Positions 1 to 64,000 of a stretch of DNA of 64,000 nt are shown here, one piece after another. Under the pieces are notes generated by a model, which worked only from the letters and a program-made list of their open reading frames with translations, did no database searches and was not told where the DNA came from. This DNA is from Gemmatimonadetes bacterium T265 (GTDB lineage: Bacteria; Gemmatimonadota; Gemmatimonadetes; Gemmatimonadales; Gemmatimonadaceae): NCBI GenBank assembly GCA_019973575.1, contig BPUI01000002.1, positions 434,001 through 498,000 of the forward strand. The letters run 5' to 3'. A program made the translations under genes and the position numbers. The number at the start of each line of letters is the position of its first letter. The stretch's first letter is position 1.

Positions 1-90
1 CCGGCCGTGCCCCGGGTGCTGCGCGGCGAGCGCCGCCGGGAACGCCGCGAGCAGCGCCGCCGCGCGGCCGAGTCGGCTTAGGTGCAACAT
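1..90 (-). CDS. Partial secreted protein, N-terminus only (runs off the left edge)
   Basis: Reading leftwards from an ATG at 90-88 gives 30 in-frame codons with no stop before the window edge. The peptide looks like a Sec signal: a short start with an Arg, a hydrophobic Ala/Leu stretch, then an Ala-Ala-Gln type cleavage site near residue 23, followed by a His/Gly-rich start of the mature part. A GAGGCGG stretch about 9 bases upstream of the ATG could be the ribosome site. The gene lies 24 bases downstream of the M42 peptidase on the same strand, so the two may be cotranscribed. Too little remains to name the protein. Confidence 0.55.
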   Translation of the reverse strand, partial: MLHLSRLGRAAALLAAFPAALAAQHPGHGR

Positions 91-114
91 GAGCAGTTTA
101 CCGCCTCGGCCGCG

Positions 115-1191
115 TCAGCGGTCCGTGAAGTCCGTCCGCGCCGTCACCGCGCGGCACGCCTCGGCGATCACCTCCGCGGCGCGGTCGAGGTCGTCGAGCG
201 CGACCATCTCGTTCGGCGAGTGCATGTAGCGGTTGGGGATCGAGACGAGCGCCGTCGCCACGCCCGCGGCCGCGTTGTGGATCGCGTCCGCGTCGGTGAA
301 GCTCTCGCGCCCCGCCGCGTGCAGCTGGTACGGCACGCCCAGCCGGTCGGCCGCGTCGCGCACGAGCCGGAACGCCACCGGCGAGACCACCGACCCGCGC
401 GTGAACACCGGCCCCCCGCCGAGCGGCGCCTCGCCGAGCTCCTTCTTCTCGACGCCCGGGTGGTCGGTCGCGAACGTGACGTCGACGACGACCGCCATCG
501 CCGGCCGCACGCGCACCGTGCTCGGCAGCGCCCCGCCGCCGCGCCACGCGATCTCTTCCTGCGTCGTCGCCACCGCCACGACGCGCGCCGCGCCGGGCCG
601 CTCCGCGTAGCGCCGCAGGGCCTCGAGCACGACGAACGCCCCGACGCGGTTGTCGATCGAGCGCGAGACGATCCGCCCGTTAGGCAGCTCCAGCAGCGGC
701 GTGTCGAGCACCCCCGCGTCGCCGACCTCGACGCGCGCGAGCGCCTCGGCCCGGCTCGCCGCGCCCACGTCGACCCACAGCTCGGTGATCTTCGTGGCCT
801 TGTCGCGCTCCTCGGGCTTGATCAGGTGGATCGGCTTCTTGCCGACGACGCCGAGTACCGGGCCGTCGCGCCCGAGAAAGCGCACGCGCTGGCCGACGAG
901 CACCTGCGGGTCCCAGCCGCCGATCGGGCTCACGTACACGTACCCCTGGTCGTCGACGTGCGTGACGATGAGTCCGATCTCGTCGACGTGGCCGGCGAGC
1001 AGGATCGTCGGGCCGTCCGCCGGGCCGGCGGCCGCGTAGCTGTTGCCGAGCACGTCCGAGGACACCTCAGCGAAGGCGCCGGCGTGGTCCCGCCAGACGC
1101 GGGCGGGGGCCCGCTCGTAGCCGGACGGGCCGGGGGTGTCGAGCAGGCGCTTGAGAAACGTGGTCGAGAGGTCGCTGAGCATGGGGCGCAC
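115..1191 (-). CDS. M42 family metallo-aminopeptidase
   Basis: 358 aa, full length for the M42 (glutamyl aminopeptidase/endoglucanase M/FrvX) family, which are cytoplasmic two-metal peptidases that trim N-terminal residues from peptides. The metal and catalytic positions of the family are visible: AGHVDEIG at 66-73 (His68, Asp70), IDNRVG at 179-184 (Asp180), TTQEEI at 209-214 (Glu212/Glu213), VVDVTF (Asp237) and a C-terminal His324 in MHSPNEM. No signal peptide is seen. An internal ATG at codon 4 is an alternative start. The gene is divergent from the TauE-like gene, with 83 bases between them. The exact peptide specificity cannot be read from the sequence. Confidence 0.92.
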   Translation of the reverse strand: MRPMLSDLSTTFLKRLLDTPGPSGYERAPARVWRDHAGAFAEVSSDVLGNSYAAAGPADGPTILLAGHVDEIGLIVTHVDDQGYVYVSPIGGWDPQVLVGQRVRFLGRDGPVLGVVGKKPIHLIKPEERDKATKITELWVDVGAASRAEALARVEVGDAGVLDTPLLELPNGRIVSRSIDNRVGAFVVLEALRRYAERPGAARVVAVATTQEEIAWRGGGALPSTVRVRPAMAVVVDVTFATDHPGVEKKELGEAPLGGGPVFTRGSVVSPVAFRLVRDAADRLGVPYQLHAAGRESFTDADAIHNAAAGVATALVSIPNRYMHSPNEMVALDDLDRAAEVIAEACRAVTARTDFTDR

Positions 1192-1274
1192 GAACGCCCT
1201 AAGCCGCCGGCCTTGTCAACCCCGACCCGGCGCGGAGGCCTTGTAAACCGCGGCCCGGTGCGGAAGGTTGCCAC

Positions 1275-1640
1275 ATGCTTCTCATTTTCTTGGCGATCGG
1301 ATTCGCCGCCGGCGTCCTCTCGGGGCTGTTCGGCATCGGCGGCGGCATCGTGATCGTGCCGGCGCTCCTCTACTTCGCCCGCATGCAGCCCGCGCGGGCC
1401 ACCGGCACGTCGCTCGGCGCGCTCCTCCTCCCCGTCGGCGTACTCGGCGCCTGGGAGTACTACAAGAACGGCGACCTCGACGTGCGCGCGTCGCTCCTCG
1501 TCGCGGCGGGGCTCACCGTCGGGGCGTACTTCGGCGCGCGGCTCAACCACCTGCTGTCGCCGGTGCAGGCGAAGCGCGCGTTTGCGGTGTTCCTCGCCGC
1601 CGTCGCGGTGCGGCTGTGGGTCACGGCCAGGGGCTCATAG
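1275..1640 (+). CDS. TauE/SafE family membrane protein, half-size
   Basis: 121 aa, about half the usual 240-270 aa of TauE/SafE anion (sulfite/organosulfonate) permeases. The N-terminal repeat hallmark is clear: a hydrophobic helix followed by GLFGIGGGIVIVPAL (about 18-32), then about three more membrane segments. Half-size members are known and would act as dimers; that is family knowledge, not shown here. GGAAGG lies 9-14 bases upstream of the ATG and supports this start. The gene converges on the kinase-like gene, with 51 bases between the stops. The substrate is unknown. Confidence 0.85.
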   Translation: MLLIFLAIGFAAGVLSGLFGIGGGIVIVPALLYFARMQPARATGTSLGALLLPVGVLGAWEYYKNGDLDVRASLLVAAGLTVGAYFGARLNHLLSPVQAKRAFAVFLAAVAVRLWVTARGS

Positions 1641-1691
1641 GGCGGGAGAGGCGTGCCGCCACCGCGGCCCGGCCGTGCCGTACGCCGATGG

Positions 1692-2384
1692 TCATGTCAC
1701 GCCTACCGCGCCGGACCCGCGCGACCGTCCGACCCCGGCCGCGTCGCCATCCGCCCCCCCGCGCACGAGCGCCGCGACGAGCGCCGCGGCGTGCTCGACC
1801 GGCACGCGCCCGGTGTTGAACTCGACGTCGTAGAGCAGCGGGTCGCGCCAGTCGCGCCGGTGGTAGCGCTGGACGTAGCGGCCGCGCTCGTCGTCCATGC
1901 GCCGCGCCTCCGCGGCGGCCCGAGCCGCGTCGCAGCCGAGTCGGGGAGCGATGCGGCGAACGCGCTCCTCGACCGGCGCGACGAGCCGCACGTGTAGCGT
2001 GCCCGGCCGGCCGTGGAAGAGGCACTGCGCGCCGTGCCCGACGACGACGAGCGGCGGCGTGCGCACGGCGTCCGCGATCACCTGCTGGACCGCGGTGGCG
2101 ACGTCGTCCGGCCCGAGCTGCGCGCCCGGCGCGACGTACGCCGACGGCAGCTCGGGCGGGAAGACGAACATCGCCGCGGCGATCCGCGACAGCCGCGTCG
2201 GCGGGTGTTCGTCCAGCCGCTCGACCACCCGCGCGTCCAGCTCGAGGCGCTCGGCCACGTCGTAGACGAGCGTGCGGTCGAGCACGGGCCAGTCGAGGCG
2301 CGCGCCGAGGGCGTGGGCGAACTCGCTCCCGCCGCTGCCGAACTCGCGGGAGACGGTGACGAGGTCGATCGGGGCGATGGACAT
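1692..2384 (-). CDS. Cytidylate-kinase-like family protein
   Basis: 230 aa with an N-terminal P-loop of the Cytidylate_kin2 type: VSREFGSGGSEFAHALG at about 10-26, followed by the family pattern of a leucine-rich acidic helix and a VVGHGAQCLF segment (about 113-122). An Arg-rich LID-like stretch follows (RRMDDERGRYVQRYHRRDW, about 160-178). These proteins resemble CMP kinase, but most are uncharacterised, so a nucleotide phosphotransfer role is inference. A strong ribosome site (GGAGGAG) sits just upstream of the ATG. The C-terminal 25 residues are low-complexity Gly/Arg/Ala. The gene is not obviously coupled to its neighbours. Confidence 0.85.
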   Translation of the reverse strand: MSIAPIDLVTVSREFGSGGSEFAHALGARLDWPVLDRTLVYDVAERLELDARVVERLDEHPPTRLSRIAAAMFVFPPELPSAYVAPGAQLGPDDVATAVQQVIADAVRTPPLVVVGHGAQCLFHGRPGTLHVRLVAPVEERVRRIAPRLGCDAARAAAEARRMDDERGRYVQRYHRRDWRDPLLYDVEFNTGRVPVEHAAALVAALVRGGADGDAAGVGRSRGSGAVGVT

Positions 2385-2509
2385 ACGACACTCCTCCGGG
2401 CACCCGCGGCGTCGCGTCGGACGCCGCGTCGTTTGACGTCGCCCGGGATTCTACGCGGCGGCACGCGAGTGCGTTGCCCCCAACGAGCGAGGCGCGGCGG
2501 CCGCGGCGG

Positions 2510-3424
2510 TTAGGCGACGCGCGCGGCCCGCTCCGCCTCCGGCGCGCCGAAGAGCCGCGGGTGGAAGATCCGCGCGAACAGCTCGACGCCGTCGACGAGG
2601 CGCGGCCCCGGCCGGCTGACGTACGCGTTCGCGTCCACGGCCCACACGGCGCGGCCGCGCAGCCACGCCCAGCGCGGGTCGCCGGCCAGTGCCGCGGCTT
2701 CGGCGCACGCGCGCGCGAGGTCGTAGCCGCACGGCGCCACGACGACGAGCTCCGGCTCTGCCGCCGCGAGCGTCTCGTGCGCGACGGTCGTCGAGTGCGC
2801 GCCGGCGGTGCCGAGTACGTCGACGCCCCCGGCGCGGCGGACCATCTCCGGGCCCCAGTGGCCGGCGAGGAACACCGGATCCGTCCACTCGACGACGGCC
2901 ACGCGCGGGCGCGGCGCGCGGGCGGCCTTGAGCACCTCGTGCACCGCGGCGAGCCGGGCGCGGAACGCGTCGACGAGCGCCTCACCCGCGGCCGTACGGC
3001 CGAGCGCCTCGGCCACGCGGCGGACGTCGTCGCACACGCCGGCGAGCGTGGTGCCGCCGAGCGTGACGACGGCGGGCGCCGGGCCGCTCGCGTCACCGAG
3101 CCGCGCCGCGATCGCACACACGTCGTCCTGCGACACCGCGCACACGTCGCAGAGCGCCTGCGTGAGCAGCACGTCCGGGCGGAGCGCGGCGATCGCGCCC
3201 TCGTCGAGGGTGAAGACCGGCGCGCCCGCCGCGGCCGCGTCGCGCACCGCCGCGTCCACCTCGCCCGGCGGCGCGTGGACCGGGACGGCGCTCGCCGTCA
3301 CGCGCGGCAGGCGCGCGGCCTCGGGCGGGAAGTCGCACTCGTGCGTGACGCCGGCGACGAGGTCGAGCGCGCCTAACGCGGCGCAGATCTCGGTGGCGGC
3401 GGGGAGGAGGGAGACGACGCGCAT
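2510..3424 (-). CDS. BtuF/FecB-like ABC transporter substrate-binding protein
   Basis: 304 aa from the ATG at 3424. The reading frame is open further upstream but that part is Arg/Pro-rich and unlike the family. It begins MRVVSLLPAATEICAALGA, the classic start of the BtuF/HemV-like periplasmic-binding fold, and keeps the two-lobe pattern (VVEWTDPVFLAGHWGPEM in the middle; a LxxGDPRW-type motif near the end). No signal peptide precedes it, as in many cobalamin-binding homologues annotated in GC-rich phyla; its site of action is therefore unclear. Ligand likely corrinoid or chelated iron (inference). No permease or ATPase partner is in the window. The stop codon lies inside a GCCTAAC heptamer. 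Confidence 0.85.
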   Translation of the reverse strand: MRVVSLLPAATEICAALGALDLVAGVTHECDFPPEAARLPRVTASAVPVHAPPGEVDAAVRDAAAAGAPVFTLDEGAIAALRPDVLLTQALCDVCAVSQDDVCAIAARLGDASGPAPAVVTLGGTTLAGVCDDVRRVAEALGRTAAGEALVDAFRARLAAVHEVLKAARAPRPRVAVVEWTDPVFLAGHWGPEMVRRAGGVDVLGTAGAHSTTVAHETLAAAEPELVVVAPCGYDLARACAEAAALAGDPRWAWLRGRAVWAVDANAYVSRPGPRLVDGVELFARIFHPRLFGAPEAERAARVA

Positions 3425-3446
3425 GGGGGTGGGCGAACGGCGGGGC

Positions 3447-3488
3447 GAACGGCGCTGTTGGAGGGCTGCTGTTGAGGAGCGGCGGTTG
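3447..3488 (+). repeat. Left copy of a 42-bp inverted repeat flanking the four-helix-bundle gene
   Basis: Aligns with the reverse complement of 4036-4077 at 38 of 42 positions by eye. The shared core is GGCGCTGTTG, then GGCTGCTGT, then GAGGAGCGGCGGTTG. It lies 22 bases upstream of the binding-protein start and about 120 bases before the ATG of the bundle gene. Confidence 0.85.
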
Positions 3489-3523
3489 ACGTGGCGCGGT
3501 TGACGTGGCGCGATTGGCGTGGC
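3482..3523 (+). repeat. Three tandem 14-bp repeats
   Basis: GCGGTTGACGTGGC occurs at 3482-3495 and again at 3496-3509; a third copy with two changes, GCGATTGGCGTGGC, is at 3510-3523. The array abuts the left inverted repeat and lies in the divergent spacer between the binding-protein gene and the four-helix-bundle gene. Confidence 0.85.
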
Positions 3524-3609
3524 GCCGAGGACGCGGGGCACGGTGTTTCGGGCCGGTGCGCAAGGAAATGATGTACTCCGTCGCGCGGAAGCGCGGTATC
3601 GTGACCCGC

Positions 3610-4173
3610 ATGCAGCCCAACCCTTCACCCGCTCGCGCCGCCTCGCGCCCCGGCGGCCTCCGCGTTCGCTACGAGGCCGGCCTCCTCGCGCGCGCCACCT
3701 TCGACGCGGCGACGAGGCTGCCCCGGGGCAACCGCGGCGACCTCGCCGACCAGCTCCGGCGGGCGGCGACGTCGGTGTACGCCAACCTCGCCGAGGGTGA
3801 GGGACGGGCGACGACAGCCGATCGACTGCGCTGCTTCACCATCGCCTGGGGCTCGCTGCGCGAACTCGACGCCCTGCTCGACCTCGCGGAGTACGTGAGC
3901 GCCCCCGACGGCCGCGACGCGACCCGTGCGCGCGCGCACGCGCGGCACGTCGGCCGCTTGCTCATCGCCCTCCGCCGCACGCTCGCCGACTCGGCCGTCG
4001 ACCGCCCCCCTCCGCGCCGAAGTAACAGCGCCCCCCAACCGCCGCTCCTCCACAGCAGCCGTTCAACAGCGCCGTCCACCCGCCCTCCATCCTTACCGCC
4101 CCACCAGCCGCAGAATCCCCGCCAGCACGAGCGCCCCGCCCGGCGCGAGCCACGCCGACGGCACCTCGCCTAA
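3610..4173 (+). CDS. Four-helix-bundle protein (S23/23S-rRNA-IVS-like family)
   Basis: 187 aa from the ATG at 3610. The family signature is clear at 48-66: QLRRAATSVYANLAEGEGR, then a conserved Arg/Phe helix and a SLRELDALLDLA helix (82-93). Such proteins are small helical bundles found inside 23S rRNA intervening sequences and as free-standing genes; a relative (Avd) works with diversity-generating reverse transcriptases, but no reverse transcriptase is seen here. The real fold probably ends near residue 130; the last 50 residues are Pro/Arg/Ser-rich and run through the right inverted repeat and 81 bases into the opposite EamA gene. The gene is bounded by a 42-bp inverted repeat on both sides. 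Function unknown. Confidence 0.8.
   Translation: MQPNPSPARAASRPGGLRVRYEAGLLARATFDAATRLPRGNRGDLADQLRRAATSVYANLAEGEGRATTADRLRCFTIAWGSLRELDALLDLAEYVSAPDGRDATRARAHARHVGRLLIALRRTLADSAVDRPPPRRSNSAPQPPLLHSSRSTAPSTRPPSLPPHQPQNPRQHERPARREPRRRHLA
4036..4077 (-). repeat. Right copy of the 42-bp inverted repeat
   Basis: Reverse-complement partner of 3447-3488 (38 of 42 matches by eye). It sits inside the low-complexity 3' part of the four-helix-bundle reading frame and just past the EamA stop on the other strand. The two copies could pair into a long stem enclosing the gene. Confidence 0.85.
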
Positions 4174-5064
4174 CGCCACCGCCGCGACCACCGCCGAGAC
4201 GACCGGGACGAGCAGCAGCGACGCGCTCGCGAGCACCGGCGACAGCCGCCGCGACGCCGTCGCGAACCCCACCGTCGGCACGAACGTGCACGCGACGCCA
4301 AAGAGCGCGAGCAGCGCCCACCCGCGCGCGTCGAGCGCCGCGGCCGGCACGAACGGCACCCCCGCGACCGCCGCGTGGAGCGCGAGCGCGGCGCTCCCGA
4401 CGACGAACGTGAGCACCGCGACGCCGAGTGCGCCGGGCGCCGCCCGTCCCCCGGCCGCGGCGCGCCGCCTCGCGTCCTGGAAGGCGAGCGCGTACCCCGC
4501 GGAGAGCACCGCCGACACGAGCGCGAGCGCGGCCCCGACCGCGTGCGCGAGCGCGCCGCCGCCTGCCCCTTCGCGCAGCCCCGCCCGCAGCGCCGGGACG
4601 AGTGTCACCGCCACGCCGACGAGCGCGACCGTCGCCCCCTGCCGCTCGGGCGGCGTCGCGCGCTCCCCGGCAATCCTGCGCAACGCGAGCGCGCAGAGCG
4701 GCGCCGTCGCGATCAGCAGCGCCACCTCGGCCACCGGCGCGATGCGGAACGCGACGACGGCGACCACGTAGTACGCGGTCAGCAGCGCGGCGAGCAGCCA
4801 CGCCGCCGGCGCGCGCAGCGCGGTCGCGACCTCGCGCCGCACGCGCGGCGCAGCCGCCATCGGCGCCGAGGCGGCGAGCGCGAAGGCGAGCCGCCCGGCG
4901 ACGAGTTCGCGCGGCGAGAGCGCCGGGATCTCGCGCACGAGCGTCCCCACGAGCCCCCACGCGAGCGCCGTCGCGCCGGCGGCGGCGAGGCCGACGCGGT
5001 CCGGTCCGACGCGCTCCGGCCCGACCCGATCGAGCCGCGCCGCGTCGATTGCCGTGCGGCTCAC
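4093..5064 (-). CDS. EamA/DMT superfamily transporter
   Basis: 323 aa, with about ten hydrophobic segments in two EamA repeats (about 15-145 and 165-320), the normal size for drug/metabolite exporters of the inner membrane. The start is taken as the GTG at 5064-5062, which overlaps the TGA of the upstream amidohydrolase (GTGA, 5061-5064); the longer open frame upstream is Arg/Gly-rich and lies over the amidohydrolase. Translational coupling to the amidohydrolase is likely. The substrate is unknown. The 3' end overlaps the end of the opposite four-helix-bundle frame. Confidence 0.88.
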   Translation of the reverse strand: MSRTAIDAARLDRVGPERVGPDRVGLAAAGATALAWGLVGTLVREIPALSPRELVAGRLAFALAASAPMAAAPRVRREVATALRAPAAWLLAALLTAYYVVAVVAFRIAPVAEVALLIATAPLCALALRRIAGERATPPERQGATVALVGVAVTLVPALRAGLREGAGGGALAHAVGAALALVSAVLSAGYALAFQDARRRAAAGGRAAPGALGVAVLTFVVGSAALALHAAVAGVPFVPAAALDARGWALLALFGVACTFVPTVGFATASRRLSPVLASASLLLVPVVSAVVAAVALGEVPSAWLAPGGALVLAGILRLVGR

Positions 5065-6824
5065 CGCGTGGACGCCGACGGCGCCGCCTCGTACACCGCG
5101 CGCCCGCCGACGTAGGTCGCGAGCACCCGCGCCCCGAGAATCTCTTCCGGTGCCGCGCGCATGACGTCGCGGTCGAGCACGACGAAATCGGCGTACTTGC
5201 CGGCCGTGAGCGAGCCGAGGTCGCGCTCCTGGAACGCCGCCATCGCCGGCCAGAGCGTCACCGAGCGGAGCGCCTCGTCCCTGGTCATCCGCTGCTCCGG
5301 GTGCCAGCCGCCCGCGGGCCACCCCGCCGCGTCCTGTCGGCTCACCGCCGCGTGGAAGGAGATCAGCGGGTTCACCTGCTCCACGGGAAAGTCACTCCCG
5401 TTCGGCACGATGCTCCCCGCGTCCAACAGCGAGCGCCACGCGTACGCGCCGAACAGCCGCCCCTCGCCGAGCCGCGTGGCCGCCCAGTACATGTCGCTCG
5501 TCTGGTGGCTCGCCTGCATGCTCGGGATCACGCCTAACCGCGCGAACCGCGGGACGTCGTCGTGGTGGAGGATCTGCGCGTGCTCGATCCGGAAGCGGTG
5601 GTCCGCGGTCGGGACTTCCTGCAAGGCCGCCTCGTAGGCGTCGAGCACGAGGCGGTTGGCGCGGTCGCCGATCGCGTGCGTGCAGACCTGGAAGCCGGCC
5701 CGCAGCGCGCGCACGGCGACGTCGCGGACGTGGGCCGGCGCGCTCACGAGGAGCCCCACGTTCTTGGCGTCGTCGCTGTACGGCTCGAGCAGCGCGGCGC
5801 CGCGGCTGCCTAACGCGCCGTCGGCGTAGAGCTTGACCGCGCGCACCCAGAGCCGCCCGCCGGCCAGCCCCGAGCGCGGCCCGCGCGCGAAGTAGTAGGC
5901 GAGCGCGGCGGAATCGTCGGCGACCATCGCGTACGTGCGCAGCTCCAGCTCCCCGCGCCCGGCCATCTCTTCCATGAGCTCGAGCACCGCGCGCGGCTCG
6001 CCCGGGTCGTGCACGCCCGTGAGGCCGTACCGGTGTAGCGCCGCCGTCGCGTCGCGGAGCGCGGCCCGCGCCTCGTCCGGCGAGGGCGGCGGGACCACGC
6101 GCGCGACGAGCGCCTGCGCGTTGTCGACGAACACGCCCGTCGGGTTCCCGGCCGCGTCGCGCTCGATGCGCCCGCCCGCGGGGTCGCGCGTCTCGCGCGT
6201 GACGCCCGCCGCGCGCATCGCCGCCGCGTTCGCGAGCCCCGCGTGGCCGTCGATCCGCTCCAGCCACACCGGCCGGTCCGGCACCGCGGCCGACAGCGCG
6301 TCGTGCGTCGGGAAGCGCGTGTCGCCCCACGCGTTCTGGTCCCACCCGTGGCCCAGCACCCACGCGTTCCCCGCGACCGCGACGTGCGTGCGCGCGTGCT
6401 CGGCCACCCGCCGCACCACCTCCGCGTACGCGCGCGTGCCCGCGACGTCGACCTGGTGCAGCACCAGCCCCAGTTCGAGCAGGTGGCCGTGCGCGTCGAC
6501 GAGGCCGGGGAGCACCGTGCGCCCGCCGAGGTCGACGACGCGCGTGGCCGGGCCGCGAAGCGCGCGCGCGCCGCCGTCGTCGCCCACGAAGGCGAGCCGC
6601 CCGCCGCGCACGGCGAGCGCCGTCGCGAGCGGGCGCCCCGCGTCCGCCGTGTACACGCGCGCGTTGACGACCACGAGATCGGCCGCGAGCGGCCCCGCCG
6701 CGGGCGGCCGCACGGGCGTCTGCGCGCGCACCGGCGCCGCGGCGCACGCGGCGCCGAGTACGACCGCGAGCGCCACGGCGGCGAGCCCGCGCGCGCGGCG
6801 GCAAATCCACAAAGACGCGGACAT
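5061..6824 (-). CDS. Secreted YtcJ-like amidohydrolase (amidohydrolase family 3)
   Basis: 587 aa. The ATG at 6824 begins a signal peptide (basic start, hydrophobic 12-30, cleavage likely after Ala34 in VRAQ; Cys27 makes a weak lipoprotein alternative). The mature part has the metal-binding HxH in GLVDAHGHLLELG (112-114), the DGALGSRGAAL motif, a THAIGDRAN histidine, RIEHAQIL, and NGSDFPVEQVNP near the end, all typical of YtcJ-type hydrolases that act on N-acyl or imidazolone-like substrates. The substrate is not predictable. It is translationally coupled to the EamA exporter downstream and divergent from the fadL-like gene. Confidence 0.9.
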   Translation of the reverse strand: MSASLWICRRARGLAAVALAVVLGAACAAAPVRAQTPVRPPAAGPLAADLVVVNARVYTADAGRPLATALAVRGGRLAFVGDDGGARALRGPATRVVDLGGRTVLPGLVDAHGHLLELGLVLHQVDVAGTRAYAEVVRRVAEHARTHVAVAGNAWVLGHGWDQNAWGDTRFPTHDALSAAVPDRPVWLERIDGHAGLANAAAMRAAGVTRETRDPAGGRIERDAAGNPTGVFVDNAQALVARVVPPPSPDEARAALRDATAALHRYGLTGVHDPGEPRAVLELMEEMAGRGELELRTYAMVADDSAALAYYFARGPRSGLAGGRLWVRAVKLYADGALGSRGAALLEPYSDDAKNVGLLVSAPAHVRDVAVRALRAGFQVCTHAIGDRANRLVLDAYEAALQEVPTADHRFRIEHAQILHHDDVPRFARLGVIPSMQASHQTSDMYWAATRLGEGRLFGAYAWRSLLDAGSIVPNGSDFPVEQVNPLISFHAAVSRQDAAGWPAGGWHPEQRMTRDEALRSVTLWPAMAAFQERDLGSLTAGKYADFVVLDRDVMRAAPEEILGARVLATYVGGRAVYEAAPSASTR

Positions 6825-7009
6825 GCGCGGCAAGGTAACCGCGCCCGCGGCGGCCGACCCGCGCCGCGGCCGGGGTGACACCCCGCGCGCACCGCGGGTC
6901 TTGCCTTCCGGCGAGCACGGTGTGACCGTCCCGGACTGCGGGGCGCTGCGCACACCCCGCCGTCTTCGCGCATCCCCCCTCTCAACGCTCGCCCGCAGGA
7001 GATCAGCAC

Positions 7010-8539
7010 ATGAGGCTTCGTGCGCACGCACGCCGGCGGCGGAACCACCGCCGGTGGAGCCACCGCTGGTGGCCCGCCCTCGCCGCCGCCGGTGCGGCCG
7101 CCACCGGCGTGACGGCCGCGGCCCCTGTCGCCCTCGCGCAGGGATTCGGTCTGAACGAGATCGGCAGCTGCGCCATCGCGCGCGGCTTCGCCGTCACCAG
7201 CGCCCCCTGCGACGACGCGTCGTCGCTCTACTGGAACCCGGGCGCCGTCAGCAACCTGCCGATGGGCGTCTCCGCCTACGTCGGCGGGACGGCCATCGGC
7301 ATCAAGGGCAAGTTCACCACCGACTACACCGGCCGGCAGTACAACTCCAACGTGCCGACCGCTTTCCCGCCGTACGTCGGCCTCGCGGTCCGGACGTCGC
7401 CGCGCCTCATGCTCGGCATCGGCGCGTACGTGCCCTACGGCCTCACCTCGGAGTGGAACAACGACTTCCCCGGCCGCTTCTCGGCCCAGAAGTCCGCCCT
7501 CCAGAACTTCTACATCCAGCCCACCGCCGCGTACGAGCTCGTGCCCGGACGCCTCTCCGTCGGGGCGGGCGCCATCCTGGCCCTCTCCAGCATCGAGATC
7601 CGCCAGTCGCTCGACTTCTCGCAGAGCCCGGTGCCCGGCGCGGGCGTCGAGGGCAGCGGGATCCCAGCCGGCACCACGTTCGGCAACCTCGGCGTCCAGC
7701 CCTACACCGAGTTCGCCCGCGCCCGGGTGAACGCGTCCGGCCACGGCGGCGGCTTCACCCTCGGCATCCACGCGCACCCCGTGCCCTCGGTCTCGATCGG
7801 CGCTCGCTACCTGAGCCGCGTGCGCATCGAGTACCGCAACGCCGACGTCAAGTTCTCGACCGTGGCCGCGGCCGACAGCGTCGTCTTCGCGGCGAACAAC
7901 CCGCTCGGCGTCCCGGCCGGCACCTCGCTGCAGCAGGTCGTCGCGGGACAGTTCGCCTCGGGCGGCGCGCTCGCCCCGGGGCAGTCGGCCAACACGGTGA
8001 TCACGAACCCCGCCCAGTTCCAGGTCGGCGTCGCCTACACCGGGCTGTCCAACACGACCCTCTCGGCCGACTTCGCCCAGATCCAGTGGTCGTCGTTCAA
8101 GACGCTCCCGTTCAACTTCACGTTCGCCGGCGGCATGCCTAACACGGCGCTCTCGCGCCTGCAGCTCGAGGACTACAAGAACTCGAACTCCTACCGCTTC
8201 GGCCTCGAGCACCGCTTTCCCGACGCGGGCGGCGTCGCCGGCCGGCTCGGCTTCGCGTACTCGCAGGCCGCGGCGCCCGACGTCACCGTGACGCCGCTCC
8301 TCCCCGACATGGACCGCTACAACTTCGGCGGCGGAATTGGCGTCCCGCTCAGCAGCCTCCTCGGCCCGGGCGGCCGCCGCTACGCGGTCGACCTTACGTA
8401 CTTCCGCGTCGAGACCCGCGGCCGCCGCGGCCGCACCGGCGAACGCCCGAGCGAAGCGCTCACGGCCGACCAGGTCAACAACGGCTTCTACAACCTGAAC
8501 GCGAACGTCGTCTCGGCCAGCGTGCGGGCCACCTTCTGA
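7010..8539 (+). CDS. OmpP1/FadL family outer-membrane channel
   Basis: 509 aa. A long Arg/His-rich start leads to a hydrophobic stretch and cleavage after Ala43 (ALA-Q). The mature N-terminus has the FadL hatch pattern GFGLNEIGSCAIARGFA and DASSLYWNPG (AxxxxNPA-like). The rest is repeated amphipathic beta strands ending in a C-terminal Phe, as outer-membrane barrels require. The family takes up long-chain fatty acids or other hydrophobic molecules. AGGAGA is 6-11 bases before the ATG. The next gene, a GDSL lipoprotein, starts 22 bases on, so the two probably form an operon that releases and imports lipid products (inference). Confidence 0.92.
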   Translation: MRLRAHARRRRNHRRWSHRWWPALAAAGAAATGVTAAAPVALAQGFGLNEIGSCAIARGFAVTSAPCDDASSLYWNPGAVSNLPMGVSAYVGGTAIGIKGKFTTDYTGRQYNSNVPTAFPPYVGLAVRTSPRLMLGIGAYVPYGLTSEWNNDFPGRFSAQKSALQNFYIQPTAAYELVPGRLSVGAGAILALSSIEIRQSLDFSQSPVPGAGVEGSGIPAGTTFGNLGVQPYTEFARARVNASGHGGGFTLGIHAHPVPSVSIGARYLSRVRIEYRNADVKFSTVAAADSVVFAANNPLGVPAGTSLQQVVAGQFASGGALAPGQSANTVITNPAQFQVGVAYTGLSNTTLSADFAQIQWSSFKTLPFNFTFAGGMPNTALSRLQLEDYKNSNSYRFGLEHRFPDAGGVAGRLGFAYSQAAAPDVTVTPLLPDMDRYNFGGGIGVPLSSLLGPGGRRYAVDLTYFRVETRGRRGRTGERPSEALTADQVNNGFYNLNANVVSASVRATF

Positions 8540-8551
8540 CGCCTCTGACGC
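8534..8551 (+). repeat. 9-bp tandem duplication across the fadL-like stop codon
   Basis: TTCTGACGCC then TCTGACGCG: the TGA stop (8537-8539) is repeated in frame 9 bases later. Part of a pattern also seen at 19316-19360 and 24051-24072. Confidence 0.6.
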
Positions 8552-8561
8552 GCCCCTCTTC

Positions 8562-9926
8562 ATGACCTCGCGCCACACCTCCCGCACCGCCGCGCGTTCG
8601 GCCCTCAAGTTCGCCGCCGCCGCCGCCGCGCTCGCCGCGGCCGCCTGCAGCAGGGACCCGGTCGTCGTCGGCACCACGCCCCCGGCGACCGCGCCGTTCA
8701 TGGCGCGCTACGTCGCCGTCGGCAACAGCATCACCGCCGGCTACCAGTCCGGCGGGATCAACGACTCGACCCAGCGCCGCAGCTACGCCCGCATGCTCGC
8801 CATCGCGGCCGGGGTCGGCAACACGTTCAGCTACCCGTCGTTCACCACGCCGGGCTGCCCGCCGCCGATCGCCAACTTCCTGACCGGCGTGCGGACGAGC
8901 GGCGACACGTCGAGCACCTTCTGCGCCCTGCGCGCGACGAGCTCGGTCACGGCCTCGCTCAACAACGTCGCCGTCCCGGGCGCCAACTCGTGGGACGCCG
9001 TCGGCCGCGGCGTCGTCCCGACGACGACCTCGCCCGCGTCGCTCACCGTCGGCGGCTACAGCGCGCTCACCACGCTCATCCTCGGCGGCCAGACGCAGCT
9101 CCAGCGCGCCGTGCAGCTCGACCCGACCTTCGCGACGGTCTGGATCGGCAACAACGACGTCCTGCTCGGCGCGCTCCAGTACGCCGGCGACAGCAGCAAG
9201 GCGACTAACCTCGCCAACTTCACGAACAACTACGCCACGCTCGTCAACGGACTCGTCACCGGCAGCCCGCACCTCAAGGGCGGCGTGCTGATCGGCGTCG
9301 TCGACGTGACCAACGTGCCGCTGCTCGTGCCGTTCGCCATCTTCAACCCGAACACTCCCGTCTTCAGTCCCGCGGCGTACCAGGCCGTGCTCGGCGTCCT
9401 CGGCGTCGGCACGACGCGCCCGCTCACCTTCCGGCTGCTCTTCGACGGCAACTGCACCAACTCCGCGGCGTCCATCGCGTTTCCGGCGCTCGTCCAGCTC
9501 GGCAAGCTGATCCCCGCGGCGGCGCCGAGTTTCACCATCGATTGCAGCGGCGCGACGCCGATCTCGGCCACCGCCACGCAGACGTCGTTCCTCGTCACCG
9601 ACGCCGAGCGGATCTACTACGCGACCCGCGTCGCCGCGTACAACGCGTACATCAAGGCGAAGGCCGACAGCATCGGCTGGGCGTACATCGACCCGAACAC
9701 ACTCCTCGCGACGCTCCGCAGCGAGGGCGCGATCCCCCCCTTCCCGAACCTCGCCGCGCCGACCGCGCCGTTCGCCACGGCCGCGGGCCGCTACATCACG
9801 AACGACGGCGTCCACCCGAGCACGTCGGCCCACTTCCTTCTCGCCAACGCGCTCATCATGGCGATCAACACGAAGTACGGCTCGACCATTCGCGCGCTCA
9901 CGCCGGCGGACACGACGGGGCTCTGA
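8562..9926 (+). CDS. SGNH/GDSL hydrolase, predicted lipoprotein
   Basis: 454 aa. The signal region ends in an Ala-rich stretch and Cys29, a plausible lipoprotein cysteine. The GDSL blocks are present: VAVGNSITAGY (nucleophile Ser56), WIGNND (194-199, the block III Gly/Asn) and DGVHPS (Asp415, His418, block V). The enzyme is therefore an extracytoplasmic esterase/lipase-type hydrolase. Between blocks III and V lies a long Cys-containing insertion typical of outer-membrane-associated members found next to FadL channels. It follows the channel gene by 22 bases and is followed by a strong hairpin. Confidence 0.9.
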   Translation: MTSRHTSRTAARSALKFAAAAAALAAAACSRDPVVVGTTPPATAPFMARYVAVGNSITAGYQSGGINDSTQRRSYARMLAIAAGVGNTFSYPSFTTPGCPPPIANFLTGVRTSGDTSSTFCALRATSSVTASLNNVAVPGANSWDAVGRGVVPTTTSPASLTVGGYSALTTLILGGQTQLQRAVQLDPTFATVWIGNNDVLLGALQYAGDSSKATNLANFTNNYATLVNGLVTGSPHLKGGVLIGVVDVTNVPLLVPFAIFNPNTPVFSPAAYQAVLGVLGVGTTRPLTFRLLFDGNCTNSAASIAFPALVQLGKLIPAAAPSFTIDCSGATPISATATQTSFLVTDAERIYYATRVAAYNAYIKAKADSIGWAYIDPNTLLATLRSEGAIPPFPNLAAPTAPFATAAGRYITNDGVHPSTSAHFLLANALIMAINTKYGSTIRALTPADTTGL

Positions 9927-9949
9927 GCGGGGCCGGTAGGGAGTCGTGG

Positions 9950-9984
9950 CGCGGGGCCGGTCGCAGGGTGCGACCGGCCCCGCG
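9950..9984 (+). terminator. Strong hairpin after the fadL/GDSL operon
   Basis: Perfect 16-bp stem (9950-9965 with 9969-9984) and a 3-base loop, 23 bases after the GDSL stop. There is no T tract, so it is a likely transcription stop or RNA-end stabiliser rather than a textbook intrinsic terminator. Confidence 0.7.
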
Positions 9985-10019
9985 TCGCGTACGGTCCGTT
10001 GCGACGATATCTTTCACGC

Positions 10020-10259
10020 ATGGACGCCGACGCCGAACGCGAGGCCCGCAGGGCGCACCGCCGGGCGACGATGCGGGTGCGGAAGACGACGCTCGCCGAC
10101 GAGGACGAACTCGCGGACTACCGCGAGTTGACGCCTTCAGAGCGCATGGAGATGATCTGGTCCCTCACGCAGTCGGCCTGGGCCTTCATGGGGCGTGATG
10201 CAGAAGCTGAATCCCGACTTTCGCGACGCACTGCTCGCGTTCAACGCGTCCGGCGCTGA
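10020..10259 (+). CDS. Small conserved-type protein paired with a nucleotidyltransferase
   Basis: 79 aa from the ATG at 10020. It is charged, with a core ELTPSERMEMIWSLTQSAWAF (about 41-61) and an Arg-rich end (ESRLSRRTARVQRVRR). I recall similar short ORFs ahead of DUF6036-type nucleotidyltransferases in other bacteria, but this is from memory of annotations and not tested. Its 3' end overlaps the nucleotidyltransferase frame by 62 bases, which argues for co-translation. The region is visibly less GC-rich than its neighbours. It may be an antitoxin or accessory partner (inference). Confidence 0.6.
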   Translation: MDADAEREARRAHRRATMRVRKTTLADEDELADYRELTPSERMEMIWSLTQSAWAFMGRDAEAESRLSRRTARVQRVRR

Positions 10260-10662
10260 GTACTTGATCGTCGGCGCGTTCGCGATGGCCGCGCACGGTT
10301 TGGCCCGCAACACCGGGGACATCGATTTTTGGGTTCGGCCGACGCCCGAAAACGCTCGGCGGGTGTGGAACGCGCTCGCGGATTTCGGGATGCCGATGGA
10401 CACCTGCTCTGTCGAGGAACTACTGGACCCCGACATGGTCTTCCAGTTCGGCCAGCCGCCCGGGCGTGTGGACGTCATGACAACCGTCAGCGGCGTCACG
10501 TTCGACGACGCGTGGGCGGCGCGCGTCAGCCTACCGCTCGACGGCGTGCCAGTCTGGGTGATGTCGCGCCAGCACCTCGTCGCGAACAAGCGCGCGTCGG
10601 GCCGGCCCAAGGACGCTGCGGACGTTCACACGCTCGAGTCGGAACGGCGAGGACGTGCCTAA
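10198..10662 (+). CDS. Nucleotidyltransferase (DUF6036/AbiEii-like fold)
   Basis: 154 aa from the ATG at 10198; the preceding GTG is an alternative. The nucleotidyltransferase core is visible: EYLIVGAFAMAAHGLARNTGD followed by the metal pair Asp41 and Asp43 in GDIDFWVRP. A C-terminal DxxDV-type helix (RPKDAADVHTLE) is also typical. Related proteins act as toxins or tRNA-modifying enzymes in two-gene modules; no activity can be assigned here. It overlaps the small upstream gene by 62 bases and its stop lies within a GCCTAAC heptamer that also carries the stop of the opposite OPT gene (4-base overlap). Lower GC suggests transfer. Confidence 0.8.
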   Translation: MQKLNPDFRDALLAFNASGAEYLIVGAFAMAAHGLARNTGDIDFWVRPTPENARRVWNALADFGMPMDTCSVEELLDPDMVFQFGQPPGRVDVMTTVSGVTFDDAWAARVSLPLDGVPVWVMSRQHLVANKRASGRPKDAADVHTLESERRGRA

Positions 10663-12971
10663 CGCTCCGCCGGTCGTCGCGCCGTCAGGTACAGAGGCAC
10701 CAGGATCGCCGCCACGAACACCGCGAACGCCACGCCCGGGTTCGTCGCCACTGCCCCCAGCCGCTCCTCCAGGCTGATCCCGCCCGCCACGTCGTACGCC
10801 GCCAGCGCGGCGAGCGCGATCCCCGTGATCGCCCCGCCCGCGATCAGCCCCGACGAGATCAGCACCCCCGGCCCGCTCTCCGACTCCGCATCGGTCACCG
10901 CGCCGAGCCCCGCCGCCGAGCGCCGCCGCGCCACCGCGCGCTCCGCGAGCCAGCGCACCACGCCCCCCGCGAAAATTCCCGCCGAGGTCGAGATCGGCAG
11001 GTACAGCCCCACCGCCACCGGCAGCGACGACACGCCGATGATTTCGAGCGCGACCGAGAAAAAGGCGCCGACGAGGATCAGCCCCCACGACAGCTTCTGC
11101 GTCAGGATCCCGTCGACGACCAGGCGCATGATCTGCGCCTTGGGCGAGTCGAGCTTCTTGACGTGGCGCCCCGTCGTCGTCGTCTCCTCCGTCCCGCCGA
11201 TGCCGGGGTCGACGAGGTAGGTGATCGCCCCCGCCTGATCGACGAGGTAGCGCCCCGCAGGCGCCGCGCCCGTCTGCTCATAGAGGTGTCCCAGGCGCAG
11301 CGGCCCGTCCGCCGACGCGACCAGCCGGTCACCGGCGAGCTGGTAGCGCGCCGGCTCGACGTCGCGCACCGCGACGCCCGCGTACGTGCGCGGCGCGTAG
11401 GTCGTGTACGCGCGGTCGAGCGCCTGGATCGTGAACCCGATGAGCAGTGCGCTCGTCGTCACGCCGAAGAGGAGCCCGACCTGCTGCCGCGCCGGCGTCG
11501 CGCCGACGAGGTACCCCGTCTTCAGGTCCTGCGACGTCGCGCCCGCGACCGCCGCCGCGACGCACACCACGCCGCCGATCGAGAGCGCCAGCACCCGGTG
11601 CTCGATCCCCGTCCACCCCACGGCGAGGAAGATCAGCGACGTGAGCAGCACCGTCGCGACCGTCATCCCCGAGATCGGGTTCGACGACGCGCCGATCTGC
11701 CCCGTGATCCGGCTCGACACCGTCACGAACAGGAACGCAAAGAAGAGCGCGAGCAGCGCCCCGCCGAGGTTGATTCCGATCTGCGGCAACAGCACCATCG
11801 CCGCGACGAGCAGCAGCGACCCCACGCCGACGACCGCGAACGGCAGGTCGCGCTGCCGCCGGTCCGCCGCCGCCGACCCGGGCACGCCGGGCACAGCGCC
11901 GTTCGCCCCCGCGCCCCGCGCCTGCGGCCCGCGCCGGAACCCGCCCTCGGCGCGCGGCACACGCCGAAACCCGCCCAGCAGCGCCGCGACGATCGTCGGC
12001 AGCGAGCGGCCTAACGAGATCAGCCCGGCCATCGTCACCGCACCCGCGCCGATGTAATACACGTAGTTCGCGCGCACGTCCATCGCCGACATCCCCGCGA
12101 TCAGCTTCGTCGCCGGCGCGACCGGGGCCGCGAGCCCCGCGCCGAAAAACTTGATCGCCGGGATCAGCACGAAGAACGACGTCAGCCCGCCGCCGAACAG
12201 CAGCCCCGCGATCCGCGGCCCGATGATGAACCCCACCCCCGCCAGCTCCGGGCTCACCTCGCACTGGATCTCGCCGAACAGCTCCGCCCGCCCGTTCGGC
12301 AGCGCGCGCTGGAAGGTCTGCTTCGGCACCTCCGCCCACAGGTGCACGCCCGAGTTGAGGAACTTGTAGACCGCGCCGAGGAAGAAGCCGCCGAACACCG
12401 TCTTCGCCTGCGTGCCGCCCTCCTCCCCCGCGATCAGCACCTCCGCGCACGCCGTCCCTTCGGGGTACTTGAGGTTCCCGTGCTCCTCGACGATCAGCGA
12501 ACGCCGGAGCGGAATCATCAGCAGCACGCCTAACGCCCCGCCGACGAGCGCGACCGCGGCCACCCGCGTCCACGGCAGCGAGTAGCCGAGCAGGAGCAGG
12601 GCGGGGAGCGTGAACACCGTGCCCGCGGCGATCGACTCGCCGGCCGAGCCCGTCGTCTGCACGATGTTGTTGCGCAGGATCGACGGGCGCCCGCCGGTCG
12701 CGTTCGTCACCCAGCGGAAGATCGTGATCGAGAGGACCGCGATCGGGATCGACGCGCTCACCGTGAGGCCGATCTTGAGCGCGAGGTAGACGCTTGACGC
12801 CGCGAAGACGAGGCCGAGCACGACGCCGATCGCGACCGCCGCGGGCGTCAGCTCCGGCAGGTCCGTCGCCGCCGGGACGTAAGGCGCGAACTCGGCGGTA
12901 TCGCCGGCCAGCGGGACGCGGTCGGCCGCGGGCGCGACCGCGGGCTGCTCGGGGAGGGTCACAGTGGCCAT
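10659..12971 (-). CDS. OPT family oligopeptide/metal-chelate transporter
   Basis: 770 aa from the ATG at 12971 (a TTG three codons earlier is possible). About 14-16 membrane segments. Family hallmarks: an N-terminal AAVAIGVVLGLVFAASSVYL helix, NIVQTTGSAGESIAAG, HGNLKYPEGTACAEVL and NPISGMTVATVLL. OPT proteins import oligopeptides or metal-siderophore complexes with protons. Two hydrophilic insertions stand out: a Gly/Arg-rich loop at about 330-375 and a large polar domain at about 540-630 before the last membrane block. No companion genes are adjacent; the gene converges on the nucleotidyltransferase with shared stop bases. Confidence 0.92.
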   Translation of the reverse strand: MATVTLPEQPAVAPAADRVPLAGDTAEFAPYVPAATDLPELTPAAVAIGVVLGLVFAASSVYLALKIGLTVSASIPIAVLSITIFRWVTNATGGRPSILRNNIVQTTGSAGESIAAGTVFTLPALLLLGYSLPWTRVAAVALVGGALGVLLMIPLRRSLIVEEHGNLKYPEGTACAEVLIAGEEGGTQAKTVFGGFFLGAVYKFLNSGVHLWAEVPKQTFQRALPNGRAELFGEIQCEVSPELAGVGFIIGPRIAGLLFGGGLTSFFVLIPAIKFFGAGLAAPVAPATKLIAGMSAMDVRANYVYYIGAGAVTMAGLISLGRSLPTIVAALLGGFRRVPRAEGGFRRGPQARGAGANGAVPGVPGSAAADRRQRDLPFAVVGVGSLLLVAAMVLLPQIGINLGGALLALFFAFLFVTVSSRITGQIGASSNPISGMTVATVLLTSLIFLAVGWTGIEHRVLALSIGGVVCVAAAVAGATSQDLKTGYLVGATPARQQVGLLFGVTTSALLIGFTIQALDRAYTTYAPRTYAGVAVRDVEPARYQLAGDRLVASADGPLRLGHLYEQTGAAPAGRYLVDQAGAITYLVDPGIGGTEETTTTGRHVKKLDSPKAQIMRLVVDGILTQKLSWGLILVGAFFSVALEIIGVSSLPVAVGLYLPISTSAGIFAGGVVRWLAERAVARRRSAAGLGAVTDAESESGPGVLISSGLIAGGAITGIALAALAAYDVAGGISLEERLGAVATNPGVAFAVFVAAILVPLYLTARRPAER

Positions 12972-13086
12972 GTCGCCCAATATGCGCCGCGCCCAGGCGC
13001 GCCGCAGGCGCGCCGAGCGGGCGCGTCAAACCGACCGCGCGCGTCCGCGCCTGCCACGATGCGCGGCCAGCGGCACCAGCAGCGCA

Positions 13087-13398
13087 AGGAAGGGCGAGGG
13101 CCGCTACCACTTCGTCGAGCGCAGCTACGGCAGCTTCTCGCGCGCCTTCACGCTCCCGCAGGGCGTCGACGAGTCGCAGATCCGCGCCGACTTCGAGCAC
13201 GGCGAACTGATCATCCATGTGCCGAAGCCCGCACTCCCGCAGCCGCGCAAGGTGCAGATCAGCGCTGCGAGCGTCGGTGGAAGCGGGTCGGCGGCGGCGT
13301 CGCGGGGCGCGGGCGGCCAGGGGACGACCGCCGAGGGCGCGTCCGCGCCAAGTACCGAAACGCCGGGCGACGGCTCGGCATTGAACGACCAGCGCTGA
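13087..13398 (+). pseudogene. 5'-truncated Hsp20/alpha-crystallin
   Basis: The frame encodes the second half of a small heat-shock protein: RYHFVERSYGSFSRAFTLP, then an IRADFEHGELIIHVPK strand pair and PRKVQIS, followed by a 40-residue Gly/Ser/Ala tail. The first half of the alpha-crystallin domain (the PGV/GERR region) and the N-terminal arm are missing. Upstream codons in this frame are Arg/Ala junk running into the OPT start at 12971, and no good start codon precedes the homologous part. It therefore looks like a remnant joined to the OPT gene by a rearrangement. A short expressed product from an unusual start cannot be excluded. Confidence 0.7.
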
Positions 13399-13588
13399 GA
13401 CATCGATCCGACATCCTGCGTGTGAAGGACCGGGGCCGCGGCACACACCGCGGCCCCAATTACGTTGTGGACTCGGCGCGCGGTCGGCGTCGTTCTACCC
13501 GCGGTGCGCGCCAGTGTGCAGCGGTCCCGCTACTCTCGAAGTGGAGGACCACGAACTTCCAAGGGTATTTAGGAATCTTTGTGCCTTC

Positions 13589-13602
13589 GTGAGCGTACTC
13601 AC
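13589..13602. promoter_or_regulatory. Palindrome upstream of the PEP-CTERM protease
   Basis: GTGAG-CGTA-CTCAC, a perfect 5-bp inverted repeat 67 bases before the protease ATG, next to an AT-richer stretch (13560-13580) that is the likeliest promoter area in the 270-base spacer. Possible operator; not matched to a known regulator. Confidence 0.35.
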
Positions 13603-13668
13603 GTCCGCTCGGCGCTAGCGTGTGATGCACCCGCGAGTGCTGCAACGCCTCCTCCCCACCAGTCCGAC

Positions 13669-14805
13669 ATGTCCCCGCACACCCGCCCCACTCACGCCTG
13701 GGCCGTGCGCGCCGTCGCCGGCGCCGTCCTCGGTCTCGTTGCCACCGCGGCCGGCGCTTCCGCGCAGGTCCTGCACGCGCGCACCGGTCCCGAGAATCCG
13801 CTGCTGCTCCGCGCCGATTCGCCGGGCGGCACGTACAGCCCGAGCGATCCGTCGCTACGGAACTACTACGGCGCGACGATGGACGGCGTAAACCTCGACG
13901 GGATAGGCGTCATTCAAACCGCCGACCCGAGCACCCCCGGACTCTACGCGACCTGCACCGCCGAGCGCATCGGCCTGCGCGCGCTCATCACCGCGGCGCA
14001 TTGCGTGACCGACGAAAACACGGGTACGGTCTTCTCGACACACGACAACCCGACCTCGGTCCACTTCATCGGCCCGGGCGCCGGAGGCGTGGGAAGCAAG
14101 TACTACTCCTACACGTCATCCGCGACCTTCGTCCAGTCGACGTTCCACGGGTTCTACAACTCGACGACGATGGCGTATCAGGACGTCGCCGTGCTGCTCT
14201 TCGATAATCCCCTCCCGAGCTTCATCACGACCTACGGGCTCTACGACACGGGCCCGCTCGGCAGCGAGGACCCGATGGGACAGAACACCGTGAACGCGGG
14301 GACCGGCACGTTCGGCAGCGGGACCGGTCCTACGGGCTTCGACTTCCGCCGTCGGGCGGGGGACAACGTCGTGGACTTCGTCGGCAACGACCCGAACGCC
14401 AACGATTTCGGGGACCTGTACACCAGCTTCGAAGACCAGTACGACCGCTACAACTCGACGTGCTACGTCTTCGGCATCTGCTACCCGAGCCGCGGCGCGA
14501 CCGAGGCCGGGATCGCGTCCGGCGATTCGGGCGGCCCGCTCTTCATCAACGGCGAGCTCGCCGGCGTAACGTCGTTCTCGACGTACTTCTGCGACCCGAC
14601 CGTGACGACGAAGTGCGTGCCGCTCGTCGCCGACCCGTCGCGCCCTTTCAACAGCTACGGCGCGCTGAACGCCTTCGCCCCGGTCTGGGCGAACTCGGCC
14701 TTCATCGCCGACGCGATCGCCGCCCCCGAGCCGACGACCGTCGCCCTCGTCGGGTTCGGCATGGCGGGCGTCGGCCTCGCGGCCCGTCGCCGCCGCCAGA
14801 GCTAG
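13669..14805 (+). CDS. PEP-CTERM trypsin-like serine protease
   Basis: 378 aa from the ATG at 13669. A signal peptide (cleavage after Ala32 in ASAQ) leads to a chymotrypsin-fold domain with the full triad: His111 in ITAAHC, Asp172 in YQDVAVLL, Ser287 in GDSGGP. The C-terminus is a PEP-CTERM sorting signal: APEP at 352-355, a hydrophobic helix, then ARRRRQ. Such signals are cut by exosortase, and an exosortase gene is present at 31.7 kb. The protease is therefore predicted to be processed at the membrane and released or attached at the surface. Cys residues (96/112, 265/271, 308/316) could form disulfides. Followed by a strong hairpin. Confidence 0.92.
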   Translation: MSPHTRPTHAWAVRAVAGAVLGLVATAAGASAQVLHARTGPENPLLLRADSPGGTYSPSDPSLRNYYGATMDGVNLDGIGVIQTADPSTPGLYATCTAERIGLRALITAAHCVTDENTGTVFSTHDNPTSVHFIGPGAGGVGSKYYSYTSSATFVQSTFHGFYNSTTMAYQDVAVLLFDNPLPSFITTYGLYDTGPLGSEDPMGQNTVNAGTGTFGSGTGPTGFDFRRRAGDNVVDFVGNDPNANDFGDLYTSFEDQYDRYNSTCYVFGICYPSRGATEAGIASGDSGGPLFINGELAGVTSFSTYFCDPTVTTKCVPLVADPSRPFNSYGALNAFAPVWANSAFIADAIAAPEPTTVALVGFGMAGVGLAARRRRQS

Positions 14806-14836
14806 AGTAGTCCGCGTTAGGCCGCCGTGGACCCCC

Positions 14837-14870
14837 GCGCGCCGGCGACTGAAGTCAGTCGCCGGCGCGC
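14837..14870. terminator. Bidirectional hairpin between the protease and SDR genes
   Basis: A 15-bp perfect stem (14837-14851 with 14856-14870) and a 4-base AAGT loop, followed on the + side by GGCGCGTTTC. It serves the protease and, read the other way, the SDR. Its right arm is inside the last codons and stop of the SDR gene. Confidence 0.75.
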
Positions 14871-15904
14871 GGCGCGTTTCGGGAACCACGACGCGCGCCC
14901 GCCGTGAGCCCGAGCACCGCGAGCGCCCCCAACCCCGCCGCGAGTAGTACGCCCGCGCCGCCGCGAGGCGCGCGCGCCGCGACGCTCGTGTACGCGCTGT
15001 GCGCGAACACCGGCCCGTCGTAGCGCCCGCGCTCCGCGGCGGCGTCCACCGGCGCGTCGAGGTTGCCGCGCGCCCCCGCCGGCGCCTCGTCGCTCTGCTG
15101 CGCGTCGAAAAACAGCCCCTCCATCACCCGGTCGGTTAGGCCCGGCGCCAACTCTTCCGACGCGCCGAGCGCCACCGCCGCACCGCCCGCGTACAGCTCG
15201 CGCGTCGGCCGCGTCGCGCAGGCGAGGATCGCGCGTGCCGGCACCTCCGGCGCGTAGAGCGGCGGCACCGGCCGCGGCCGGCGCGGCATGTAGTTCCGCG
15301 CGACGTCGTAGAACGGCGTGTCGATGCTCGCCGGCTTGACGAGCGACACCGCGACCGGCGCCCCGCGGTGCGCCAGCTCCATCCGCAGCCCGTCCGTGAA
15401 CGCCTTCACCGCGTGCTTCGTCGCGCAGTACATCGCCTGCAGCGGAATCGTCCGCTCCGACAACACGCTCCCCACGTTCACGAGCGCCCCGCCGCCCCCC
15501 GCCTCGAGCAGCGGCACCGCCACGCGCGACCCGTACACCGTCCCCCAGAAGTTCACGTCCATCAGCCGCCGGAGGTCCTCGACCGTGACCTCCTCGAGCG
15601 TGCCGTAGATGCTCGTCCCCGCGTTGTTCACCCACGTGTCGACCCCGCCGAACGCGTCGCGCGCCACCCGCCCGATCCGCGCGACCGCGACCTCGTCGCT
15701 CACGTCGCAGACGACGACCTCCGCCTCCCCACCCGCCCGCACCACCACGCCCGCCGCCGACTCGAGCGCGTCGCGGTCCCGCGCCGCCAACACCACCCGC
15801 GCCCCCACCTCCCCCGCCAACCGCGCCGTCGCCCGCCCGATCCCACTCGACGCGCCCGTGATGACGAGAACCTGCTCGGATAACGGCTTCAACCGAACGC
15901 GCAT
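14855..15904 (-). CDS. SDR oxidoreductase with C-terminal membrane anchor
   Basis: 349 aa from the ATG at 15904 (the open frame runs 35 codons further without homology). Classical short-chain dehydrogenase: cofactor loop TGASSGIG (16-23), NNAG, a catalytic Ser in VNVGSVLS, and the YCATK active-site Tyr/Lys. The basic/acidic pattern after the second strand (LAARDRD) suggests NADP. After the catalytic domain there is a variable region and a final hydrophobic segment (AGVLLAAGLGALAVLGLTAG) ending in Arg, so the enzyme is probably tail-anchored in the inner membrane. Substrate unknown. It lies 158 bases downstream of the acyl-CoA dehydrogenase gene. Confidence 0.88.
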   Translation of the reverse strand: MRVRLKPLSEQVLVITGASSGIGRATARLAGEVGARVVLAARDRDALESAAGVVVRAGGEAEVVVCDVSDEVAVARIGRVARDAFGGVDTWVNNAGTSIYGTLEEVTVEDLRRLMDVNFWGTVYGSRVAVPLLEAGGGGALVNVGSVLSERTIPLQAMYCATKHAVKAFTDGLRMELAHRGAPVAVSLVKPASIDTPFYDVARNYMPRRPRPVPPLYAPEVPARAILACATRPTRELYAGGAAVALGASEELAPGLTDRVMEGLFFDAQQSDEAPAGARGNLDAPVDAAAERGRYDGPVFAHSAYTSVAARAPRGGAGVLLAAGLGALAVLGLTAGARRGSRNAPRAGD

Positions 15905-15953
15905 GGGCAGTGAGCTGCGGAACGAGGGTGCTCGAACGGCGGAGAGTCGGGGA

Positions 15954-16003
15954 GCGGCGGCGGGGCTGAATCCGCTGTTCTCTTGCTGAAGCCCCGCCGC
16001 CGC
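15954..16003 (-). terminator. GC-rich hairpin downstream of the acyl-CoA dehydrogenase
   Basis: 14-bp stem GCGGCGGCGGGGCT (15954-15967) with its complement at 15990-16003 and a 22-base loop, in the spacer between the acyl-CoA dehydrogenase stop and the SDR start. No T tract. It could also lie in the SDR leader. Confidence 0.5.
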
Positions 16004-16062
16004 CCCCACCCTCCGCCCCGCGCAACAATCTGGCCCCCGCCTTCAGCGGAGCACGCCCGCCC

Positions 16063-17232
16063 TTACCTCAGCACGTTCCGGGCGATCGTCTGCAGCTGCA
16101 TGTTCGATGTCCCCTCGTAGATCGTCCCGATCTTCGCGTCGCGGTAGAACTTCTCCACGGGGTACTCCTTCGTGTACCCGTACCCGCCGAACAGCTCCAC
16201 GCAGAGCGACGTCACCCGCTCGGCCACCTGCGACGAGTAGAGCTTCGCCATCGCCCCCTCGTGCGCGATGTCCCGCCCCGCGTCCTTGAGCCGCGCCGCG
16301 TTGTACACCATCAGCCGCGCCGCCTCGAGCTCCGTCGCCGCCTGCCCCACCTGGAACTGGATCCCCTGGAACTCGGCGAGCGACTTCCCGAACTGCTTGC
16401 GCTCCTTCAGGTACTTGGTCGCCGCCGCGAGCGCCCCGCCCGCCACGCCGATCATCTGCGCGCCGATCCCGATCCGCCCGCCGTTCAGCGTGTCGATCGC
16501 GACCTTGTACCCCCGGCCCGGCTCGCCTAACACGTTCTCGTCCGGCACGAACACGTTGTCGAAGTGCAGCGACGTCGTGCTCGACGCGCGGATGCCGAGC
16601 TTGTCCTCTTTCTTGCCGACCGAGAAGCCCTCCGCCGACTTCTCCACGAGGAACGCCGTGATCCCCTTGTAGCCCGCCCCCGGGTTCTCCGAGGCGAACA
16701 CGACGAACACCTCGGCCTCGGCCCCGTTCGTGATCCACGCCTTGCTGCCCGTCAGCCGGTGCCCCCCAGGGACCTTGTCGGCCCGCGTCGCCAACCCGAA
16801 CGCATCCGACCCCGACCCGGGCTCCGACAGCGCGTACGCCCCGATCGCCGAGCTCGTCAGGCGCGACAGGTACTTCGCCTTCTGCGCCTCGGTGCCGTAG
16901 GCCGCGATCGGGTACTCCACGAGCGTGTTCTGCACGTCCACCTGGATCGCCGCGCTCGCGTCCACCTTCGACAGCTCCTCCACCGCGAGCACGACCATCA
17001 TCGCCGACCCGCCCGCGCCGCCGTACTGCTCGGGGATCTCGATCCCCATCAGCCCGAGCTCGAAGAACTGCCGCGTCAGCGCGGGGTCGATCTGTTTCGC
17101 GGCCTCCATTTCCATCACCCGCGGCCGGACCTGCTCCTCAGCCAGCGCCGTGACGGCGTCGCGGAAAAGCAGCTCCTCCTCGGACAGAAGCGTGAGCGGC
17201 GGGCGGGCGGTGGCGAGCGCGGTATCGGTCAT
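16063..17232 (-). CDS. Acyl-CoA dehydrogenase (short/branched-chain type)
   Basis: 389 aa, full length. It shows the family signatures YALSEPGSGSDAF (FAD/substrate loop), GSKAWITNG, the RIGIGAQMIGVAGGAL helix, the QFGKSLAEFQGIQF signature 2, and the catalytic base Glu373 in IYEGTSNMQ. It is closest in pattern to butyryl-/2-methylacyl-CoA dehydrogenases. It oxidises acyl-CoA to enoyl-CoA, passing electrons to ETF; no ETF genes are in the window. A monocistronic layout is likely: 105 bases separate it from rmlA and a hairpin follows. Confidence 0.93.
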   Translation of the reverse strand: MTDTALATARPPLTLLSEEELLFRDAVTALAEEQVRPRVMEMEAAKQIDPALTRQFFELGLMGIEIPEQYGGAGGSAMMVVLAVEELSKVDASAAIQVDVQNTLVEYPIAAYGTEAQKAKYLSRLTSSAIGAYALSEPGSGSDAFGLATRADKVPGGHRLTGSKAWITNGAEAEVFVVFASENPGAGYKGITAFLVEKSAEGFSVGKKEDKLGIRASSTTSLHFDNVFVPDENVLGEPGRGYKVAIDTLNGGRIGIGAQMIGVAGGALAAATKYLKERKQFGKSLAEFQGIQFQVGQAATELEAARLMVYNAARLKDAGRDIAHEGAMAKLYSSQVAERVTSLCVELFGGYGYTKEYPVEKFYRDAKIGTIYEGTSNMQLQTIARNVLR

Positions 17233-17337
17233 CGGCGGCAGAAAGTCGGCGCGTGGGGCGGGCGAACAGCGAGTCGCCCTGATACCCCAAACCTAGCCCG
17301 CGGCCCCGCCCCGGACCGCGCACCGCCGCGGCCGCGG

Positions 17338-18234
17338 CTACTCGAGGTCGAACGCTTGCGGCGGCCCCGGCTCGCTCAGCACGCCGCGCAGGTACGCCCC
17401 GTACCCCGTCTTCGCGAACGGCGCGATCAGCCGCTCCAACTGCTCCGCGTCGATGTACCCCAGCCGGTACGCGATCTCCTCGGGGCAGGCGATCTTGAGC
17501 CCCTGCCGCCGCTCGACGATCTCGACGAAGTTCCCCGCGTTGAGCAGCGACTCATGCGTGCCCGTGTCGAGCCACGCCATCCCCCGGCCGAGCAGCTCCA
17601 CACGCAGCCGCCCGCGCCGCAGGTATTCGGAGTTCACGTCCGTGATCTCGTACTCCCCGCGCGCCGACGGCTCGAGCCCCGCCGCGATGTCGAGCACCGC
17701 GTTGTCGTAGAAGTAGAGCCCCGTGACGGCCCAGTTCGACCGCGGCACCGCGGGCTTCTCGTCGAGGCTCACCGCCCGCCCCGCCGCGTCGAACTCGACG
17801 ACGCCGTAGCGCTCCGGGTCCCGCACGCTGTACGCGAACACCGTCGCCCCGTCCGGCCGCTCCGCCGCGCGGCGCAGCATCCGCTGCAGCCCGCTGCCGT
17901 GGAAGATGTTGTCGCCGAGCACCAGCGCGACCGGGTCCGCGCCGACGAACGCGCGCCCGACCACGAACGCCTGCGCCAGACCGTTCGGCACCGCCTGCTC
18001 CGCGTACGACAGCCGCATCCCCCACCGCGCCCCGTCGCCCAACAGCTCGCGGAAGCGCGGCAGATCCGCCGGCGTCGCGATGACCAGGACCTCCCGGATG
18101 CCGGCCAGCATGAGCGTCGACAGCGGGTAGTAGACCATCGGCTTGTCGAACACCGGCAGGAGCTGCTTGCTCACCCCGAGCGTGATCGGGTAGAGACGCG
18201 TGCCCGACCCGCCCGCGAGGACGATCCCCTTCAC
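17338..18234 (-). CDS. rmlA: Glucose-1-phosphate thymidylyltransferase RmlA
   Basis: 298 aa, the usual length. The nucleotide-binding loop [11 protein letters not shown] (6-16), [20 protein letters not shown] and EYEITDVN are all typical of RmlA/RfbA, which makes dTDP-glucose from dTTP and glucose-1-phosphate, the first step to dTDP-rhamnose and other deoxysugars. It starts 15 bases after rmlB, so the two form an operon. No rmlC or rmlD is present in the window, so the final sugar is not determined here. It supplies the glycosyltransferases nearby. Confidence 0.95.
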
Positions 18235-18249
18235 CGCGCCAACACCACG

Positions 18250-19314
18250 TTAGGCGGCCTCGAGCCGCCCGAGCCGCTCGCCGCGGTACACCCCCGACCG
18301 CACGCGCTCCCACCACCACCGGTTCTCGAGGTACCACGCCACCGTGCGCCGCAGCCCGCTCTCGAACGACTCGGCCGGCGCCCACCCCAGCTCGCGCGCG
18401 ACCTTCGACGCGTCGATCGCGTAGCGCCGGTCGTGCCCCGGCCGGTCCGCGACGAAGGTGATCAGCTCGCGCCGCGGCCGCGCGCCGGGGCGCAGCTCGT
18501 CGACCAGGTCGCAGACCGCCCCCACCACGTCCAGGTTGCGGCGCTCGTTGTGCCCGCCGATCGCGTACGTCTCGCCAACCGCCCCACGCGCGAGCACCAG
18601 CCGCAGCGCCGCCGCGTGGTCCTCGACGAACAGCCAGTCGCGCACCTGCTCCCCCCGCCCGTACACCGGCAGCGGCCGCCCCTCGAGCGCGTTCAGCGTG
18701 ACGAGCGGGATCAGCTTCTCGGGGAACTGGTACGGGCCGTAGTTGTTCGAGCAGTTCGTGACGACGGCCGGCAGCCCGTACGTGTGGTGCCACGCCCGCA
18801 CGAGGTGGTCCGACCCCGCCTTCGTCGCCGAATACGGCGAATTCGGCGCGTACGGCGTCGCCTCGGTGAAGTGCCCCTCCGCGCCGAGCGACCCGAACAC
18901 CTCGTCGGTCGAGACGTGCAGGAAGCGGAAGCGCGCGCGGGCCTCCGCCGGCAGCGCGCGCCAGTACCGCAGCGCCTCCTGCAGCACCACGAACGTGCCG
19001 ACGACGTTGGTCCGCACGAAGTCTCCCGGCCCGTCGATCGACCGGTCCACGTGCGACTCGGCCGCGAGGTGGACCACCGCGTCCGGCCGGTGCGCCTCGA
19101 ACGCGCGGCGCACCGCGGGCGCGTCGGCGACGTCGCCGCGCACGAACGCGTACGACGCCGCGGCCTCCAGGTCGTCCGTCACCTCGCGCAGCGAGTCGAG
19201 GTTCCCCGCGTAGGTCAGCGCGTCGAGGTTCGCGACGCGCTCGCCCGCGCGCACGAGCTGGCGGACCACCGCGGAACCGACGAAGCCGGCCCCGCCGGTG
19301 ACGAGCACCGCCAT
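18250..19314 (-). CDS. rmlB: dTDP-glucose 4,6-dehydratase RmlB
   Basis: 354 aa. Rossmann loop [10 protein letters not shown] (5-14), [21 protein letters not shown], the active-site Tyr/Lys in [10 protein letters not shown], and [15 protein letters not shown] are diagnostic of RmlB/RfbB, which converts dTDP-glucose to dTDP-4-keto-6-deoxyglucose using bound NAD. It is followed by rmlA after 15 bases. The start codon is just downstream of three 15-bp tandem repeats, each of which carries an in-frame TAA, which separates it from the methionine-cycle fusion gene. The stop codon is inside a GCCTAAC heptamer. Confidence 0.95.
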
Positions 19315-19315
19315 G

Positions 19316-19360
19316 TGTTAGACCGGCACCTGTTAGACCGGTACCTGTTAGGCCGGTACC
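19316..19360 (-). repeat. Three 15-bp tandem repeats with in-frame stops between the MTHFR fusion and rmlB
   Basis: TGTTAGACCGGCACC (19316-19330), TGTTAGACCGGTACC (19331-19345) and TGTTAGGCCGGTACC (19346-19360). On the gene strand each unit contains TAA in the same frame, so the fusion gene ends with three consecutive in-frame stops, and that frame is also the rmlB frame. Confidence 0.85.
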
Positions 19361-21420
19361 GCGACGCGGACGGCGCCGGGCGTGCCGCCGCCCGTGCCGC
19401 CGCCCGCCGCGGCGGCCCCGCGCGGCGCGAGCACGCCGTCCAGCACCTCGAGCGCCAGCTCCGCGCGCCCGAACGGCGCGCTCACCTGCACGCCCTGCAC
19501 GAGCCCCCCCACCCGCGCCAGCATCTCGCGCGCGATCGCGATCCCCTCCTGCACCGCGTGCTCCTTGCCGACCGCGCTCGCCCGCCGCATCCGCTCCAGC
19601 ACCGCCGCGGGGACCGTCACGCCGGGCACCTCGTTCGCCAAGAACTCCGCGTTGCGCGCCGACACGAGCGGCCAAACCCCCGCGACGAGCGGCGGACGCG
19701 CCGCACCGAGCGCGGCGTCGACCTCGGCCACGAACCGCTCCAGCTGGTCGGCGTCGAACACCGGCTGCGTGATCGCGTACTCGGCCCCGGCCTCCACCTT
19801 GTAGCGGAAGCGCTCGAGCTCGTGCGCCGGGTCGATCGCCGCCGGGTTCACCCCGACGCCGACCGCGAAGCGCGTCGGCGCGCCGATCGACCCGCCGCTC
19901 GGGTCGAGCCCGCGGTTGAGCTGCGCGACGAGGTTCGTCAGCCCGACCGAGTCGATGTCGAAGACCGCCGTCGCGTCGGGGTAGGGACCCATCTTCGGCG
20001 GGTCGCCCGTCACCAGCAGCACGTTCCGCAGGCCGAGCGCCGACGCGCCTAACAGGTCGCTCAGCATCCCGAGCAGGTTGCGGTCGCGGCAGGCGTAGTG
20101 CGTCACGGCCTCGATCCCCGCCTGCTGCTCGACCAGCAGCGACGTCGCGATCGCACCCATCCGGCTCTGCGCGCGCGGGCCGTCGGGCACGTTGATCGCG
20201 TCCACCCCCGCGGCGCCGAGCCGGCGCGCGTCGGCCACGAGCTTCGCCGTGTCCACGCCCCGCGGCGGCACGATTTCCACCGTCGTGACGAACCGCCCCG
20301 CCGCGAGCCCCGCCGCGAACCGCGACCGCTCGGCAAACGGCACCGGCTCGACGCCGGCCGGGCGCGCCGGCGCGGCGACGCCGTCCGCCGACGCGTGAGA
20401 CGTCGCCTCGGCGTGCGCCGGCCCGCCCGCGGACGCGCGCATCGCCCGCGTCACCCGCAGCGACTGGCTCATCGCGCGCACGTGCTCGGGCGTCGTCCCG
20501 CAACATCCGCCCACCACGTTCGCGCCCGCGAGCACCAGCCGCCGCGCGTACGTCGCCAGGTACTCGGCGCTCGCCATGTACATCAGCCGCCCGCCTACGT
20601 CGCGCGGCAGCCCGGCGTTCGGCATCGCGGAGAGCTTCCGCCGTGTCACGACCGCCATCTGCTCGATCGCCTCCAGCATCGCCTGCGGACCCACGGAGCA
20701 GTTGAGCCCGATCACGTCCGCCCCCCACGCGTCGAGCGCGCGCGCGACGTCGGCCGGCGTGGCGCCGTACGGCGTCCGCAGGTCCGCCCCGACCGTCATC
20801 TGCGCGATCACCGGCACCGCGGGGTCGACCTCGCGCGCCGCGCGGATCGCCTGCTCGATCTCGATCAGGTCGCCGAACGTCTCGAAAATCACGCAGTCCG
20901 CGCCGCCGGCGACCAGCGCCGCGATCTGCTCGCGGAACATCGCCCGCGCCTCGTCGCGGCTCGTCGGCCCGTACGGCTCGATTCGCACGCCGAGCGGGCC
21001 CACCGCGCCCGCGACGAGCACGGTGCGGCCGTGCGGGGCCGCGTCGGCCGCCGCGCGCGCCAACTCCGCGCCGCGCCGGTTGATCGCCTCCGCCTGCCCC
21101 TCCAGCCCGTAGTGCGCGAGTTTCACGCGGTTGGCGCCGAACGTGTTCGTCTCGACCACCTCCGCCCCGGCCGCCACGTACGCCTCGTGCACGGCGCGCA
21201 CGAGGTCCGGCGCGCGCACGCACAGCTCGTCGTAGCACTGGTTGATGAACACGCCCCGCGAGTACAGCTCGGTGCCCGTCGCGCCGTCGAACAGCACGAT
21301 CTGTGAGGGGTCGAGCAGGCCGTCGAGCGCCTGGCGTCGAGATTCGCGGGTCACGGCGACGATCGTGAGACAGGGGAATGGCCGAGCCAGCAGGTCCGCG
21401 GCGCGTCCGTACGGTCCCAT
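19348..21420 (-). CDS. Bifunctional homocysteine S-methyltransferase / methylenetetrahydrofolate reductase
   Basis: 690 aa, a YitJ-like fusion. Residues about 28-330 are a homocysteine methyltransferase domain (FDGATGTELYSRGVF; GLNCSVG; the zinc pair in [13 protein letters not shown]). After an Ala/Pro linker, about 380-665 are a MetF-type reductase (EIVPPRGVDTAKL, YACRDRN, LLVTGDPPKMG, AITQPVFDADQLERF). It would provide methyl-tetrahydrofolate and may methylate homocysteine from another donor. The ATG at 21420 follows GAAGGA by 4 bases, but TATAAT overlaps the start, so a later GTG at 21354 is possible. MetH, which uses its product, lies 3.7 kb away, across a glycosyltransferase block. Confidence 0.9.
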   Translation of the reverse strand: MGPYGRAADLLARPFPCLTIVAVTRESRRQALDGLLDPSQIVLFDGATGTELYSRGVFINQCYDELCVRAPDLVRAVHEAYVAAGAEVVETNTFGANRVKLAHYGLEGQAEAINRRGAELARAAADAAPHGRTVLVAGAVGPLGVRIEPYGPTSRDEARAMFREQIAALVAGGADCVIFETFGDLIEIEQAIRAAREVDPAVPVIAQMTVGADLRTPYGATPADVARALDAWGADVIGLNCSVGPQAMLEAIEQMAVVTRRKLSAMPNAGLPRDVGGRLMYMASAEYLATYARRLVLAGANVVGGCCGTTPEHVRAMSQSLRVTRAMRASAGGPAHAEATSHASADGVAAPARPAGVEPVPFAERSRFAAGLAAGRFVTTVEIVPPRGVDTAKLVADARRLGAAGVDAINVPDGPRAQSRMGAIATSLLVEQQAGIEAVTHYACRDRNLLGMLSDLLGASALGLRNVLLVTGDPPKMGPYPDATAVFDIDSVGLTNLVAQLNRGLDPSGGSIGAPTRFAVGVGVNPAAIDPAHELERFRYKVEAGAEYAITQPVFDADQLERFVAEVDAALGAARPPLVAGVWPLVSARNAEFLANEVPGVTVPAAVLERMRRASAVGKEHAVQEGIAIAREMLARVGGLVQGVQVSAPFGRAELALEVLDGVLAPRGAAAAGGGTGGGTPGAVRVAVPA

Positions 21421-21450
21421 TATATCCTTCTAGCCGGGTAAACGGATAGA
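21419..21450. promoter_or_regulatory. AT-rich element at the left edge of the glycosyltransferase block
   Basis: Contains ATTATATC (21419-21426) and CGGATAGA (21443-21450). On the minus strand this reads GATATAAT, a good -10-like hexamer in a GC-rich context, immediately at the fusion-gene start. The same two octamers occur in the same order and orientation at 25057-25080. Confidence 0.45.
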
Positions 21451-21526
21451 TGCGCCCTGGTCCGGCACGCGCGCCGACTCACCCCCGACGCGCCGGGCCG
21501 GCCCGCCACGTTCGGTTGGAAACGCG

Positions 21527-21886
21527 CTACTCGACCGGGCCCAGGCCGTTGATCCAGAACAGGCGCGGTCCGATCGCCCGGGTGACCGTGAACGGCAGCC
21601 GCCGCCCGTCCGCGAGGCGTAGCGTTAACCGCACCCCGACGTACGTCCCGAGCGCGCCCGGGTCCGCCGATTCGAGGCGGCCGTAGACGTTCCGCTCCGC
21701 CCCGAGCGATGGGAAGGTCTCGCCGCCCCGGATGCTCGCGTCGCGCGGCTCTTCGACGTCCATGAGGAGGTACGTCACGTCGGCGATCGACTGCTCTCCG
21801 TCGTACGCCTGGCCCCGCCCGCGGATCCTCTCGCGCACGCGGAGGAGCGCCGTCGCGTCGTCCACCGTCGAGTCGGCGCGCGTCAC
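21527..21886 (-). CDS. Hypothetical protein in the glycosyltransferase block
   Basis: 119 aa, soluble, acidic start, no signal peptide or membrane segment. The second half looks like alternating beta strands (YGRLESADPG...GTYVGVRLTLRLADGRRLPFTVTRAIGPRLFWING), so a small beta-barrel-type fold is possible. I do not recognise a family. Its ATG overlaps the stop of the upstream GT9-type gene (ATGA, 21883-21886), so it is co-translated with it and probably belongs to the same polysaccharide function. Confidence 0.7.
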   Translation of the reverse strand: MTRADSTVDDATALLRVRERIRGRGQAYDGEQSIADVTYLLMDVEEPRDASIRGGETFPSLGAERNVYGRLESADPGALGTYVGVRLTLRLADGRRLPFTVTRAIGPRLFWINGLGPVE

Positions 21887-23019
21887 GCGTACAGCATCGA
21901 CTCGGCGAGCGTGTGCACCGCGTCGGCCTCCGCGTGGCGACGCGCGTTGTACGCGATCAGCTCCGGGGTGATTGTGTCGGTGTCACACGCGAGCGCGGCG
22001 CCGTGTTGCGCGACCTGCCGCTCGAGGGCCGCAACTACATCGGCAACCTCGACCATGTGCAGGCACACCCGGTCGTACGGGCAGGCGTTGAGCTTCCAGC
22101 AGGGCGAGCAGCTCACCGCGGAGTACAGGTTCTCGTTGCACGGGTAGCCCGACTGCGCCGGGGTCTCGCGCCCCCCGTAGACGATCACGCTCCGGCAGTC
22201 GACCGCGCGCGCCAGGTGCATGAGCATCCCGACCTGGCCGACGAACGCGAGCGAGCCGGCGAGCACCGCCGCGGTCTCGCGCAGCGACGTCTTCCCGCGC
22301 AGGTCGAGCGCGCCCGCGAGCGGCGGGTCCTGCACGGAGCCGACCTGAACGAAGTTGTACCGCGCCTCGAGCGCCGACACGACGCCCTGGTACCGCTCGG
22401 GGAGCCAGTTCTTGTTCCGCATCGAGTGCCGCGCGTTCAGCCCCGAGCTCTGAATCGCGACCTGCCGCTTGACGCGTCGCCCGAGCCGGACCTCGTCGTC
22501 GCCGAGTGTCAGATACGGCCGCAAGGCGACCGTCCCGGTGATCCCGGCCTTCTGGCACATGAGCGAGATCAGGTGCTGCTCGGGCATCGGGTCGTCGCGG
22601 TCGAACGCCGGGTGATAACTCGTATACCACGGGTGGACGACCTGCACGCCGAGGCGCCGGAGCAGCAGGCCGATCCGCGGCAGCAGCGGGGCGACGACCG
22701 ACACATCCGCGTTCCGCGCGTAGAGCTGCGCATACTTGCTCGCCGTCCAGAACCGGTCCCGCCCGCGGCGGCGTAGCTCGCGGAAGATCGCGGTGCAGAG
22801 CAGGTCGTCGCCGATGCCCGCCTCGCCGGCCGTGATGAACAGATCCGGGCGACCGTGACGCGCCAACAGCGACACGACCGGCGGCGCCAACCGCGCGTAG
22901 TCGAGCGGCGGCCGGAGGAATCGGCCGCCCGTCTGCCCCAGCGTCGCCGCGACCCCGGCAAGCCCCTGGCCGCGAACGAGCCGACCGAGCGTGCCAACTT
23001 TTTTCGCGAGAAGAGTCAT
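21883..23019 (-). CDS. GT9 (heptosyltransferase-like) glycosyltransferase, copy 1
   Basis: 378 aa. Family 9 pattern: GEAGIGDDLLCTAIFRELRRR in the first third (GxGD loop), a central VAIQSSG...NWLPERYQGVV, then the donor-site stretch LRGKTSLRETAAVLAGSLAFVGQVGMLMHLARAV and VIVYGGRETPAQSGY. A cysteine cluster near the C-terminus (CSPCWKLNACPYDRVCLHM) is typical of this family. Cytoplasmic, adding a sugar to a lipid-linked or LPS-type acceptor (inference). It is clearly a paralogue of the next upstream gene, which ends 2 bases before it starts. Confidence 0.85.
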   Translation of the reverse strand: MTLLAKKVGTLGRLVRGQGLAGVAATLGQTGGRFLRPPLDYARLAPPVVSLLARHGRPDLFITAGEAGIGDDLLCTAIFRELRRRGRDRFWTASKYAQLYARNADVSVVAPLLPRIGLLLRRLGVQVVHPWYTSYHPAFDRDDPMPEQHLISLMCQKAGITGTVALRPYLTLGDDEVRLGRRVKRQVAIQSSGLNARHSMRNKNWLPERYQGVVSALEARYNFVQVGSVQDPPLAGALDLRGKTSLRETAAVLAGSLAFVGQVGMLMHLARAVDCRSVIVYGGRETPAQSGYPCNENLYSAVSCSPCWKLNACPYDRVCLHMVEVADVVAALERQVAQHGAALACDTDTITPELIAYNARRHAEADAVHTLAESMLYA

Positions 23020-23021
23020 TG

Positions 23022-24032
23022 TCAGGCGGCGGCCGACACGGGCCCCGACGCGGGCGCCAGCGCGGGAATGTGGGCGACGTCCGTCACGAGCGGTTCGTCG
23101 GCGCGCGCCGCGCGCTCGTGCACCGCATTCACCACCTCATCGACGGTGATGCGCCGCATGCACAGGCGCTCGACCGGGTTGTGACAGGCATTCCACCGCC
23201 AACAGGGAGAGCACCAGAGCTCGGTCGCGAGGTTCGTGTTGCACGCGTACCCGGACTGCCACGGCAACTCGCGCCCGCCATAAATGATCACCCCCGGCCG
23301 GTCGACCGCGCGCGCGAGGTGCATCAGCAGGCCCACCTGCCCGAGAAAGAGCACCGAGTTCGCAAGGATCGCCGCACTCTCGCGGATCGACGTCTTCCCG
23401 CGCAGGTCGACGCACCCGTCGAGCGGCGGGTCGTCCGCCGCGCCGAGTTGGACGAGCGTGTAGTCGCCGCGAAGCGCGTCGACCACGGCCTGGAGCCGGT
23501 CGGGGAACCACTCCTTGTTCTTCATCGCCGACTGCGCGCTCGCCCCCGAGCTGTGGAGCGCGATCTGTCGCGGCGCGACTCGGCCCCGCGCGCGCTCCGC
23601 GTCCGAGAGGTACAGGTAGGGCCGCAGCGCGACCGACCCCGTGAGGCCGGCCGCCTCGCACATGAGCGCGATGATGTGCTGCCGCGGGACCGGGCTGACG
23701 TCCGCCGCCCGGTCGTACCAGGGCGTGTACTCGGCGAAGCAGTCGTGGCCGCCCACCCAGTTGACCATCCGCTGGTAGCGATAATCGTGGGGCACCACGA
23801 CGTCCACGTCCGGGTTGCGCGCGAACAGCGCCGGGAACCGGGTCATCATCCAGACGCCCCGGTAGCGGCGCCGGCGCATCTCCCGGAGCACGGCCGTGCA
23901 CATCAGGTCGTCGCCTAACGTGTAGCCGTGGAAGTAGACGAGGTGGCGGGGGCGCCCACGGCGCAACAATTCCGTCGTCATCCAGCCGCCGTGCTGCCAC
24001 GCGATGCGCGCGAGGTGCGCGGGCGTCTTCAT
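23022..24032 (-). CDS. GT9 (heptosyltransferase-like) glycosyltransferase, copy 2
   Basis: 336 aa, a tandem paralogue of the downstream gene: the same YTLGDDLMCTAVLREMRRRR loop, IALHSSG...NKEWFPDRLQAVV, DLRGKTSIRESAAILANSVLFLGQVGLLMHLARAVDRP, IIYGGRELPWQSGY and a matching cysteine cluster (CSPCWRWNACHNPVERLCM). It lacks the 40-residue N-terminal extension of copy 1. Two adjacent family 9 enzymes of this type suggest sequential addition of related sugars. 29 bases separate it from the GT2 gene upstream. Confidence 0.85.
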   Translation of the reverse strand: MKTPAHLARIAWQHGGWMTTELLRRGRPRHLVYFHGYTLGDDLMCTAVLREMRRRRYRGVWMMTRFPALFARNPDVDVVVPHDYRYQRMVNWVGGHDCFAEYTPWYDRAADVSPVPRQHIIALMCEAAGLTGSVALRPYLYLSDAERARGRVAPRQIALHSSGASAQSAMKNKEWFPDRLQAVVDALRGDYTLVQLGAADDPPLDGCVDLRGKTSIRESAAILANSVLFLGQVGLLMHLARAVDRPGVIIYGGRELPWQSGYACNTNLATELWCSPCWRWNACHNPVERLCMRRITVDEVVNAVHERAARADEPLVTDVAHIPALAPASGPVSAAA

Positions 24033-24050
24033 GCATACCTCATTGGTACT

Positions 24051-24072
24051 TCATCCCTGCATCATCCCTGCG
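24051..24072. repeat. 11-bp tandem duplication across the GT2 stop codon
   Basis: TCATCCCTGCA (24051-24061) followed by TCATCCCTGCG (24062-24072). On the gene strand the stop TGA (24064-24062) and the bases before it are duplicated immediately downstream. Confidence 0.65.
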
Positions 24073-25051
24073 TCATGCTCCCGAGCGTCGCCGGCCCCGG
24101 CCGCGGCGCCGTGAGACCGCCGTAGAGCCGGCCGGCCAGATCCCACCAGCGGAGTTCGCGGTCGAAGCGCTCCCACGAGCGGGCCGCCGGCCCCGACCGC
24201 ATCCAGCCGCGCGCAGATTCGAGCGACCCGCGCAGCGCCCCGCCCCACACCCACCGCGGGACCCCGAGCCACCGCGGCCCGGCCGACCCGTCGTCGGCGT
24301 GGGCAGTCGGCATGCGCGACATCGAGACTGCATGCCAGAACATCCAGCGCCGATGATAGCCCTTTCGCAACCGGGCGGGCGGAACATAGTGATGAATTAT
24401 CAGGTCCGGCCGGTACTCGCCCCGTCCGCCCGCCGCGAGCAGTCGGAGGTACATGTCGTGATCCTCCCCCGACCCCAACCGCTGTCCGGCAGTCGGGCCG
24501 AGGGCGGTCGAGTAGGGGCCGGCCCGCTCCAACAGCGCGCGGCGGATCACGGCGTTCCCGCCCATCAGCATGGCGTTGAATCCCGGCGCCCCGAACCGTT
24601 CCACGCGCTCGCTCGGCGCCACCCACCCGACGATGCTACTCGGCCGCGGCGGCAGCCACCCCGGCGCCGGCGCGCCCCACCGCGGCCGGTACGGCCCGCC
24701 CACGAAGTCGAGCGACGGATCCGCGAACGCGCGCGCCACGACGTCGTACCACGTGGCGTCGATCTCCTCGTCGTCGTCGATCATCCCGACGAGGTCGCCG
24801 TCGGTCGCCGCAATGCCCGTGTTGAGCGCGTACGACTTGCCGACGCGGCCCTCGTAGCGATACCGCAGGCGTCCGCCAAACTCGGCCATCGCAGTCTCGA
24901 CGGCCGCCCGGGTCCCGTCGCGCGACCCATTGTCGACCACCGTCACCTGGACGTCCAGCCCGGCCGGGACTCGGGCCTCCTGCAGACTCGCGAGCGCTCG
25001 CGCGAGCAGCGTGTGCCGATTGAACGTCGCGATGATCACGTCGAGCTGCAT
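24062..25051 (-). CDS. GT2 family glycosyltransferase
   Basis: 329 aa with a GT-A fold at the N-terminus: [20 protein letters not shown] (4-23), [11 protein letters not shown] (37-47), [10 protein letters not shown] and the metal-binding acidic triplet MIDDDEEID (about 91-99). A [16 protein letters not shown] helix (catalytic base region) follows. The last 90 residues are Trp/Arg-rich. It transfers a sugar from a nucleotide donor to a growing glycan on the cytoplasmic side; the specific sugar is unknown. First gene of the four-gene minus-strand block (GT2, GT9, GT9, hypothetical) and divergent from metH by 32 bases. Confidence 0.88.
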
Positions 25052-25056
25052 GCCCG

Positions 25057-25083
25057 ATTATATCTAATCATCCGGATAGACGG

Positions 25084-25086
<3 letters not shown>
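25057..25086. promoter_or_regulatory. AT-rich element and hairpin over the metH start
   Basis: ATTATATC (25057-25064) and CGGATAGA (25073-25080) repeat the elements at 21419-21450. In addition CATCCG (25069-25074) pairs with CGGATG (25081-25086), a 6-bp hairpin with a 6-base loop whose right arm includes the metH ATG (25084-25086). The element lies in the 32-base gap between divergent metH and the GT2 gene. Confidence 0.45.
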
Positions 25087-28877
<3,791 letters not shown>

Positions 28878-28890
<13 letters not shown>

Positions 28891-30185
28891 AGCACCGCCG
28901 CGTCCGGCGCGACGGCCCGTGCGTCGCGCCGACTCGGCGCGTCCACGACGCCCGCGAACCGCTCGGCGACCTGCCCCCACTCGTACTCGTCGCCGGCCCG
29001 CCGCCAGAACTCCGCGACCGTCGCCGCGTTCTCCGACGGTCGGTCTAACACGTCGAGGATCACGGCCGCGAGCCCCTCGGGGTCGTCCGCCGCACTAAAC
29101 AGCGTGCGGAGCCGATCGGGAAGGAACTCAAACGCCATCGACGTTCCTACGACGCACACCCCGGCGGCGAGCGCCTCGACCACCTTGTTCTTGAAGCCGC
29201 TCCCTTCGACCATCGGCGCGACGTAAAGCGCGCTCCGCGCCAGCTCGCCTCGCATGTCGTCCACCCAGCCCGTGACCTCGACGTTCGGCCCCGCGAGGGC
29301 GCGCAATTCGGGCGCCGGGTTCGTCCCGGCGACCACGAACCGAACCCCGGAACGACGGGCGACCACGCGCGGCAGCACCTCTCGGATGAACCAGAGCGCC
29401 GAGTGGTGGTTCGGGCCGAAGTCCATCGTCCCGGTGAAGATCAGGCGGTCGGGCTCGTGAACAACCGCGGTCGGCGTCGGACGCGCCCGGATCCCGTTCG
29501 CGACCGTGTGGACCGTCGCCGCCGAGCCGATCACGCGGGCCATCTCGGCGGCGTCAACGGGCGACACGAGGACGTTGTGGTCCGCCCGGCGTCCGTAGTA
29601 CCGCTCGTAGAGCGCCGACTCCCACGTGCGGAACTGCAGAGACGCCGCCTCCCGCCAGTCGCGCCGCCGCAGCGCGCCACGCTGTGCCCGCGCGTACTGC
29701 AAGGTGTGCGAATCCTTCCAGTCGATCGTCACCGGCGCGTACCGACGCAGGTGCGGTGCGGCGAACAGCAGGTGCGGATCCGTGATGACGAACGCGTCCG
29801 GCGCGACCGTCCGGGTGACCGCGTCGAGCGACGCGATCATGCCCCGCCGCTCCGGCCCCAGCGCGACGTCGCGCGCCGCGGGGTGGAGGACGGCGCGGGC
29901 AACCTTGCCGCGGAACCACGTATGCCGAAGCCGGAGCCGGTCGAAGCCGGTGATCACGCGCTCCGCCCGAAGGCGCTCGAGGTACGGCCCCGGCAGCGTC
30001 GGGTCTGTGTGGTCGAACTCGACGGCGACGAAATGCACCGCCGCGCCCCGCCGCACCCAGTCGCGCGCGATCGCGAACGTGCGCAGATGCGATCCGTGCT
30101 CCCACCCGTGCGCGTAATACAGGGTGACGAGCCAGACACTCCGGGGCGGCGGGGCCACGCGCGCGCGGGGCGGAGAAGACGTCAT
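28878..30185 (-). CDS. GT4 family glycosyltransferase
   Basis: 435 aa from the ATG at 30185; the frame upstream is Arg-rich and not homologous. GT-B fold: [29 protein letters not shown] at the start, a [19 protein letters not shown] linker region, [27 protein letters not shown] (donor-domain start), and the [22 protein letters not shown] donor-site loop. This pattern resembles sugar transferases found with exosortase/PEP-CTERM polysaccharide loci. The 3' end overlaps the end of metH by 13 bases, convergent. Probably cytoplasmic and part of the polysaccharide region to its right. Confidence 0.87.
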
Positions 30186-30319
30186 GCGTGCGGCAATCGG
30201 TGACACGAGCGTGACCAGGCGCCCCGACGAGCGCCGGGCGCGGCGGGCGGCACACGTCCGCCGCGCGGCGCGCTCCGCGACGGCGTGCCGGCGGTTGGTC
30301 CGAGACGATCGAGAGTCGC

Positions 30320-30931
30320 CTACGTTCCCAGCAACGCCCCGCCCACGACGCCCAACACGAGCCGCTCCAGCAGCGACAGCGCGAAGTACGCGACGATCGG
30401 CGTGACGTCGAACATCCCGAGCGGCGGCACGACCTGCCGCAGCGGGTTGATGATCCAGTCCGTGAGCGCGAACGCCCAGCGCACCCACTTCGACGACGGC
30501 GAGAGCCCGAACCAACTCGACATCACGCGCACGAACAGCGCGAGCTGGAGCACCGCGAACGACCACGAGATCAGCACGTACACGAGCGGCCCCGAGCCCA
30601 GGCGCGCCGCGCCGAACAGCGCGCCGAGCTGCGCGAGCACGAACCCGAGCACGTAGAGCAGCAGCATCCCGCCGACGACCACGGCCGCGAGCGTCCACCA
30701 CGGCGCGTTAGTCGGCACCCCGCCCGCCCGCACGAGGCGGCGCTCCATCGGCGCGAACAGCGGGTCGACCCGCGCGCGCACGAAGCGCCCCAGGCCGCCG
30801 AACGGGTTCACGCGCCGCGTCCGCACGGCCCAGCTCAACGCCGCGAGCACCGCGACGACCGCCGCGGCGCCGACCACGACACTGCGGAGCAGCGTGAGCG
30901 CTAGGCCGAGGGCAATCACGAGAGGGTACAC
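30320..30931 (-). CDS. YggT family membrane protein (two repeats)
   Basis: 203 aa from a GTG at 30931, chosen because the YggT-type hydrophobic start (YPLVIALGLALTLLRSVVV) follows directly; the frame is open to 31027. Two YggT units are visible, the second with VLISWSFAVLQLALFVRVMSSWFG and TDWIINPLRQVVPPLGMFDVTPIVAYFAL. YggT proteins are inner-membrane proteins of poorly known function, linked to cell-envelope or osmotic phenotypes in some species. The gene is divergent from the exosortase operon by about 270 bases. Confidence 0.82.
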   Translation of the reverse strand: MYPLVIALGLALTLLRSVVVGAAAVVAVLAALSWAVRTRRVNPFGGLGRFVRARVDPLFAPMERRLVRAGGVPTNAPWWTLAAVVVGGMLLLYVLGFVLAQLGALFGAARLGSGPLVYVLISWSFAVLQLALFVRVMSSWFGLSPSSKWVRWAFALTDWIINPLRQVVPPLGMFDVTPIVAYFALSLLERLVLGVVGGALLGT

Positions 30932-31204
30932 GCGTGCAAGCTCGCCCCCTCGGACCGCCGCGGCAAGGCGATCCCGCGCGCGCGGTACGGCGACGTTTCG
31001 GCCCCAGTGGAACAATCGTCCGCACACACGGGTCGCATGCCTCCGACGTCGTGATCCCGTCGTCGCGTCTCGGCGAGCCGCCCCAGCCGGCGCGGGCGCT
31101 GCGTGTTACGTTTGCGGTCGGCCCGGCGATACTCCGGCCTGGCAGTCCTCCCGCGCCGCGCGCCGCGGCGCACCCGCTCTCTTTCCGCAACCACCCCACC
31201 GCCC

Positions 31205-31726
31205 GTGCTTTCCGAAGACAACCTCCTTCGGTACGTCCGCGCTCTATATCCAGTCGGCCTGATGCTCATCCTCGTCCCGCTCGTGGACGTCGGGCTGCGG
31301 ACGTTCCCGCCCCAGGCCGGAACGCTACAGTGGCGCTTCGCCTCGGTCGGGTTGCTACTCGGGAACTACGGGACGATGGTCCTCGGGGCGGCGCTCATCG
31401 GCCTCACCGCCGCGATCCTCGGCGATCGCGGGATCCTACGCATCGTCGGCACCGCGGCGCTCGTCATGGGCGTTGTTACCCTCGCTCTCCTCGTGCTGTT
31501 CGCCCTCGACGCGGTGCAACTGCGCCAGCTCGTCGCGATCAACCTCAAGCGTCAGGTCGGGCTCTCGTCGATTGGCGCAGCCGTCACCGGGCTCCTCGGG
31601 ACAATTGCGTGGTTCGTGGTCGGACGCGGCGCGATGACCGCCAGCCGGTCGGGTCGCGTCGTGTCGAACCGCGGGCGGGCGCCCGCCCCGCTCGTGATGG
31701 CCTCCACCACCGGAGAGTCCGTGTGA
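31205..31726 (+). CDS. Hypothetical membrane protein heading the exosortase operon
   Basis: 173 aa from a GTG at 31205; further upstream the frame is Arg/Pro-rich. Four hydrophobic segments (about 16-30, 45-64, 77-99, 115-135), with a short charged VQLRQLVAINLKRQVGLSSIG link and a basic cytoplasmic tail. No family recognised. Its TGA overlaps the exosortase GTG start (GTGA, 31723-31726), so it is coupled to the exosortase and may be an accessory membrane subunit or membrane-environment protein for it (inference). Confidence 0.75.
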   Translation: MLSEDNLLRYVRALYPVGLMLILVPLVDVGLRTFPPQAGTLQWRFASVGLLLGNYGTMVLGAALIGLTAAILGDRGILRIVGTAALVMGVVTLALLVLFALDAVQLRQLVAINLKRQVGLSSIGAAVTGLLGTIAWFVVGRGAMTASRSGRVVSNRGRAPAPLVMASTTGESV

Positions 31727-32763
31727 CCACGCCCGCATTGCCCGCACCACTCGCCGGGGGCAGTGCGACCGAAAGTCTTCCGGAGCGGACACGCCCAGGC
31801 GGCGCCCGCCAGGATCGCGGTCGCGCGGCGGTCGACGAGTTCTCCCGGTTCGCATCGCAGCTGCGCGCCGTCGCGAGCCCGACCGGCCTCGCGACGGCCG
31901 CGCTGTTCGCGTTCCTGTACGCCCGGCCGGCGTACCTGCTCGTGCGCGACTGGTGGACCAACCCCGAAGCGGGGCACGGCCTGCTCCTCGCCCCGCTCGC
32001 ACTCTGGTTCGCCTACAAGAGCGGGATTCGCCCCGACGCGCGTCCGAACCGCGCGGTCGGCGCGGCGCTGCTCGTCGCCGGCGTCGGCTTCCGGTGGCTC
32101 GCCGATCTCGCCGCCGAACTGTTCGTCATGCGCGGGTCGATGCTCCTCGCGCTCGCCGGCCTCGTCGTCTGGCACTACGGCGTGCGCCAGGTCGTCCGCT
32201 GGTGGCTGCCCTTCACGCTGTTCGCGCTCTCGATCCCGCTCCCCGAGATCGTCCTGAACAAGATCGCGCTGCCCCTGCAGTTCCTCGCCTCGAAGATCGG
32301 CGCGTCGCTGCTCGCCTGGCGGCAGATCCCCGTGCTGCTCTCGGGCAATGTCATCCGCATCCCGCGCCACGAGCTCTTCGTCGCGGAGGCGTGCAGCGGG
32401 CTCCGGTCGCTCACCGCACTCATCAGCCTCGGCGTGCTGCTCGGCGCCATCGTGCTGCGCCACCCGATCAGCCGGCTACTGCTCCTCGCGGCCGTGATCC
32501 CGGTCGCGATCGTGCTGAACGGCGTGCGCGTGTTCCTGACCGGCTTCCTGGTCTACTTCGTCGACCCCGCGCTCGGCGAGGGGTTCATGCACAAGACCGA
32601 GGGAATGGCCGTCTTCATCGTGGCCTTCGCGATCATCGGCGCGCTCGCCTTCGGCGTCAGCGCGGTCGAGCAGCGCGTTCTGCCAGCCCCGGAGCGTCGC
32701 GACGGCAGCCGGGTACCAGAGCCCGTAACTGGTTTCCCCGCCCCGGAGTTCGCGAATGGCTAA
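31723..32763 (+). CDS. Exosortase (EpsH/Xrt type)
   Basis: 346 aa. After a polar N-terminus of about 45 residues there are around eight membrane helices. The exosortase active-site residues are all present: Cys224 in VAEACSGLRS, Arg269 in NGVRVF and His290 in HKTEG. Exosortases cut PEP-CTERM sorting signals at the inner membrane and are tied to exopolysaccharide production. One PEP-CTERM substrate, the protease at 13.7 kb, is in this window. The next gene is EpsI, as in the classical EpsH-EpsI order, and overlaps by 8 bases. The exact exosortase subtype cannot be set by eye. Confidence 0.93.
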   Translation: MTTPALPAPLAGGSATESLPERTRPGGARQDRGRAAVDEFSRFASQLRAVASPTGLATAALFAFLYARPAYLLVRDWWTNPEAGHGLLLAPLALWFAYKSGIRPDARPNRAVGAALLVAGVGFRWLADLAAELFVMRGSMLLALAGLVVWHYGVRQVVRWWLPFTLFALSIPLPEIVLNKIALPLQFLASKIGASLLAWRQIPVLLSGNVIRIPRHELFVAEACSGLRSLTALISLGVLLGAIVLRHPISRLLLLAAVIPVAIVLNGVRVFLTGFLVYFVDPALGEGFMHKTEGMAVFIVAFAIIGALAFGVSAVEQRVLPAPERRDGSRVPEPVTGFPAPEFANG

Positions 32764-33430
32764 CATCGTCCGCTTCGCGCCCGCCGCCCTCCTCGGCGTC
32801 GGATGCGTCCTGATTTCAGGCATCCGCGGCCAGCAGCGTGTCCCGCCCAGCCGGCCGCTCGCCACACTCCAGGTGAACGTGCCCGGCTACGTCGCCCGCG
32901 ACACGACGGTCGACGTCGCGGAGCAGAAGGTCGCGGGCATGAGTCACTACCTGTCCCGCCTGTACCAGCGCGGGCCCGACAGCCCCGGGTTCGGCGTGTA
33001 CGTCGGGTACTACGACATGCAGGTTCAGGGCAAGAGCATCCACTCGCCCAAGAACTGCCTCCCCGGCGCCGGCTGGGAGCCGCTCGACGTCGGCGTGCGG
33101 ACGATCGCGGTCCCCGGCGGAGGCTCGGTACGGGTCAACCGCTTCCTGCTCGCCAACAAGGGCGCGCAGGCCGTCGTCTACTACTGGTACGAAGGGCGCG
33201 GACGCGTCGAGCCGAGCGAGTACGTCGTCAAGTGGAACCTGATCCGCGACGCGGCGCGCTACGGCCGGACCGAGGAAGCCCTGGTCCGCATCGTCGTCCC
33301 GATCGACATGCGCGGTCTGCAGCCGGGCCAGCGTCCCAACTACGACCCGGCCGACCAGCTCGCGACGACGGTCGCCGCGCAACTCGTGCCCGGCGTCAAG
33401 AACGTGCTTCCCGCGCCACCCAACGCCTGA
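32756..33430 (+). CDS. EpsI family protein (exosortase-associated)
   Basis: 224 aa. One N-terminal hydrophobic segment (signal anchor) precedes a domain with the EpsI/DUF3485 pattern: VDVAEQKVAGMSHYLSRLY, VYVGYYDMQVQGKSIHSPKNCLPGAGWEP, VVYYWYEGRGR and VKWNLIRDAARYGRTEEALVRI. The HSPKxCLPGxGW motif is the family hallmark. EpsI is found fused or adjacent to exosortases in polysaccharide loci; its biochemical role is unknown. The ATG overlaps the exosortase stop by 8 bases. Last gene of the three-gene operon; a strong bidirectional hairpin follows. Confidence 0.92.
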   Translation: MANIVRFAPAALLGVGCVLISGIRGQQRVPPSRPLATLQVNVPGYVARDTTVDVAEQKVAGMSHYLSRLYQRGPDSPGFGVYVGYYDMQVQGKSIHSPKNCLPGAGWEPLDVGVRTIAVPGGGSVRVNRFLLANKGAQAVVYYWYEGRGRVEPSEYVVKWNLIRDAARYGRTEEALVRIVVPIDMRGLQPGQRPNYDPADQLATTVAAQLVPGVKNVLPAPPNA

Positions 33431-33458
33431 GCAGACCGCGGTCAGCGGAGATTTGGGC

Positions 33459-33478
33459 GAGTAGATACGAGTAGATAC
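33459..33478 (+). repeat. 10-bp tandem duplication
   Basis: GAGTAGATAC twice in a row, in the spacer just before the hairpin at 33487-33532. Confidence 0.7.
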
Positions 33479-33486
33479 GCGATAAA

Positions 33487-33532
33487 GTGCGGAAGCCCGC
33501 GGCGCCATGGACGGCGCCGCGGGCTTCCGCAC
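33487..33532. terminator. Bidirectional terminator between epsI and wzt
   Basis: A perfect 20-bp stem (33487-33506 with 33513-33532) and a 6-base loop between convergent genes. It is followed by GTTGTTCC on the + side and by TTTATC on the - side. Confidence 0.9.
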
Positions 33533-33564
33533 GTTGTTCCGCCCCGCGTGCTCGTCGCGGCCGG

Positions 33565-34809
33565 TTACGCGGCCACCGCGTGCGCGGCCTCGCGATCCCC
33601 GTCGGTCGCGGCGGGTCTGGACTCGATCGCGAAGCGAGGACGCAGGAACACGAATCCGTCGTACGCGCCGGCCGACTCGACCCGCAAAAACGCCGGCGGC
33701 GACGTGGAGTGGTTGACGTGCGCCGTGTCGTCCCAGCTCTCCACGGTGATGGTGTAGTCGTGTGCCATCACGTTGAGCTGCAGGCGGACCGTGAGCTTGA
33801 AGTCGCTGTTCGGTTCGATCTGAATGCCGTGGACGCTCGTGCTCACGCGGAAGTGCACGGTCTGGTCGTGCGCCGTCCGAAAGAGGATCTGGAGCGCGCG
33901 CTCGCCCGCGGTGAACCAGTTCCGGGTGCGCCCCTCGATTTCCACCGTGACGTCGCTCCCGGTCGTCACCGGCGTGTCGCCGAGCACCCGGATCGTGTGC
34001 AGGTGCACGATGCCGTCGGTCGTCCCCGCCTGGGCGCGCGACGGGCCGATCGCCTGGCCGAGGTAGAACGCGGTGCAGTCCGCCGGCGCGCCCTCCATGA
34101 TCGGACGGCCGCGCTGCAACACGATCGCCTTCGTGCAGAGGCTGTTGATGCGGTCGAGCTGGTGCGAGACGATCGCGACCGGGATCCCGCTCGTCGCCAT
34201 GTCGCGGATACGACCGAAGGCGCGCTGCTGGAACGACGCGTCGCCGACCGCGAGCACCTCGTCGATGATGAGCACTTCGGGCTCGAGGTTCGCGGCGATG
34301 GCGAATCCGAGGCGCGCGTTCATCCCGCTCGAGTAGCGCTTGACCGGCGTGTCGATGAAGTCGCCGATCCCGGAAAAGTCGACGATCTCGTCGAACTTCT
34401 GCCGGATCAGCTGCTTCGGCATCCCCATGATGGAGCCCTGGAGGAAGACGTTCTCGCGCCCGGTGAGGTCTTGGTGGAAGCCGGCCGCGATCTCGATCAG
34501 AGCGCCCACCCGGCCGCGGACGATCCGGCGGCCGCGGCTCGGCCGCAGGATGCTGGTCATGATCTTGAGCGCCGTCGACTTGCCGGCGCCGTTCCCGCCG
34601 ATGAGGCCGAGGACCTCGCCCGGGTTCACCTCGAACGAGAGATCCTCGAGCGCCCAGAAGTCGTCCTTGCCCTCGAGCCGGTCCGCCCGCGGCCCGTTGC
34701 CGGCGAGGCGCCGGGCGAGCGAGGGGATGAGGTCGCGCAGGCTGTCGTGCACCTCGCCGCGCTGAAATTTTTTCCAGATGCCGTCGAAGACGATGCCAGG
34801 TTGGGTCAT
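33565..34809 (-). CDS. wzt: Polysaccharide ABC exporter ATPase Wzt with C-terminal sugar-binding-type domain
   Basis: 414 aa. The ATPase domain (about 1-250) has Walker A GGNGAGKST (71-79), the signature YSSGMNARL, Walker B VLIIDEVLAVGD and the switch His in VSHQ. Residues about 265-395 form a beta-rich domain like Wzt C-terminal domains (TVEIEGRTRNWFTAGERALQILFRT...LTVRLQLNVMAHDYTITVESW), which in other species reads the end modification of the finished glycan before export. So the exporter probably handles a specifically capped polymer (inference). It sits 10 bases after wzm and converges on epsI across a strong terminator. Confidence 0.93.
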   Translation of the reverse strand: MTQPGIVFDGIWKKFQRGEVHDSLRDLIPSLARRLAGNGPRADRLEGKDDFWALEDLSFEVNPGEVLGLIGGNGAGKSTALKIMTSILRPSRGRRIVRGRVGALIEIAAGFHQDLTGRENVFLQGSIMGMPKQLIRQKFDEIVDFSGIGDFIDTPVKRYSSGMNARLGFAIAANLEPEVLIIDEVLAVGDASFQQRAFGRIRDMATSGIPVAIVSHQLDRINSLCTKAIVLQRGRPIMEGAPADCTAFYLGQAIGPSRAQAGTTDGIVHLHTIRVLGDTPVTTGSDVTVEIEGRTRNWFTAGERALQILFRTAHDQTVHFRVSTSVHGIQIEPNSDFKLTVRLQLNVMAHDYTITVESWDDTAHVNHSTSPPAFLRVESAGAYDGFVFLRPRFAIESRPAATDGDREAAHAVAA

Positions 34810-34819
34810 CGATGAACGC

Positions 34820-35752
34820 TCAGATGTACTCGGCGAAGGTGTCTTCGGCGCGGTGGAAGAGCAGCGCCGAGAGCACGAGGCCGCCGATCGCCCAGACCGC
34901 GGCGTACAGAAGGTACCACGGATGCCACGCCGCCACGGCCGCGCCGGTGTGCGTGTGAACCGTGAGCGGCTCGAGCAGGTTGTGCCCCTGCACGACCGAC
35001 AGGCGAAGCCCTTCGAGGATCGGGGCGAGCGGGTTGATCATGAGGATCCGCGCGCCCTTGGCGCCGAACGTGCCGGCGTCGAAGAAGACCGGCGTGAAAA
35101 AGATCCCGAACGTGACGAACACCTGCACGAGGTACTTGACGTCGCGGAAGAACAGGTTCGCGCAGGACAGGAACAGGCAGACCGCGGTCGTGAACGTGAG
35201 GAGCAGCAGGAGCATCACCGGCGCCCACAGGAGCTGCACCGACAGCGTGCCGCCGACGAAGCAGAGGGCGACGGCGACGCCGACGCCGGCGATCACCATG
35301 TCGAACATCTGCGCCAACACCGACGACAGCGGCAGCACCTCGCGCGGGAACGCGACCTTCGTGACGAGGTTCATGTTCCCGAGCAGGCTCGCCGTCGCGA
35401 AGTTGATCGAGCCGACGAAGAACGACCACGGCAGCGCCTTGACCATGATCCCGCCGATTTCGGCCTTCGGGAGCGAGGTGCCGCTCGCGACCGCCATCCC
35501 GAACCGCACGACCACGCCCGCCAGCACGACGATCGTCGGGATCAGGACGGCCCAGAGGAAGCCCATCGCCGCCTGCTTGTAGCGGATCGTGATGTCGCGC
35601 CGCGTCAGCTGCCAGAGCAGCTCGCGGTGGGAGATGATGTCGCGGACGATCTCGACGAACACGTTGGGACGGTCGTCGCTCTCGGTACCGCGCGTAACGT
35701 GGACGACCGTCGTTCGGTCCGGCGGATCGATCAGACGCGCTTGCGTCGTCAT
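34820..35752 (-). CDS. wzm: Polysaccharide ABC exporter permease Wzm
   Basis: 310 aa from the ATG at 35752; the longer upstream frame is low-complexity. ABC-2 permease: an N-terminal cytoplasmic helix with ISHRELLWQLTRRDITIRYKQAAMGFLWAVLIP (the interfacial helix of Wzm/TagG types) and six membrane segments, ending with LTPxxxxIxxNPLxPxxE-like spacing (MINPLAPILEGLRLSVVQG). With Wzt it would move a lipid-linked glycan across the inner membrane. It is followed directly by wzt; 113 bases separate it from the GT2 gene upstream. Confidence 0.93.
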   Translation of the reverse strand: MTTQARLIDPPDRTTVVHVTRGTESDDRPNVFVEIVRDIISHRELLWQLTRRDITIRYKQAAMGFLWAVLIPTIVVLAGVVVRFGMAVASGTSLPKAEIGGIMVKALPWSFFVGSINFATASLLGNMNLVTKVAFPREVLPLSSVLAQMFDMVIAGVGVAVALCFVGGTLSVQLLWAPVMLLLLLTFTTAVCLFLSCANLFFRDVKYLVQVFVTFGIFFTPVFFDAGTFGAKGARILMINPLAPILEGLRLSVVQGHNLLEPLTVHTHTGAAVAAWHPWYLLYAAVWAIGGLVLSALLFHRAEDTFAEYI

Positions 35753-35865
35753 GGCAGGTGGGAAAGGGTCACGCGGCGAAATGTACGGCCGCCGGACGAG
35801 AACGGGACACCGGCCGCGCTCGCGGTGGACGCCTCGCCGCTTCGACCGGTCACGATGATAGCCGG

Positions 35866-36813
35866 TCAGGAGATGAGCGACGCGTCCGGGAGCTGCGTAC
35901 CCCGGACCCGGCGCCAGAGATCGCGGGTGAGCTGGCGCGGCCACCAGAGCACGTGCCGCGCGATCATGGCCGTCCAGTAGGGAGCGGGCGGCAGCCCGAC
36001 CTCGGCGCGCATGGCGAGCGCGGAATCGAGGTTGGCGGTGAACTCGGACCGCCACCCGTCGCGTAGTTCGTAGCGCCATGCCGCAACTGCGGCGCGCTCT
36101 GCCGCGCGCTGACGCGGGCGATCGCCGGTACGACGTACCGCGTCGAGTGTCCGCGCGCGCGCCGCCCACGCGCCTCGCCGCAACGGCAACGCATTCCGAG
36201 AGGCCTGCGCGGGATGGGCCTCGCGCCAGCACGTAATCTGATGCGTACAGATGAACGGCCCGACGAGCGCGAGCCGCAGCCACAAGTCGTAATCTTCCGA
36301 GTACCGCATTCGCTCGTCGTACCCGCCCGCGGTGAGGGCCGCCGCACGCCGAAGGACGACGGCCGATTGCGTGACGGGATTGAGTCGCAGTACCTCGTTG
36401 AGTGCGTCGACGGCTTTCCCCGAGGGCAGGCCGTCGGACGACCGCAGCGTCGGAAACTGAATGAGTGCGGAGCGACCGAACGCGAGCACGGCCTCCGGCG
36501 TGCGCTCCAACAGCCCAACCGTCAGCGCACAGTGCGCCGGCGTCCAGCGGTCGTCGGCATCGAGGAATGCGACGAGATCTCCGCTCGCGCGTGCCAGTCC
36601 GACGTTCCGCGCGCGCGACGGACCGGCGTTCTCCGACAGCGTGATGACTGTAGCACCGGCGTCACGCGCGACGTCGGCAGATCGATCAGTAGAGCAGTCG
36701 TCGACGACGATGATCTCGTCGACCGGGCGCGTCTGCGCGCGCACGGATCCGACTGCGCCGGCAATGTAGCGCTCGCCGTTGTAACACGGGATCAGGGCCG
36801 TCACACGAGTCAT
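35866..36813 (-). CDS. GT2 family glycosyltransferase
   Basis: 315 aa. GT-A start VTALIPCYNGERYIAGAVGSV (4-24), IIVVDDCSTDRSADVA, NAGPSRARNVGLARASGD and the metal site AFLDADDRW; a later YSEDYDLWLRLALVG gives the catalytic acidic pair. The family makes linkages in surface polysaccharides using nucleotide sugars. The C-terminal 80 residues are rich in Arg and Trp and may contact the membrane. It lies 15 bases downstream of the GT4 gene and upstream of wzm-wzt, so these four genes are probably one minus-strand transcription unit. Confidence 0.9.
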   Translation of the reverse strand: MTRVTALIPCYNGERYIAGAVGSVRAQTRPVDEIIVVDDCSTDRSADVARDAGATVITLSENAGPSRARNVGLARASGDLVAFLDADDRWTPAHCALTVGLLERTPEAVLAFGRSALIQFPTLRSSDGLPSGKAVDALNEVLRLNPVTQSAVVLRRAAALTAGGYDERMRYSEDYDLWLRLALVGPFICTHQITCWREAHPAQASRNALPLRRGAWAARARTLDAVRRTGDRPRQRAAERAAVAAWRYELRDGWRSEFTANLDSALAMRAEVGLPPAPYWTAMIARHVLWWPRQLTRDLWRRVRGTQLPDASLIS

Positions 36814-36828
36814 GACGCTCCTCGTGCC

Positions 36829-38067
36829 TCAGCCCCGGCCATGTTGGTCCAGCACGCGCTCGTAGACGCGACCGAGTCGCTCGCCAATCCCGTCCCACGA
36901 GTAACGCGCGAGGACGAACGCGCGCCCAGCTTCCGCGAGACGTCCGGCGAGCCCGGGGTCGTGCTCGAGACGTGTTACCGCCGCGACCGTGTCGCCCACG
37001 TCGTTCGCCTCGAGGTAGTGCTCGCCGGGCACGAGGCCGATCCCTTCGACGCCGATGCGCGTCGCGACCAGCGGCCGCCCGATCGCGAGCGCGTCGAGCA
37101 CCTTCAGCCGCGTTCCGCCGCCGACGCGGATCGGGCAGATGTAGGTGGCCGCGCGGCGCACGTGCGGCCGGACGTCGTCGACGAATCCCAGCACCCGGAC
37201 GCGCGGATCGGCGGCCGCCAACGCGACGGCGGGTGCCGGCGGCTGGCGCCCGATGATCACCGCCGTGCGCGTCGGATCATCGGCGGCGAGCGCCGGCCAG
37301 AGTGCCGTCGCGAACCACTCGATCGCGTCGGCATTCGGGAACCAGTCCATCCCGCCGGCCCAGACGAGACTGCGCGGCCGGACCGGTTCGGCCGCGTCCG
37401 GTGCGAAGAACGTGACGTCGACGCCGTTCGGGATGGTTTCGATCGTCGCCCGCGGCGCGAGCTCGCGCAGCCGGTCGCCGTCCAGGTCCGACACGACAAG
37501 GTTCGTCGTGGCGCGCGCGCCGAACTCGCGCTCGAGCTGCACGGTCGCGCGCGCCTGCCGGCGAAAGAACGACCGTGCGAAGCCGCCCATCCGCTCTGCG
37601 CGCCGGTCGAGCAGGTGCGACTCGACGTTGTGATGGTTCAGCACGAACGGCACGGCGCCGAGGAGCGACACGTACCCCGCGAGGAACACCGTGTCGAGGT
37701 GGGCGATGTCGAATCGCGCGTCGCGTAACAGCCCGCGCACGTACTCGGCCGCCTCCGTGTGCACGAAGAGCCGCTCCCAGTACGTCGGGCGCGAGACGGC
37801 CGCGCGCGCGACGCGCACCGCCGTCCGTGCGCGCGTGAAGTCGTCGGGCAGAGAAAAGATCCGCGCCGACGCGGTGATCCGCCCTAACGCGCGTTCCGCG
37901 TCGTCGCGCGCCCGTGCATCCCCGAGCGAGCGCGGGGGCGCGAGCGCGACGAGGTGGGTGTCGTACCGCCGCGCGGCCTGGGCGAGCAGGTGGTGCGTGC
38001 GTTGTAAGGCGCCGTGGCCCGTCGCCGGGTACGGTGCGAAGTGCGAAAGCCAGAGAAGCCGTGACAT
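36829..38067 (-). CDS. GT4 family glycosyltransferase, resembling PEP-CTERM-associated sugar transferases
   Basis: 412 aa. The start LLWLSHFAPYPATGHGALQRTHHLLAQAARRYDTHLVAL has the pattern of sugar transferases of the PEP-CTERM/EpsH-linked group (TIGR03087-like by memory, not tested). The GT-B donor half shows IPNGVDVTFF, LVWAGGMDWFPNADAIEWF, VRVLGFVDDVRPHVRRAATYICP and the RVGGGTRLKVLDALAIGRPLVAT donor loop with GVEGIG. First gene of the GT4-GT2-wzm-wzt unit, facing a 568-base spacer. Sugar specificity unknown. Confidence 0.88.
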   Translation of the reverse strand: MSRLLWLSHFAPYPATGHGALQRTHHLLAQAARRYDTHLVALAPPRSLGDARARDDAERALGRITASARIFSLPDDFTRARTAVRVARAAVSRPTYWERLFVHTEAAEYVRGLLRDARFDIAHLDTVFLAGYVSLLGAVPFVLNHHNVESHLLDRRAERMGGFARSFFRRQARATVQLEREFGARATTNLVVSDLDGDRLRELAPRATIETIPNGVDVTFFAPDAAEPVRPRSLVWAGGMDWFPNADAIEWFATALWPALAADDPTRTAVIIGRQPPAPAVALAAADPRVRVLGFVDDVRPHVRRAATYICPIRVGGGTRLKVLDALAIGRPLVATRIGVEGIGLVPGEHYLEANDVGDTVAAVTRLEHDPGLAGRLAEAGRAFVLARYSWDGIGERLGRVYERVLDQHGRG

Positions 38068-38635
38068 CGGAGGAGGACCGGCGGTCGACGTTCGAGTCCC
38101 GACGCCGGCGCCGCGATAGGGTAACGCGACCCGCGGGGGAAAGTCGATCGCGGTGGCGATCAGCAGTTCGGCGTGACGGCGCGCCCGCGCACGGCGGTGC
38201 GTTGTTTCCCGCAGCCGTGTTACAGGCCCGACGAACGCACGTCATACCCGCGCACGCGGCGCGTGACGCCGCGCGCCGTGTGCGAGCCGAGTGGCGGCCT
38301 TCCGCGCGCGCGGCGACGGCCTGCGACGCGCGTCCCGGCCCCGTGGTCCTCACGATCGGCGACGATAGCTTACGCAGCGCGGGCACGTCGCTCGCCCGCC
38401 CGTCGCGCCGGCCCGCGGGGCGGCCGGCAACACGCTTCGTCTGCTGCGCCCGCGCGGGTAGGTCGTCGACGCCACGGCCGCCCGCCGTCGGAGGACGGAC
38501 CGGTCGTCGGCGTCGGGAACGACGGCCGCTTGGTGGTCGCCAGACCGCAGCAGTTCAGCGCGTCGGACGTCGGCACCGCTCACGTCCTCGCGACGTGCCG
38601 ACTCCGGCGAGGCGCAGTTCTTCCCGCCGTACCGC
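38068..38635. other. 568-base spacer between divergent glycosyltransferase genes
   Basis: No convincing gene: the open frames here are Arg/Ala/Pro-rich and match no family. It must hold the promoters of the minus-strand GT4-GT2-wzm-wzt unit and the plus-strand GT2 gene. AT-richer patches lie at about 38110-38125 and 38355-38380 (GACGATAGCTTACG). A GTTCGAGTCCC at 38090-38100 resembles a tRNA T loop but no cloverleaf forms. I see no clear repeat or terminator. Confidence 0.5.
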
Positions 38636-39814
38636 ATGCCTACCGTCATTCTCACGTCGCTCGTCGTCGGGTCGCTCGCGCTCGCGCTGTTCACTGCCGT
38701 CGGCTACCCGGCGCTGCTCCGCCTGCGCGCGGGGGGGCGCCGTTCGCCGATCGAAGGCGCGCTGGCGGCGGCCGACGCCGCCCGCGACGCGGACGTCCCC
38801 TGGGGGCCGCCCCGTGTCACCGCGGTCGTGGCCACCCGGGAGCCCCCGGCCGCGATCGTCGACCGCGTGCGCGACCTGCGCGCGGCGGACTTCCCGCAAG
38901 ACCACCTCGACGTCGTGATCGCGGTCGACGCGGGCGGCCCGTACCCGACCGCCGCGTACGCGGACGCGTTAGGCAACGCCGCCCGCGTCGTGGCGGGCGA
39001 CGCGCCGGGCGGGAAATCCGCCGCCCTCAACGCGGGCGTGCGGGCGGCGGCCGGCGACGTCCTGCTCTTCGCCGACTCTGCCCAGCGGTTCGCGCCGGGC
39101 GTGATCCGCGACCTCGTGGTCGCCGTGCAGGCCGAGGACGTCGGGGCGGTATCGGGCGTCATCGCGCCCGCGGCGGACGACCCGCTGCTCGATCGCTACT
39201 GGCGGTACGAGCTCGCGCTCCGGCGGCGACAGGCCGCGGTGCACAGCATCATCTGCGTGTCCGGCGCGGTCTACGCCATGCGGCGCGCGCTCTGGCGCCC
39301 GATGCCGCCCGCGCTCATCTGCGACGACCTGTTCGCGACCACCCAGGTCATCCTGCAGGGCTGGCGCGTCGCGATCTGCGAACGCGCGCTCGCGACCGAT
39401 CCCCGGGAGTTCACGCGCGAGCAGCACTTCCGCCGCAAGGTGCGGACGCTCACGGGGTTGGTGCAGCTCTGCGTCTGGACGCCCGAGGTCCTCCTGCCGT
39501 GGCGGAACGCGATATGGATCGACTTCGCGATCCACAAGCTCACGCGCGTCCTGCTCCCGTACCTGGGCCTGGTGGCCGCGTTCGGCGGCGTCTGGCTGGC
39601 GGTCCGCGTCGCGGGGACGGCGGTCGCGTGGGCCGGCGCCGCCGGCGTGGTCCTCGCCGCAGGCATCGCACTACTCCGGCCCGGGGTCGTGCGGCAGGCG
39701 GCGTGGGCGGCGAAGCTCTCCACGGCGCCGGTGATCGCACTCGCGAACGCGGTGCGCGGACGGTGGGGCGTGTGGCAGCCGGCCGCGGCGACCCGCCCCG
39801 CCGCGGCCGACTGA
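38636..39814 (+). CDS. Membrane GT2 glycosyltransferase
   Basis: 392 aa. An N-terminal membrane helix (5-27) precedes a GT-A domain: VTAVVATREPPAAIVDRVRDLRA, VVIAVDAGG, GKSAALNAGVRAAAGDVLLFADSAQRFAPG, a VSGAVYAMRRALW acceptor-side stretch, ICDDLFATTQVILQGWRVAI and EQHFRRKVRTLTGL (the Q/RxxRW-like region of processive-type synthases). Two or three membrane helices follow (LLPYLGLVAAFGGVWLAV...). The topology fits an inner-membrane glycosyltransferase with a cytoplasmic active site. It stands alone on the plus strand inside a mainly minus-strand region. Confidence 0.87.
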   Translation: MPTVILTSLVVGSLALALFTAVGYPALLRLRAGGRRSPIEGALAAADAARDADVPWGPPRVTAVVATREPPAAIVDRVRDLRAADFPQDHLDVVIAVDAGGPYPTAAYADALGNAARVVAGDAPGGKSAALNAGVRAAAGDVLLFADSAQRFAPGVIRDLVVAVQAEDVGAVSGVIAPAADDPLLDRYWRYELALRRRQAAVHSIICVSGAVYAMRRALWRPMPPALICDDLFATTQVILQGWRVAICERALATDPREFTREQHFRRKVRTLTGLVQLCVWTPEVLLPWRNAIWIDFAIHKLTRVLLPYLGLVAAFGGVWLAVRVAGTAVAWAGAAGVVLAAGIALLRPGVVRQAAWAAKLSTAPVIALANAVRGRWGVWQPAAATRPAAAD

Positions 39815-39831
39815 CGACCGCACCTCGGACT

Positions 39832-39854
39832 GCCCCCGTCGCTCAGACGGGCAT
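39832..39854. terminator. Weak hairpin between convergent genes
   Basis: CCCGTC (39835-39840) pairs with GACGGG (39846-39851) with a 5-base loop, in the 43-base gap between the plus-strand GT2 and the minus-strand ligase-like gene. Short stem, no T tract. Confidence 0.35.
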
Positions 39855-39857
39855 CGG

Positions 39858-41297
39858 TCAGCCAGAGGTTACGGCGCGGACCGGCGCGCGCGCGATGCCC
39901 CGACGACGCGCGTGTGGGACGCGCCCGCCCCGCGGCACGCCTCCGCCCCGCTCCGCCTGGTAGACCGCGCCGGCGTACGTGGCGAGCGAGAGCGAGAAGA
40001 ACAGCAACGGATTGTACGCGTGCGACAGGAACGTCGCCGCGGCGAGGAACCCGATCAGCGCCGCGAAAATCTCGGGCCGGTACAGCCGGTCGGGCGCGTT
40101 CGGCGGCGGCCGGCGCCAGAGCGGGAGCGCGTTCCGGACCGCCACCCAGATCATGCCGGCGAGGGCGATCGCGCCGAAGATCCCGAGCTCGACGAGTACC
40201 TGGATGTACGTGTTGTGCGCCGTGAGCCACGCCCCGGTCCGACCGTGACTCGCGAAGTACTCGCCTTCGCGAAGACCGTAGCCGGCCGGACCGACGCCGA
40301 TGAGCGGACGGTGCGCGAAGTACCCGAGCCCGCGCTGCCAGATGATCCACCGTCCCGCGTCAGTTTGGAACGTGTAATCGTTCTGAATGTTGAGCAGCGA
40401 CGCGGTCCGCACGCGGAACGACTCCGGCCCGAACATCCACATGAGCGGGATCGCGACCGCGATCACGCCCGAGAGTGCGAAGAACCGCGCGGGCTTCTGC
40501 CCGAGGAGGAGCGTGAACGTGCTCACGCCCAGGGCGACCACCCCGCCGCGTGATCCCGTCTTGAGCGCGACCACGAGCGCGGCAACCGCGGCCGCGATGC
40601 TGATCAGGCGCCACAGCCCGCGGTCACGCAGGACGAGGCCGAGCGCCAGTTGCAGCACGATGACCATCAGGACCGCGAGGTCGTTCGGGTCGTACATGCC
40701 CGCACCCCCGAGGCGCGGGCCGCCGAGGCCGTCCTGGTAGACGTGGCCGAACACCATTACGTACGCCGCGTAGACCCCGCCGAGCAGCACGCTCCACCGC
40801 ACGAGGCGGTCGAGCATCTCGCGCGTCGGCGGACACATCAGGATCGAGACGAACAGCAGGCCGAAGAACGGGAGGGCGTACAGCGAATTCGCGGCCCCGC
40901 CCGGCCACAACGAGAACGGGATCGTAATGATGATGACGCCGAGATACACGGCCAACCACCGTACGGCCGGTTGTCCGAGCACGGCTCGCCACGCGCGCGC
41001 CTTGACGTGCTGCAGCATCAGGATTCCGATGACCGTGCCGGCGAGGATCGACGGCCGGATCCGCACGATCGGCGGGTACACCTCCGGAAGTCGGATCACG
41101 AGCATGCCGATCAGCACGACCGTGGCCTTCCACATACCCGGCCAGTACCCGGCGACCGCCGCGGCGCGTCCGCGTACCGCCGCTGCAGCGCCGCCCGCCT
41201 GATGCCCGAGGAGCCGCCGCACGCCGCGAGCGTAGCGTGTCGTCGGAGCGGCCCCAGGTCGGGGTGCGACCGGAAAAGGAGGAAGGGCAGAAGCCAT
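39858..41297 (-). CDS. O-antigen ligase / polymerase (Wzy/WaaL-like) membrane protein
   Basis: 479 aa from the ATG at 41297. About twelve membrane segments. The hallmark large loop between late helices has GYFAHRPLIGVGPAGYGLREGEYF...TAHNTYIQVLVELGIFGAI, the PxxGxGxxxF...HNxxLxxxxExGxxG pattern of the O-antigen ligase/Wzy superfamily; upstream, GAGMYDPNDLAVLMVI and LKTGSRGGVVAL are also typical. Whether it polymerises repeat units or ligates glycan to an acceptor cannot be told by eye. The last 25 residues are Arg/Gly-rich. It lies 10 bases after the GT4 gene and is the last gene of the four-gene coupled unit. Confidence 0.9.
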   Translation of the reverse strand: MASALPPFPVAPRPGAAPTTRYARGVRRLLGHQAGGAAAAVRGRAAAVAGYWPGMWKATVVLIGMLVIRLPEVYPPIVRIRPSILAGTVIGILMLQHVKARAWRAVLGQPAVRWLAVYLGVIIITIPFSLWPGGAANSLYALPFFGLLFVSILMCPPTREMLDRLVRWSVLLGGVYAAYVMVFGHVYQDGLGGPRLGGAGMYDPNDLAVLMVIVLQLALGLVLRDRGLWRLISIAAAVAALVVALKTGSRGGVVALGVSTFTLLLGQKPARFFALSGVIAVAIPLMWMFGPESFRVRTASLLNIQNDYTFQTDAGRWIIWQRGLGYFAHRPLIGVGPAGYGLREGEYFASHGRTGAWLTAHNTYIQVLVELGIFGAIALAGMIWVAVRNALPLWRRPPPNAPDRLYRPEIFAALIGFLAAATFLSHAYNPLLFFSLSLATYAGAVYQAERGGGVPRGGRVPHARRRGIARAPVRAVTSG

Positions 41298-41307
41298 AAC
41301 AGTCGAA

Positions 41308-42513
41308 TCAGAAAGCGGAGGTGACCAGCCGTCCGCGCCGCCGCGCGACCCGGTAGTACAGCGCTTCGTGCGCCGCGACCATGCGGTCCATGCCGAACTC
41401 CGCGCGCGCGCGCTGGCGCGCCGCGTCGCCCATGCGCCGACGCAGGACGGCGTCCGTGAGCACGCGCGTGAGCGCGGCCGCGAGTGCCGCGACGTCGCCG
41501 GGCGGCACGAGCAGCCCTTCGCGGCCGTCCCGCACCGCTTCGGGGATCCCGCCGACGGCCGAGGCGACGATCGTCGCGCCGCCGAACATCGCCTCCAGGA
41601 GTGCCATCGGCAGCGCCTCGCGGAGCGACGGCATCGCGAACACGTCCGAGGCGGCCAGCAAGTCGGGCACGTCATCGCGCGGACCGAGCAGGCAGGCCCG
41701 CTCCTCCCACCCGCGTGCCGCGATCGTGGCGTCGAGCGATTTCGCCGCCTCTTCACGACGGCCGGCGACGACGACGCGCCACGGCACGGCATCCGGAACG
41801 CGCCCCAGCGCCTCCAGGAGTACCGCGTGCGCCTTGTTGTGAAACAGGTTGCCGACCGCGACGATCAGCAACTCGTCGTCGCGCACGCCCAGGGCACGGC
41901 GCGTCGGCTCCCGTGCGCCGGCGCGCTCGGGGACTCCGTTCGGCAGTACGTCCATGCGGCCGGCCACGGGGCCGATCAGCGTACGCAACTCGCGGCGGAG
42001 GCCGTCCGACACGGCGATCGGCGCGGCGCTCGCGCGGAGCGCCGCGCGGAGCGCGAGGCGACGGCGGGCGGCGCCCGTCTCGTGCCCGGTGCCGTGCATG
42101 GTGATCACGTGCGGCACCCCGGTGCCGATCGTCGCGGCCGCGCCGAACATCGCGAGCCCGATCATGTGGCTGTGGAGCACGTCGGCCCGCATCTCGGACA
42201 GCGCGCGCCGGATCTCCGCCACCGGCGCCCAGCGGACGCGCCCGAGCGACAGCGGGCGCGTCGGTACATCGGCGCCTTGCAGCTGTTCGCCGAGCCAGCC
42301 GGTGCCGTGCGCCGGCACCAGGAGCTCGACGTGGTGGCCGCGCGCGCGCAGGCCCGAGGCGAGGTGCGCGAGCATGCTCTCCGCGCCGCCCATGCGGTCC
42401 GACTCCGTCGCGAGCGCGATCCGCAGCGGCCGCACGCCGACGGACCCAGTTCCGACCGCGTCCGGAACCGCGGTCCCCGGCGCAGGAGGTGCCGACGTGA
42501 GCGCCGCCGTCAT
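41308..42513 (-). CDS. GT4 family glycosyltransferase
   Basis: 401 aa from the ATG at 42513, whose first bases overlap the stop of the methyltransferase gene (ATGA, 42510-42513). GT-B fold: RIALATESDRMGGAESMLAHLASGLRARGHHV, HSHMIGLAMFGAA, VITMHGTGHETG, VLPNGVPE, LIVAVGNLFHNKAHAVLLEAL, and the donor loop PSLREALPMALLEAMFGGATIVASAVGGIPE with the conserved ExxxxxxxE spacing. A 25-residue Ala/Pro/Thr-rich start precedes the domain. Sugar donor unknown. Confidence 0.9.
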   Translation of the reverse strand: MTAALTSAPPAPGTAVPDAVGTGSVGVRPLRIALATESDRMGGAESMLAHLASGLRARGHHVELLVPAHGTGWLGEQLQGADVPTRPLSLGRVRWAPVAEIRRALSEMRADVLHSHMIGLAMFGAAATIGTGVPHVITMHGTGHETGAARRRLALRAALRASAAPIAVSDGLRRELRTLIGPVAGRMDVLPNGVPERAGAREPTRRALGVRDDELLIVAVGNLFHNKAHAVLLEALGRVPDAVPWRVVVAGRREEAAKSLDATIAARGWEERACLLGPRDDVPDLLAASDVFAMPSLREALPMALLEAMFGGATIVASAVGGIPEAVRDGREGLLVPPGDVAALAAALTRVLTDAVLRRRMGDAARQRARAEFGMDRMVAAHEALYYRVARRRGRLVTSAF

Positions 42514-43376
42514 GCCGCGACGGGTTCCAGCACGAGCGACTCCACCTCGGACCCGTTCCCGACACGCGTGACGACGCCGAACCTGCCGTCCGGCGCGCGG
42601 CGGAGCACGCTCGCGTGGTTGGTCCGCGTGTCGTCGTGCGTGCGGCAGAGCACGAGGAGCCCGTGCGGCCGCACGTACGTTTCGAGGTGGCCGAGCATGC
42701 GCCGGAGCGTGGGAACGTCGAAGTAGTCGTGGTTGAGCACGTTCGCGGCACGGACGACGTCGAACCCGCCGACCCACTCCGCGCGCGGGTTTGCGAGGTC
42801 GTGCTCGACCACCGTCGTGCCGGGCCGCCGCACGAGGCGCGGCGAGACAAGCTGGACGGGCGTACCCCGGCGCGCGCCGCCCGGTCCGCCGATCAGACGC
42901 TCCGCGCCCTCGAACACCCGCTGCAGCGCCGTGCGGGCCAATGACCCTTCGGGGTCGTGTGGCCGCCCCTTGACCCCGAACGGGGTCGCGATCTGCAGCA
43001 CGCGGCCGTTGGGGTCGCTGAGCAGGTCGACGCCGGCGCGACGGTGGAGGAAGGCTGACACCGAGAGGTCGACCGCCACGACGTCGGCGGCCAGCCCGCG
43101 CGCGGCCAGCGCGTCCGCGAGCTCGAGCGTCGTCACCCCGGACGAGACGCCGACGTCGAGGACGCGCACGCGCGTCCCCGGCGGGAGCGCCGCGGCGACC
43201 GCGGCGTCCACGTCCGGCATGCGGTCCGGGTACGTCGTCTTGTACGTGCCGTTAGGCAGTCGCAGGTGGCGGAAGAACAGCGTCTCCGTCGCGACTTCGG
43301 CCGCGGGCGACTGCCGTGCGTCGGGGAAGAAGAACGACCGCGCCGGGGGAATCGCCACGGGTGCCTCGCGGCTCAC
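42510..43376 (-). CDS. SAM-dependent methyltransferase-like protein
   Basis: 288 aa from the GTG at 43376, which overlaps the TGA of the epimerase gene (GTGA, 43373-43376). A Rossmann methyltransferase motif I is present (VRVLDVGVSSGVTTLELADAL, about 65-85), then VVAVDLSVSAFLHRR (motif II), and FDVVRAANVLNHDYF in the motif IV position. A central insertion of about 60 residues separates motifs II and IV. It could methylate a sugar or glycan end; if it caps the chain it might be what the Wzt C-terminal domain recognises (inference). Coupled on both sides to the epimerase and GT4 genes. Confidence 0.82.
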   Translation of the reverse strand: MSREAPVAIPPARSFFFPDARQSPAAEVATETLFFRHLRLPNGTYKTTYPDRMPDVDAAVAAALPPGTRVRVLDVGVSSGVTTLELADALAARGLAADVVAVDLSVSAFLHRRAGVDLLSDPNGRVLQIATPFGVKGRPHDPEGSLARTALQRVFEGAERLIGGPGGARRGTPVQLVSPRLVRRPGTTVVEHDLANPRAEWVGGFDVVRAANVLNHDYFDVPTLRRMLGHLETYVRPHGLLVLCRTHDDTRTNHASVLRRAPDGRFGVVTRVGNGSEVESLVLEPVAA

Positions 43377-44431
43377 GCCCGCGACGCGGCGGCCGCGTCG
43401 AACGGGACGGGGGCGGCCGGCGGGAGGTGGCGGACCGGCGTCTGCCGCCGCCCCTCCGCGAGGTACCACGCCACCATGCGCCGGATGCCCTCGTCGAGCG
43501 CGACGCGCGGCCGGAAGCCCGCCGCGCGGACCTTGTCCGCCTCGAACTTCGTGCGGTCCGCCGCGAGCTTGCGGACGCGCGCCGACGAGACCGGCAGGTT
43601 GCGCCCGGTGAGCCGGATGACGAGGTCGAAGGGCGCCGCGAGCGCGACGGCCACGCCTAACGGTACGCGGAACCGCGGCGCCCCGCGGCCGAGCGCCGCG
43701 GAGATCGCCGCGGCGATCTCGCCGCTCGTGAAGTCGGGCTTCTCGACCCAGTTGTAGGCCTCGAACGCCGCGCCGGCCGGGCGGTCCCACAGAAAGAGCG
43801 TCGCGTCGACGAGGTTCTCGACGTACGACAGGCTCTTTACGTTGTCGCCCGCGCCGACCTGCACGAACAGCCCGCTGTCGATCTGCCGGATGAGCGAGAA
43901 CATGTTGGCGAAGTTGCCCGGCCCGAACGTGACCGTCGGGCGGACGACGAGCACCCGGCGTCCCGGCGCGGCCTCGGCCCAGCGGCGGAACACGGCTTCG
44001 CCGGCGAGCTTCGACGCCCCGTAATCATTGTTCGGCGCTTTCGGCGCGTCCTCGTGGTGCGGCTCGGGCGCGTCTCCGAACACCGCAACGCTCGAGTAGA
44101 AACAGACCTCGCGCACGCCGACCGCGTCCATTGCGGCGCAGAGCACCTCCGCCGCGCCCTCGTTCACGCCGAAGTACGTCGCGCGGTCGATGCCGAAGTC
44201 GTGGTGCGCCGCGGCGAGGTGGAAGACCGCGTCGCACCCGGCGAGCGCCTCGCGCACGGCCGCGGGGTCGCGCACGTCGCCGCGCACGACCCGCGTGGGC
44301 ACGCGCTCGCCGGCCCGCGCGGGCGGAACGGGCGCGAGGTCCAGCACGGTGACGCGGTCGCCGCGCGCGAGGAGGGACGTGCAGAGCAGCCGGCCGATGA
44401 AGCCGGCGCCGCCGGTGACGAGATAGTGCAT
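43373..44431 (-). CDS. NAD-dependent epimerase/dehydratase family protein
   Basis: 352 aa from the ATG at 44431. Extended [17 protein letters not shown] (3-16) cofactor loop, VFHLAAAHHDFGIDRATYFGVN, the SSVAVFGD serine region, the YGASK active site and VLVVRPTVTFGPGN. The acceptor-site part is less standard than GalE/RmlB, so the nucleotide-sugar substrate (or a sterol/lipid-like one) is open. First gene of a tightly coupled run: epimerase, methyltransferase, GT4, ligase-like protein. 68 bases separate it from the upstream GT4 gene. Confidence 0.88.
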   Translation of the reverse strand: MHYLVTGGAGFIGRLLCTSLLARGDRVTVLDLAPVPPARAGERVPTRVVRGDVRDPAAVREALAGCDAVFHLAAAHHDFGIDRATYFGVNEGAAEVLCAAMDAVGVREVCFYSSVAVFGDAPEPHHEDAPKAPNNDYGASKLAGEAVFRRWAEAAPGRRVLVVRPTVTFGPGNFANMFSLIRQIDSGLFVQVGAGDNVKSLSYVENLVDATLFLWDRPAGAAFEAYNWVEKPDFTSGEIAAAISAALGRGAPRFRVPLGVAVALAAPFDLVIRLTGRNLPVSSARVRKLAADRTKFEADKVRAAGFRPRVALDEGIRRMVAWYLAEGRRQTPVRHLPPAAPVPFDAAAASRA

Positions 44432-44499
44432 CCGTCGGAGAATGGGGTCGAGTGTCTCGGAAGATGACGACACCCGGGTGCCGATGTCACCCGCGGACG

Positions 44500-45714
44500 T
44501 CAGACCGGCGGCTCCTCAAGTCCCTCCACCGTGCGCCCCGCGACGACGGCCTCGAACGCGCGCCCCGAGCGCTCGACGAGGCGGGCGATCGTGAACTCGG
44601 CCGCGATGCGCGCGCGCGCCCGGGCGCCGAGCGCGGCGCGTGCCGCCGCGTCGAGCGCCAGCGTGCGGAGCAACCCGTCGGCGAGCGCGGCGGGGTCGCG
44701 CGGCGGCACGATCGTCCCCGCGTCGCCGACGATGATCGCGGCGTCGCCGCTCGCCGCCGCGACACACGGGGTCCCGCAGGCCATCGCCTCGCCGAGCACG
44801 TTCGGAAACCCTTCGCCGAACACGGACGCGCTCGCGACCACGTCCGCCCCGTTGTACAGCCCGACGACGTCGCGCACGGATGGTGTCCAGGTCACTCGGT
44901 CGTCGATCCCGTGGTCGGCGGCGACGGCCCGCATCGCGCCGCGGTACGCGTCCGTTCCATCGCCCGCGCAGACGATGCGGAGCGCCGGGCCGGACGTCGC
45001 GGCCAACACGCGCGCGGCGGCGTCGAGGAAGATCGGATGACCCTTCATCGGGTCCAGGCGCGCCGGGAGCGCGACCACGAGGTCGTCGGCCGCGATGCCG
45101 AGCGACGCGCGCCACCGGCGGCCCGCGTCCGCGTCGGGCCGGAAGCGCTCGACGTCGACGCCGTTCGGGATGACGATGAACGACCCCCGCGGGTATCCCT
45201 CGGCGACGTGCGACGCGCGCCCGGCGAACGAGTTGGCGATCAGCAGGTCGGGGAACCGGGACAGCCGCACGCCGACGCGGTGCACCGTCCGGCGGAAGCG
45301 AGTGTACGCCATCGGGTCCTGGTCGGAGATCCGGACGCCCCACGCGACCCTCGCGCCCGCGACGCGCCCCGCGAACAGCGAGAGCTCGTTGGCCGGGATC
45401 ATGTAGCCGTGCACGAGGTGCGGGCGGACGTCGCGCGCGAGCCGGGCGAGGCGCGCGAAGAAGCCGGCCACGTCCCACCGCCGGGCCTTGCCTAACGAAA
45501 CCACCCGGACGTGCGGCGCCGCCGCGAGGTCGTCGTAGATGGGGCCCGCGGAGTCGTAGAGCGTCGCGACCGTGACGTCGAAGCGGTCGCGGGGGAGCCC
45601 GCGCGCGAGCAGCGCGAGCTGCCGCTCGGCGCCGCCGACCGCGATGTCGCGGATGAGGAAGAGGACGCGGAGCCGCTCGGGGAGCGGGCCGGGGGTCGCG
45701 TGCGGAACGGCCAT
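44500..45714 (-). CDS. GT4 family glycosyltransferase
   Basis: 404 aa from the ATG at 45714. GT-B fold: VLFLIRDIAVGGAERQLALLARGLPRDRFDVTVATLY, LVHGYMIPANELS, VIPNGVDVERFRP, VVALPARLDPMKGHPIFLDAAARV, and FGEGFPNVLGEAMACGTPCVAAASGDAAIIVGD as the donor loop. The pattern is close to glycosyltransferases of exopolysaccharide clusters. Divergent from the UDP-glucuronate-epimerase-like gene by 128 bases, a likely promoter region (AT-richer patches near 45725 and 45765). Possibly leads the minus-strand run down to 39858. Confidence 0.9.
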   Translation of the reverse strand: MAVPHATPGPLPERLRVLFLIRDIAVGGAERQLALLARGLPRDRFDVTVATLYDSAGPIYDDLAAAPHVRVVSLGKARRWDVAGFFARLARLARDVRPHLVHGYMIPANELSLFAGRVAGARVAWGVRISDQDPMAYTRFRRTVHRVGVRLSRFPDLLIANSFAGRASHVAEGYPRGSFIVIPNGVDVERFRPDADAGRRWRASLGIAADDLVVALPARLDPMKGHPIFLDAAARVLAATSGPALRIVCAGDGTDAYRGAMRAVAADHGIDDRVTWTPSVRDVVGLYNGADVVASASVFGEGFPNVLGEAMACGTPCVAAASGDAAIIVGDAGTIVPPRDPAALADGLLRTLALDAAARAALGARARARIAAEFTIARLVERSGRAFEAVVAGRTVEGLEEPPV

Positions 45715-45842
45715 TGCCTGCGAAGATATGTCGTCCCGACCCCGGCGGAGCGTAACGTTCCATTTATGCGCCGTGCGCATGCGCGCCGTCCGGAACGCGC
45801 GGCCGGCGACACGCCCGACCCACCATCTCGATTCCAGCGCCC

Positions 45843-46904
45843 ATGTCCGCTGCCGTCCTCGTCACCGGCGCCGCCGGCTTCATCGGAATGCACGTCGCCG
45901 AGCGGCTGCTCGCGCGCGGCGAGCGCGTGATCGGCCTCGACGACCTCAACGCGTACTACGACCCGACGCTCAAGGAAGCGCGGCTCGCGCGGCTGCAGGC
46001 GCACGCCGGGTTCGAGTTCGTGCGCCTCACGCTCGCGGACCGCGCGGGAATGGAAGCGCTCTTCGCCCGCGGAGAGGTCGACCGCGTCGTCCACCTCGCG
46101 GCGCAGGCGGGCGTGCGCCACTCGATCGACCACCCGCACGACTACATCGACGCGAACCTCGTCGGCTTCCTCAACGTGCTCGAGGGCTGCCGCCGCGCGC
46201 GCGCGCGGCACCTCGTCTACGCGTCGACGTCGTCGGTCTACGGGCTGAACACGAAGATGCCGTTCAGCGTGCACGACGACGCGAGCCACCCGATGAGCCT
46301 CTACGCGGCGACGAAGCGTGCGAACGAGCTCATGGCGCACACGTACAGCCACCTCTACGGGCTGCCCACCACGGGGCTCCGGTTCTTCACGGTGTACGGG
46401 CCGTGGGGGCGCCCGGACATGGCGCTGTTCAAGTTCGCGCGCGCGATCCTCGCGGGCGAGCCGATCGACGTCTACAACAACGGCGACATGCAGCGTGACT
46501 TCACCTACGTCGACGACATCGCCGAGGGCGTCGTGCGCGCACTCGACCGGCCGGCGGCGCCGGACCCCGGCTGGCAGAGCGGCGCGCCCGACCCGGCGGG
46601 CTCCTCGGCGCCGTACCGGCTCTACAACATCGGGAACAGCGCGCCCGTCCAGCTGCTCCGCTTCATCGCCGCCCTCGAGCAGTCGCTCGGCCGGCGCGCC
46701 GAGATGCGCATGCTGCCGATGCAGCCGGGCGACGTGCCCGCCACCTCCGCGGACGTGAGCGACTTGATGCGCGACGTCGGCTTCGCGCCCGCGACGCCCG
46801 TCGAGGAGGGCGTGCGGCGCTTCGCCGAGTGGTACGTCGGCTACTACGGCGCGACGCCTAACGACACGCGGCCGGCCCGCGCGGCCGCGGTAAGTTCGGT
46901 GTAG
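45843..46904 (+). CDS. Nucleotide-sugar epimerase, UDP-glucuronate 4-epimerase-like
   Basis: 353 aa. The cofactor loop VTGAAGFIGMHVAERLL (7-23), the GLDDLNAYYDPTLKEARL stretch, LAAQAGVRHSIDHPHDYIDANLVGFLNVLEGCR, ASTSSVYG, active-site YAATKRANE and LRFFTVYGPWGRPDMALFKF are the pattern of UDP-glucuronate 4-epimerases (YNDxYDxxLK and GRPDMA). It would supply UDP-galacturonate for an acidic polysaccharide. Alone on the plus strand; its 3' end overlaps the opposite GT4 gene by 61 bases. Confidence 0.92.
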   Translation: MSAAVLVTGAAGFIGMHVAERLLARGERVIGLDDLNAYYDPTLKEARLARLQAHAGFEFVRLTLADRAGMEALFARGEVDRVVHLAAQAGVRHSIDHPHDYIDANLVGFLNVLEGCRRARARHLVYASTSSVYGLNTKMPFSVHDDASHPMSLYAATKRANELMAHTYSHLYGLPTTGLRFFTVYGPWGRPDMALFKFARAILAGEPIDVYNNGDMQRDFTYVDDIAEGVVRALDRPAAPDPGWQSGAPDPAGSSAPYRLYNIGNSAPVQLLRFIAALEQSLGRRAEMRMLPMQPGDVPATSADVSDLMRDVGFAPATPVEEGVRRFAEWYVGYYGATPNDTRPARAAAVSSV

Positions 46905-47992
46905 AGCGCGAGGTGCGCGTCGACGCGCGCGTCGAGCGAGAACCGCCGCGCGGCCGCAGCGCGCGCCGCCCCGGCGTCCGGATCGCCGGCGAGGGCGACG
47001 CCGCGCCGGATCCCGTCGGCGAGCGCCCGCGGGTCCTCGGGCGGCACCACCACGCCCGCGAGCGGGTCCGTGAGCACCTGCGGTACGGCGCCGACACGCG
47101 TCGAGACCACGGGGAGGTCGTGGTCGAGCGCTTCGAGTAGCACGTTGGGTAACCCCTCGCTCCGCGACGGGATCACGAGGCAGGTGAGCTGCTGGTACGC
47201 CTGTGCGACGTTCCGCACCGCGCCGACGAACGCGACGCGGTCGTCGAGCCCGAGCGCCCGCGCTCGCGCGGTCAACGCCGCGCGGTCCGGCCCGTCGCCG
47301 ACCACGGCCGCGCGGAACGGCACGCCGTCCTCCGCGAGGTGCGCGCACGCGTCGAGGAACACGTCCACGCCCTTTTCCGATGACAGCCGCCCCACGACGC
47401 CGAGCATCGGCACGTCGGGCGCGGGGGGCGGCGCGAACGCGCCCGCGAGGTCGACGGCCGGCGCGTCGCCGGCCGCCGGGAGTTGGGCGACCGCGTTGTA
47501 GACGACGCGCACCCGATCGCCCATGTGGGCGAACCCGTCGCGGTGCAGCGGCGACATCACCGCGAGGCGGTCGGCGCGCTGCATCACGCGGCGATCGAGC
47601 CAGTGGTACGCCCGGACCTTGAGGTTCTCGGTCGTGCTGCCGTGGAAGAAGGCGATCCACTTCCACCGCGGGTTGCCGACGGCGCGGAGCGTTGCGGCGA
47701 CGGTGCCGGGTTTGTACCCGTGCGTCTCGACGACGTCCGGGTCGAACGCTTCGAGTTCCGCCGCGGTCCGTCGCAGGATCCCGACGTCCATCGCACGCCG
47801 CTCGGGGACGACGACGTGGTCCGCACCGAGCTCGGCGAGGTACGACGCGTACGGCGCGGGCCGGCGTCCCGCCCGGTGGAAGACGACGACGCGGTGGGCG
47901 ACCCCGCGCTCGCGTAAGGCCGGACCCATGGGGGCCAGCTGGCGCCCGGCCCCGAGGACGTCGTACGTGTCGATGAGGGCGGCGACGCGCAA
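46844..47992 (-). CDS. GT4 family glycosyltransferase
   Basis: 382 aa if it starts at the TTG at 47992; no ATG/GTG is well placed, and the frame is open further upstream into the sugar-transferase gene, so the start is uncertain. GT-B fold: RVAALIDTYDVLGAGRQLAPMGPALRERG, VETHGYKPGTVAATLRAV, FFHGSTTENLKVRAYHWLDRRVMQRADRLAVMSP, VYNAV, LGVVGRLSSEKGVDVFLDACAHL, and PSRSEGLPNVLLEALDHDLPVVSTRVGAVPQVL. It overlaps the end of the plus-strand epimerase by 61 bases. Follows the initiating sugar transferase by 20 bases. Confidence 0.87.
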   Translation of the reverse strand: MRVAALIDTYDVLGAGRQLAPMGPALRERGVAHRVVVFHRAGRRPAPYASYLAELGADHVVVPERRAMDVGILRRTAAELEAFDPDVVETHGYKPGTVAATLRAVGNPRWKWIAFFHGSTTENLKVRAYHWLDRRVMQRADRLAVMSPLHRDGFAHMGDRVRVVYNAVAQLPAAGDAPAVDLAGAFAPPPAPDVPMLGVVGRLSSEKGVDVFLDACAHLAEDGVPFRAAVVGDGPDRAALTARARALGLDDRVAFVGAVRNVAQAYQQLTCLVIPSRSEGLPNVLLEALDHDLPVVSTRVGAVPQVLTDPLAGVVVPPEDPRALADGIRRGVALAGDPDAGAARAAAARRFSLDARVDAHLALYTELTAAARAGRVSLGVAP

Positions 47993-48012
47993 CGCGCGCC
48001 CCGCCTCGCGGC

Positions 48013-48906
48013 TCAGTGCGCGCCCTTGCGGAAGATCATCACCGGGAGCGTCATGCACATGATCCGCACGTCGAACCAAATGCTCTGCCGGCCGATGTAG
48101 TCCAGGTCGTACCGGACCTTTTCCTTGACGTCCTCGAGACACGAATCGTAGCTGTGGTTGATTTGCGCCCAGCCGGTGATTCCGGGCCGGACACGCAGCC
48201 GCTGCGTGTACTCGGGAATGTCGGCACGAAGTCGCACGACGATGCTCGGGCGCTCCGGGCGTGGTCCGACGATGTTCATCTCGCCGCGCAGCACGTTGAT
48301 GAGCTGCGGAATCTCGTCGAGCCGCGTCTTTCGTAAGACGGCGCCGATCGGGGTCACGCGCGCGTCCTGCTTGGTCGCCCAGACCGCCTGGCCGTTGGCC
48401 TCGGCGTTCACGCGCATCGAGCGGAACTTGAGGATCGTGAATGGCTGACCGCCGAGGTCCTCGATGCGGCGTTCGCCGGGGGCAGCGCCGGCCGGCCGCC
48501 GCCAACGCCGGTCGAGTCCGACCCGCGTCTGCGTGTAGAACACCGGGCCCGGCGAGGACACCTTGACCGCGAAGGCCACGAGGACGCAAATCGGCGCGAG
48601 GATGAGCAGCGCGACCGCGGCGATCACGATGTTCATCGCGCGCGTCACCCACTCGAGTCGCTCCGCGGGCGTGACGCCGAGTTCATCCATCGGCCCCGGG
48701 GCCGGCGTGCTGATGGCGCCCACGCCCACGTGCGGCCACGGCGCGACGGCGATCTCCCCCGTCGACGCGAGGGCGGCCCGTCCGAGCCCGTGATGGGCGC
48801 TCAGCGGAGTGCTCGCGCCCGGACCAAGCCCGCGGTTCCCGTCGGGAACGAGCAGGCCCGGGTGTAGGCTCGGCAGCGCGCGCGAGGCGGCGTCGTGGTG
48901 CAGCAC
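48013..48906 (-). CDS. Initiating sugar transferase (WcaJ/ExoY type)
   Basis: 297 aa. A polar N-terminal stretch of about 80 residues, one membrane hairpin helix (MNIVIAAVALLILAPICVLVAFAVKV, about 90-115), then the bacterial sugar transferase domain: SPGPVFYTQTRVG, FTILKFRSMR, TPIGAVLRKTRLDEIPQLINVLRGEMNIVGPRPERP (catalytic Asp-Glu and PRP motif) and the C-terminal RPGITGWAQINHSY. These enzymes attach the first sugar-phosphate to undecaprenyl phosphate at the inner membrane. It lacks the extra N-terminal helices of full-size WbaP. Located between the Wza-like gene (18 bases) and a GT4 gene (20 bases). Confidence 0.94.
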   Translation of the reverse strand: MLHHDAASRALPSLHPGLLVPDGNRGLGPGASTPLSAHHGLGRAALASTGEIAVAPWPHVGVGAISTPAPGPMDELGVTPAERLEWVTRAMNIVIAAVALLILAPICVLVAFAVKVSSPGPVFYTQTRVGLDRRWRRPAGAAPGERRIEDLGGQPFTILKFRSMRVNAEANGQAVWATKQDARVTPIGAVLRKTRLDEIPQLINVLRGEMNIVGPRPERPSIVVRLRADIPEYTQRLRVRPGITGWAQINHSYDSCLEDVKEKVRYDLDYIGRQSIWFDVRIMCMTLPVMIFRKGAH

Positions 48907-48924
48907 GGCGTTGGGTACGTGCGG

Positions 48925-49854
48925 TCAGTTCGAGTTATAGAGCGACCGAATGAGTGCGAGCAGGCCGGTGATGGCCGTCACGCCCCAGAAGATCGTCTGC
49001 ACACTCGGGAAGCTGCTCTGCTTCGGCTCCTCGATCCGCACCTCGTCGCCCGAGCGGATGCCGAGGTCGTCGAGCGTGCGCCCGTCGCGGATCGCGGTCT
49101 GGACCTGTTTGGTGTCGTACAGCCGCTTGGTCCCGCGCATCACGGTGATGCGCCCCTTCTTCTGGCTCGCGGCGCCCGGGCCGCCGGCGAGCGTGATCGC
49201 GTCCGTCAGCTGCCGATCGGCGTCGACCACGTAGTAGCCGGGCCGCGGCACCGAGCCGGTGATCGACAGACGCGTGAGCGGCACCACGCGCAAGCGCGGG
49301 TCGCGCACGTACGTGCGCTCGTACGCTTCGACCGCCGTGGGAAGTTCGGCACGCAGCACGCCGCGCAGCGATCCGTCGGGCCACGCGTTGAGCGAGTAGA
49401 CGGGTCCGGACACCCCGTCGCGCACGACCACGGTGTCGCCGGCCGTCGGACGGTCGGACACCGTCCGCGCGAGCAGCAAATCCTGCACGAGGAAGCGGTC
49501 GCCCGGACGGAAGTCGCCGTTCGTGAGGCGGTTCCGGATCTCGTCGATTTCGTCGCGGCGCGCGCGACCGGCCGTGCTCGTGGTGTCGAACCGCGCGAGC
49601 GAATCGCGACGCGCCGTCAGCTGCGCGCGCGTCGCGTCCGGCGTGTAGGCGGTCACCAGCGTCGGGACCGCGAGCGGCGTGACGCCCGACGTCGGCTGCG
49701 GGGCGTTCGACGTCGTCTGCGGCGCCGTCGCATTCGCCGCCGGCGTTGCCGGCACTTGCGCGGCCACCGCGCCGAGTGGGGCGAGCAGCGCGACGCAGAA
49801 CCCGGTTCGCGTCCGGCGGGCGAACGAGCGGCGGAGCACAGAGTGAGGCGTCAT
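48925..49854 (-). CDS. Polysaccharide export protein with SLBB domains (Wza-like)
   Basis: 309 aa from the ATG at 49854. A signal peptide (basic start, hydrophobic VALLAPLGAVAAQ) is followed by a Thr/Pro/Ala-rich linker. A polysaccharide-export type region starts near FRPGDRFLVQDL, and an SLBB domain near LSITGSVPRPGYYVVDADRQLTDAITLAGGPG. A predicted C-terminal membrane helix (IFWGVTAITGLLALIRSLY) ends the protein, unlike outer-membrane Wza, so it may span or anchor in a membrane differently. Its partner BY-kinase gene is 201 bases upstream on the same strand. Confidence 0.87.
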   Translation of the reverse strand: MTPHSVLRRSFARRTRTGFCVALLAPLGAVAAQVPATPAANATAPQTTSNAPQPTSGVTPLAVPTLVTAYTPDATRAQLTARRDSLARFDTTSTAGRARRDEIDEIRNRLTNGDFRPGDRFLVQDLLLARTVSDRPTAGDTVVVRDGVSGPVYSLNAWPDGSLRGVLRAELPTAVEAYERTYVRDPRLRVVPLTRLSITGSVPRPGYYVVDADRQLTDAITLAGGPGAASQKKGRITVMRGTKRLYDTKQVQTAIRDGRTLDDLGIRSGDEVRIEEPKQSSFPSVQTIFWGVTAITGLLALIRSLYNSN

Positions 49855-50012
49855 GGAGTCGAATGGGGTGAGGCCGGGCGGGTGGTCGGCGCCGGTGGTC
49901 ACCGCCATCTATCGTACTGCCGTAGGTGCCACTCGGCAATGAATGTCGGCACCGTGCGTCGAAAAAGAAGCGTCACGAACGTGATGAGTTCCGTCCGCGA
50001 CGCGCGTCACAC

Positions 50013-50042
50013 CCGGGGCGGAGCGTTAGTGCTACGCCCCGG
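50013..50042 (-). terminator. Hairpin downstream of the BY-kinase gene
   Basis: CCGGGGCG (50013-50020) pairs with CGCCCCGG (50035-50042), with a partly paired 14-base loop, just past the kinase stop at 50056. No T tract. A spacer of about 200 bases then leads to the Wza-like gene, which probably has its own promoter. Confidence 0.5.
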
Positions 50043-50055
50043 CGTGAGAAGGCGC

Positions 50056-52554
50056 CTACTCGCGCGTCGCCACGAGACGCGCGGGTAGGCGCGTGGACTC
50101 GCTCTCGTCCGACAGCAGCGGCTGCCGCGGCCCGTCGTCGACGGCGGCGTAGTCAGGGTCATACGAGTAGTACTCGTACATGCTCGCGTCGGTCGCGACG
50201 CCGTTGAGGATCGCGCCCGGGATCGCGATCGGCAGGTGCTCGAGGATCTTCAGCTTCGCCTTCGCGAGCCGCACGTCGGTGACGCCGCGCCGCAGGACGA
50301 CGGCGAGCTGTCCGCACGCGGCGCCGACCGAGTACGCGTCCGTGCCGGCGCCTAATGGGGGCGTATCGACAATAATCGCGTCGTGCTCCGCGCCGAGCGC
50401 GGCCAGAAGCTGCGGGAGCCGCGCGGTGGCGAGCAGTTCGGGGGCGCGGCGGTGGCGCTGGCCGGCGGGGACGACCCAGAGGTTCTCGTGGTGCGTCGGG
50501 TGCAGGACCTCGGACAGCAGGCTCGTGCCTTCGAGGTACTCGACGAGTCCGGGCGAGGCCGGCAGGTCGAACGTGCCGTGGAGTTGTCCGCGGCGCACGT
50601 CGGCGTCGACGAGCACCGTCCGCCACCCGCCCTGCGCGAAGGCGAGCGCGAGATTACTGGCGACCAGCGACTTGCCATCGCCCGCGCCGGGGCTCGTGAT
50701 GCCGAGCGCGACGGGCTGGTTGGGCGGGGCGGCGTAGCGCACGTTGAGCCGGAGGGCGCGGAACGCCTCGACGATCTGCGCCGCGCGCTCGGCCGACTGG
50801 CGGCCGCGGCCCTCGTCGATGCGGGGCACGACGCCGAGCACCGACAGGCCGAGCTCCTTCGTCACCTGGTCCGGGTAGCGGAACCGGCGGTCGAGCAGGT
50901 CGAGCAGGATCGCGAGCGCGACGCCGAGCGCGAGGCCCGCCGCCGTGGCGACGCCGATGATCCGGACGGTCGTGTTGTTAGACGGCTGAAGCGGCGTGAC
51001 CGCGGAGTCCAGCACCTTCACGTCGGGCACCGACGCCTGTTGCGCGAGGCTCGCGCTCGCGTAGTCGCCCCGAAGCCGCGAGTAGATCTCACCCTGCACC
51101 GAGACCTCGCGCTGAAGCGCGGTCTGCTCCGTAGTGCGTTGCGGGATCGCTTCGAGTTCGCGCGTCGCGTCGCCGAGCTGACCCCGGATATTCGTCTCGC
51201 GCTCTTTGAGCGTGCCGATGAACGCCAGATTCTGCCGTAGCACGTTCTGACGCGCGGCGTTGAGCTGGATGCGCAGCTGCTGGGTGGTCGGTTCGGAATC
51301 GGTGAAGGTGACGCGCCACTTCTCGAGCTTGCTTTGCTGGTCGTTGTAGTCGGCGATCGCGGTGCGGAGCGGGGTGGCACCGGGGTCGCGTGCGACGGTC
51401 GTCACCGAGTTGATGGCGTCGACGGGGAGCGGGCCGCCGCTGCGGATGGACTGCGCGATGCGCTCCAACTGCTCGCGGTCGCGTCGGATCTGGTCGTAGT
51501 CGAGCTTGCGGATGCCGTAGTTGGTGATGACCGGATCGCTCGTGACCGTGCCGACGCCGGCGTCGACGCCCGCCGCGGCCGGCGGCGCGACGGTGACGCC
51601 CTCAGACGGCTTGGTGATCGCGCCGACGCGGAACTGTTCGAGCCGGCGTTCGGCCTCCTCGAGCTTCTGCCGCGCGGCTTCGAGCTGCGTGGCGAGGGTG
51701 GTCGACTGCTGGTTGAGCTCGCGCTTCTTGAGGTCGGTCGCGACGGTCACGAACTGGTCGAGCATCGCGTTCAGCGTCGCCGCCGGACGCTGCGCGGCCG
51801 TCCCGCTGAGGCGGAGGTAGATGATCGGGCTACGCTCGTTCGCCAGGACGCTCAACCGGCGGATGACGTCGGTCGTCGCCTCTCGGGGCGTGACGACGTT
51901 GAACTTGATCGTGGCCTTGTTGTGGAGCAGCCGCGCGGGCGGCACCCAGGCGAAACCCGCCCGCCGCCCGATCGAGTCCCCGACGACCCCCGACTCGGTG
52001 ATGGCGCCGACTTGGTCGGTCAACGTCCAGCGCCCGCCGTCGACCTTGAGCGTGTAGTCGCCGGGGTAAAAACGTGCCTTCGAACGGTCGATCGTAAAGT
52101 TCTGGAAGAGCACCGAGTCGGCGGCGTGCTCGGGGCGGAGATACAGCGCGAGCCGGATGACGACGGGATCCGCGATTGCCGGCGCTTTGAGCAGATCGCT
52201 CCACCCCTGGATCTGCGTCAGGTTTCCGCCGCGTGCTGCGCTGCCAGTGCCGCCCGTCTGCTGCGAGGGCGTCGTAAAGATGTCGGCATTCACGTCGTAT
52301 TGCGGGTCGACGAAACGTCCCGCAATTACGCCGCCGAGGACGCCGAGCGCCGTCGTCGCAACGATGATCCACTTGAACCGTTGCAGCGCGCTTGCGATGC
52401 GGCCGATCGAGATGGCCGTGCCGGGCGCCGCTTCGCCCTCGGGGGCCGGACCGTAGCCGGCCGCAGAATCGTAAGGCGCGAGGCCGGCGGCCTCGGCGGG
52501 GACGGGCAGCGACGGCTCGCCGCCGACCGGCACGGGCGTCAGGTTCGCAGACAT
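50056..52554 (-). CDS. Wzc-type BY-kinase / chain-length regulator
   Basis: 832 aa. N-terminal Wzz part with membrane helices at about 63-80 and 530-553; a long periplasmic coiled-coil region between them (QLEAARQKLEEAERRLEQF and neighbours). The cytoplasmic kinase domain has Walker A SPGAGDGKSL (621-630), Walker A' VLVDADVRRG and IIVDTPPLG. A tyrosine cluster (YEYYSYDPDY) near the C-terminus is the autophosphorylation tail. It controls polymer length and secretion with a Wza-type partner. Presence next to an ABC-type exporter region is unusual. Its promoter is in the 369-base spacer to the right. Confidence 0.93.
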   Translation of the reverse strand: MSANLTPVPVGGEPSLPVPAEAAGLAPYDSAAGYGPAPEGEAAPGTAISIGRIASALQRFKWIIVATTALGVLGGVIAGRFVDPQYDVNADIFTTPSQQTGGTGSAARGGNLTQIQGWSDLLKAPAIADPVVIRLALYLRPEHAADSVLFQNFTIDRSKARFYPGDYTLKVDGGRWTLTDQVGAITESGVVGDSIGRRAGFAWVPPARLLHNKATIKFNVVTPREATTDVIRRLSVLANERSPIIYLRLSGTAAQRPAATLNAMLDQFVTVATDLKKRELNQQSTTLATQLEAARQKLEEAERRLEQFRVGAITKPSEGVTVAPPAAAGVDAGVGTVTSDPVITNYGIRKLDYDQIRRDREQLERIAQSIRSGGPLPVDAINSVTTVARDPGATPLRTAIADYNDQQSKLEKWRVTFTDSEPTTQQLRIQLNAARQNVLRQNLAFIGTLKERETNIRGQLGDATRELEAIPQRTTEQTALQREVSVQGEIYSRLRGDYASASLAQQASVPDVKVLDSAVTPLQPSNNTTVRIIGVATAAGLALGVALAILLDLLDRRFRYPDQVTKELGLSVLGVVPRIDEGRGRQSAERAAQIVEAFRALRLNVRYAAPPNQPVALGITSPGAGDGKSLVASNLALAFAQGGWRTVLVDADVRRGQLHGTFDLPASPGLVEYLEGTSLLSEVLHPTHHENLWVVPAGQRHRRAPELLATARLPQLLAALGAEHDAIIVDTPPLGAGTDAYSVGAACGQLAVVLRRGVTDVRLAKAKLKILEHLPIAIPGAILNGVATDASMYEYYSYDPDYAAVDDGPRQPLLSDESESTRLPARLVATRE

Positions 52555-52923
52555 CTAGAGGGGAAGCGCGGAGGAACGGCGGTGTGGGCCGTAGGAGAGG
52601 CAGTCGGGAACGAGTGTCGACCCGATCGGGCGCCCGCCGTAGCGCCAGTGCAGCACCGTCGTCAGGTGTGGCGTGCGTCGCTCAAGCTGACATCGCGCCC
52701 GACCGACACCACTGCATGCGCCACCGTCGCAGTCACAGTCGTGACCGCGCCGTGGCGCCGCCGTGCGTTGGCATACGGGACGACGTCGGTCACGTACCCC
52801 GTTCGGCGGAAAAAAGTCTCGCCGCGCGTGCTTGTCGAGAGCTGGCGAGGTTCGTAGCCCCCGTGCTTCGCCCCTGTGTTCGTCGGCGCCTCCCCCCCGC
52901 GCCGGACCCCGCGTCCCCCTCCC
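52555..52923. other. 369-base divergent spacer between the BY-kinase and response-regulator genes
   Basis: No gene seen. It should contain promoters for both directions. A T/A-richer patch (GGCGGAAAAAAGTC, about 52806-52819) lies some 105 bases before the regulator ATG. A TGGCGC...TGCG near 52752 resembles a sigma54 promoter, but the GG-GC spacing is off by one base. No strong hairpin or repeat noticed. Confidence 0.4.
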
Positions 52924-54480
52924 ATGTCCGATCCTCGCTCCGCGACCCCTTCGTCCGACTCGGCGTCGCACGGGGCCGCGCCCGCGCTTCGCATCCTCGT
53001 CGTCGACGACGACCGTACGCTCCGCGAGGGGTGTGCAAACATCCTACGCCTCGACGGGCACCACGTGGTGGCGTTCGGGCGCGGCGAGGAGGCGATCGAC
53101 GCCGCCGAGCGCCAGCACTTCGATATCGCGCTCGTCGATCTATACATGACGCCGATCAGCGGGATGGACGTGCTGCGAGCGATTACCGCGTCGAGTCGCG
53201 ATACTCTCGTGGTCGTGATGACCGGCAACCCGACGGTCGCGTCGAGCCTCGACGCGCTGCGGGCCGGCGCGTGGGACTACCTGCCGAAGCCGTTCTCCGC
53301 GTCGCACCTCCAGGTGCTCGTCGGGCGGGCGGCGCACGCGGCGCGCGGCGGGCGCGTCTCGCGCGAGCTGCGCGATGCGGGTGGGAGTGCGGCGGCGCCG
53401 GCCGCGGCGCCCGTAAGTGCCCGGGCCGCGGGTGACGCACCGACGCCCCGTGCGGGAGGGGAGGGGGACCACTCGCTCATTGGCGACTCGGCGGCGCTCC
53501 GGCAGGCGGTGGCGATGGCGCGCCGCGTGGCGCCGTCCGACGCGTCGGTGATGATCTTCGGCGAAAGCGGCACGGGGAAGGAAGTCATCGCGCACTTCAT
53601 CCACCGGCACAGCCGGCGCGCGGCGCGCAAGATGATCGCGATCAACTGCGCGGCCATCCCGGGCCCGCTGCTCGAAAGCGAGATGTTCGGGCACAAGAAG
53701 GGTGCGTTCACGGGCGCGGACCGCGACAAGGCCGGCCTGCTGGAGGCGGCCGACGGCGGGACGCTCTTCCTCGACGAACTGGGCGAGATGCCGATGCCGC
53801 TGCAGGCCAAGCTGCTGCGCGTGCTGCAGGACGGCGTCGTGCGCCGAGTCGGGAGCGAGCGGCAGGACGCGGTCGTCAACGTGCGGTTCATTGCGGCGAC
53901 CAACCGCGACCCGCACGAGGCCGTGAAGCAGGGGTTGTTGCGCGAGGACCTGTTCTACCGCCTCTGCGTCGTGCCGATCAAGCTGCCGCCGCTCCGCCAG
54001 CGCCCCGACGACGTCGCCGCGCTCGCGCAGCACTTCCTCGAGCGCTTCTGGCGCCGGCACCGCTCGGCGGGTTCCGCCCGGCCGACCTTCTCGGTGGCCG
54101 CGCTAACATTCCTGCAATCGCGGCCGTGGCGCGGCAACGTACGTGAACTGCAGAACGTCATCGAGCACGTGACCGTGGTGGCCGAGTCGGGGCGGCCGAT
54201 CGAGCCGGAGGATATTCCGCTCTACGAGGAGCAGGTTACCGACGAGGGCGCGTCGGCCGTTCCGGCCGGGCTGTACGCGGAGGCGTTCCACGCCGCGAAG
54301 GAGCAGCTGGTGACGCACTTCGAGCGCGAGTACCTCAATCGCCTGTCGAATCGCGCGGCGGGGAACATGTCGCGCGCCGCGCGGCTGGCCGGGGTCGATC
54401 GGACTACCCTGTACCGCCTGATGGAGAAGCACGGCATGCGGCGCGAGGACGCGCCGCTGATGACCGCCGTCGGGGCGTGA
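52924..54480 (+). CDS. NtrC-type sigma54-dependent response regulator
   Basis: 518 aa from the ATG at 52924. The receiver domain (22-140) has acidic residues VVDDD (27-30), phospho-acceptor Asp72 in LVDLYM, a Thr in VVMTG and Lys in YLPKPF. The AAA+ domain has Walker A GESGTGKE (213-220), the sigma54-contact loop GAFTGA (260-265), Walker B GGTLFLDELGEM and the arginine finger region LREDLFYRLCVVPI. A Fis-type helix-turn-helix is at the end (MSRAARLAGVDRTTLYRLMEKHG). Similar pairs (PrsK/PrsR) control PEP-CTERM loci elsewhere, so control of the adjacent polysaccharide genes is plausible but inferred. Confidence 0.94.
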   Translation: MSDPRSATPSSDSASHGAAPALRILVVDDDRTLREGCANILRLDGHHVVAFGRGEEAIDAAERQHFDIALVDLYMTPISGMDVLRAITASSRDTLVVVMTGNPTVASSLDALRAGAWDYLPKPFSASHLQVLVGRAAHAARGGRVSRELRDAGGSAAAPAAAPVSARAAGDAPTPRAGGEGDHSLIGDSAALRQAVAMARRVAPSDASVMIFGESGTGKEVIAHFIHRHSRRAARKMIAINCAAIPGPLLESEMFGHKKGAFTGADRDKAGLLEAADGGTLFLDELGEMPMPLQAKLLRVLQDGVVRRVGSERQDAVVNVRFIAATNRDPHEAVKQGLLREDLFYRLCVVPIKLPPLRQRPDDVAALAQHFLERFWRRHRSAGSARPTFSVAALTFLQSRPWRGNVRELQNVIEHVTVVAESGRPIEPEDIPLYEEQVTDEGASAVPAGLYAEAFHAAKEQLVTHFEREYLNRLSNRAAGNMSRAARLAGVDRTTLYRLMEKHGMRREDAPLMTAVGA

Positions 54481-54487
54481 GGCGTCG

Positions 54488-55690
54488 ATGCCGCGACGTA
54501 CGACGTCGTCCGGCCTCCGCCTGGTCCGGGGTGGCAGCGCGGTCGACGAGCCGCCCGAGCCCGCTCCTCACCCGCTAACGACGCGCGGCGCGCAGCTCCT
54601 CGCCCCGCGTGGCGCGGCGAGCGGCGCGCCGCACGTCTGGGAGGAGTTGGACCGCGCCGCGGCGTGGGTGAGCGACCATTGGGCCGGCGACGCGCGCGAG
54701 GAGGTGCGGCACGCGCTCCGGGTGCTGTGCATCGCACTCCGGAACGCGCCACGCGACCCGGGGCCCGGGGCCGCGGACGCGCTCCGGGTCAGCGATCTGC
54801 CGTGGCGGGTGCCGGTCGCGGAGCTCGCCTGCCGGCTGCGCCGCCGCCTCGTCGAGCAACTACGGAACGACGCGCTTCCCCTCGGCGCGGACGCGTCGGA
54901 GGTCGCCCTCGGGCTTGTGGCAGCGCTGGACCGGGTGGAGACGTCGGCGCGGGCCGACGGGGCGCGGTCGGTGATGGACCAACTCGGCGGCACGCACGCG
55001 TTGGAGCTGCTCGTCGAGGTCGCGCACGACATGCGCTCGCCGCTCGGCTCGATCCTCTTTCTCGTCGAGCGCTTGCGCGACGCCGGGGGGCTCGACGGCA
55101 CGCAGGCGCGGCAGCTCGGGCTCGTCTACGGCGCCGCCTTCGGGCTCAGCACGGTGGTAAGCGACGTGATGGAGCTGGCCCGCGGCGGCGACCGGCTCGC
55201 CGGTGGCGCGACCGGCGCGTTCGACGTCGCCGGCCTAGTCGAGGAGGTGCGGGCGATCGTCGCGCCGCTCGCCGAGGAGCGGGGGGTGACGCTCGCGGTG
55301 GCGGTGGGGGCGGTCGGCGTGCGGGTCGGGCGTGCGACGGCGCTGCACCGGGTGCTGCTGAACCTTGTGACGAACGCGCTCAAGTTCACGCCGGCAGGAA
55401 CCGTGCAGGTGACCGTGGAGCCCGCGCCACCGGCGGTGGGCGGGACCGACGGCGTAACGTTCGGCGTCGCGGACTCGGGACGGGGAATCCCGCCGACCGT
55501 CCTGGAGCAGGTATTCCAGGCGTTCCGGCGCGGGCCGGACATGCGGAGTCACGCGTTCTCCAGCGCGGGACTTGGACTGGCGATCTGCCAGAAGTTGGTC
55601 GCCGCCATGGGCGGCGAGTTGCAGGTAGACTCGGCCGTGGGCGAGGGGACGCGGTTCCGGTTCACGCTGGAGTTGCCGCGCAAGGTGTAA
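54488..55690 (+). CDS. Soluble histidine kinase
   Basis: 400 aa, no membrane segments. The N-terminal about 165 residues match nothing I recognise and probably sense an internal signal. H-box EVAHDMRSPLGSIL with phospho-acceptor His180; N-box LNLVTNALKF; G1 GVADSGRGIP, F-box FQAFRRG, G2 SAGLGLAICQKLV and a final GTRFRFTLEL give a complete ATPase domain. It starts 7 bases after the response-regulator stop, so they are a cognate pair. Lack of membrane helices means the signal is cytoplasmic or delivered by another protein. Confidence 0.92.
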   Translation: MPRRTTSSGLRLVRGGSAVDEPPEPAPHPLTTRGAQLLAPRGAASGAPHVWEELDRAAAWVSDHWAGDAREEVRHALRVLCIALRNAPRDPGPGAADALRVSDLPWRVPVAELACRLRRRLVEQLRNDALPLGADASEVALGLVAALDRVETSARADGARSVMDQLGGTHALELLVEVAHDMRSPLGSILFLVERLRDAGGLDGTQARQLGLVYGAAFGLSTVVSDVMELARGGDRLAGGATGAFDVAGLVEEVRAIVAPLAEERGVTLAVAVGAVGVRVGRATALHRVLLNLVTNALKFTPAGTVQVTVEPAPPAVGGTDGVTFGVADSGRGIPPTVLEQVFQAFRRGPDMRSHAFSSAGLGLAICQKLVAAMGGELQVDSAVGEGTRFRFTLELPRKV

Positions 55691-55723
55691 GGTGCGCCGA
55701 GTTCGCCAGATCGTGAGGATGGG

Positions 55724-55749
55724 TGGACCCCCGCGCAAGCCGGGGTCCA
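55724..55749 (+). terminator. Terminator after the histidine kinase
   Basis: TGGACCCC (55724-55731) pairs with GGGGTCCA (55742-55749), 10-base loop, followed by TACTTTCCCC. It separates the two-component genes from the EVE gene. Confidence 0.65.
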
Positions 55750-55765
55750 TACTTTCCCCGCGCGC

Positions 55766-56281
55766 ATGTCAAACGCCGCCACCTCCGCCGACCGCCGCCA
55801 CTGGCTCGTAAAGTCCGAGCCGACCTCGTTCAGCTTCGACGACCTGCTCGCCGTGCCGGGGTGCACGACCGTCTGGGACGGGGTGCGCAACTACCAGGCG
55901 CGCAACTACATGCGCGACGACATGCGGCCGGGCGACGGCGTGCTGTTCTACCACTCGAACGGCGATCCGACGGGGGTGGCTGGGCTCGCGGAGGTGGCCG
56001 CGGCGGCGCGCCCGGACCTGACCGCGTTCGACCCCGAGCACCCGGGCTACGACGCGAAGAGTCGGCCCGACGTGCCGACGTGGGTGGCGGTGGAGGTCCG
56101 GGCGGTCGAGCGATTTCCCGCGGTGGTCTCGTTGTCCGAGCTGCGGGCGGACCCGGCGTGTGCGGGGCTGCAGGTATTGCGGCGGGGGAACCGGCTCAGC
56201 GTGACGCCGGTCTCGGAAGCCGAGTGGAACGCGGTGTGCCGCCTGGGGCGGCGCGACGCGGCCGGTTCTGGCCGCGCATAG
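55766..56281 (+). CDS. EVE domain protein
   Basis: 171 aa. Start HWLVKSEPTSFSFDDLLA and then WDGVRNYQARNYMRDDMRPGDGVLFYHSNGDPTGVAGLAEV are diagnostic of EVE domains (PUA-like fold), small proteins thought to bind modified DNA or RNA bases. Cytoplasmic. A short variable tail follows. It precedes gltA by 34 bases on the same strand. Often a housekeeping single gene; no restriction or defence neighbour here. Confidence 0.92.
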   Translation: MSNAATSADRRHWLVKSEPTSFSFDDLLAVPGCTTVWDGVRNYQARNYMRDDMRPGDGVLFYHSNGDPTGVAGLAEVAAAARPDLTAFDPEHPGYDAKSRPDVPTWVAVEVRAVERFPAVVSLSELRADPACAGLQVLRRGNRLSVTPVSEAEWNAVCRLGRRDAAGSGRA

Positions 56282-56315
56282 ATTGGCCGGCGAGCCCACC
56301 CACCGAGAGAACGGC

Positions 56316-57722
56316 ATGAGCCAGACGGACACGACCACGACGGCAGCGAACGGCGCGACGGCCACCGGCGGCGCTCCGGCCGGCCCGGGCGCGTTGGAGC
56401 TGCGCGACCCGCGGACCGACAAGCAGTACACCCTGGCGCTGCTGCCGCGCGGGACGGAGGGCGACGAGGCGGTCCGCGCGTCGGATCTGCGGAACGTGAA
56501 GGTCGACGCCGGCGACTTTGGCGTGATGAGCTACGACCCGGCGTTCATGAACACGGCGTCGTGCAAGAGCGCGATCACGTTCATCGACGGGGACCAGGGG
56601 ATCCTGCGCTACCGCGGGTACCCGATCGAGCAGCTGGCCGAGGGCTCGACGTTCCTCGAAGTGGCGTACCTGCTGCGGAACGGCGAGCTGCCGACGCAGA
56701 GCGAATACCAGGCGTGGACGCACGACATCACGTACCACACGTACGTGCACGAGAACATCAAGCGCTTCCTCGAGGGGTTCCGGCACGACGCGCACCCGAT
56801 GTCGATGCTGTGCAGCGCGGTGGCGGCGCTGTCGTCGTTCTACCCGGAGGCGAAGAACATCTTCGACCCGGAGGAGCGCTACCGGTCGATCGTCCGGTTG
56901 ATGGCGAAGCTCCCGACGGTGGCGGCGATGATCTACCGGCACATGAAAGGGATGCCGGTGGTCTACCCGGACAACTCGCTGAACTACACGGAGAACTACC
57001 TGTCGATGGTGGCGCGGATGAGCGAGCCGCGCTACGAGGCGAACCCGGTGTTCTCGCGGGCGCTGGAGGTGCTGTTCATCCTGCACGCGGACCACGAGCA
57101 GAACTGCTCGACGAGCGCGGTGCGCGCCGTAGGTTCTTCGCACGTCGATCCTTTCTCGGCGCTCGCGGCGGGGATCGCGGCGCTGTACGGGCCGCTGCAC
57201 GGCGGAGCCAACGAGGCGGTGCTGCGGATGATCGAGGAGATCGGGCACCCCAAGAACGTGCCGGCGTTTATCGAGGACGTGAAGAGCGGGAAGGGAAGTC
57301 GCCTGATGGGCTTCGGGCACCGCGTGTACAAGAGTTACGATCCGCGCGCCCGGATCGTGAAGCAGCTGGCGGACCAGGTGTTCGCGCAGGTCGGGATGGA
57401 CAAGGACCTGGAGATCGCGCTGGAGCTGGAGCGGGTCGCGCTGAGCGACGACTACTTCGTGTCGCGGAAGCTCTATCCGAACGTGGACTTCTACACGGGG
57501 CTGATCTACCGCTCGATGGCGTTCCCGACGTCGTACTTCACGGTGCTGTTCGCCGTGGCGCGCGCGGCGGGGTGGCTGGCGCAGTGGGAAGAGATGCTGC
57601 TGGACAAGGAGCAGAAGATCGCGCGGCCGCGGCAGATCTACGTCGGGCCGGGCGAACGGCAGTACGAGTCGCGGCTGACGGACAAGTTCCCGACGGCGCG
57701 CAAGGATTCGATCCGGAAGTGA
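56316..57722 (+). CDS. gltA: Citrate synthase
   Basis: 468 aa from the ATG at 56316 (the frame upstream lacks homology). The first 30 residues are Thr/Ala-rich and probably disordered. Typical type II core: GILRYRGYPIEQLAEGSTFLEVAYLL, catalytic His in LHADHEQNCSTSAVRAVGSS and in GPLHGGANEAVLRM, and the catalytic Asp region MGFGHRVYKSYDPRARI. It condenses oxaloacetate and acetyl-CoA. A strong hairpin 17 bases after the stop ends the transcript. Confidence 0.96.
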   Translation: MSQTDTTTTAANGATATGGAPAGPGALELRDPRTDKQYTLALLPRGTEGDEAVRASDLRNVKVDAGDFGVMSYDPAFMNTASCKSAITFIDGDQGILRYRGYPIEQLAEGSTFLEVAYLLRNGELPTQSEYQAWTHDITYHTYVHENIKRFLEGFRHDAHPMSMLCSAVAALSSFYPEAKNIFDPEERYRSIVRLMAKLPTVAAMIYRHMKGMPVVYPDNSLNYTENYLSMVARMSEPRYEANPVFSRALEVLFILHADHEQNCSTSAVRAVGSSHVDPFSALAAGIAALYGPLHGGANEAVLRMIEEIGHPKNVPAFIEDVKSGKGSRLMGFGHRVYKSYDPRARIVKQLADQVFAQVGMDKDLEIALELERVALSDDYFVSRKLYPNVDFYTGLIYRSMAFPTSYFTVLFAVARAAGWLAQWEEMLLDKEQKIARPRQIYVGPGERQYESRLTDKFPTARKDSIRK

Positions 57723-57738
57723 GCGCGGCTGTGCGACG

Positions 57739-57771
57739 GAGGGGCGCCCCGCGCGTTGCGGGGCGCCCCTC
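57739..57771 (+). terminator. Terminator after gltA
   Basis: Perfect 14-bp stem (57739-57752 with 57758-57771) and a 5-base loop, starting 17 bases after the gltA stop. No long T tract. Confidence 0.8.
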
Positions 57772-57791
57772 GTTCACGTCACCTACCTGAT

Positions 57792-58550
57792 ATGGCTTCG
57801 TTGATACTCCGCCGGATGGCGATGGCCGACACGTCGCTCGGGCGCACGGCGCGCGCCGCGCGGCGCTTCGTGCTCGACTTCTCGCTGCCGGCGCCGGCCG
57901 TGGTCGTCCGGCCGCTGCTGTGGCTGTTCCTCGGCGTGCGGCAGGCCTACTACTTCGTCTACCGCGTGTTCGTGTGCGAGCCGCTGTTCAAGGCGTCGTG
58001 CGCGCGCGTGGGGCGGCGGGTGCGCACGGGACCCTTTATCCAGTGGGTGCAGGGGGCGGGTCGCATCGAGGTCGGCGACGACGTCGCGATCTACGGCAAG
58101 ATCTCGTTCACGTTCGCCAGCCGGTATAGCGACTCGCCGACGATCCGGATCGGCAGTCATTCGCACATCGGCCACAACTGCGCGTTCGTGATCGGGCGTG
58201 AGATCACGATCGGCGAGTACTGTCAGATGGCGCCCGACGTCGTGATCTTCGACGCCAGCGGCCACCCGTCCGACCCGGTCGCCCGTGAGGCGGGCGAGCC
58301 GGCGCCGAGCGACACGGTCAAGCCGGTGGTGATCGAGCGGAACGTGTGGATCGGGCGCGGGGCGATGATCTTCCCCGGCGTGACCGTCGGGGAGAACTCG
58401 GTCATCGGCGCGCGCGCGATCGTCATGAGCTCCGTACCCGCGAACAGCCTCGTGCTCGCGCCGGCGGCGCGGCGGATGGGCGCGGTCGGGGCGGTAGCGG
58501 CCGGTCCGGCCGCCGCTGCTCCCGAGCTCCAGACATCAGGCGCCCGCTGA
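57792..58550 (+). CDS. Hexapeptide-repeat (LbH) acyltransferase
   Basis: 252 aa from the ATG at 57792. An N-terminal amphipathic/hydrophobic part (about 25-62) suggests membrane association. A left-handed beta-helix follows with hexapeptide rungs (IEVGDDVAIYG, IRIGSHSHIGHNCAFVIGREITIGEYC) and a catalytic-type His (HNCAF and SGHPSDP), then KPVVIERNVWIGRGAMIFPGVTVGENSVIGARAIV. Similar to sugar O-acetyltransferases. Its 3' end overlaps the acyl-carrier-protein gene on the other strand by 15 bases. It could take an acyl group from that carrier (inference). Confidence 0.88.
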   Translation: MASLILRRMAMADTSLGRTARAARRFVLDFSLPAPAVVVRPLLWLFLGVRQAYYFVYRVFVCEPLFKASCARVGRRVRTGPFIQWVQGAGRIEVGDDVAIYGKISFTFASRYSDSPTIRIGSHSHIGHNCAFVIGREITIGEYCQMAPDVVIFDASGHPSDPVAREAGEPAPSDTVKPVVIERNVWIGRGAMIFPGVTVGENSVIGARAIVMSSVPANSLVLAPAARRMGAVGAVAAGPAAAAPELQTSGAR

Positions 58551-58775
58551 CTCGTAGTACGACACGATCGCCGGCAGGGAGCGCAGGGTCGGCATCACGT
58601 CTTCGGGGAGCTCGCCGCCGAACTCCTCTTCGAGGCCGAGGATCAGGTTCGCGTGGCCGATCGAATCCCACGCCGGGAGGTCGGACTGCGAGGCCGTGTC
58701 GGTGATGGCGTCGGCCGGCACGTTGAACGTGAGCGACATGACGTTTTTGATACGATCGGTAACATTATCCGACAC
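58536..58775 (-). CDS. Acyl carrier protein
   Basis: 79 aa from a GTG at 58775 with GGAG upstream. It has the phosphopantetheine site: Ser38 in LPAWDSIGHANLI, in the normal position, and the usual acidic helix II (LEEEFGGELPE). It is not a fatty-acid-type AcpP (DSLD/E), and matches the DSxGH/A carriers used with FkbH-like enzymes and polyketide/nonribosomal-type loading. It is divergent from the FkbH-like gene, with 38 bases between them. Confidence 0.93.
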   Translation of the reverse strand: MSDNVTDRIKNVMSLTFNVPADAITDTASQSDLPAWDSIGHANLILGLEEEFGGELPEDVMPTLRSLPAIVSYYESAGA

Positions 58776-58813
58776 TGGAATTCTCCGAAGCCGTTGACGA
58801 GGATGGACGCGCC

Positions 58814-60589
58814 GTGAAGCTACTGGAGGCCTACCGCATCATCAACGCGCCGCCCGACCCGGCGCTCGGGACCCGGCGGTTCGCGCTCGCGTGCGGCTTC
58901 ACGCCGCTCGCGCTGGAGTCGTTCTTCCACGCGCACCTCCGCGGGCGCGTGCGCACGCACAACGTGGCGGTGACGTCCGGTCGTTTCGGCGACGTCGCGG
59001 GGAACGTCGAACGCGCGGCGGCGGAGACGCCCGACGGCATCGCGGTCGTCGTCGAATGGGCGGACGTCGACCCGCGACTCGGGCTGCGCGGGCACGGCGC
59101 GATCGCCAGCGCCGAGGCGGCCGCGGACCTGCTCGACTCGGCGCGCGGCGCCCTCGCGCGCGTCGCCGCGGCGGTCGAGGCGGCCGCGGCCGCGACGCGC
59201 GTCGTGGTCTGCCGACCGACGCTTCCGTTGCCGCCGTACTTTCTCGACTCCGCCGGGACCGTCGGTGCGCTGCGCGCGCGCGTGGACGAGGCGGTCGCCG
59301 CGTGGGTCGCGCGCCTGGCCGCCGTACCGCGTGTGCTGGTCGTCGACCCCGACGCGGTCGCGGCGTCCTCGCCCGTTGGGCAGCGCCGCGACGCGGCGGA
59401 GGAGCTGCGGACCGGGTTCCCGTACCGCCGCGAGCACGCGGACGTGTTGGCGCGCGCGCTCGCGACCGCGTTGACGCCGGCCGCCCCGAAGAAGGGCATC
59501 ATCACGGACCTCGACGACACCCTCTGGCGCGGCCTGCTCGGCGAGGTCGGGGTGACCGGGGTGCAGTGGGGCCTGGACCACGGCGCGCACCCGCACACGA
59601 TGTACCAGCAGATGCTCGCGAACCTCGCGGAAAAGGGCGTGTTAGTCGCGGTGGCGTCGAAGAACGACGCGGCGCTCGTCGCGGACGCGTTGCGGCGCGA
59701 AGACCTCGTGCTGTCGTCCGAACGCGTCTTCCCCGTGCACGCGAGTTGGGGCCCGAAGTCGGACGCGGTCGGGGCGATCCTGAAAACGTGGAACGTCGGC
59801 GCGGACAGCGTCGTGTTCGTCGACGACAGCCCGCTCGAACTCGCGGAAGTGCAGGCGTCGCACCCCGAGGTGGAGTGCCTACGGTTCCGCGCGGATTCGC
59901 CCGAGGCGGTGGTCGAGCTGCTCGAACGGCTCGATGATTTGTTCGGGCGCGAGGGCGTGCGCGAGGAAGACCGCATCCGGGCGGAGAGCATCCGGAATGC
60001 GGGCGTCGTTCGCGAAGCGCTGAGCGGCGGGGCCGAGAACGCCGACGCGTTCCTTTCCGGACTACGCGGTGAGGTCGAGGTCGACGTGACCCACGCGGCG
60101 GACGACGAGCGCGCGTTCGAACTCGTGAACAAGACCAACCAGTTCAACCTGAACGGGCGCCGGTACACGACGGCGGAGTGGCGTGGCGCCGTCGGGCGGC
60201 CGGGCGGGTTCGTCGCGATGGTGAGCTACCGCGACAAGTTCGGCCCGCTCGGCAAGATCGCGGTCGCGGCCGGGGTCGAGTCGGGGGCGGAGTTCCGGCT
60301 CGACGCGTGGGTACTGAGCTGTCGGGCGTTCGCGCGGCGCATCGAGTTCACGATGCTGCGGGCGCTGTTCGACACGTTCGGCGCCGACGCGGTCACGCTC
60401 GACGTCGAGCGGACCGCCCGGAACGGCCCCGTGCAGGAGTTCCTCGCCGCGCTCGGCGCGCCGACGCCCGACCGGGGCGTCGTTCGTATCGAACGCGCCG
60501 ACTTCGACCGGCTCGCGCCGGCGCTGCCCCACGCCGTCGTGGCGCGGGCCGCGGAGCGGGACGTGGCGGCGGCCCCGGCGGACGCCTAA
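58814..60589 (+). CDS. FkbH-like HAD-IIIC family enzyme
   Basis: 591 aa. Residues 1-210 are the FkbH N-terminal region. The HAD site is TDLDDTLWRG (Asp232 and Asp234), with VASKNDAALV (motif II) and VFVDDSPLELAEV (motif III-IV). The C-terminal GNAT-like part contains the family hallmark ELVNKTNQFNLNGRRYT. Known FkbH/OzmB-type enzymes take a phosphorylated three-carbon acid such as 1,3-bisphosphoglycerate, remove phosphate and load glyceryl onto an acyl carrier protein; an ACP gene is adjacent, which supports this. The product here is not known. The stop codon is within a GCCTAAC heptamer; the VOC gene starts 4 bases later. Confidence 0.92.
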   Translation: MKLLEAYRIINAPPDPALGTRRFALACGFTPLALESFFHAHLRGRVRTHNVAVTSGRFGDVAGNVERAAAETPDGIAVVVEWADVDPRLGLRGHGAIASAEAAADLLDSARGALARVAAAVEAAAAATRVVVCRPTLPLPPYFLDSAGTVGALRARVDEAVAAWVARLAAVPRVLVVDPDAVAASSPVGQRRDAAEELRTGFPYRREHADVLARALATALTPAAPKKGIITDLDDTLWRGLLGEVGVTGVQWGLDHGAHPHTMYQQMLANLAEKGVLVAVASKNDAALVADALRREDLVLSSERVFPVHASWGPKSDAVGAILKTWNVGADSVVFVDDSPLELAEVQASHPEVECLRFRADSPEAVVELLERLDDLFGREGVREEDRIRAESIRNAGVVREALSGGAENADAFLSGLRGEVEVDVTHAADDERAFELVNKTNQFNLNGRRYTTAEWRGAVGRPGGFVAMVSYRDKFGPLGKIAVAAGVESGAEFRLDAWVLSCRAFARRIEFTMLRALFDTFGADAVTLDVERTARNGPVQEFLAALGAPTPDRGVVRIERADFDRLAPALPHAVVARAAERDVAAAPADA

Positions 60590-60593
60590 CACG

Positions 60594-61025
60594 ATGCGCC
60601 TGCACCACCTCGGGTACGTCGGGCGTGACCTCGCGACGCTCCAGCGCCGGTTCACCAGCGAGTCGTCGGAGGTGATGACGCCCGCGACGGCCGACCCCGT
60701 CCAGCGCGTCGTCGTGCAGTTCTTCCGCGACGCGGTGACCGGGGACGTGCTCGAGATCATCGCCCCGCTCGACACGGTCGAGGCCTCGCCGCTCGCCGGG
60801 CGTATCGCGCGCGGGGGGGGGCTCGACCACGCGTGCTACGAGCTCGAGGCCGGCGACGGAACGCTGGAAGAGGTGCTCGACGCGGAGCGCGCGCGGGGCG
60901 CCCGCGTCACGTGTCCGCCGGTGCCGGCGACGGCGTTCGGGCGGCGGATCGCGTTCGTGCTCCGGCGGTCGGGGCGGCTCGTCGAGTACGTCGAGGCCCG
61001 CCCGGGTCCGGATTCCGTCGTCTGA
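60594..61025 (+). CDS. VOC family protein
   Basis: 143 aa with two beta-alpha-beta-beta-beta units: RLHHLGYVGRDLATL (metal His near residue 4-5), VVVQFFRDAVTGDVLEIIAPL (metal Glu), then GLDHACYELE and IAFVLRRSGRLVEYVE. Resembles methylmalonyl-CoA epimerase/glyoxalase-like proteins. It follows the FkbH-like gene by 4 bases, so it probably acts on the same acyl unit, for example by epimerising or rearranging it (inference). It converges on mutY with 3 bases between stops. Confidence 0.87.
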   Translation: MRLHHLGYVGRDLATLQRRFTSESSEVMTPATADPVQRVVVQFFRDAVTGDVLEIIAPLDTVEASPLAGRIARGGGLDHACYELEAGDGTLEEVLDAERARGARVTCPPVPATAFGRRIAFVLRRSGRLVEYVEARPGPDSVV

Positions 61026-61028
61026 GGG

Positions 61029-61787
61029 CTACGGGCGGGGGCTCGAGTCCGCCGCCCGCGCCCGCGTTCGCCGGCCGGGGCATCCGCGCGCGGCGTGGGT
61101 CGCGCACTGCGGCCTAACGGGGCACAGCTCGCAGCGCCGCGCGCGGGCGGTGCACACCGTGGCGCCGAGCTCCATGAGCGCCTGGTTGTGCGTCCACGCG
61201 GCGCGTCCGGTGCGCGGCAGCACGGCTTCGGCGATGCGCCAGAGGCGCGCGAGGTCGCGGGGGCGTTTGGGATTCAGCTCGGGCGCGAACACCCTCGCGA
61301 GCACGCGCGCGACGTTCGTGTCGACGAGCGCCGCGCGGCGTTCGTACGCGAAGCTGGCCACCGCGCCCGCGGTGTACGCGCCGACGCCGGGGAGGGTGCG
61401 GAGCGACGCGGGGTCGGCGGGGATCTCGCCCGGCCCGGCGGCGTCGGTGACCTGCCGCGCGAGGGCGTGGAGGTTGCGCGCACGGGCGTAGTAGCCCAGT
61501 CCGGCCCAGGCCTCCGTCACGTGCTCGACCGGCGCCTCGGCGACGTGGCCTAACGTCGGGAAGCGTTCGAGGAAGCGCGCGTAGTAGTCGACCACGCGCG
61601 CGACCTGCGTCTGTTGCAGCATCAGCTCCGAGACGAGGACGCGGTACGGGTCGCGGGTGCGGCGCCACGGGAGGTCGCGCCCCGAGCGGCGGAACCACGC
61701 GCGCAGGCGCCGGCCGAAGGCGCGGGCGCGTGCGGGGTCGAGTTCGGGCTCCGGGCGGGACGGCTGCGCCACGTTGCGCCGCGTCAC
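61029..61787 (-). CDS. mutY: A/G-specific adenine glycosylase MutY, short form
   Basis: 252 aa from the GTG at 61787 (overlapping the upstream acyltransferase stop, GTGA). The catalytic domain is complete: DLPWRRTRDPYRVLVSELMLQQTQV (catalytic Glu54), the helix-hairpin-helix LPGVGAYTAGA (132-142), the catalytic Asp156 in LVDTNV, and the iron-sulfur ligands Cys212, 219, 222 and 228 (C-x6-C-x2-C-x5-C). After the cluster only 24 residues remain, so the C-terminal NUDIX-like domain that reads 8-oxoguanine in normal 350-residue MutY is missing. It might instead be a related thymine/uracil-type glycosylase. See findings. Confidence 0.88.
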   Translation of the reverse strand: MTRRNVAQPSRPEPELDPARARAFGRRLRAWFRRSGRDLPWRRTRDPYRVLVSELMLQQTQVARVVDYYARFLERFPTLGHVAEAPVEHVTEAWAGLGYYARARNLHALARQVTDAAGPGEIPADPASLRTLPGVGAYTAGAVASFAYERRAALVDTNVARVLARVFAPELNPKRPRDLARLWRIAEAVLPRTGRAAWTHNQALMELGATVCTARARRCELCPVRPQCATHAARGCPGRRTRARAADSSPRP

Positions 61788-62413
61788 TCCGCCGGGGGAG
61801 CTACTTCGGGGGCGGCGCCCGGAACGCGCTTGACGACCCGCGCGGGGTTCCCGGCGATGATCGAATCGGCGGGGTACGAGCCGGCGCACACGGCGCCGAA
61901 ACCGACCACCGAGTTGCGGCCGATGCGGGTGCCGGCGAGGACGCCGACCGATCCGCCGAGCCAGACGTTCTCCTCCAGGACCACCGGCTTCACGCGCACC
62001 GGGGCGTCGGGCGAATGCCGGTCGACGTGGGTGCTGTGGAAGTCGGTGTCGGAGATCGAGGCGTCGCTGAGGATTGCCCGCGGGCCGATCGTGATCGACT
62101 GGCTGCACCCGAACTTGGTTCCGTTCAGGAAGCTGCCGCTGCCGATCTCGATGACGGCCTCGGGCGTGTTGGTCCAGGGCGTGACGACGCGTGCAACGTT
62201 CACGTTGTCGCCGAAGATCACCCGGCCGGGGCCGCGGATGACGAGGCGCCCGCTGACCCGCAGGTTGCGCCCCGCGGTCACGCGTCTGCCGAGCAGGCGG
62301 CACCAGAGGAGTGTCCAGCGCCCCCGCGCGAGGGCGGAGACGTACCGGACCCCTCCCAGCGGGTCGGCAAGTCCCTGCCTCAGCTTCGACCGGCCGCTCC
62401 CTGGAATGCTCAC
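61784..62413 (-). CDS. Hexapeptide-repeat (LbH) acyltransferase, WcaF-like
   Basis: 209 aa from the GTG at 62413; the open frame continues upstream without homology. Beta-helix rungs: VIFGDNVNVARVV, IEIGSGSFLNGTKFGCSQSITIGPRAILSDASISDTDFHST (with a conserved His), then KPVVLEENVWLGGSVGVLAGTRIGRNSVVGFGAVCAGSYPADSIIAGNPARVVKRV, the usual end of sugar O-acetyltransferases. Coupled to mutY by a 4-base overlap, which is probably just packing. Together with the other acyltransferases nearby it suggests decoration of a surface glycan. Confidence 0.88.
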   Translation of the reverse strand: MSIPGSGRSKLRQGLADPLGGVRYVSALARGRWTLLWCRLLGRRVTAGRNLRVSGRLVIRGPGRVIFGDNVNVARVVTPWTNTPEAVIEIGSGSFLNGTKFGCSQSITIGPRAILSDASISDTDFHSTHVDRHSPDAPVRVKPVVLEENVWLGGSVGVLAGTRIGRNSVVGFGAVCAGSYPADSIIAGNPARVVKRVPGAAPEVAPPAE

Positions 62414-62682
62414 CGCTCTACTCACCGGATGGTCGCGCGACGTCTCGGCTCTCGCGCATATGTGATGTCCCTCGCACCGTGGGCCGCGTTCTGCGCGCGG
62501 CGGGTTCGACCCCAAGTTATCAATCGGAGTCGGGACACTGGTGCTCGTCGCGCGGGCGAGGACGCGCCCGGACAGCTGGCGCCGTCGTCTGAACGCCGCA
62601 ATGTTGGGCTGCACACGACGCGGCCGTTCACCCGCACGACCGACGCGCGGTCGGTGCGACGGTCTTGCCGCACCGCTCGCGC

Positions 62683-63966
62683 ATGGCACTCGGGATCGGT
62701 CGATCAGTTCGGGAATATCGGGGCACGCCCGCGACCGCCCCGGGGGAGGCACTCGGCGTCGTGCCGAGGGGTGCGTTGCTGACCGCGGGCGCTCGCCGCG
62801 ATGGGTGGCCGGTCACCCACGCGGTGGGCTGGCTGCGTCGGCTGTTCGCGGTCCCCGACAACGCGCACGCGGTCCCGGCGCTCGACGGCGTCCGCGCGCT
62901 CGCCGCGAGTCTGGTCTTTCTGGTCCACTATCAGGCCGCGTTTCGATTCCTGCTCGTTTCGAACCCGCCCCTGTATAACGCCGGCGAATACGCCGCGCTC
63001 GTCGGGTTCCACGGCGTCTACGTCTTCTTCGTGCTGAGCGGGTTTCTGATCTACGGCTCGCTCATCGCCCGGCCGGTGAGGCCGACGCGGTATCTATGGC
63101 GGCGCGTCCAGCGGATCTACCCCACGTTTCTCGTCGTTCTCGCCGTGTACCTCGTCATCGGCGCGTTCGCGCCCGTGCGGAGCAAGCTGCCGTCCGGGGT
63201 GAACGGGCTCCGGCTGATCGCCGCGAACGTGTTGCTGCTGCCCGGGGTGTTTCGGATCCGCCCGATCATCACCGTGTCGTGGTCGCTCAGCTTCGAGCTG
63301 GTCTTCTACGTCCTGATCCTCGCGGTGGTCGTCGCGCTCGGGCTCCGCCGCTGGGATTCCCGCGGCCGCGTCCTGCTGTGGACGGGGCTCCTCGTGCTGT
63401 GGCTCGCGGGTGGGACGGCGGCGATCCGTGTCGTGCGCGATTTCATCATGTTCCTTCCCGGCATTCTGCTGGCCGAGGCGGCCCGGTCTGAGCGCGCGCG
63501 CGCGCTGGTGGCCCTCGTTCCGGTCTGGCTCGCGGCGTTGCTGGCCGGGTCGGCGATCGCGGCGCAGCCGCTGTTCATCGCGTGGGGGGCGGTGCCGGGG
63601 GCGCGCGTCCTCTGGCTCGCGCCGACGGTGGTGGCGTTGCTGCTCCTGTCGGCGACGACGTCGCTGTTGTTGTTTCGCCTGCTGCAAGGGCCGCGGACCG
63701 CGACGATCTTTGCGCACGAACCGCTACGCCGGCTCGGCGTCGTGAGTTACTCGTTCTACCTGAGCCACGGGCTCGTCATCCACGTCATCGCCGGGCTGTG
63801 CGCGCGCACGGCGGTCCTCCGGGCGCTGCACGCGGTCGGGCCGGGGGCGTACGTGCTGCTGTTCGCCCCGGCGTTCGCGGCCGCGGTCGTGGCGGCGTTC
63901 GTCCTCTTCCGCGCCGTCGAGGAGCCGCTCTCGCTCCGGGCACTCGCCGCGGCTCGTTCCGGCTGA
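62683..63966 (+). CDS. Membrane acyltransferase 3 family (OafA-like)
   Basis: 427 aa from the ATG at 62683, though the homologous part begins near residue 65 (AVPALDGVRALAASLVFLVHY, with the active-site His in LVHY). About ten membrane helices follow; GVYVFFVLSGFLIYG, RRVQRIYPTF, WSLSFELVFYVL and SYSFYLSHGLVIHV are family hallmarks. These proteins O-acylate lipopolysaccharide, exopolysaccharide or peptidoglycan using acyl donors from the cytoplasm. The start is uncertain; the first 55 residues may be leader. It ends 34 bases before the window edge, where nothing else is visible. Confidence 0.88.
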   Translation: MALGIGRSVREYRGTPATAPGEALGVVPRGALLTAGARRDGWPVTHAVGWLRRLFAVPDNAHAVPALDGVRALAASLVFLVHYQAAFRFLLVSNPPLYNAGEYAALVGFHGVYVFFVLSGFLIYGSLIARPVRPTRYLWRRVQRIYPTFLVVLAVYLVIGAFAPVRSKLPSGVNGLRLIAANVLLLPGVFRIRPIITVSWSLSFELVFYVLILAVVVALGLRRWDSRGRVLLWTGLLVLWLAGGTAAIRVVRDFIMFLPGILLAEAARSERARALVALVPVWLAALLAGSAIAAQPLFIAWGAVPGARVLWLAPTVVALLLLSATTSLLLFRLLQGPRTATIFAHEPLRRLGVVSYSFYLSHGLVIHVIAGLCARTAVLRALHAVGPGAYVLLFAPAFAAAVVAAFVLFRAVEEPLSLRALAAARSG

Positions 63967-64000
63967 ACGGGGTTGGGCCAAGTAGATCGGTGGCGGGCGC

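Follow-up and report, generated by a model that had tools for sequence, protein, structure and literature searches.

To our knowledge, no role has been found for the IVP/S23 proteins in more than 25 years. Their genes have been described in the 23S rRNA intervening sequences (IVSs) of Coxiella and Leptospira; in Coxiella, the repeats are 28 bp and the element is 428–444 nt long (PMC4990558). Avd, the DGR accessory protein, whose family is homologous to IVP, acts on an RNA template together with a reverse transcriptase (PMC10053308). A single-copy gene standing beside its own dispersed hairpins is known from the REPIN-RAYT system (PMC3116915). Heptameric tandem repeats, for their part, are over-represented in many bacteria with no evident mechanism for their spread; described examples include the TAACTGA repeats of Beggiatoaceae (PMC4679880) and the GGGAATC repeats of Xanthomonas, 7-nt arrays that often occur as inverted pairs (70 cases; PMC4692102). 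Both the residence of IVPs in rRNA stems and the existence of heptameric repeats, also as inverted pairs, are therefore already known. The two papers on the repeats (PMC4692102, PMC4679880) draw no link to IVP genes, and we found no paper in the open-access literature that joins the two, although subscription papers may exist. Xanthomonas campestris itself encodes an IVP, XCC0516.

Here we describe an IVP gene in the window, by which we mean the whole 64,000-nt stretch analysed, and its relatives elsewhere. Like an rRNA IVS, the window element carries a gene of this protein family in the loop of an inverted-repeat stem, but it lies outside rRNA, between a PF01497 and a PF00892 gene, and the arms of the IVP loci surveyed here are typically heptad arrays that belong, in most genomes tested, to a dispersed family lacking the gene. 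With REPIN-RAYT it shares a gene of largely vertical inheritance beside a cognate hairpin that is genome-specific and scattered through intergenic DNA; a vertical gene combined with species-specific repeats was seen at one site, the ychF-pth clade described below. In contrast to that system, the protein is an IVP of four-helix-bundle type instead of a Y1 (HUH) tyrosine transposase, with PF05635 as the only domain in the enclosed gene, and the stems are longer (often 30–220 nt per arm), consist mostly of heptads and have arms that change in concert. Unlike MITEs or classical transposons, IVP-bearing copies have different arms at each locus, also within one genome. Intergenic tandem 7-nt arrays are common to these loci and to the heptameric repeats of cyanobacteria (STRR), Xanthomonas and Beggiatoaceae; over the IVP loci, identity peaks at the lags of 7, 14 and 21 only, and the window family has a period of 14. 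The window element is thus not an rRNA IVS (it lies outside rRNA), not a RAYT (it has no Y1 transposase) and not a MITE (the arms differ). On balance, we read it as a decaying IVP copy of a dispersed family of heptad-armed hairpins, in which gene and hairpin would work as a pair in the way of RAYT and REPIN. The finding links two unexplained genome features, the IVP family and the 7-letter repeats.

The window locus and its dispersed hairpin family

The first-pass annotation had proposed an inverted repeat at 3447–3488 / 4036–4077, which proved real and slightly longer (3443–3488 / 4036–4081, 46 nt per arm, 89%, by inverted-repeat comparison). Gapped alignment of the arms covers 71 columns at 83%, and the predicted duplex energy of the paired arms is −117 kcal/mol. 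The inverted-repeat (IR) score of 36.5 compares with 21.5 at the 99th percentile of a mismatched-flank null, which includes some related loci and is therefore conservative in its upper tail, placing the repeat well above chance. The enclosed gene belongs, as had been suggested from the letters, to the S23/23S rRNA intervening-sequence family (PF05635 23S_rRNA_IVP, E 1.4e-17; TIGR02436 also matches). Its codon-position GC of 0.79/0.63/0.90 is gene-like, and the nearest solved structure is XCC0516 of X. campestris (PDB 2gsc). The features of the locus are collected in Table 1.

Table 1. Features of the IVP locus in the window, in window positions.
Feature	Position	Strand	Basis
Left neighbour, periplasmic binding protein (PF01497), outside the element	2510..3424	-	family match
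Left arm, inward-pointing, with five degenerate 14-nt units (GCTGTTG + 7 nt)	3443..3523		repeat comparison
Block 5' of the IVP gene, common to the C1:853k paralog (GTGTTTCGGGCCGGTGCGCAAGGAAATGATG)	3543..3573	+	alignment
IVP (PF05635 / TIGR02436) four-helix-bundle coding region, hairpin loop	3613..4023	+	family matches, codon-position GC
Right arm, 14-nt units as reverse complement	4013..4081		repeat comparison
Continuation of the IVP ORF in frame across the right arm, then into the 3' end of the EamA gene	4024..4173	+	ORF
Right neighbour, EamA-type transporter (PF00892), outside the element	4093..5064	-	family match

Both arms are built as short arrays of 14-nt period, and the outer end of the right one, GGGCGGGTGGACGGCGCTGTTG (minus strand), matches the outer end of the hairpin family described below. 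The block shared with the paralog upstream of the gene is probably the promoter region of the IVP gene. That the arms enclose the gene is correct for the IVP coding region, which lies in the loop; the ORF as a whole (3505–4173, 222 aa) has no stop ahead of the right arm and continues in frame through it, with a codon-position GC that is less gene-like in the run-on. This run-on is a sign of decay, and together with the degenerate arms and a long branch in the IVP tree it makes the window copy a decaying, poor example of its family. Its value is that of a pointer to the hairpins.

Searches of the window's own genome (G000; 5.6 Mb in 6 contigs, with counts taken from searches and fetched stretches) used the window arm as query, a search that the first-pass annotation had proposed, and returned paired inverted matches at other sites. 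The unit common to these matches is 14 nt long, GCTGTTG plus 7 variable nt. The exact two-unit pattern GCTGTTG-N6-CGCTGTTG occurs 46 times in forward and 45 times in reverse orientation, compared with 0 for the reversed-pattern control; with 2 mismatches allowed, the counts are 104+93 vs 12+11. Pairs of units are ordered plus, then minus, and resolve into about 28 elements, nearly all without an IVP gene. Each consists of a left array, often of five units, a centre of 37 nt, in some cases extended by 14 or 28 nt, and an array of opposite sense on the right; the outer ends are similar across elements, and a few sites have a single array only. The elements adjoin the 3' ends of genes, often between convergent ones, and contig C1 carries about 26 of the 28 (binomial p 7e-6), mostly at 0.85–2.43 Mb. 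The copy in the window, on C2, is among the most degenerate. Arms within one element match each other better than they match the arms of other elements (p 0.0007).

The centre of one such hairpin, at L114:12560-14120 (G000:C1 ~1684.6-1686.1k), is occupied by a mutator-family IS (PF00872, E 5e-113), bordered at each junction by the direct repeat TCCCGGCCGG.

Two simple accounts of the arms were ruled out. They are not private terminal inverted repeats of one element, the arm being a dispersed repeat, and they are not an old repeat common to relatives: the search that had been proposed for relatives found the family in none of the class's 294 other genomes, except for a single stray match in one of them. 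DNA matches of the window gene in relatives are short and lie mostly inside the coding part. A 3-unit search of wider genome contigs returned only single arrays in unrelated genomes with different 7-mers between the units. No IVP gene stands next to these 14-mer arrays within the loci fetched (20 genomes); 12 of the 20 genomes that bear them have IVP genes elsewhere.

The window's genome encodes four IVP genes, two of them inside 14-nt hairpin elements, namely the window copy and a paralog at C1:853k. The paralog, whose arms comprise one unit on the left and three on the right, contains an in-frame TAG, and its ORF ends just ahead of its arm. The third gene, IVP3 at C1:2787.7k, has an arm of 219 nt on either side; these two arms are 90% complementary, stand 476 nt apart, bear no relation to the 14-nt arrays and show no clear heptad period. 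The IVP3 arm is also found in IVP-less hairpins at C1:964k, 1035k and 1513k, with arms of about 170–180 nt (85–89%) and loops of 71–89 nt. For the fourth gene, the inverted-repeat scan found no stem.

Stems and heptads around other IVP genes

Among 394 genomes of the class, 186 have PF05635 genes. We surveyed 44 of them, comprising 40 Gemmatimonadota IVP genes fetched with their flanks and the four of the window's genome, with the window IVP measured from its ATG to the start of the right arm and 477 genes from the same loci serving as controls. The architecture noted from the window alone, an IVP gene in a stem outside rRNA, holds generally: with arms tight around the gene, an IR score of at least 20 was reached by 31/44 IVP genes, compared with 1/477 controls (Fisher 2e-38). 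About 30% of the surveyed loci are without a strong stem. A wider scan with 700-nt flanks found stems in only 17/44, the tight windows revealing more, and the median loop of the Gemmatimonadota IVP stems is 453 nt. That an unrelated, widespread repeat merely happens to flank this one gene would agree with the lack of an IVP gene in most copies of the window repeat; we regard such a coincidence as close to negligible, as the survey refutes it by finding other IVP genes enclosed likewise by other stems. The first-pass annotation had named a widespread repeat unrelated to the gene as the outcome that would speak against it; the repeat turned out to be dispersed, and not to be unrelated.

The arms are typically tandem heptads with their reverse complement on the opposite side, for example CAGGTAT, GGGTGTC, GGGCGAC, TGCAGAG, GAGAGTT and GGACTGA. 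The flanks match themselves with an identity of 0.72 at lag 7 (control windows, 0.45), 0.68 at lag 14 and 0.61–0.62 at lag 21; all other lags are at background. The heptad differs from locus to locus, also among the IVPs of one genome. At the strong-stem loci, the 5' arm has more G than C on the IVP sense strand in 25/31 cases, so that the stem is polar relative to the gene. Very short loops characterise three IVP-less heptad hairpins of G016, at L300:11048-11127, L302:7572-7665 and L303:9503-9584 (GGAGCGT; GGGACTC).

In the stretches sampled, 540 kb from four IVP-rich genomes contained 8 heptad arrays (in only 2/4 of the genomes), and 589 kb from nine IVP-free genomes contained none. These figures bear on the idea that replication slippage and template switching at hairpins produce heptad palindromes by themselves, the IVP having no role and merely surviving inside. 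Such an origin would suit the direct and unpaired heptamer arrays that also occur (PMC4679880, PMC4692102); it is nevertheless highly improbable in our estimate, given the absence of lag-7 arrays from the IVP-free genomes and an arm–IVP association far above that of control genes.

The pattern recurs beyond Gemmatimonadota. Our sample of other phyla is not an unbiased one, consisting of 20 genomes reached by pattern search for the window unit; 12/20 have PF05635, and their sources include Oscillatoriales and other cyanobacteria, Phycisphaerae (Planctomycetes) and a deltaproteobacterium, among others. A flanking inverted repeat at p<=0.05 was found in 24/27 IVP genes with enough flank, and the lag profile of these flanks is that of Gemmatimonadota (7, 14, 21). 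Among cyanobacterial plasmid IVP genes picked by protein search alone, 4/5 have a stem: Calothrix AP018208.1 (heptad AGGGTGT), Nostoc NZ_CP054697.1 (AGGGAGT), Nostoc NZ_CP040276.1 (AGGGAAC) and Anabaena NC_019429.1 (GGTGACA). The flanks of the Pseudanabaena plasmid gene have no inverted repeat, and a search of phage records for IVP gave no match.

A stationary gene with changing arms

The specificity of arms was examined with a pooled query of 23 arms against 15 genomes. Among the roughly 150 matches listed, nearly all fall on the same genome's own IVP-locus arm, the exceptions being two in G189 on an arm from the same genus and some run-over between neighbouring query arms. Separate sites, from several to dozens among the matches listed, were found in seven genomes (G066, G189, G005, G256, G020, G014 and G033) and for the 219-nt arm of the window's genome; in G328, G359, G175 and G241, the matches listed include little beyond the IVP locus itself. 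In most tested genomes, then, the IVP-type hairpin also stands without an IVP at some to dozens of intergenic sites, and the dispersed repeats are of the family that encloses that genome's gene.

We followed one site in particular. In G019, the L219 arm matched its own locus only, among the matches listed. The arms of another IVP gene, which is located between genes that we take from the flanking sequence to be ychF and pth, were found again at about 15 places; of those retrieved, at least 12 are complete hairpins, about 150 nt long and with no IVP gene. The ychF-pth IVP occupies the position of the inner stem of the short hairpin. It is present at this site in 12/16 congeners and absent from 4, and the 12 proteins form one clade (SH-aLRT 99). 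Between G019 and G354, dN is 0.085 and dS 1.5 (dN/dS ~0.06). At this one followed site, the gene is thus under purifying selection and vertically inherited. The sequence of its arms differs between species, yet the arms pair in 7 or 8 of the 12; four orthologs (G185, G421, G422 and G256) have no clear arms. The first-pass annotation had envisaged a small mobile element, and part of that idea survives: the hairpins are the dispersed part, whereas the arms are not private ends of one element and the IVP gene itself, where followed, is stationary and vertically inherited.

Hairpins without the gene also change in concert. At five IVP-less hairpin sites aligned between species, some species have quite different heptads at the same place, and the CGAGT/ACTCG ends are conserved. 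In the inner stems of G019 and G354, the two arms of an element resemble each other more closely than they do the arms of other elements (p 0.0002). At site L345, the hairpin is absent in G354 and G256, and hairpins are therefore gained or lost; L345, the sole filled/empty pair compared, has no clear target-site duplication.

The main rival to a RAYT-REPIN-like pair treats IVP genes as passengers that enter existing hairpins at their tips, the hairpins being spread by something else. It can draw on the abundance of IVP-less hairpins of the same family in the window's genome and in G019, on the inner-stem position of the G019 gene, and on the mutator-family IS in the centre of one hairpin, from which it follows that hairpin tips are targets; rRNA IVSs, too, sit in helices 9, 25 and 45 of 23S rRNA (PMC4990558). 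However, the ychF-pth gene is one old, vertical insertion with changing arms, the opposite of a hopping gene, and different IVPs of one genome sit in different hairpin families. We consider the passenger account unlikely, with the strongest claim of the rivals to attention.

The stem could also act in RNA, the other possibility raised by the first-pass annotation, folding in the transcript as an RNase III site, a terminator or a stabiliser, with complementarity maintained by selection and the IVP binding or regulating transcripts. Of the 18 hairpins placed in G019 and G354, 11 lie between convergent genes, 6 between tandem genes and 1 between divergent genes, and such a position at gene 3' ends would suit an RNA function, as would complementarity kept despite sequence change and the rRNA IVS stem, which is an RNase III substrate (PMC4990558). 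A function of this kind leaves unexplained why the period is always 7 nt, why one sequence family has so many copies in a genome and why the dispersed hairpins match the IVP's own arms, and we judge it improbable.

A possible role for the IVP

IVP genes are associated with the hairpins, and for the protein itself we infer a part in their spread, on the model of RAYT and REPIN. The IVP, a nucleic-acid-binding relative of Avd, would recognise its cognate hairpin as folded single-stranded DNA or RNA. Together with a polymerase that it does not encode, either the host's or a reverse transcriptase, it might then help to copy the hairpin, or to convert it, at other sites. Combined with the copying of one arm from the other, slippage by 7 nt at a time would produce heptads and keep the arms complementary. 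The result would be a stationary gene with dispersed hairpins, as in RAYT-REPIN, but with an unrelated protein. We know of no catalytic domain in IVP, and movement would therefore need a separate partner. Several results given above also speak against this reading: the lack of a clear target-site duplication at L345, heptad arrays in only two of the four IVP-rich genomes sampled, tested genomes with few listed matches beyond the IVP locus, IVP loci without a strong stem, the missing heptad period of the IVP3 arms and the ychF-pth orthologs without clear arms. A reverse transcriptase would be a reasonable guess for that partner, because IVP is related to Avd, which works with one.

More broadly, and with somewhat less than even confidence, we propose that the IVP may be the trans-acting factor of an unnamed, phylum-spanning system that generates, spreads and homogenises heptameric hairpins. 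Such a system would cover the cyanobacterial, Xanthomonas and other heptameric repeats, with the rRNA IVSs as its rRNA-resident members. If each IVP gene does belong to its own genome's heptad hairpins, both puzzles, that of the proteins and that of the repeats, become testable by one experiment. It would also mean that a protein without a known catalytic domain runs a repeat system that keeps its arms complementary while their sequence changes.

On the Nostoc edaphicum plasmid pNe_5 (L412), an AGGGAGT-armed IVP gene lies between two ribonucleotide reductase genes, and on the Anabaena sp. 90 plasmid pANA02 (L413), a GGTGACA-armed one lies between cas6 and cas4. Elsewhere, 23S_rRNA_IVP is counted among CRISPR-linked genes (PMC10910872), and insertions like that of pANA02 may explain its presence there.

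Follow-up and report, generated by a model that had tools for sequence, protein, structure and literature searches.

The locus examined here raises the question of which acid is handled by four clustered genes of Gemmatimonadetes bacterium T265, and to what that acid is delivered. A preliminary description of the 64,000-nucleotide stretch of DNA that was analysed (hereafter the window) had placed in it a stand-alone acyl carrier protein (ACP), an FkbH-like loader, a VOC enzyme and a left-handed beta-helix (LbH) acyltransferase, AT1; all four were confirmed by coordinates and family matches, FkbH among them scoring above its NCBIfam cut-off (Table 1). On balance these genes probably constitute a glycan-acylation cassette, in which FkbH loads a glyceryl group, the VOC enzyme reshapes it, and the LbH enzyme transfers it to an exopolysaccharide sugar.

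Table 1. Features of the window, with coordinates, strands and family matches.
Feature	Position	Strand	Match
Exosortase (context)	31951..32763	+	TIGR02602 141.7 bits (cut-off 105.55)
Sugar-phosphate transferase, export protein and Wzc-like kinase, head of exopolysaccharide cluster	48013..52554	-	
AT1, LbH hexapeptide acyltransferase	57792..58550	+	Hexapep 43.2 bits (cut-off 27)
ACP, stand-alone	58536..58775	-	Weak NCBIfam ACP matches; Ser38 in WDSIGH
ACP/FkbH gap, 38 bases, genes head-to-head	58776..58813		
FkbH-like loader	58814..60589	+	TIGR01686 223.5 bits (NCBIfam cut-off 146.65)
VOC enzyme (glyoxalase/epimerase fold)	60594..61025	+	Glyoxalase_4 31.5 bits (cut-off 27)
AT2, second LbH acyltransferase, possible accessory part	61784..62752	-	Hexapep 28.8 bits
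AT3, membrane acyltransferase, possible accessory part	62665..63966	+	Acyl_transf_3 88.1 bits

The genes do lie together as first described, with the VOC gene exactly 4 bases past FkbH and both AT2 and AT3 within 3 kb of the cassette, but a single operon is ruled out because ACP is encoded on the minus strand. Among the four genes, only FkbH and VOC can share a transcript; the ACP and AT1 genes are tail-to-tail, their ends overlapping by 15 bases. The commonest arrangement in other genomes is FkbH-ACP-VOC-LbH, all on the same strand, and the departure of the window from this usual operon counts against reading its genes as a cassette. The exosortase gene, whose match identifies an exosortase-type exopolysaccharide locus, is about 25 kb away. 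The export protein of the exopolysaccharide cluster was named from its translation alone.

Each of the four proteins retains the residues expected of its family. The ACP (79 amino acids) matches no Pfam family at E <= 1e-3, and its best score against the NCBIfam ACP models, 36.1 bits, is under their cut-offs, including that of the housekeeping AcpP equivalog (92). Its WDSIGH motif is nevertheless conserved in the alignment of its relatives (W36 in 55 of 55, D37 in 53 of 55, S38 in 55 of 55), so that the phosphopantetheine serine of the DSIGH site noticed at the outset is invariant. FkbH (591 amino acids) consists of a GDSL-like N-terminal part, a HAD-IIIC phosphatase part and a GNAT-like C-terminal part; the HAD-IIIC catalytic residues D232, D234, S282, K315, D337 and D338 are retained in 59-61 of 61 sequences, C503 is also conserved, and the structure closest to the predicted model (pLDDT 87) is 3SLR. 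In the VOC enzyme, H5, E54, H79 and E131, which are putative metal ligands, are conserved, as are D34 and C81, in 52-53 of the 53 sequences compared. AT1 has hexapeptide repeats and a histidine (H158, in a DxxxHP site) that is invariant across the 12 aligned rows of its family and is presumably catalytic, as in the maltose/galactoside acetyltransferases. LpxA and LpxD are precedents for LbH transferases that use acyl-ACP.

FkbH-like loaders of polyketide pathways are proposed to convert 1,3-bisphosphoglycerate to glyceryl-ACP (PMC7489565). By analogy with these enzymes, the likeliest substrate of the window FkbH would be D-1,3-bisphosphoglycerate, a phosphorylated three-carbon acid, which it would dephosphorylate, leaving glyceryl on the phosphopantetheine of ACP; nothing in the window favours lactyl, which had been suggested as another possible group, over glyceryl. 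Like the window, the systems of FkbH, OzmB and the tetronate loaders Mad7/Mad14 combine a TIGR01686 protein with a stand-alone ACP. The window FkbH differs in its extra N-terminal part, and its partners are a VOC enzyme and an LbH acyltransferase, whereas theirs are dehydrogenases, a methyltransferase or a FabH-like enzyme. The window also differs in having no polyketide synthase, as had been noted from the start: a PF00109 search of the genome, which covers ketoacyl synthases other than the FabH type (assigned to other Pfam families), gave no match in C2:434001-498000. Of 174 loci, a single one (L066) holds a ketoacyl-synthase motif pair, and on these two results a polyketide context, such as a methoxymalonyl or tetronate module, was rejected.

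A survey of how often the four families cluster without polyketide synthases had been set beforehand as a test, their rarity together elsewhere being the outcome that would tell against a pathway. They were instead found to recur together, with no polyketide synthases and next to genes for surface glycans, in Acidobacteriota, Gemmatimonadota, Clostridia, Synergistales, Rhizobium and Photobacterium. At 59 loci of close FkbH homologues from named genomes, ACP was present within 3 kb in 55, VOC in 17, AT1 in 12, and both VOC and AT1 in seven, the surveyed loci being of varied length, many of them short contigs, with open reading frames called mechanically. ACP was likewise the constant partner at 21 divergent FkbH loci (17 of the 21), eight of which have VOC. 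FkbH and ACP are the constant core, which the window possesses with its ACP on the opposite strand, and the VOC enzyme and LbH transferase are exchangeable.

The association of VOC with FkbH was also assessed from the VOC side in a set of 250 genomes from a single class, which is probably Terriglobia (the class of genome G100, locus L015), using the best 43 of 100 VOC matches (26 of at least 110 bits and 17 below) and all of the 68 FkbH and 17 AT1 matches. Nineteen of the 26 higher-scoring VOC genes have FkbH no more than 3 kb away, in every case on one strand, where about 0.01 would be expected by chance; some of the 26 rows, however, are loci of the query alignment itself, which makes this total circular in part. 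The FkbH next to 11 of these 19 belongs to a different subfamily, absent from the query alignment. Two more linked genes were recognized by reading the regions, for a total of 21 of 26; in the fetched stretches of the other five, one of them at a contig edge, FkbH was not found. Linkage extends across phyla: FkbH adjoins all five further VOC matches in Gemmatimonadota, where genome G487 has the complete FkbH-ACP-VOC-AT1 set. It also adjoins all five homologues of 3HDP/2QH0 in Clostridia (the class of G519, locus L068, Oscillospiraceae), with ACP beside FkbH. It is therefore very improbable that the window holds a chance grouping of unrelated genes in an acyltransferase-rich region, as the opposite strand of ACP might suggest, and this explanation was rejected on the survey linkage.

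The same explanation might draw on the FkbH tree, a quick tree with SH-aLRT support only, in which the window copy is outside the main clade, that of Acidobacteriota, which holds eight of the nine VOC+AT1 loci. The VOC+AT1 label changes at least six times on the starred branches of this tree. For both reasons, the tree gives no support to a simple common origin of the entire cassette and the Acidobacteriota operon, and the position of the window FkbH is a further observation that counts against the cassette. The closest relative, genome G016, has FkbH, ACP and AT1 in its region but no VOC, which likewise counts against the cassette. Counterparts of AT2 (67% identical) and AT3 (44% identical) are present in the syntenic region of this genome; the true start of AT2 is probably further inside than annotated.

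In the glycan-acylation pathway favoured here, the VOC protein would be a metal enzyme acting on the carbon beside the thioester of glyceryl-ACP, and its fold and context suggest epimerisation of D-glyceryl-ACP to L-glyceryl-ACP as the likeliest chemistry. The solved structures nearest to its predicted model (pLDDT 92) are 2QH0/3HDP (Z 19.3, rmsd 1.4 over 127 residues), followed by methylmalonyl-CoA epimerases (Z about 15), which epimerise a carbon beside a thioester. A plain methylmalonyl-CoA epimerase is ruled out by a score far under the family cut-off (TIGR03081, 20.9 against 114.95 bits), and the HxC motif of the window VOC family is HxA in the sole epimerase-like row aligned. The Clostridium acetobutylicum protein 3HDP/2QH0, described as glyoxalase I in a review (PMC5412262), is about 25% identical to the window VOC, and H5, D34, E54, H79, C81 and E131 are common to both. 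That the VOC protein carries no methylmalonyl-epimerase signature while its nearest solved relative is named glyoxalase I also counts against the cassette.

The resemblance to 2QH0/3HDP, together with the retained H/E/H/E site, would suit a glyoxalase I-like reaction on the carrier, in which the ACP thiol and a 2-oxoaldehyde such as methylglyoxal form an adduct that VOC converts to a 2-hydroxyacyl-ACP (lactyl-ACP), the ACP being fed by two routes. Such a reaction is considered unlikely, since FkbH, superfluous for a methylglyoxal route, adjoins nearly every such VOC, and the second-best fold matches are epimerases. The FkbH-linked VOC proteins, including 3HDP/2QH0, might tentatively be grouped as epimerases of carrier-bound 2-hydroxyacyl substrates, a family converting glycolysis-derived D-glyceryl-ACP to L-glyceryl-ACP for surface glycans, a proposal that should be viewed with some doubt.

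In the final step of the favoured pathway, the LbH transferase would acylate a sugar in the neighbouring exosortase-type exopolysaccharide, fold and context pointing to this acceptor and to AT1, in preference to AT2 or AT3, as the transferase. AT1 is ruled out as a constant part of the cassette, because only three of the 17 AT1-profile matches in the 250 genomes are within 3 kb of FkbH, and the occurrence of AT1-type enzymes away from FkbH counts against the cassette. It would also fit a pathway in which the acid produced by FkbH, ACP and VOC goes into a lipid or a small secreted metabolite, with the adjoining LbH proteins being ordinary acetyl-CoA O-acetyltransferases, as would the supply of polyketides by characterised FkbH enzymes (PMC7489565). 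This alternative is thought quite improbable, given the near absence of the ketoacyl-synthase motif pair from the loci, the glycan genes that surround FkbH, and gene fusions in the T265 genome itself: its second FkbH has an LbH domain fused on, followed by a gene for an LbH-ACP fusion, which ties this type of transferase to both loader and carrier.

Neighbouring genes encode GT1/GT4 and GT2 glycosyltransferases, Wzx-type flippases, O-antigen ligases, polysaccharide deacetylases, Hexapep and MBOAT proteins, and the sialic-acid-type proteins NeuB and CTP_transf_3. These are drawn from the 25 commonest Pfam families, so that families with a single member may be hidden, in scans of 96 of 100, 97 of 102 and 77 of 100 open reading frames in three lists; antisense frames, one duplicate locus, the FkbH and VOC frames and some outer frames were left out. 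Three clusters of exchangeable neighbours, c23 (L047:13861-15867), c33 (L047:8603-9922) and c29 (L005:2035-3129), had no match in the libraries tried. A pathway that loads, modifies and transfers an acyl group to a surface glycan, as first proposed, is thus supported by recurrence beside surface-glycan genes and by the LbH fusions; glyceryl and the exopolysaccharide would be its probable acid and acceptor.

Glyceryl loading by FkbH for polyketides and glyceroyl groups on gellan and Campylobacter flagellin were already known. The flagellar glycosylation locus of Campylobacter jejuni resembles the window in having an fkbH-domain gene, cj1302, in a surface-glycan locus (PMC7099621), and pseudaminic acid of the flagellin glycan bears a di-O-methylglyceroyl group (PMC3068675). 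In contrast to the window, with its exopolysaccharide cluster, the C. jejuni glycan is flagellar, and the passages of these sources on the subject link cj1295, and not cj1302, with the glyceroyl group and mention no VOC. Gellan, a secreted polysaccharide, carries an L-glycerate ester similar to the proposed product (PMC9104527). No enzyme that installs glyceryl-type groups on bacterial glycans is named in the relevant passages of PMC9104527, where the gellan ester is described, or of PMC3068675. Searches of open-licence PubMed Central found no article joining FkbH with acyl carrier protein and O-antigen, or FkbH with glyoxalase, and none on the subject by title for FkbH with glycosylation and acyl carrier.

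The survey suggests that a large share of the FkbH family serves to decorate flagellar glycans and polysaccharides of the cell surface rather than to supply polyketide synthesis, with a carrier and a VOC tailoring enzyme of its own and exchangeable transferases. With the cassette, the glyceryl-type groups of bacterial glycans gain a genetic explanation that can be tested, and the naming of one protein as glyoxalase I deserves another look. If the FkbH-linked VOC proteins are indeed carrier-bound epimerases, the structurally characterised 3HDP/2QH0 would be misnamed, and these genes would represent a route of general use to L-glyceryl substituents such as the one on gellan.

All four genes that a preliminary description had placed together in the window (434001-498000 of C2, one of 6 contigs in a 5.63-Mb genome) are real: they encode an LbH (hexapeptide) acyltransferase (AT1), an ACP, an FkbH-domain protein and a VOC protein of the glyoxalase/epimerase fold. 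The gene picture needs correction only in that the ACP gene is carried by the minus strand, so that it meets AT1 tail to tail and faces FkbH head to head across a 38-base gap. The FkbH protein retains its HAD residues and the conserved SCR cysteine, and the further LbH enzyme (AT2) and membrane acyltransferase (AT3) are found within 3 kb beyond the cassette as described. A Wzc-like kinase and a polyprenyl glycosylphosphotransferase form the head of a minus-strand exopolysaccharide cluster, and genes for a sigma-54 response regulator, a histidine kinase, an EVE protein and citrate synthase occupy the interval between the kinase and the cassette. The response regulator is near the PEP-CTERM-box regulator model, at 379.6 bits under a cut-off of 502.6.

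Features of the cassette and its surroundings in the window
Feature	Position	Strand	Remark
Protein with an end that we take to be PEP-CTERM-like	13579-14805		from its translation
Exosortase	31951-32763	+	
Polyprenyl glycosylphosphotransferase	48013-48906	-	
Wzc-like kinase	50056-52554	-	cassette ~5 kb beyond
Sigma-54 response regulator	52876-54480		between exopolysaccharide cluster and cassette
Citrate synthase	56283-57722		translation only
AT1, LbH (hexapeptide) acyltransferase	57792-58550	+	
ACP	58536-58775	-	
FkbH-domain protein	58814-60589	+	591 residues
VOC protein	60594-61025	+	
AT2, second LbH enzyme	61784-62752	-	
AT3, membrane acyltransferase	62665-63966	+	

Among 99 genomes searched, including that of the window, G016 is the sole close relative whose FkbH orthologue is full-length (49-50% identity); a second relative, G093, has a partial FkbH gene at a contig end. 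The gene order of G016 differs (kinase, AT1, EVE, citrate synthase, AT2, MutY-like gene, polysaccharide deacetylase, ACP and FkbH, membrane acyltransferase), its ACP and FkbH genes adjoin on the same strand, and no VOC gene was found in its syntenic region.

The survey of other genomes shows that the gene set recurs, rather than being rarely found together. Of the best 80 of 202 loci scanned in named genomes, 59 belong to the FkbH subfamily of the window (profile score of at least 520 bits). Because an ACP lies within 3 kb of FkbH in 55 of these 59, whereas 17 carry a VOC of the window's family, 12 carry an AT1-type LbH enzyme (including L031, cut by a contig end and added by hand) and seven carry both, FkbH and ACP are the constant core. 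Two of the four loci without a nearby ACP stop immediately at a contig end. When 60 loci were clustered, the recurring neighbours included an asparagine-synthase-type amidotransferase (15 loci), a MaoC-SDR fusion (10 loci), a polysaccharide deacetylase (nine loci) and an N-acyltransferase-like protein (five loci). The MaoC-SDR fusion (cluster c17; L056:11950-13155 and nine other loci) lies downstream of FkbH-ACP. A protein of ~670 residues (cluster c23; six loci, e.g. L047:13861-15867) recurs beside FkbH-ACP and has no match in Pfam or NCBIfam.

Profiles of FkbH, VOC and AT1 were applied to 250 genomes from the same class as the Terriglobia locus L015. FkbH gave an upper group of 18 matches above 580 bits in 17 genomes and, well apart from it, 50 matches at 206-253 bits. 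Of the 26 VOC matches at or above 110 bits, 19 have one of these FkbH genes on the same strand within 3 kb (~0.01 expected by chance), and of the next 17 lower-scoring VOC matches only one has such a gene within that distance. Eleven of the 19 linked VOCs adjoin another FkbH subfamily that was left out of the query alignment; the rest of the count is partly circular because some matches (at least G100 and G101) are the alignment's own loci. As for the remaining seven, two (L156 and L157) have an opposite-strand FkbH at 2.7 and 2.8 kb, four have no FkbH within the 16 kb read, and the region of one begins at a contig edge. AT1 is less faithful, with FkbH within 3 kb of three of 17 matches; at four loci of the other FkbH subfamily (L165-L167 and L170), a weaker LbH match directly adjoins FkbH, ACP and VOC. 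In 249 genomes of the window's phylum, probably Gemmatimonadota as judged from related sequences, there are six VOC matches at E <= 1e-22, the window included, and the other five all adjoin FkbH; the complete set is colinear (FkbH-ACP-VOC-AT1) in G487. At L159:7133-8452, a VOC of the window's family lies directly beside an LbH protein, with no FkbH in 16 kb.

In the PDB, the window VOC is closest in sequence to the Clostridium acetobutylicum protein named "glyoxalase I" (2QH0 and 3HDP). These two entries are also the best structural matches of its AlphaFold2 model (mean pLDDT 92; Z 19.3, rmsd 1.4 over 127 residues), followed by methylmalonyl-CoA epimerases (Z ~15). When 291 genomes from the class to which L068 (Oscillospiraceae) belongs were searched with the PDB sequence, five matches reached E <= 1e-15 (L194-L198; the L198 VOC reads as two overlapping pieces), and all five adjoin FkbH, with ACP beside FkbH. 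At E <= 1e-8, the sole match in each genome of L082 (Synergistales), L071 (Rhizobium) and L081 (Photobacterium) adjoins FkbH, and the genomes of L068 and L069 have no match. Thus the VOC-FkbH association reaches beyond the loci that suggested it, and "glyoxalase I" may misname the role of the 3HDP/2QH0 homologues at these eight loci. Among 53 distinct VOC sequences (profile score of at least 70 bits, the PDB one included), H5, D34, E54, H79, C81 and E131 are each conserved in 52 or 53; four of these are plausible metal ligands, accompanied by Asp and Cys.

The 1,3-bisphosphoglycerate of glycolysis has the D configuration. From this compound, known FkbH enzymes are proposed to form glyceryl-ACP for polyketides (PMC7489565, in excerpt), and gellan bears L-glycerate (PMC9104527, in excerpt). 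A VOC of methylmalonyl-CoA epimerase fold beside a maker of glyceryl-ACP would fit the need for a D-to-L switch. Alternatively, the VOC protein, whose nearest structures are named glyoxalase I, might make lactyl-ACP in the manner of a glyoxalase. In the MaoC-SDR variant, glyceryl-ACP could be converted to lactyl-ACP by dehydration and reduction.

The neighbourhoods are those of glycan genes, and the gene set was found without a polyketide synthase, as had been stated: the full ketoacyl-synthase motif pair is present in one of 174 loci (L066), and the ketoacyl-synthase matches on C2 (C2:234557 and C2:1309732) are far from the window. In Pfam scans of three sets of neighbouring open reading frames (96, 97 and 77), the first two sets are led by glycosyltransferase families 4 and 2, Polysacc_synt flippases, asparagine synthase, polysaccharide deacetylase, Hexapep, MBOAT and O-antigen ligase. 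The third, mostly Clostridia-type, is led by GDP-mannose dehydratase, CTP_transf_3, NeuB, methyltransferases, Maf and FliD, which indicates flagellar glycans with sialic-acid-like sugars.

The second FkbH of the window's own genome (C3:521613; L101:7251-10699) is continuous in a single frame with a preceding LbH domain, and the next gene encodes an LbH domain that ends in an ACP-like part, the profile matches being weak; G003 has the same pair. These fusions tie LbH transferases directly to the loader and the carrier. Nearby are genes for a sugar transferase, a nucleotidyl-transferase/LbH protein and a ricin-lectin/DUF1996 protein. About 24 kb away, a ketoacyl-synthase (C3:497111-497863) lies inside a 2329-residue open frame, possibly a polyketide synthase.

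Campylobacter jejuni is an established case of surface sugars that bear glyceroyl groups: its di-O-methylglyceroyl on pseudaminic acid requires cj1295, of a family also present in C. acetobutylicum (PMC3068675, in excerpt), and the locus includes the fkbH-domain gene cj1302 (PMC7099621, in excerpt). L197 and L198 encode proteins of about the length of Cj1295 that are alike at their starts, and DUF2172, DUF4910 and HTH_47 are each matched by two members of the third scanned set; in our reading, these members may be the L197 and L198 proteins, and the three domains may make up the Cj1295 family.

FkbH/ACP loading in polyketides is already known, and a glycan locus with an fkbH gene has been published; in the open-licence PubMed Central literature, no paper was found that joins FkbH with VOC or glyoxalase, or that concerns FkbH in polysaccharide decoration. 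The preliminary observation is confirmed, and its interpretation, an acyl group loaded on ACP, modified and passed to a sugar, is supported with corrections. In a quick tree, the window FkbH groups with G016 and further loci that lack a VOC and falls outside the clade containing eight of nine VOC+AT1 loci, and the VOC+AT1 state changes at least six times on supported branches. Either the same set came together independently in the window or some parts disappeared elsewhere, and both histories fit a mix-and-match module whose parts serve one process.
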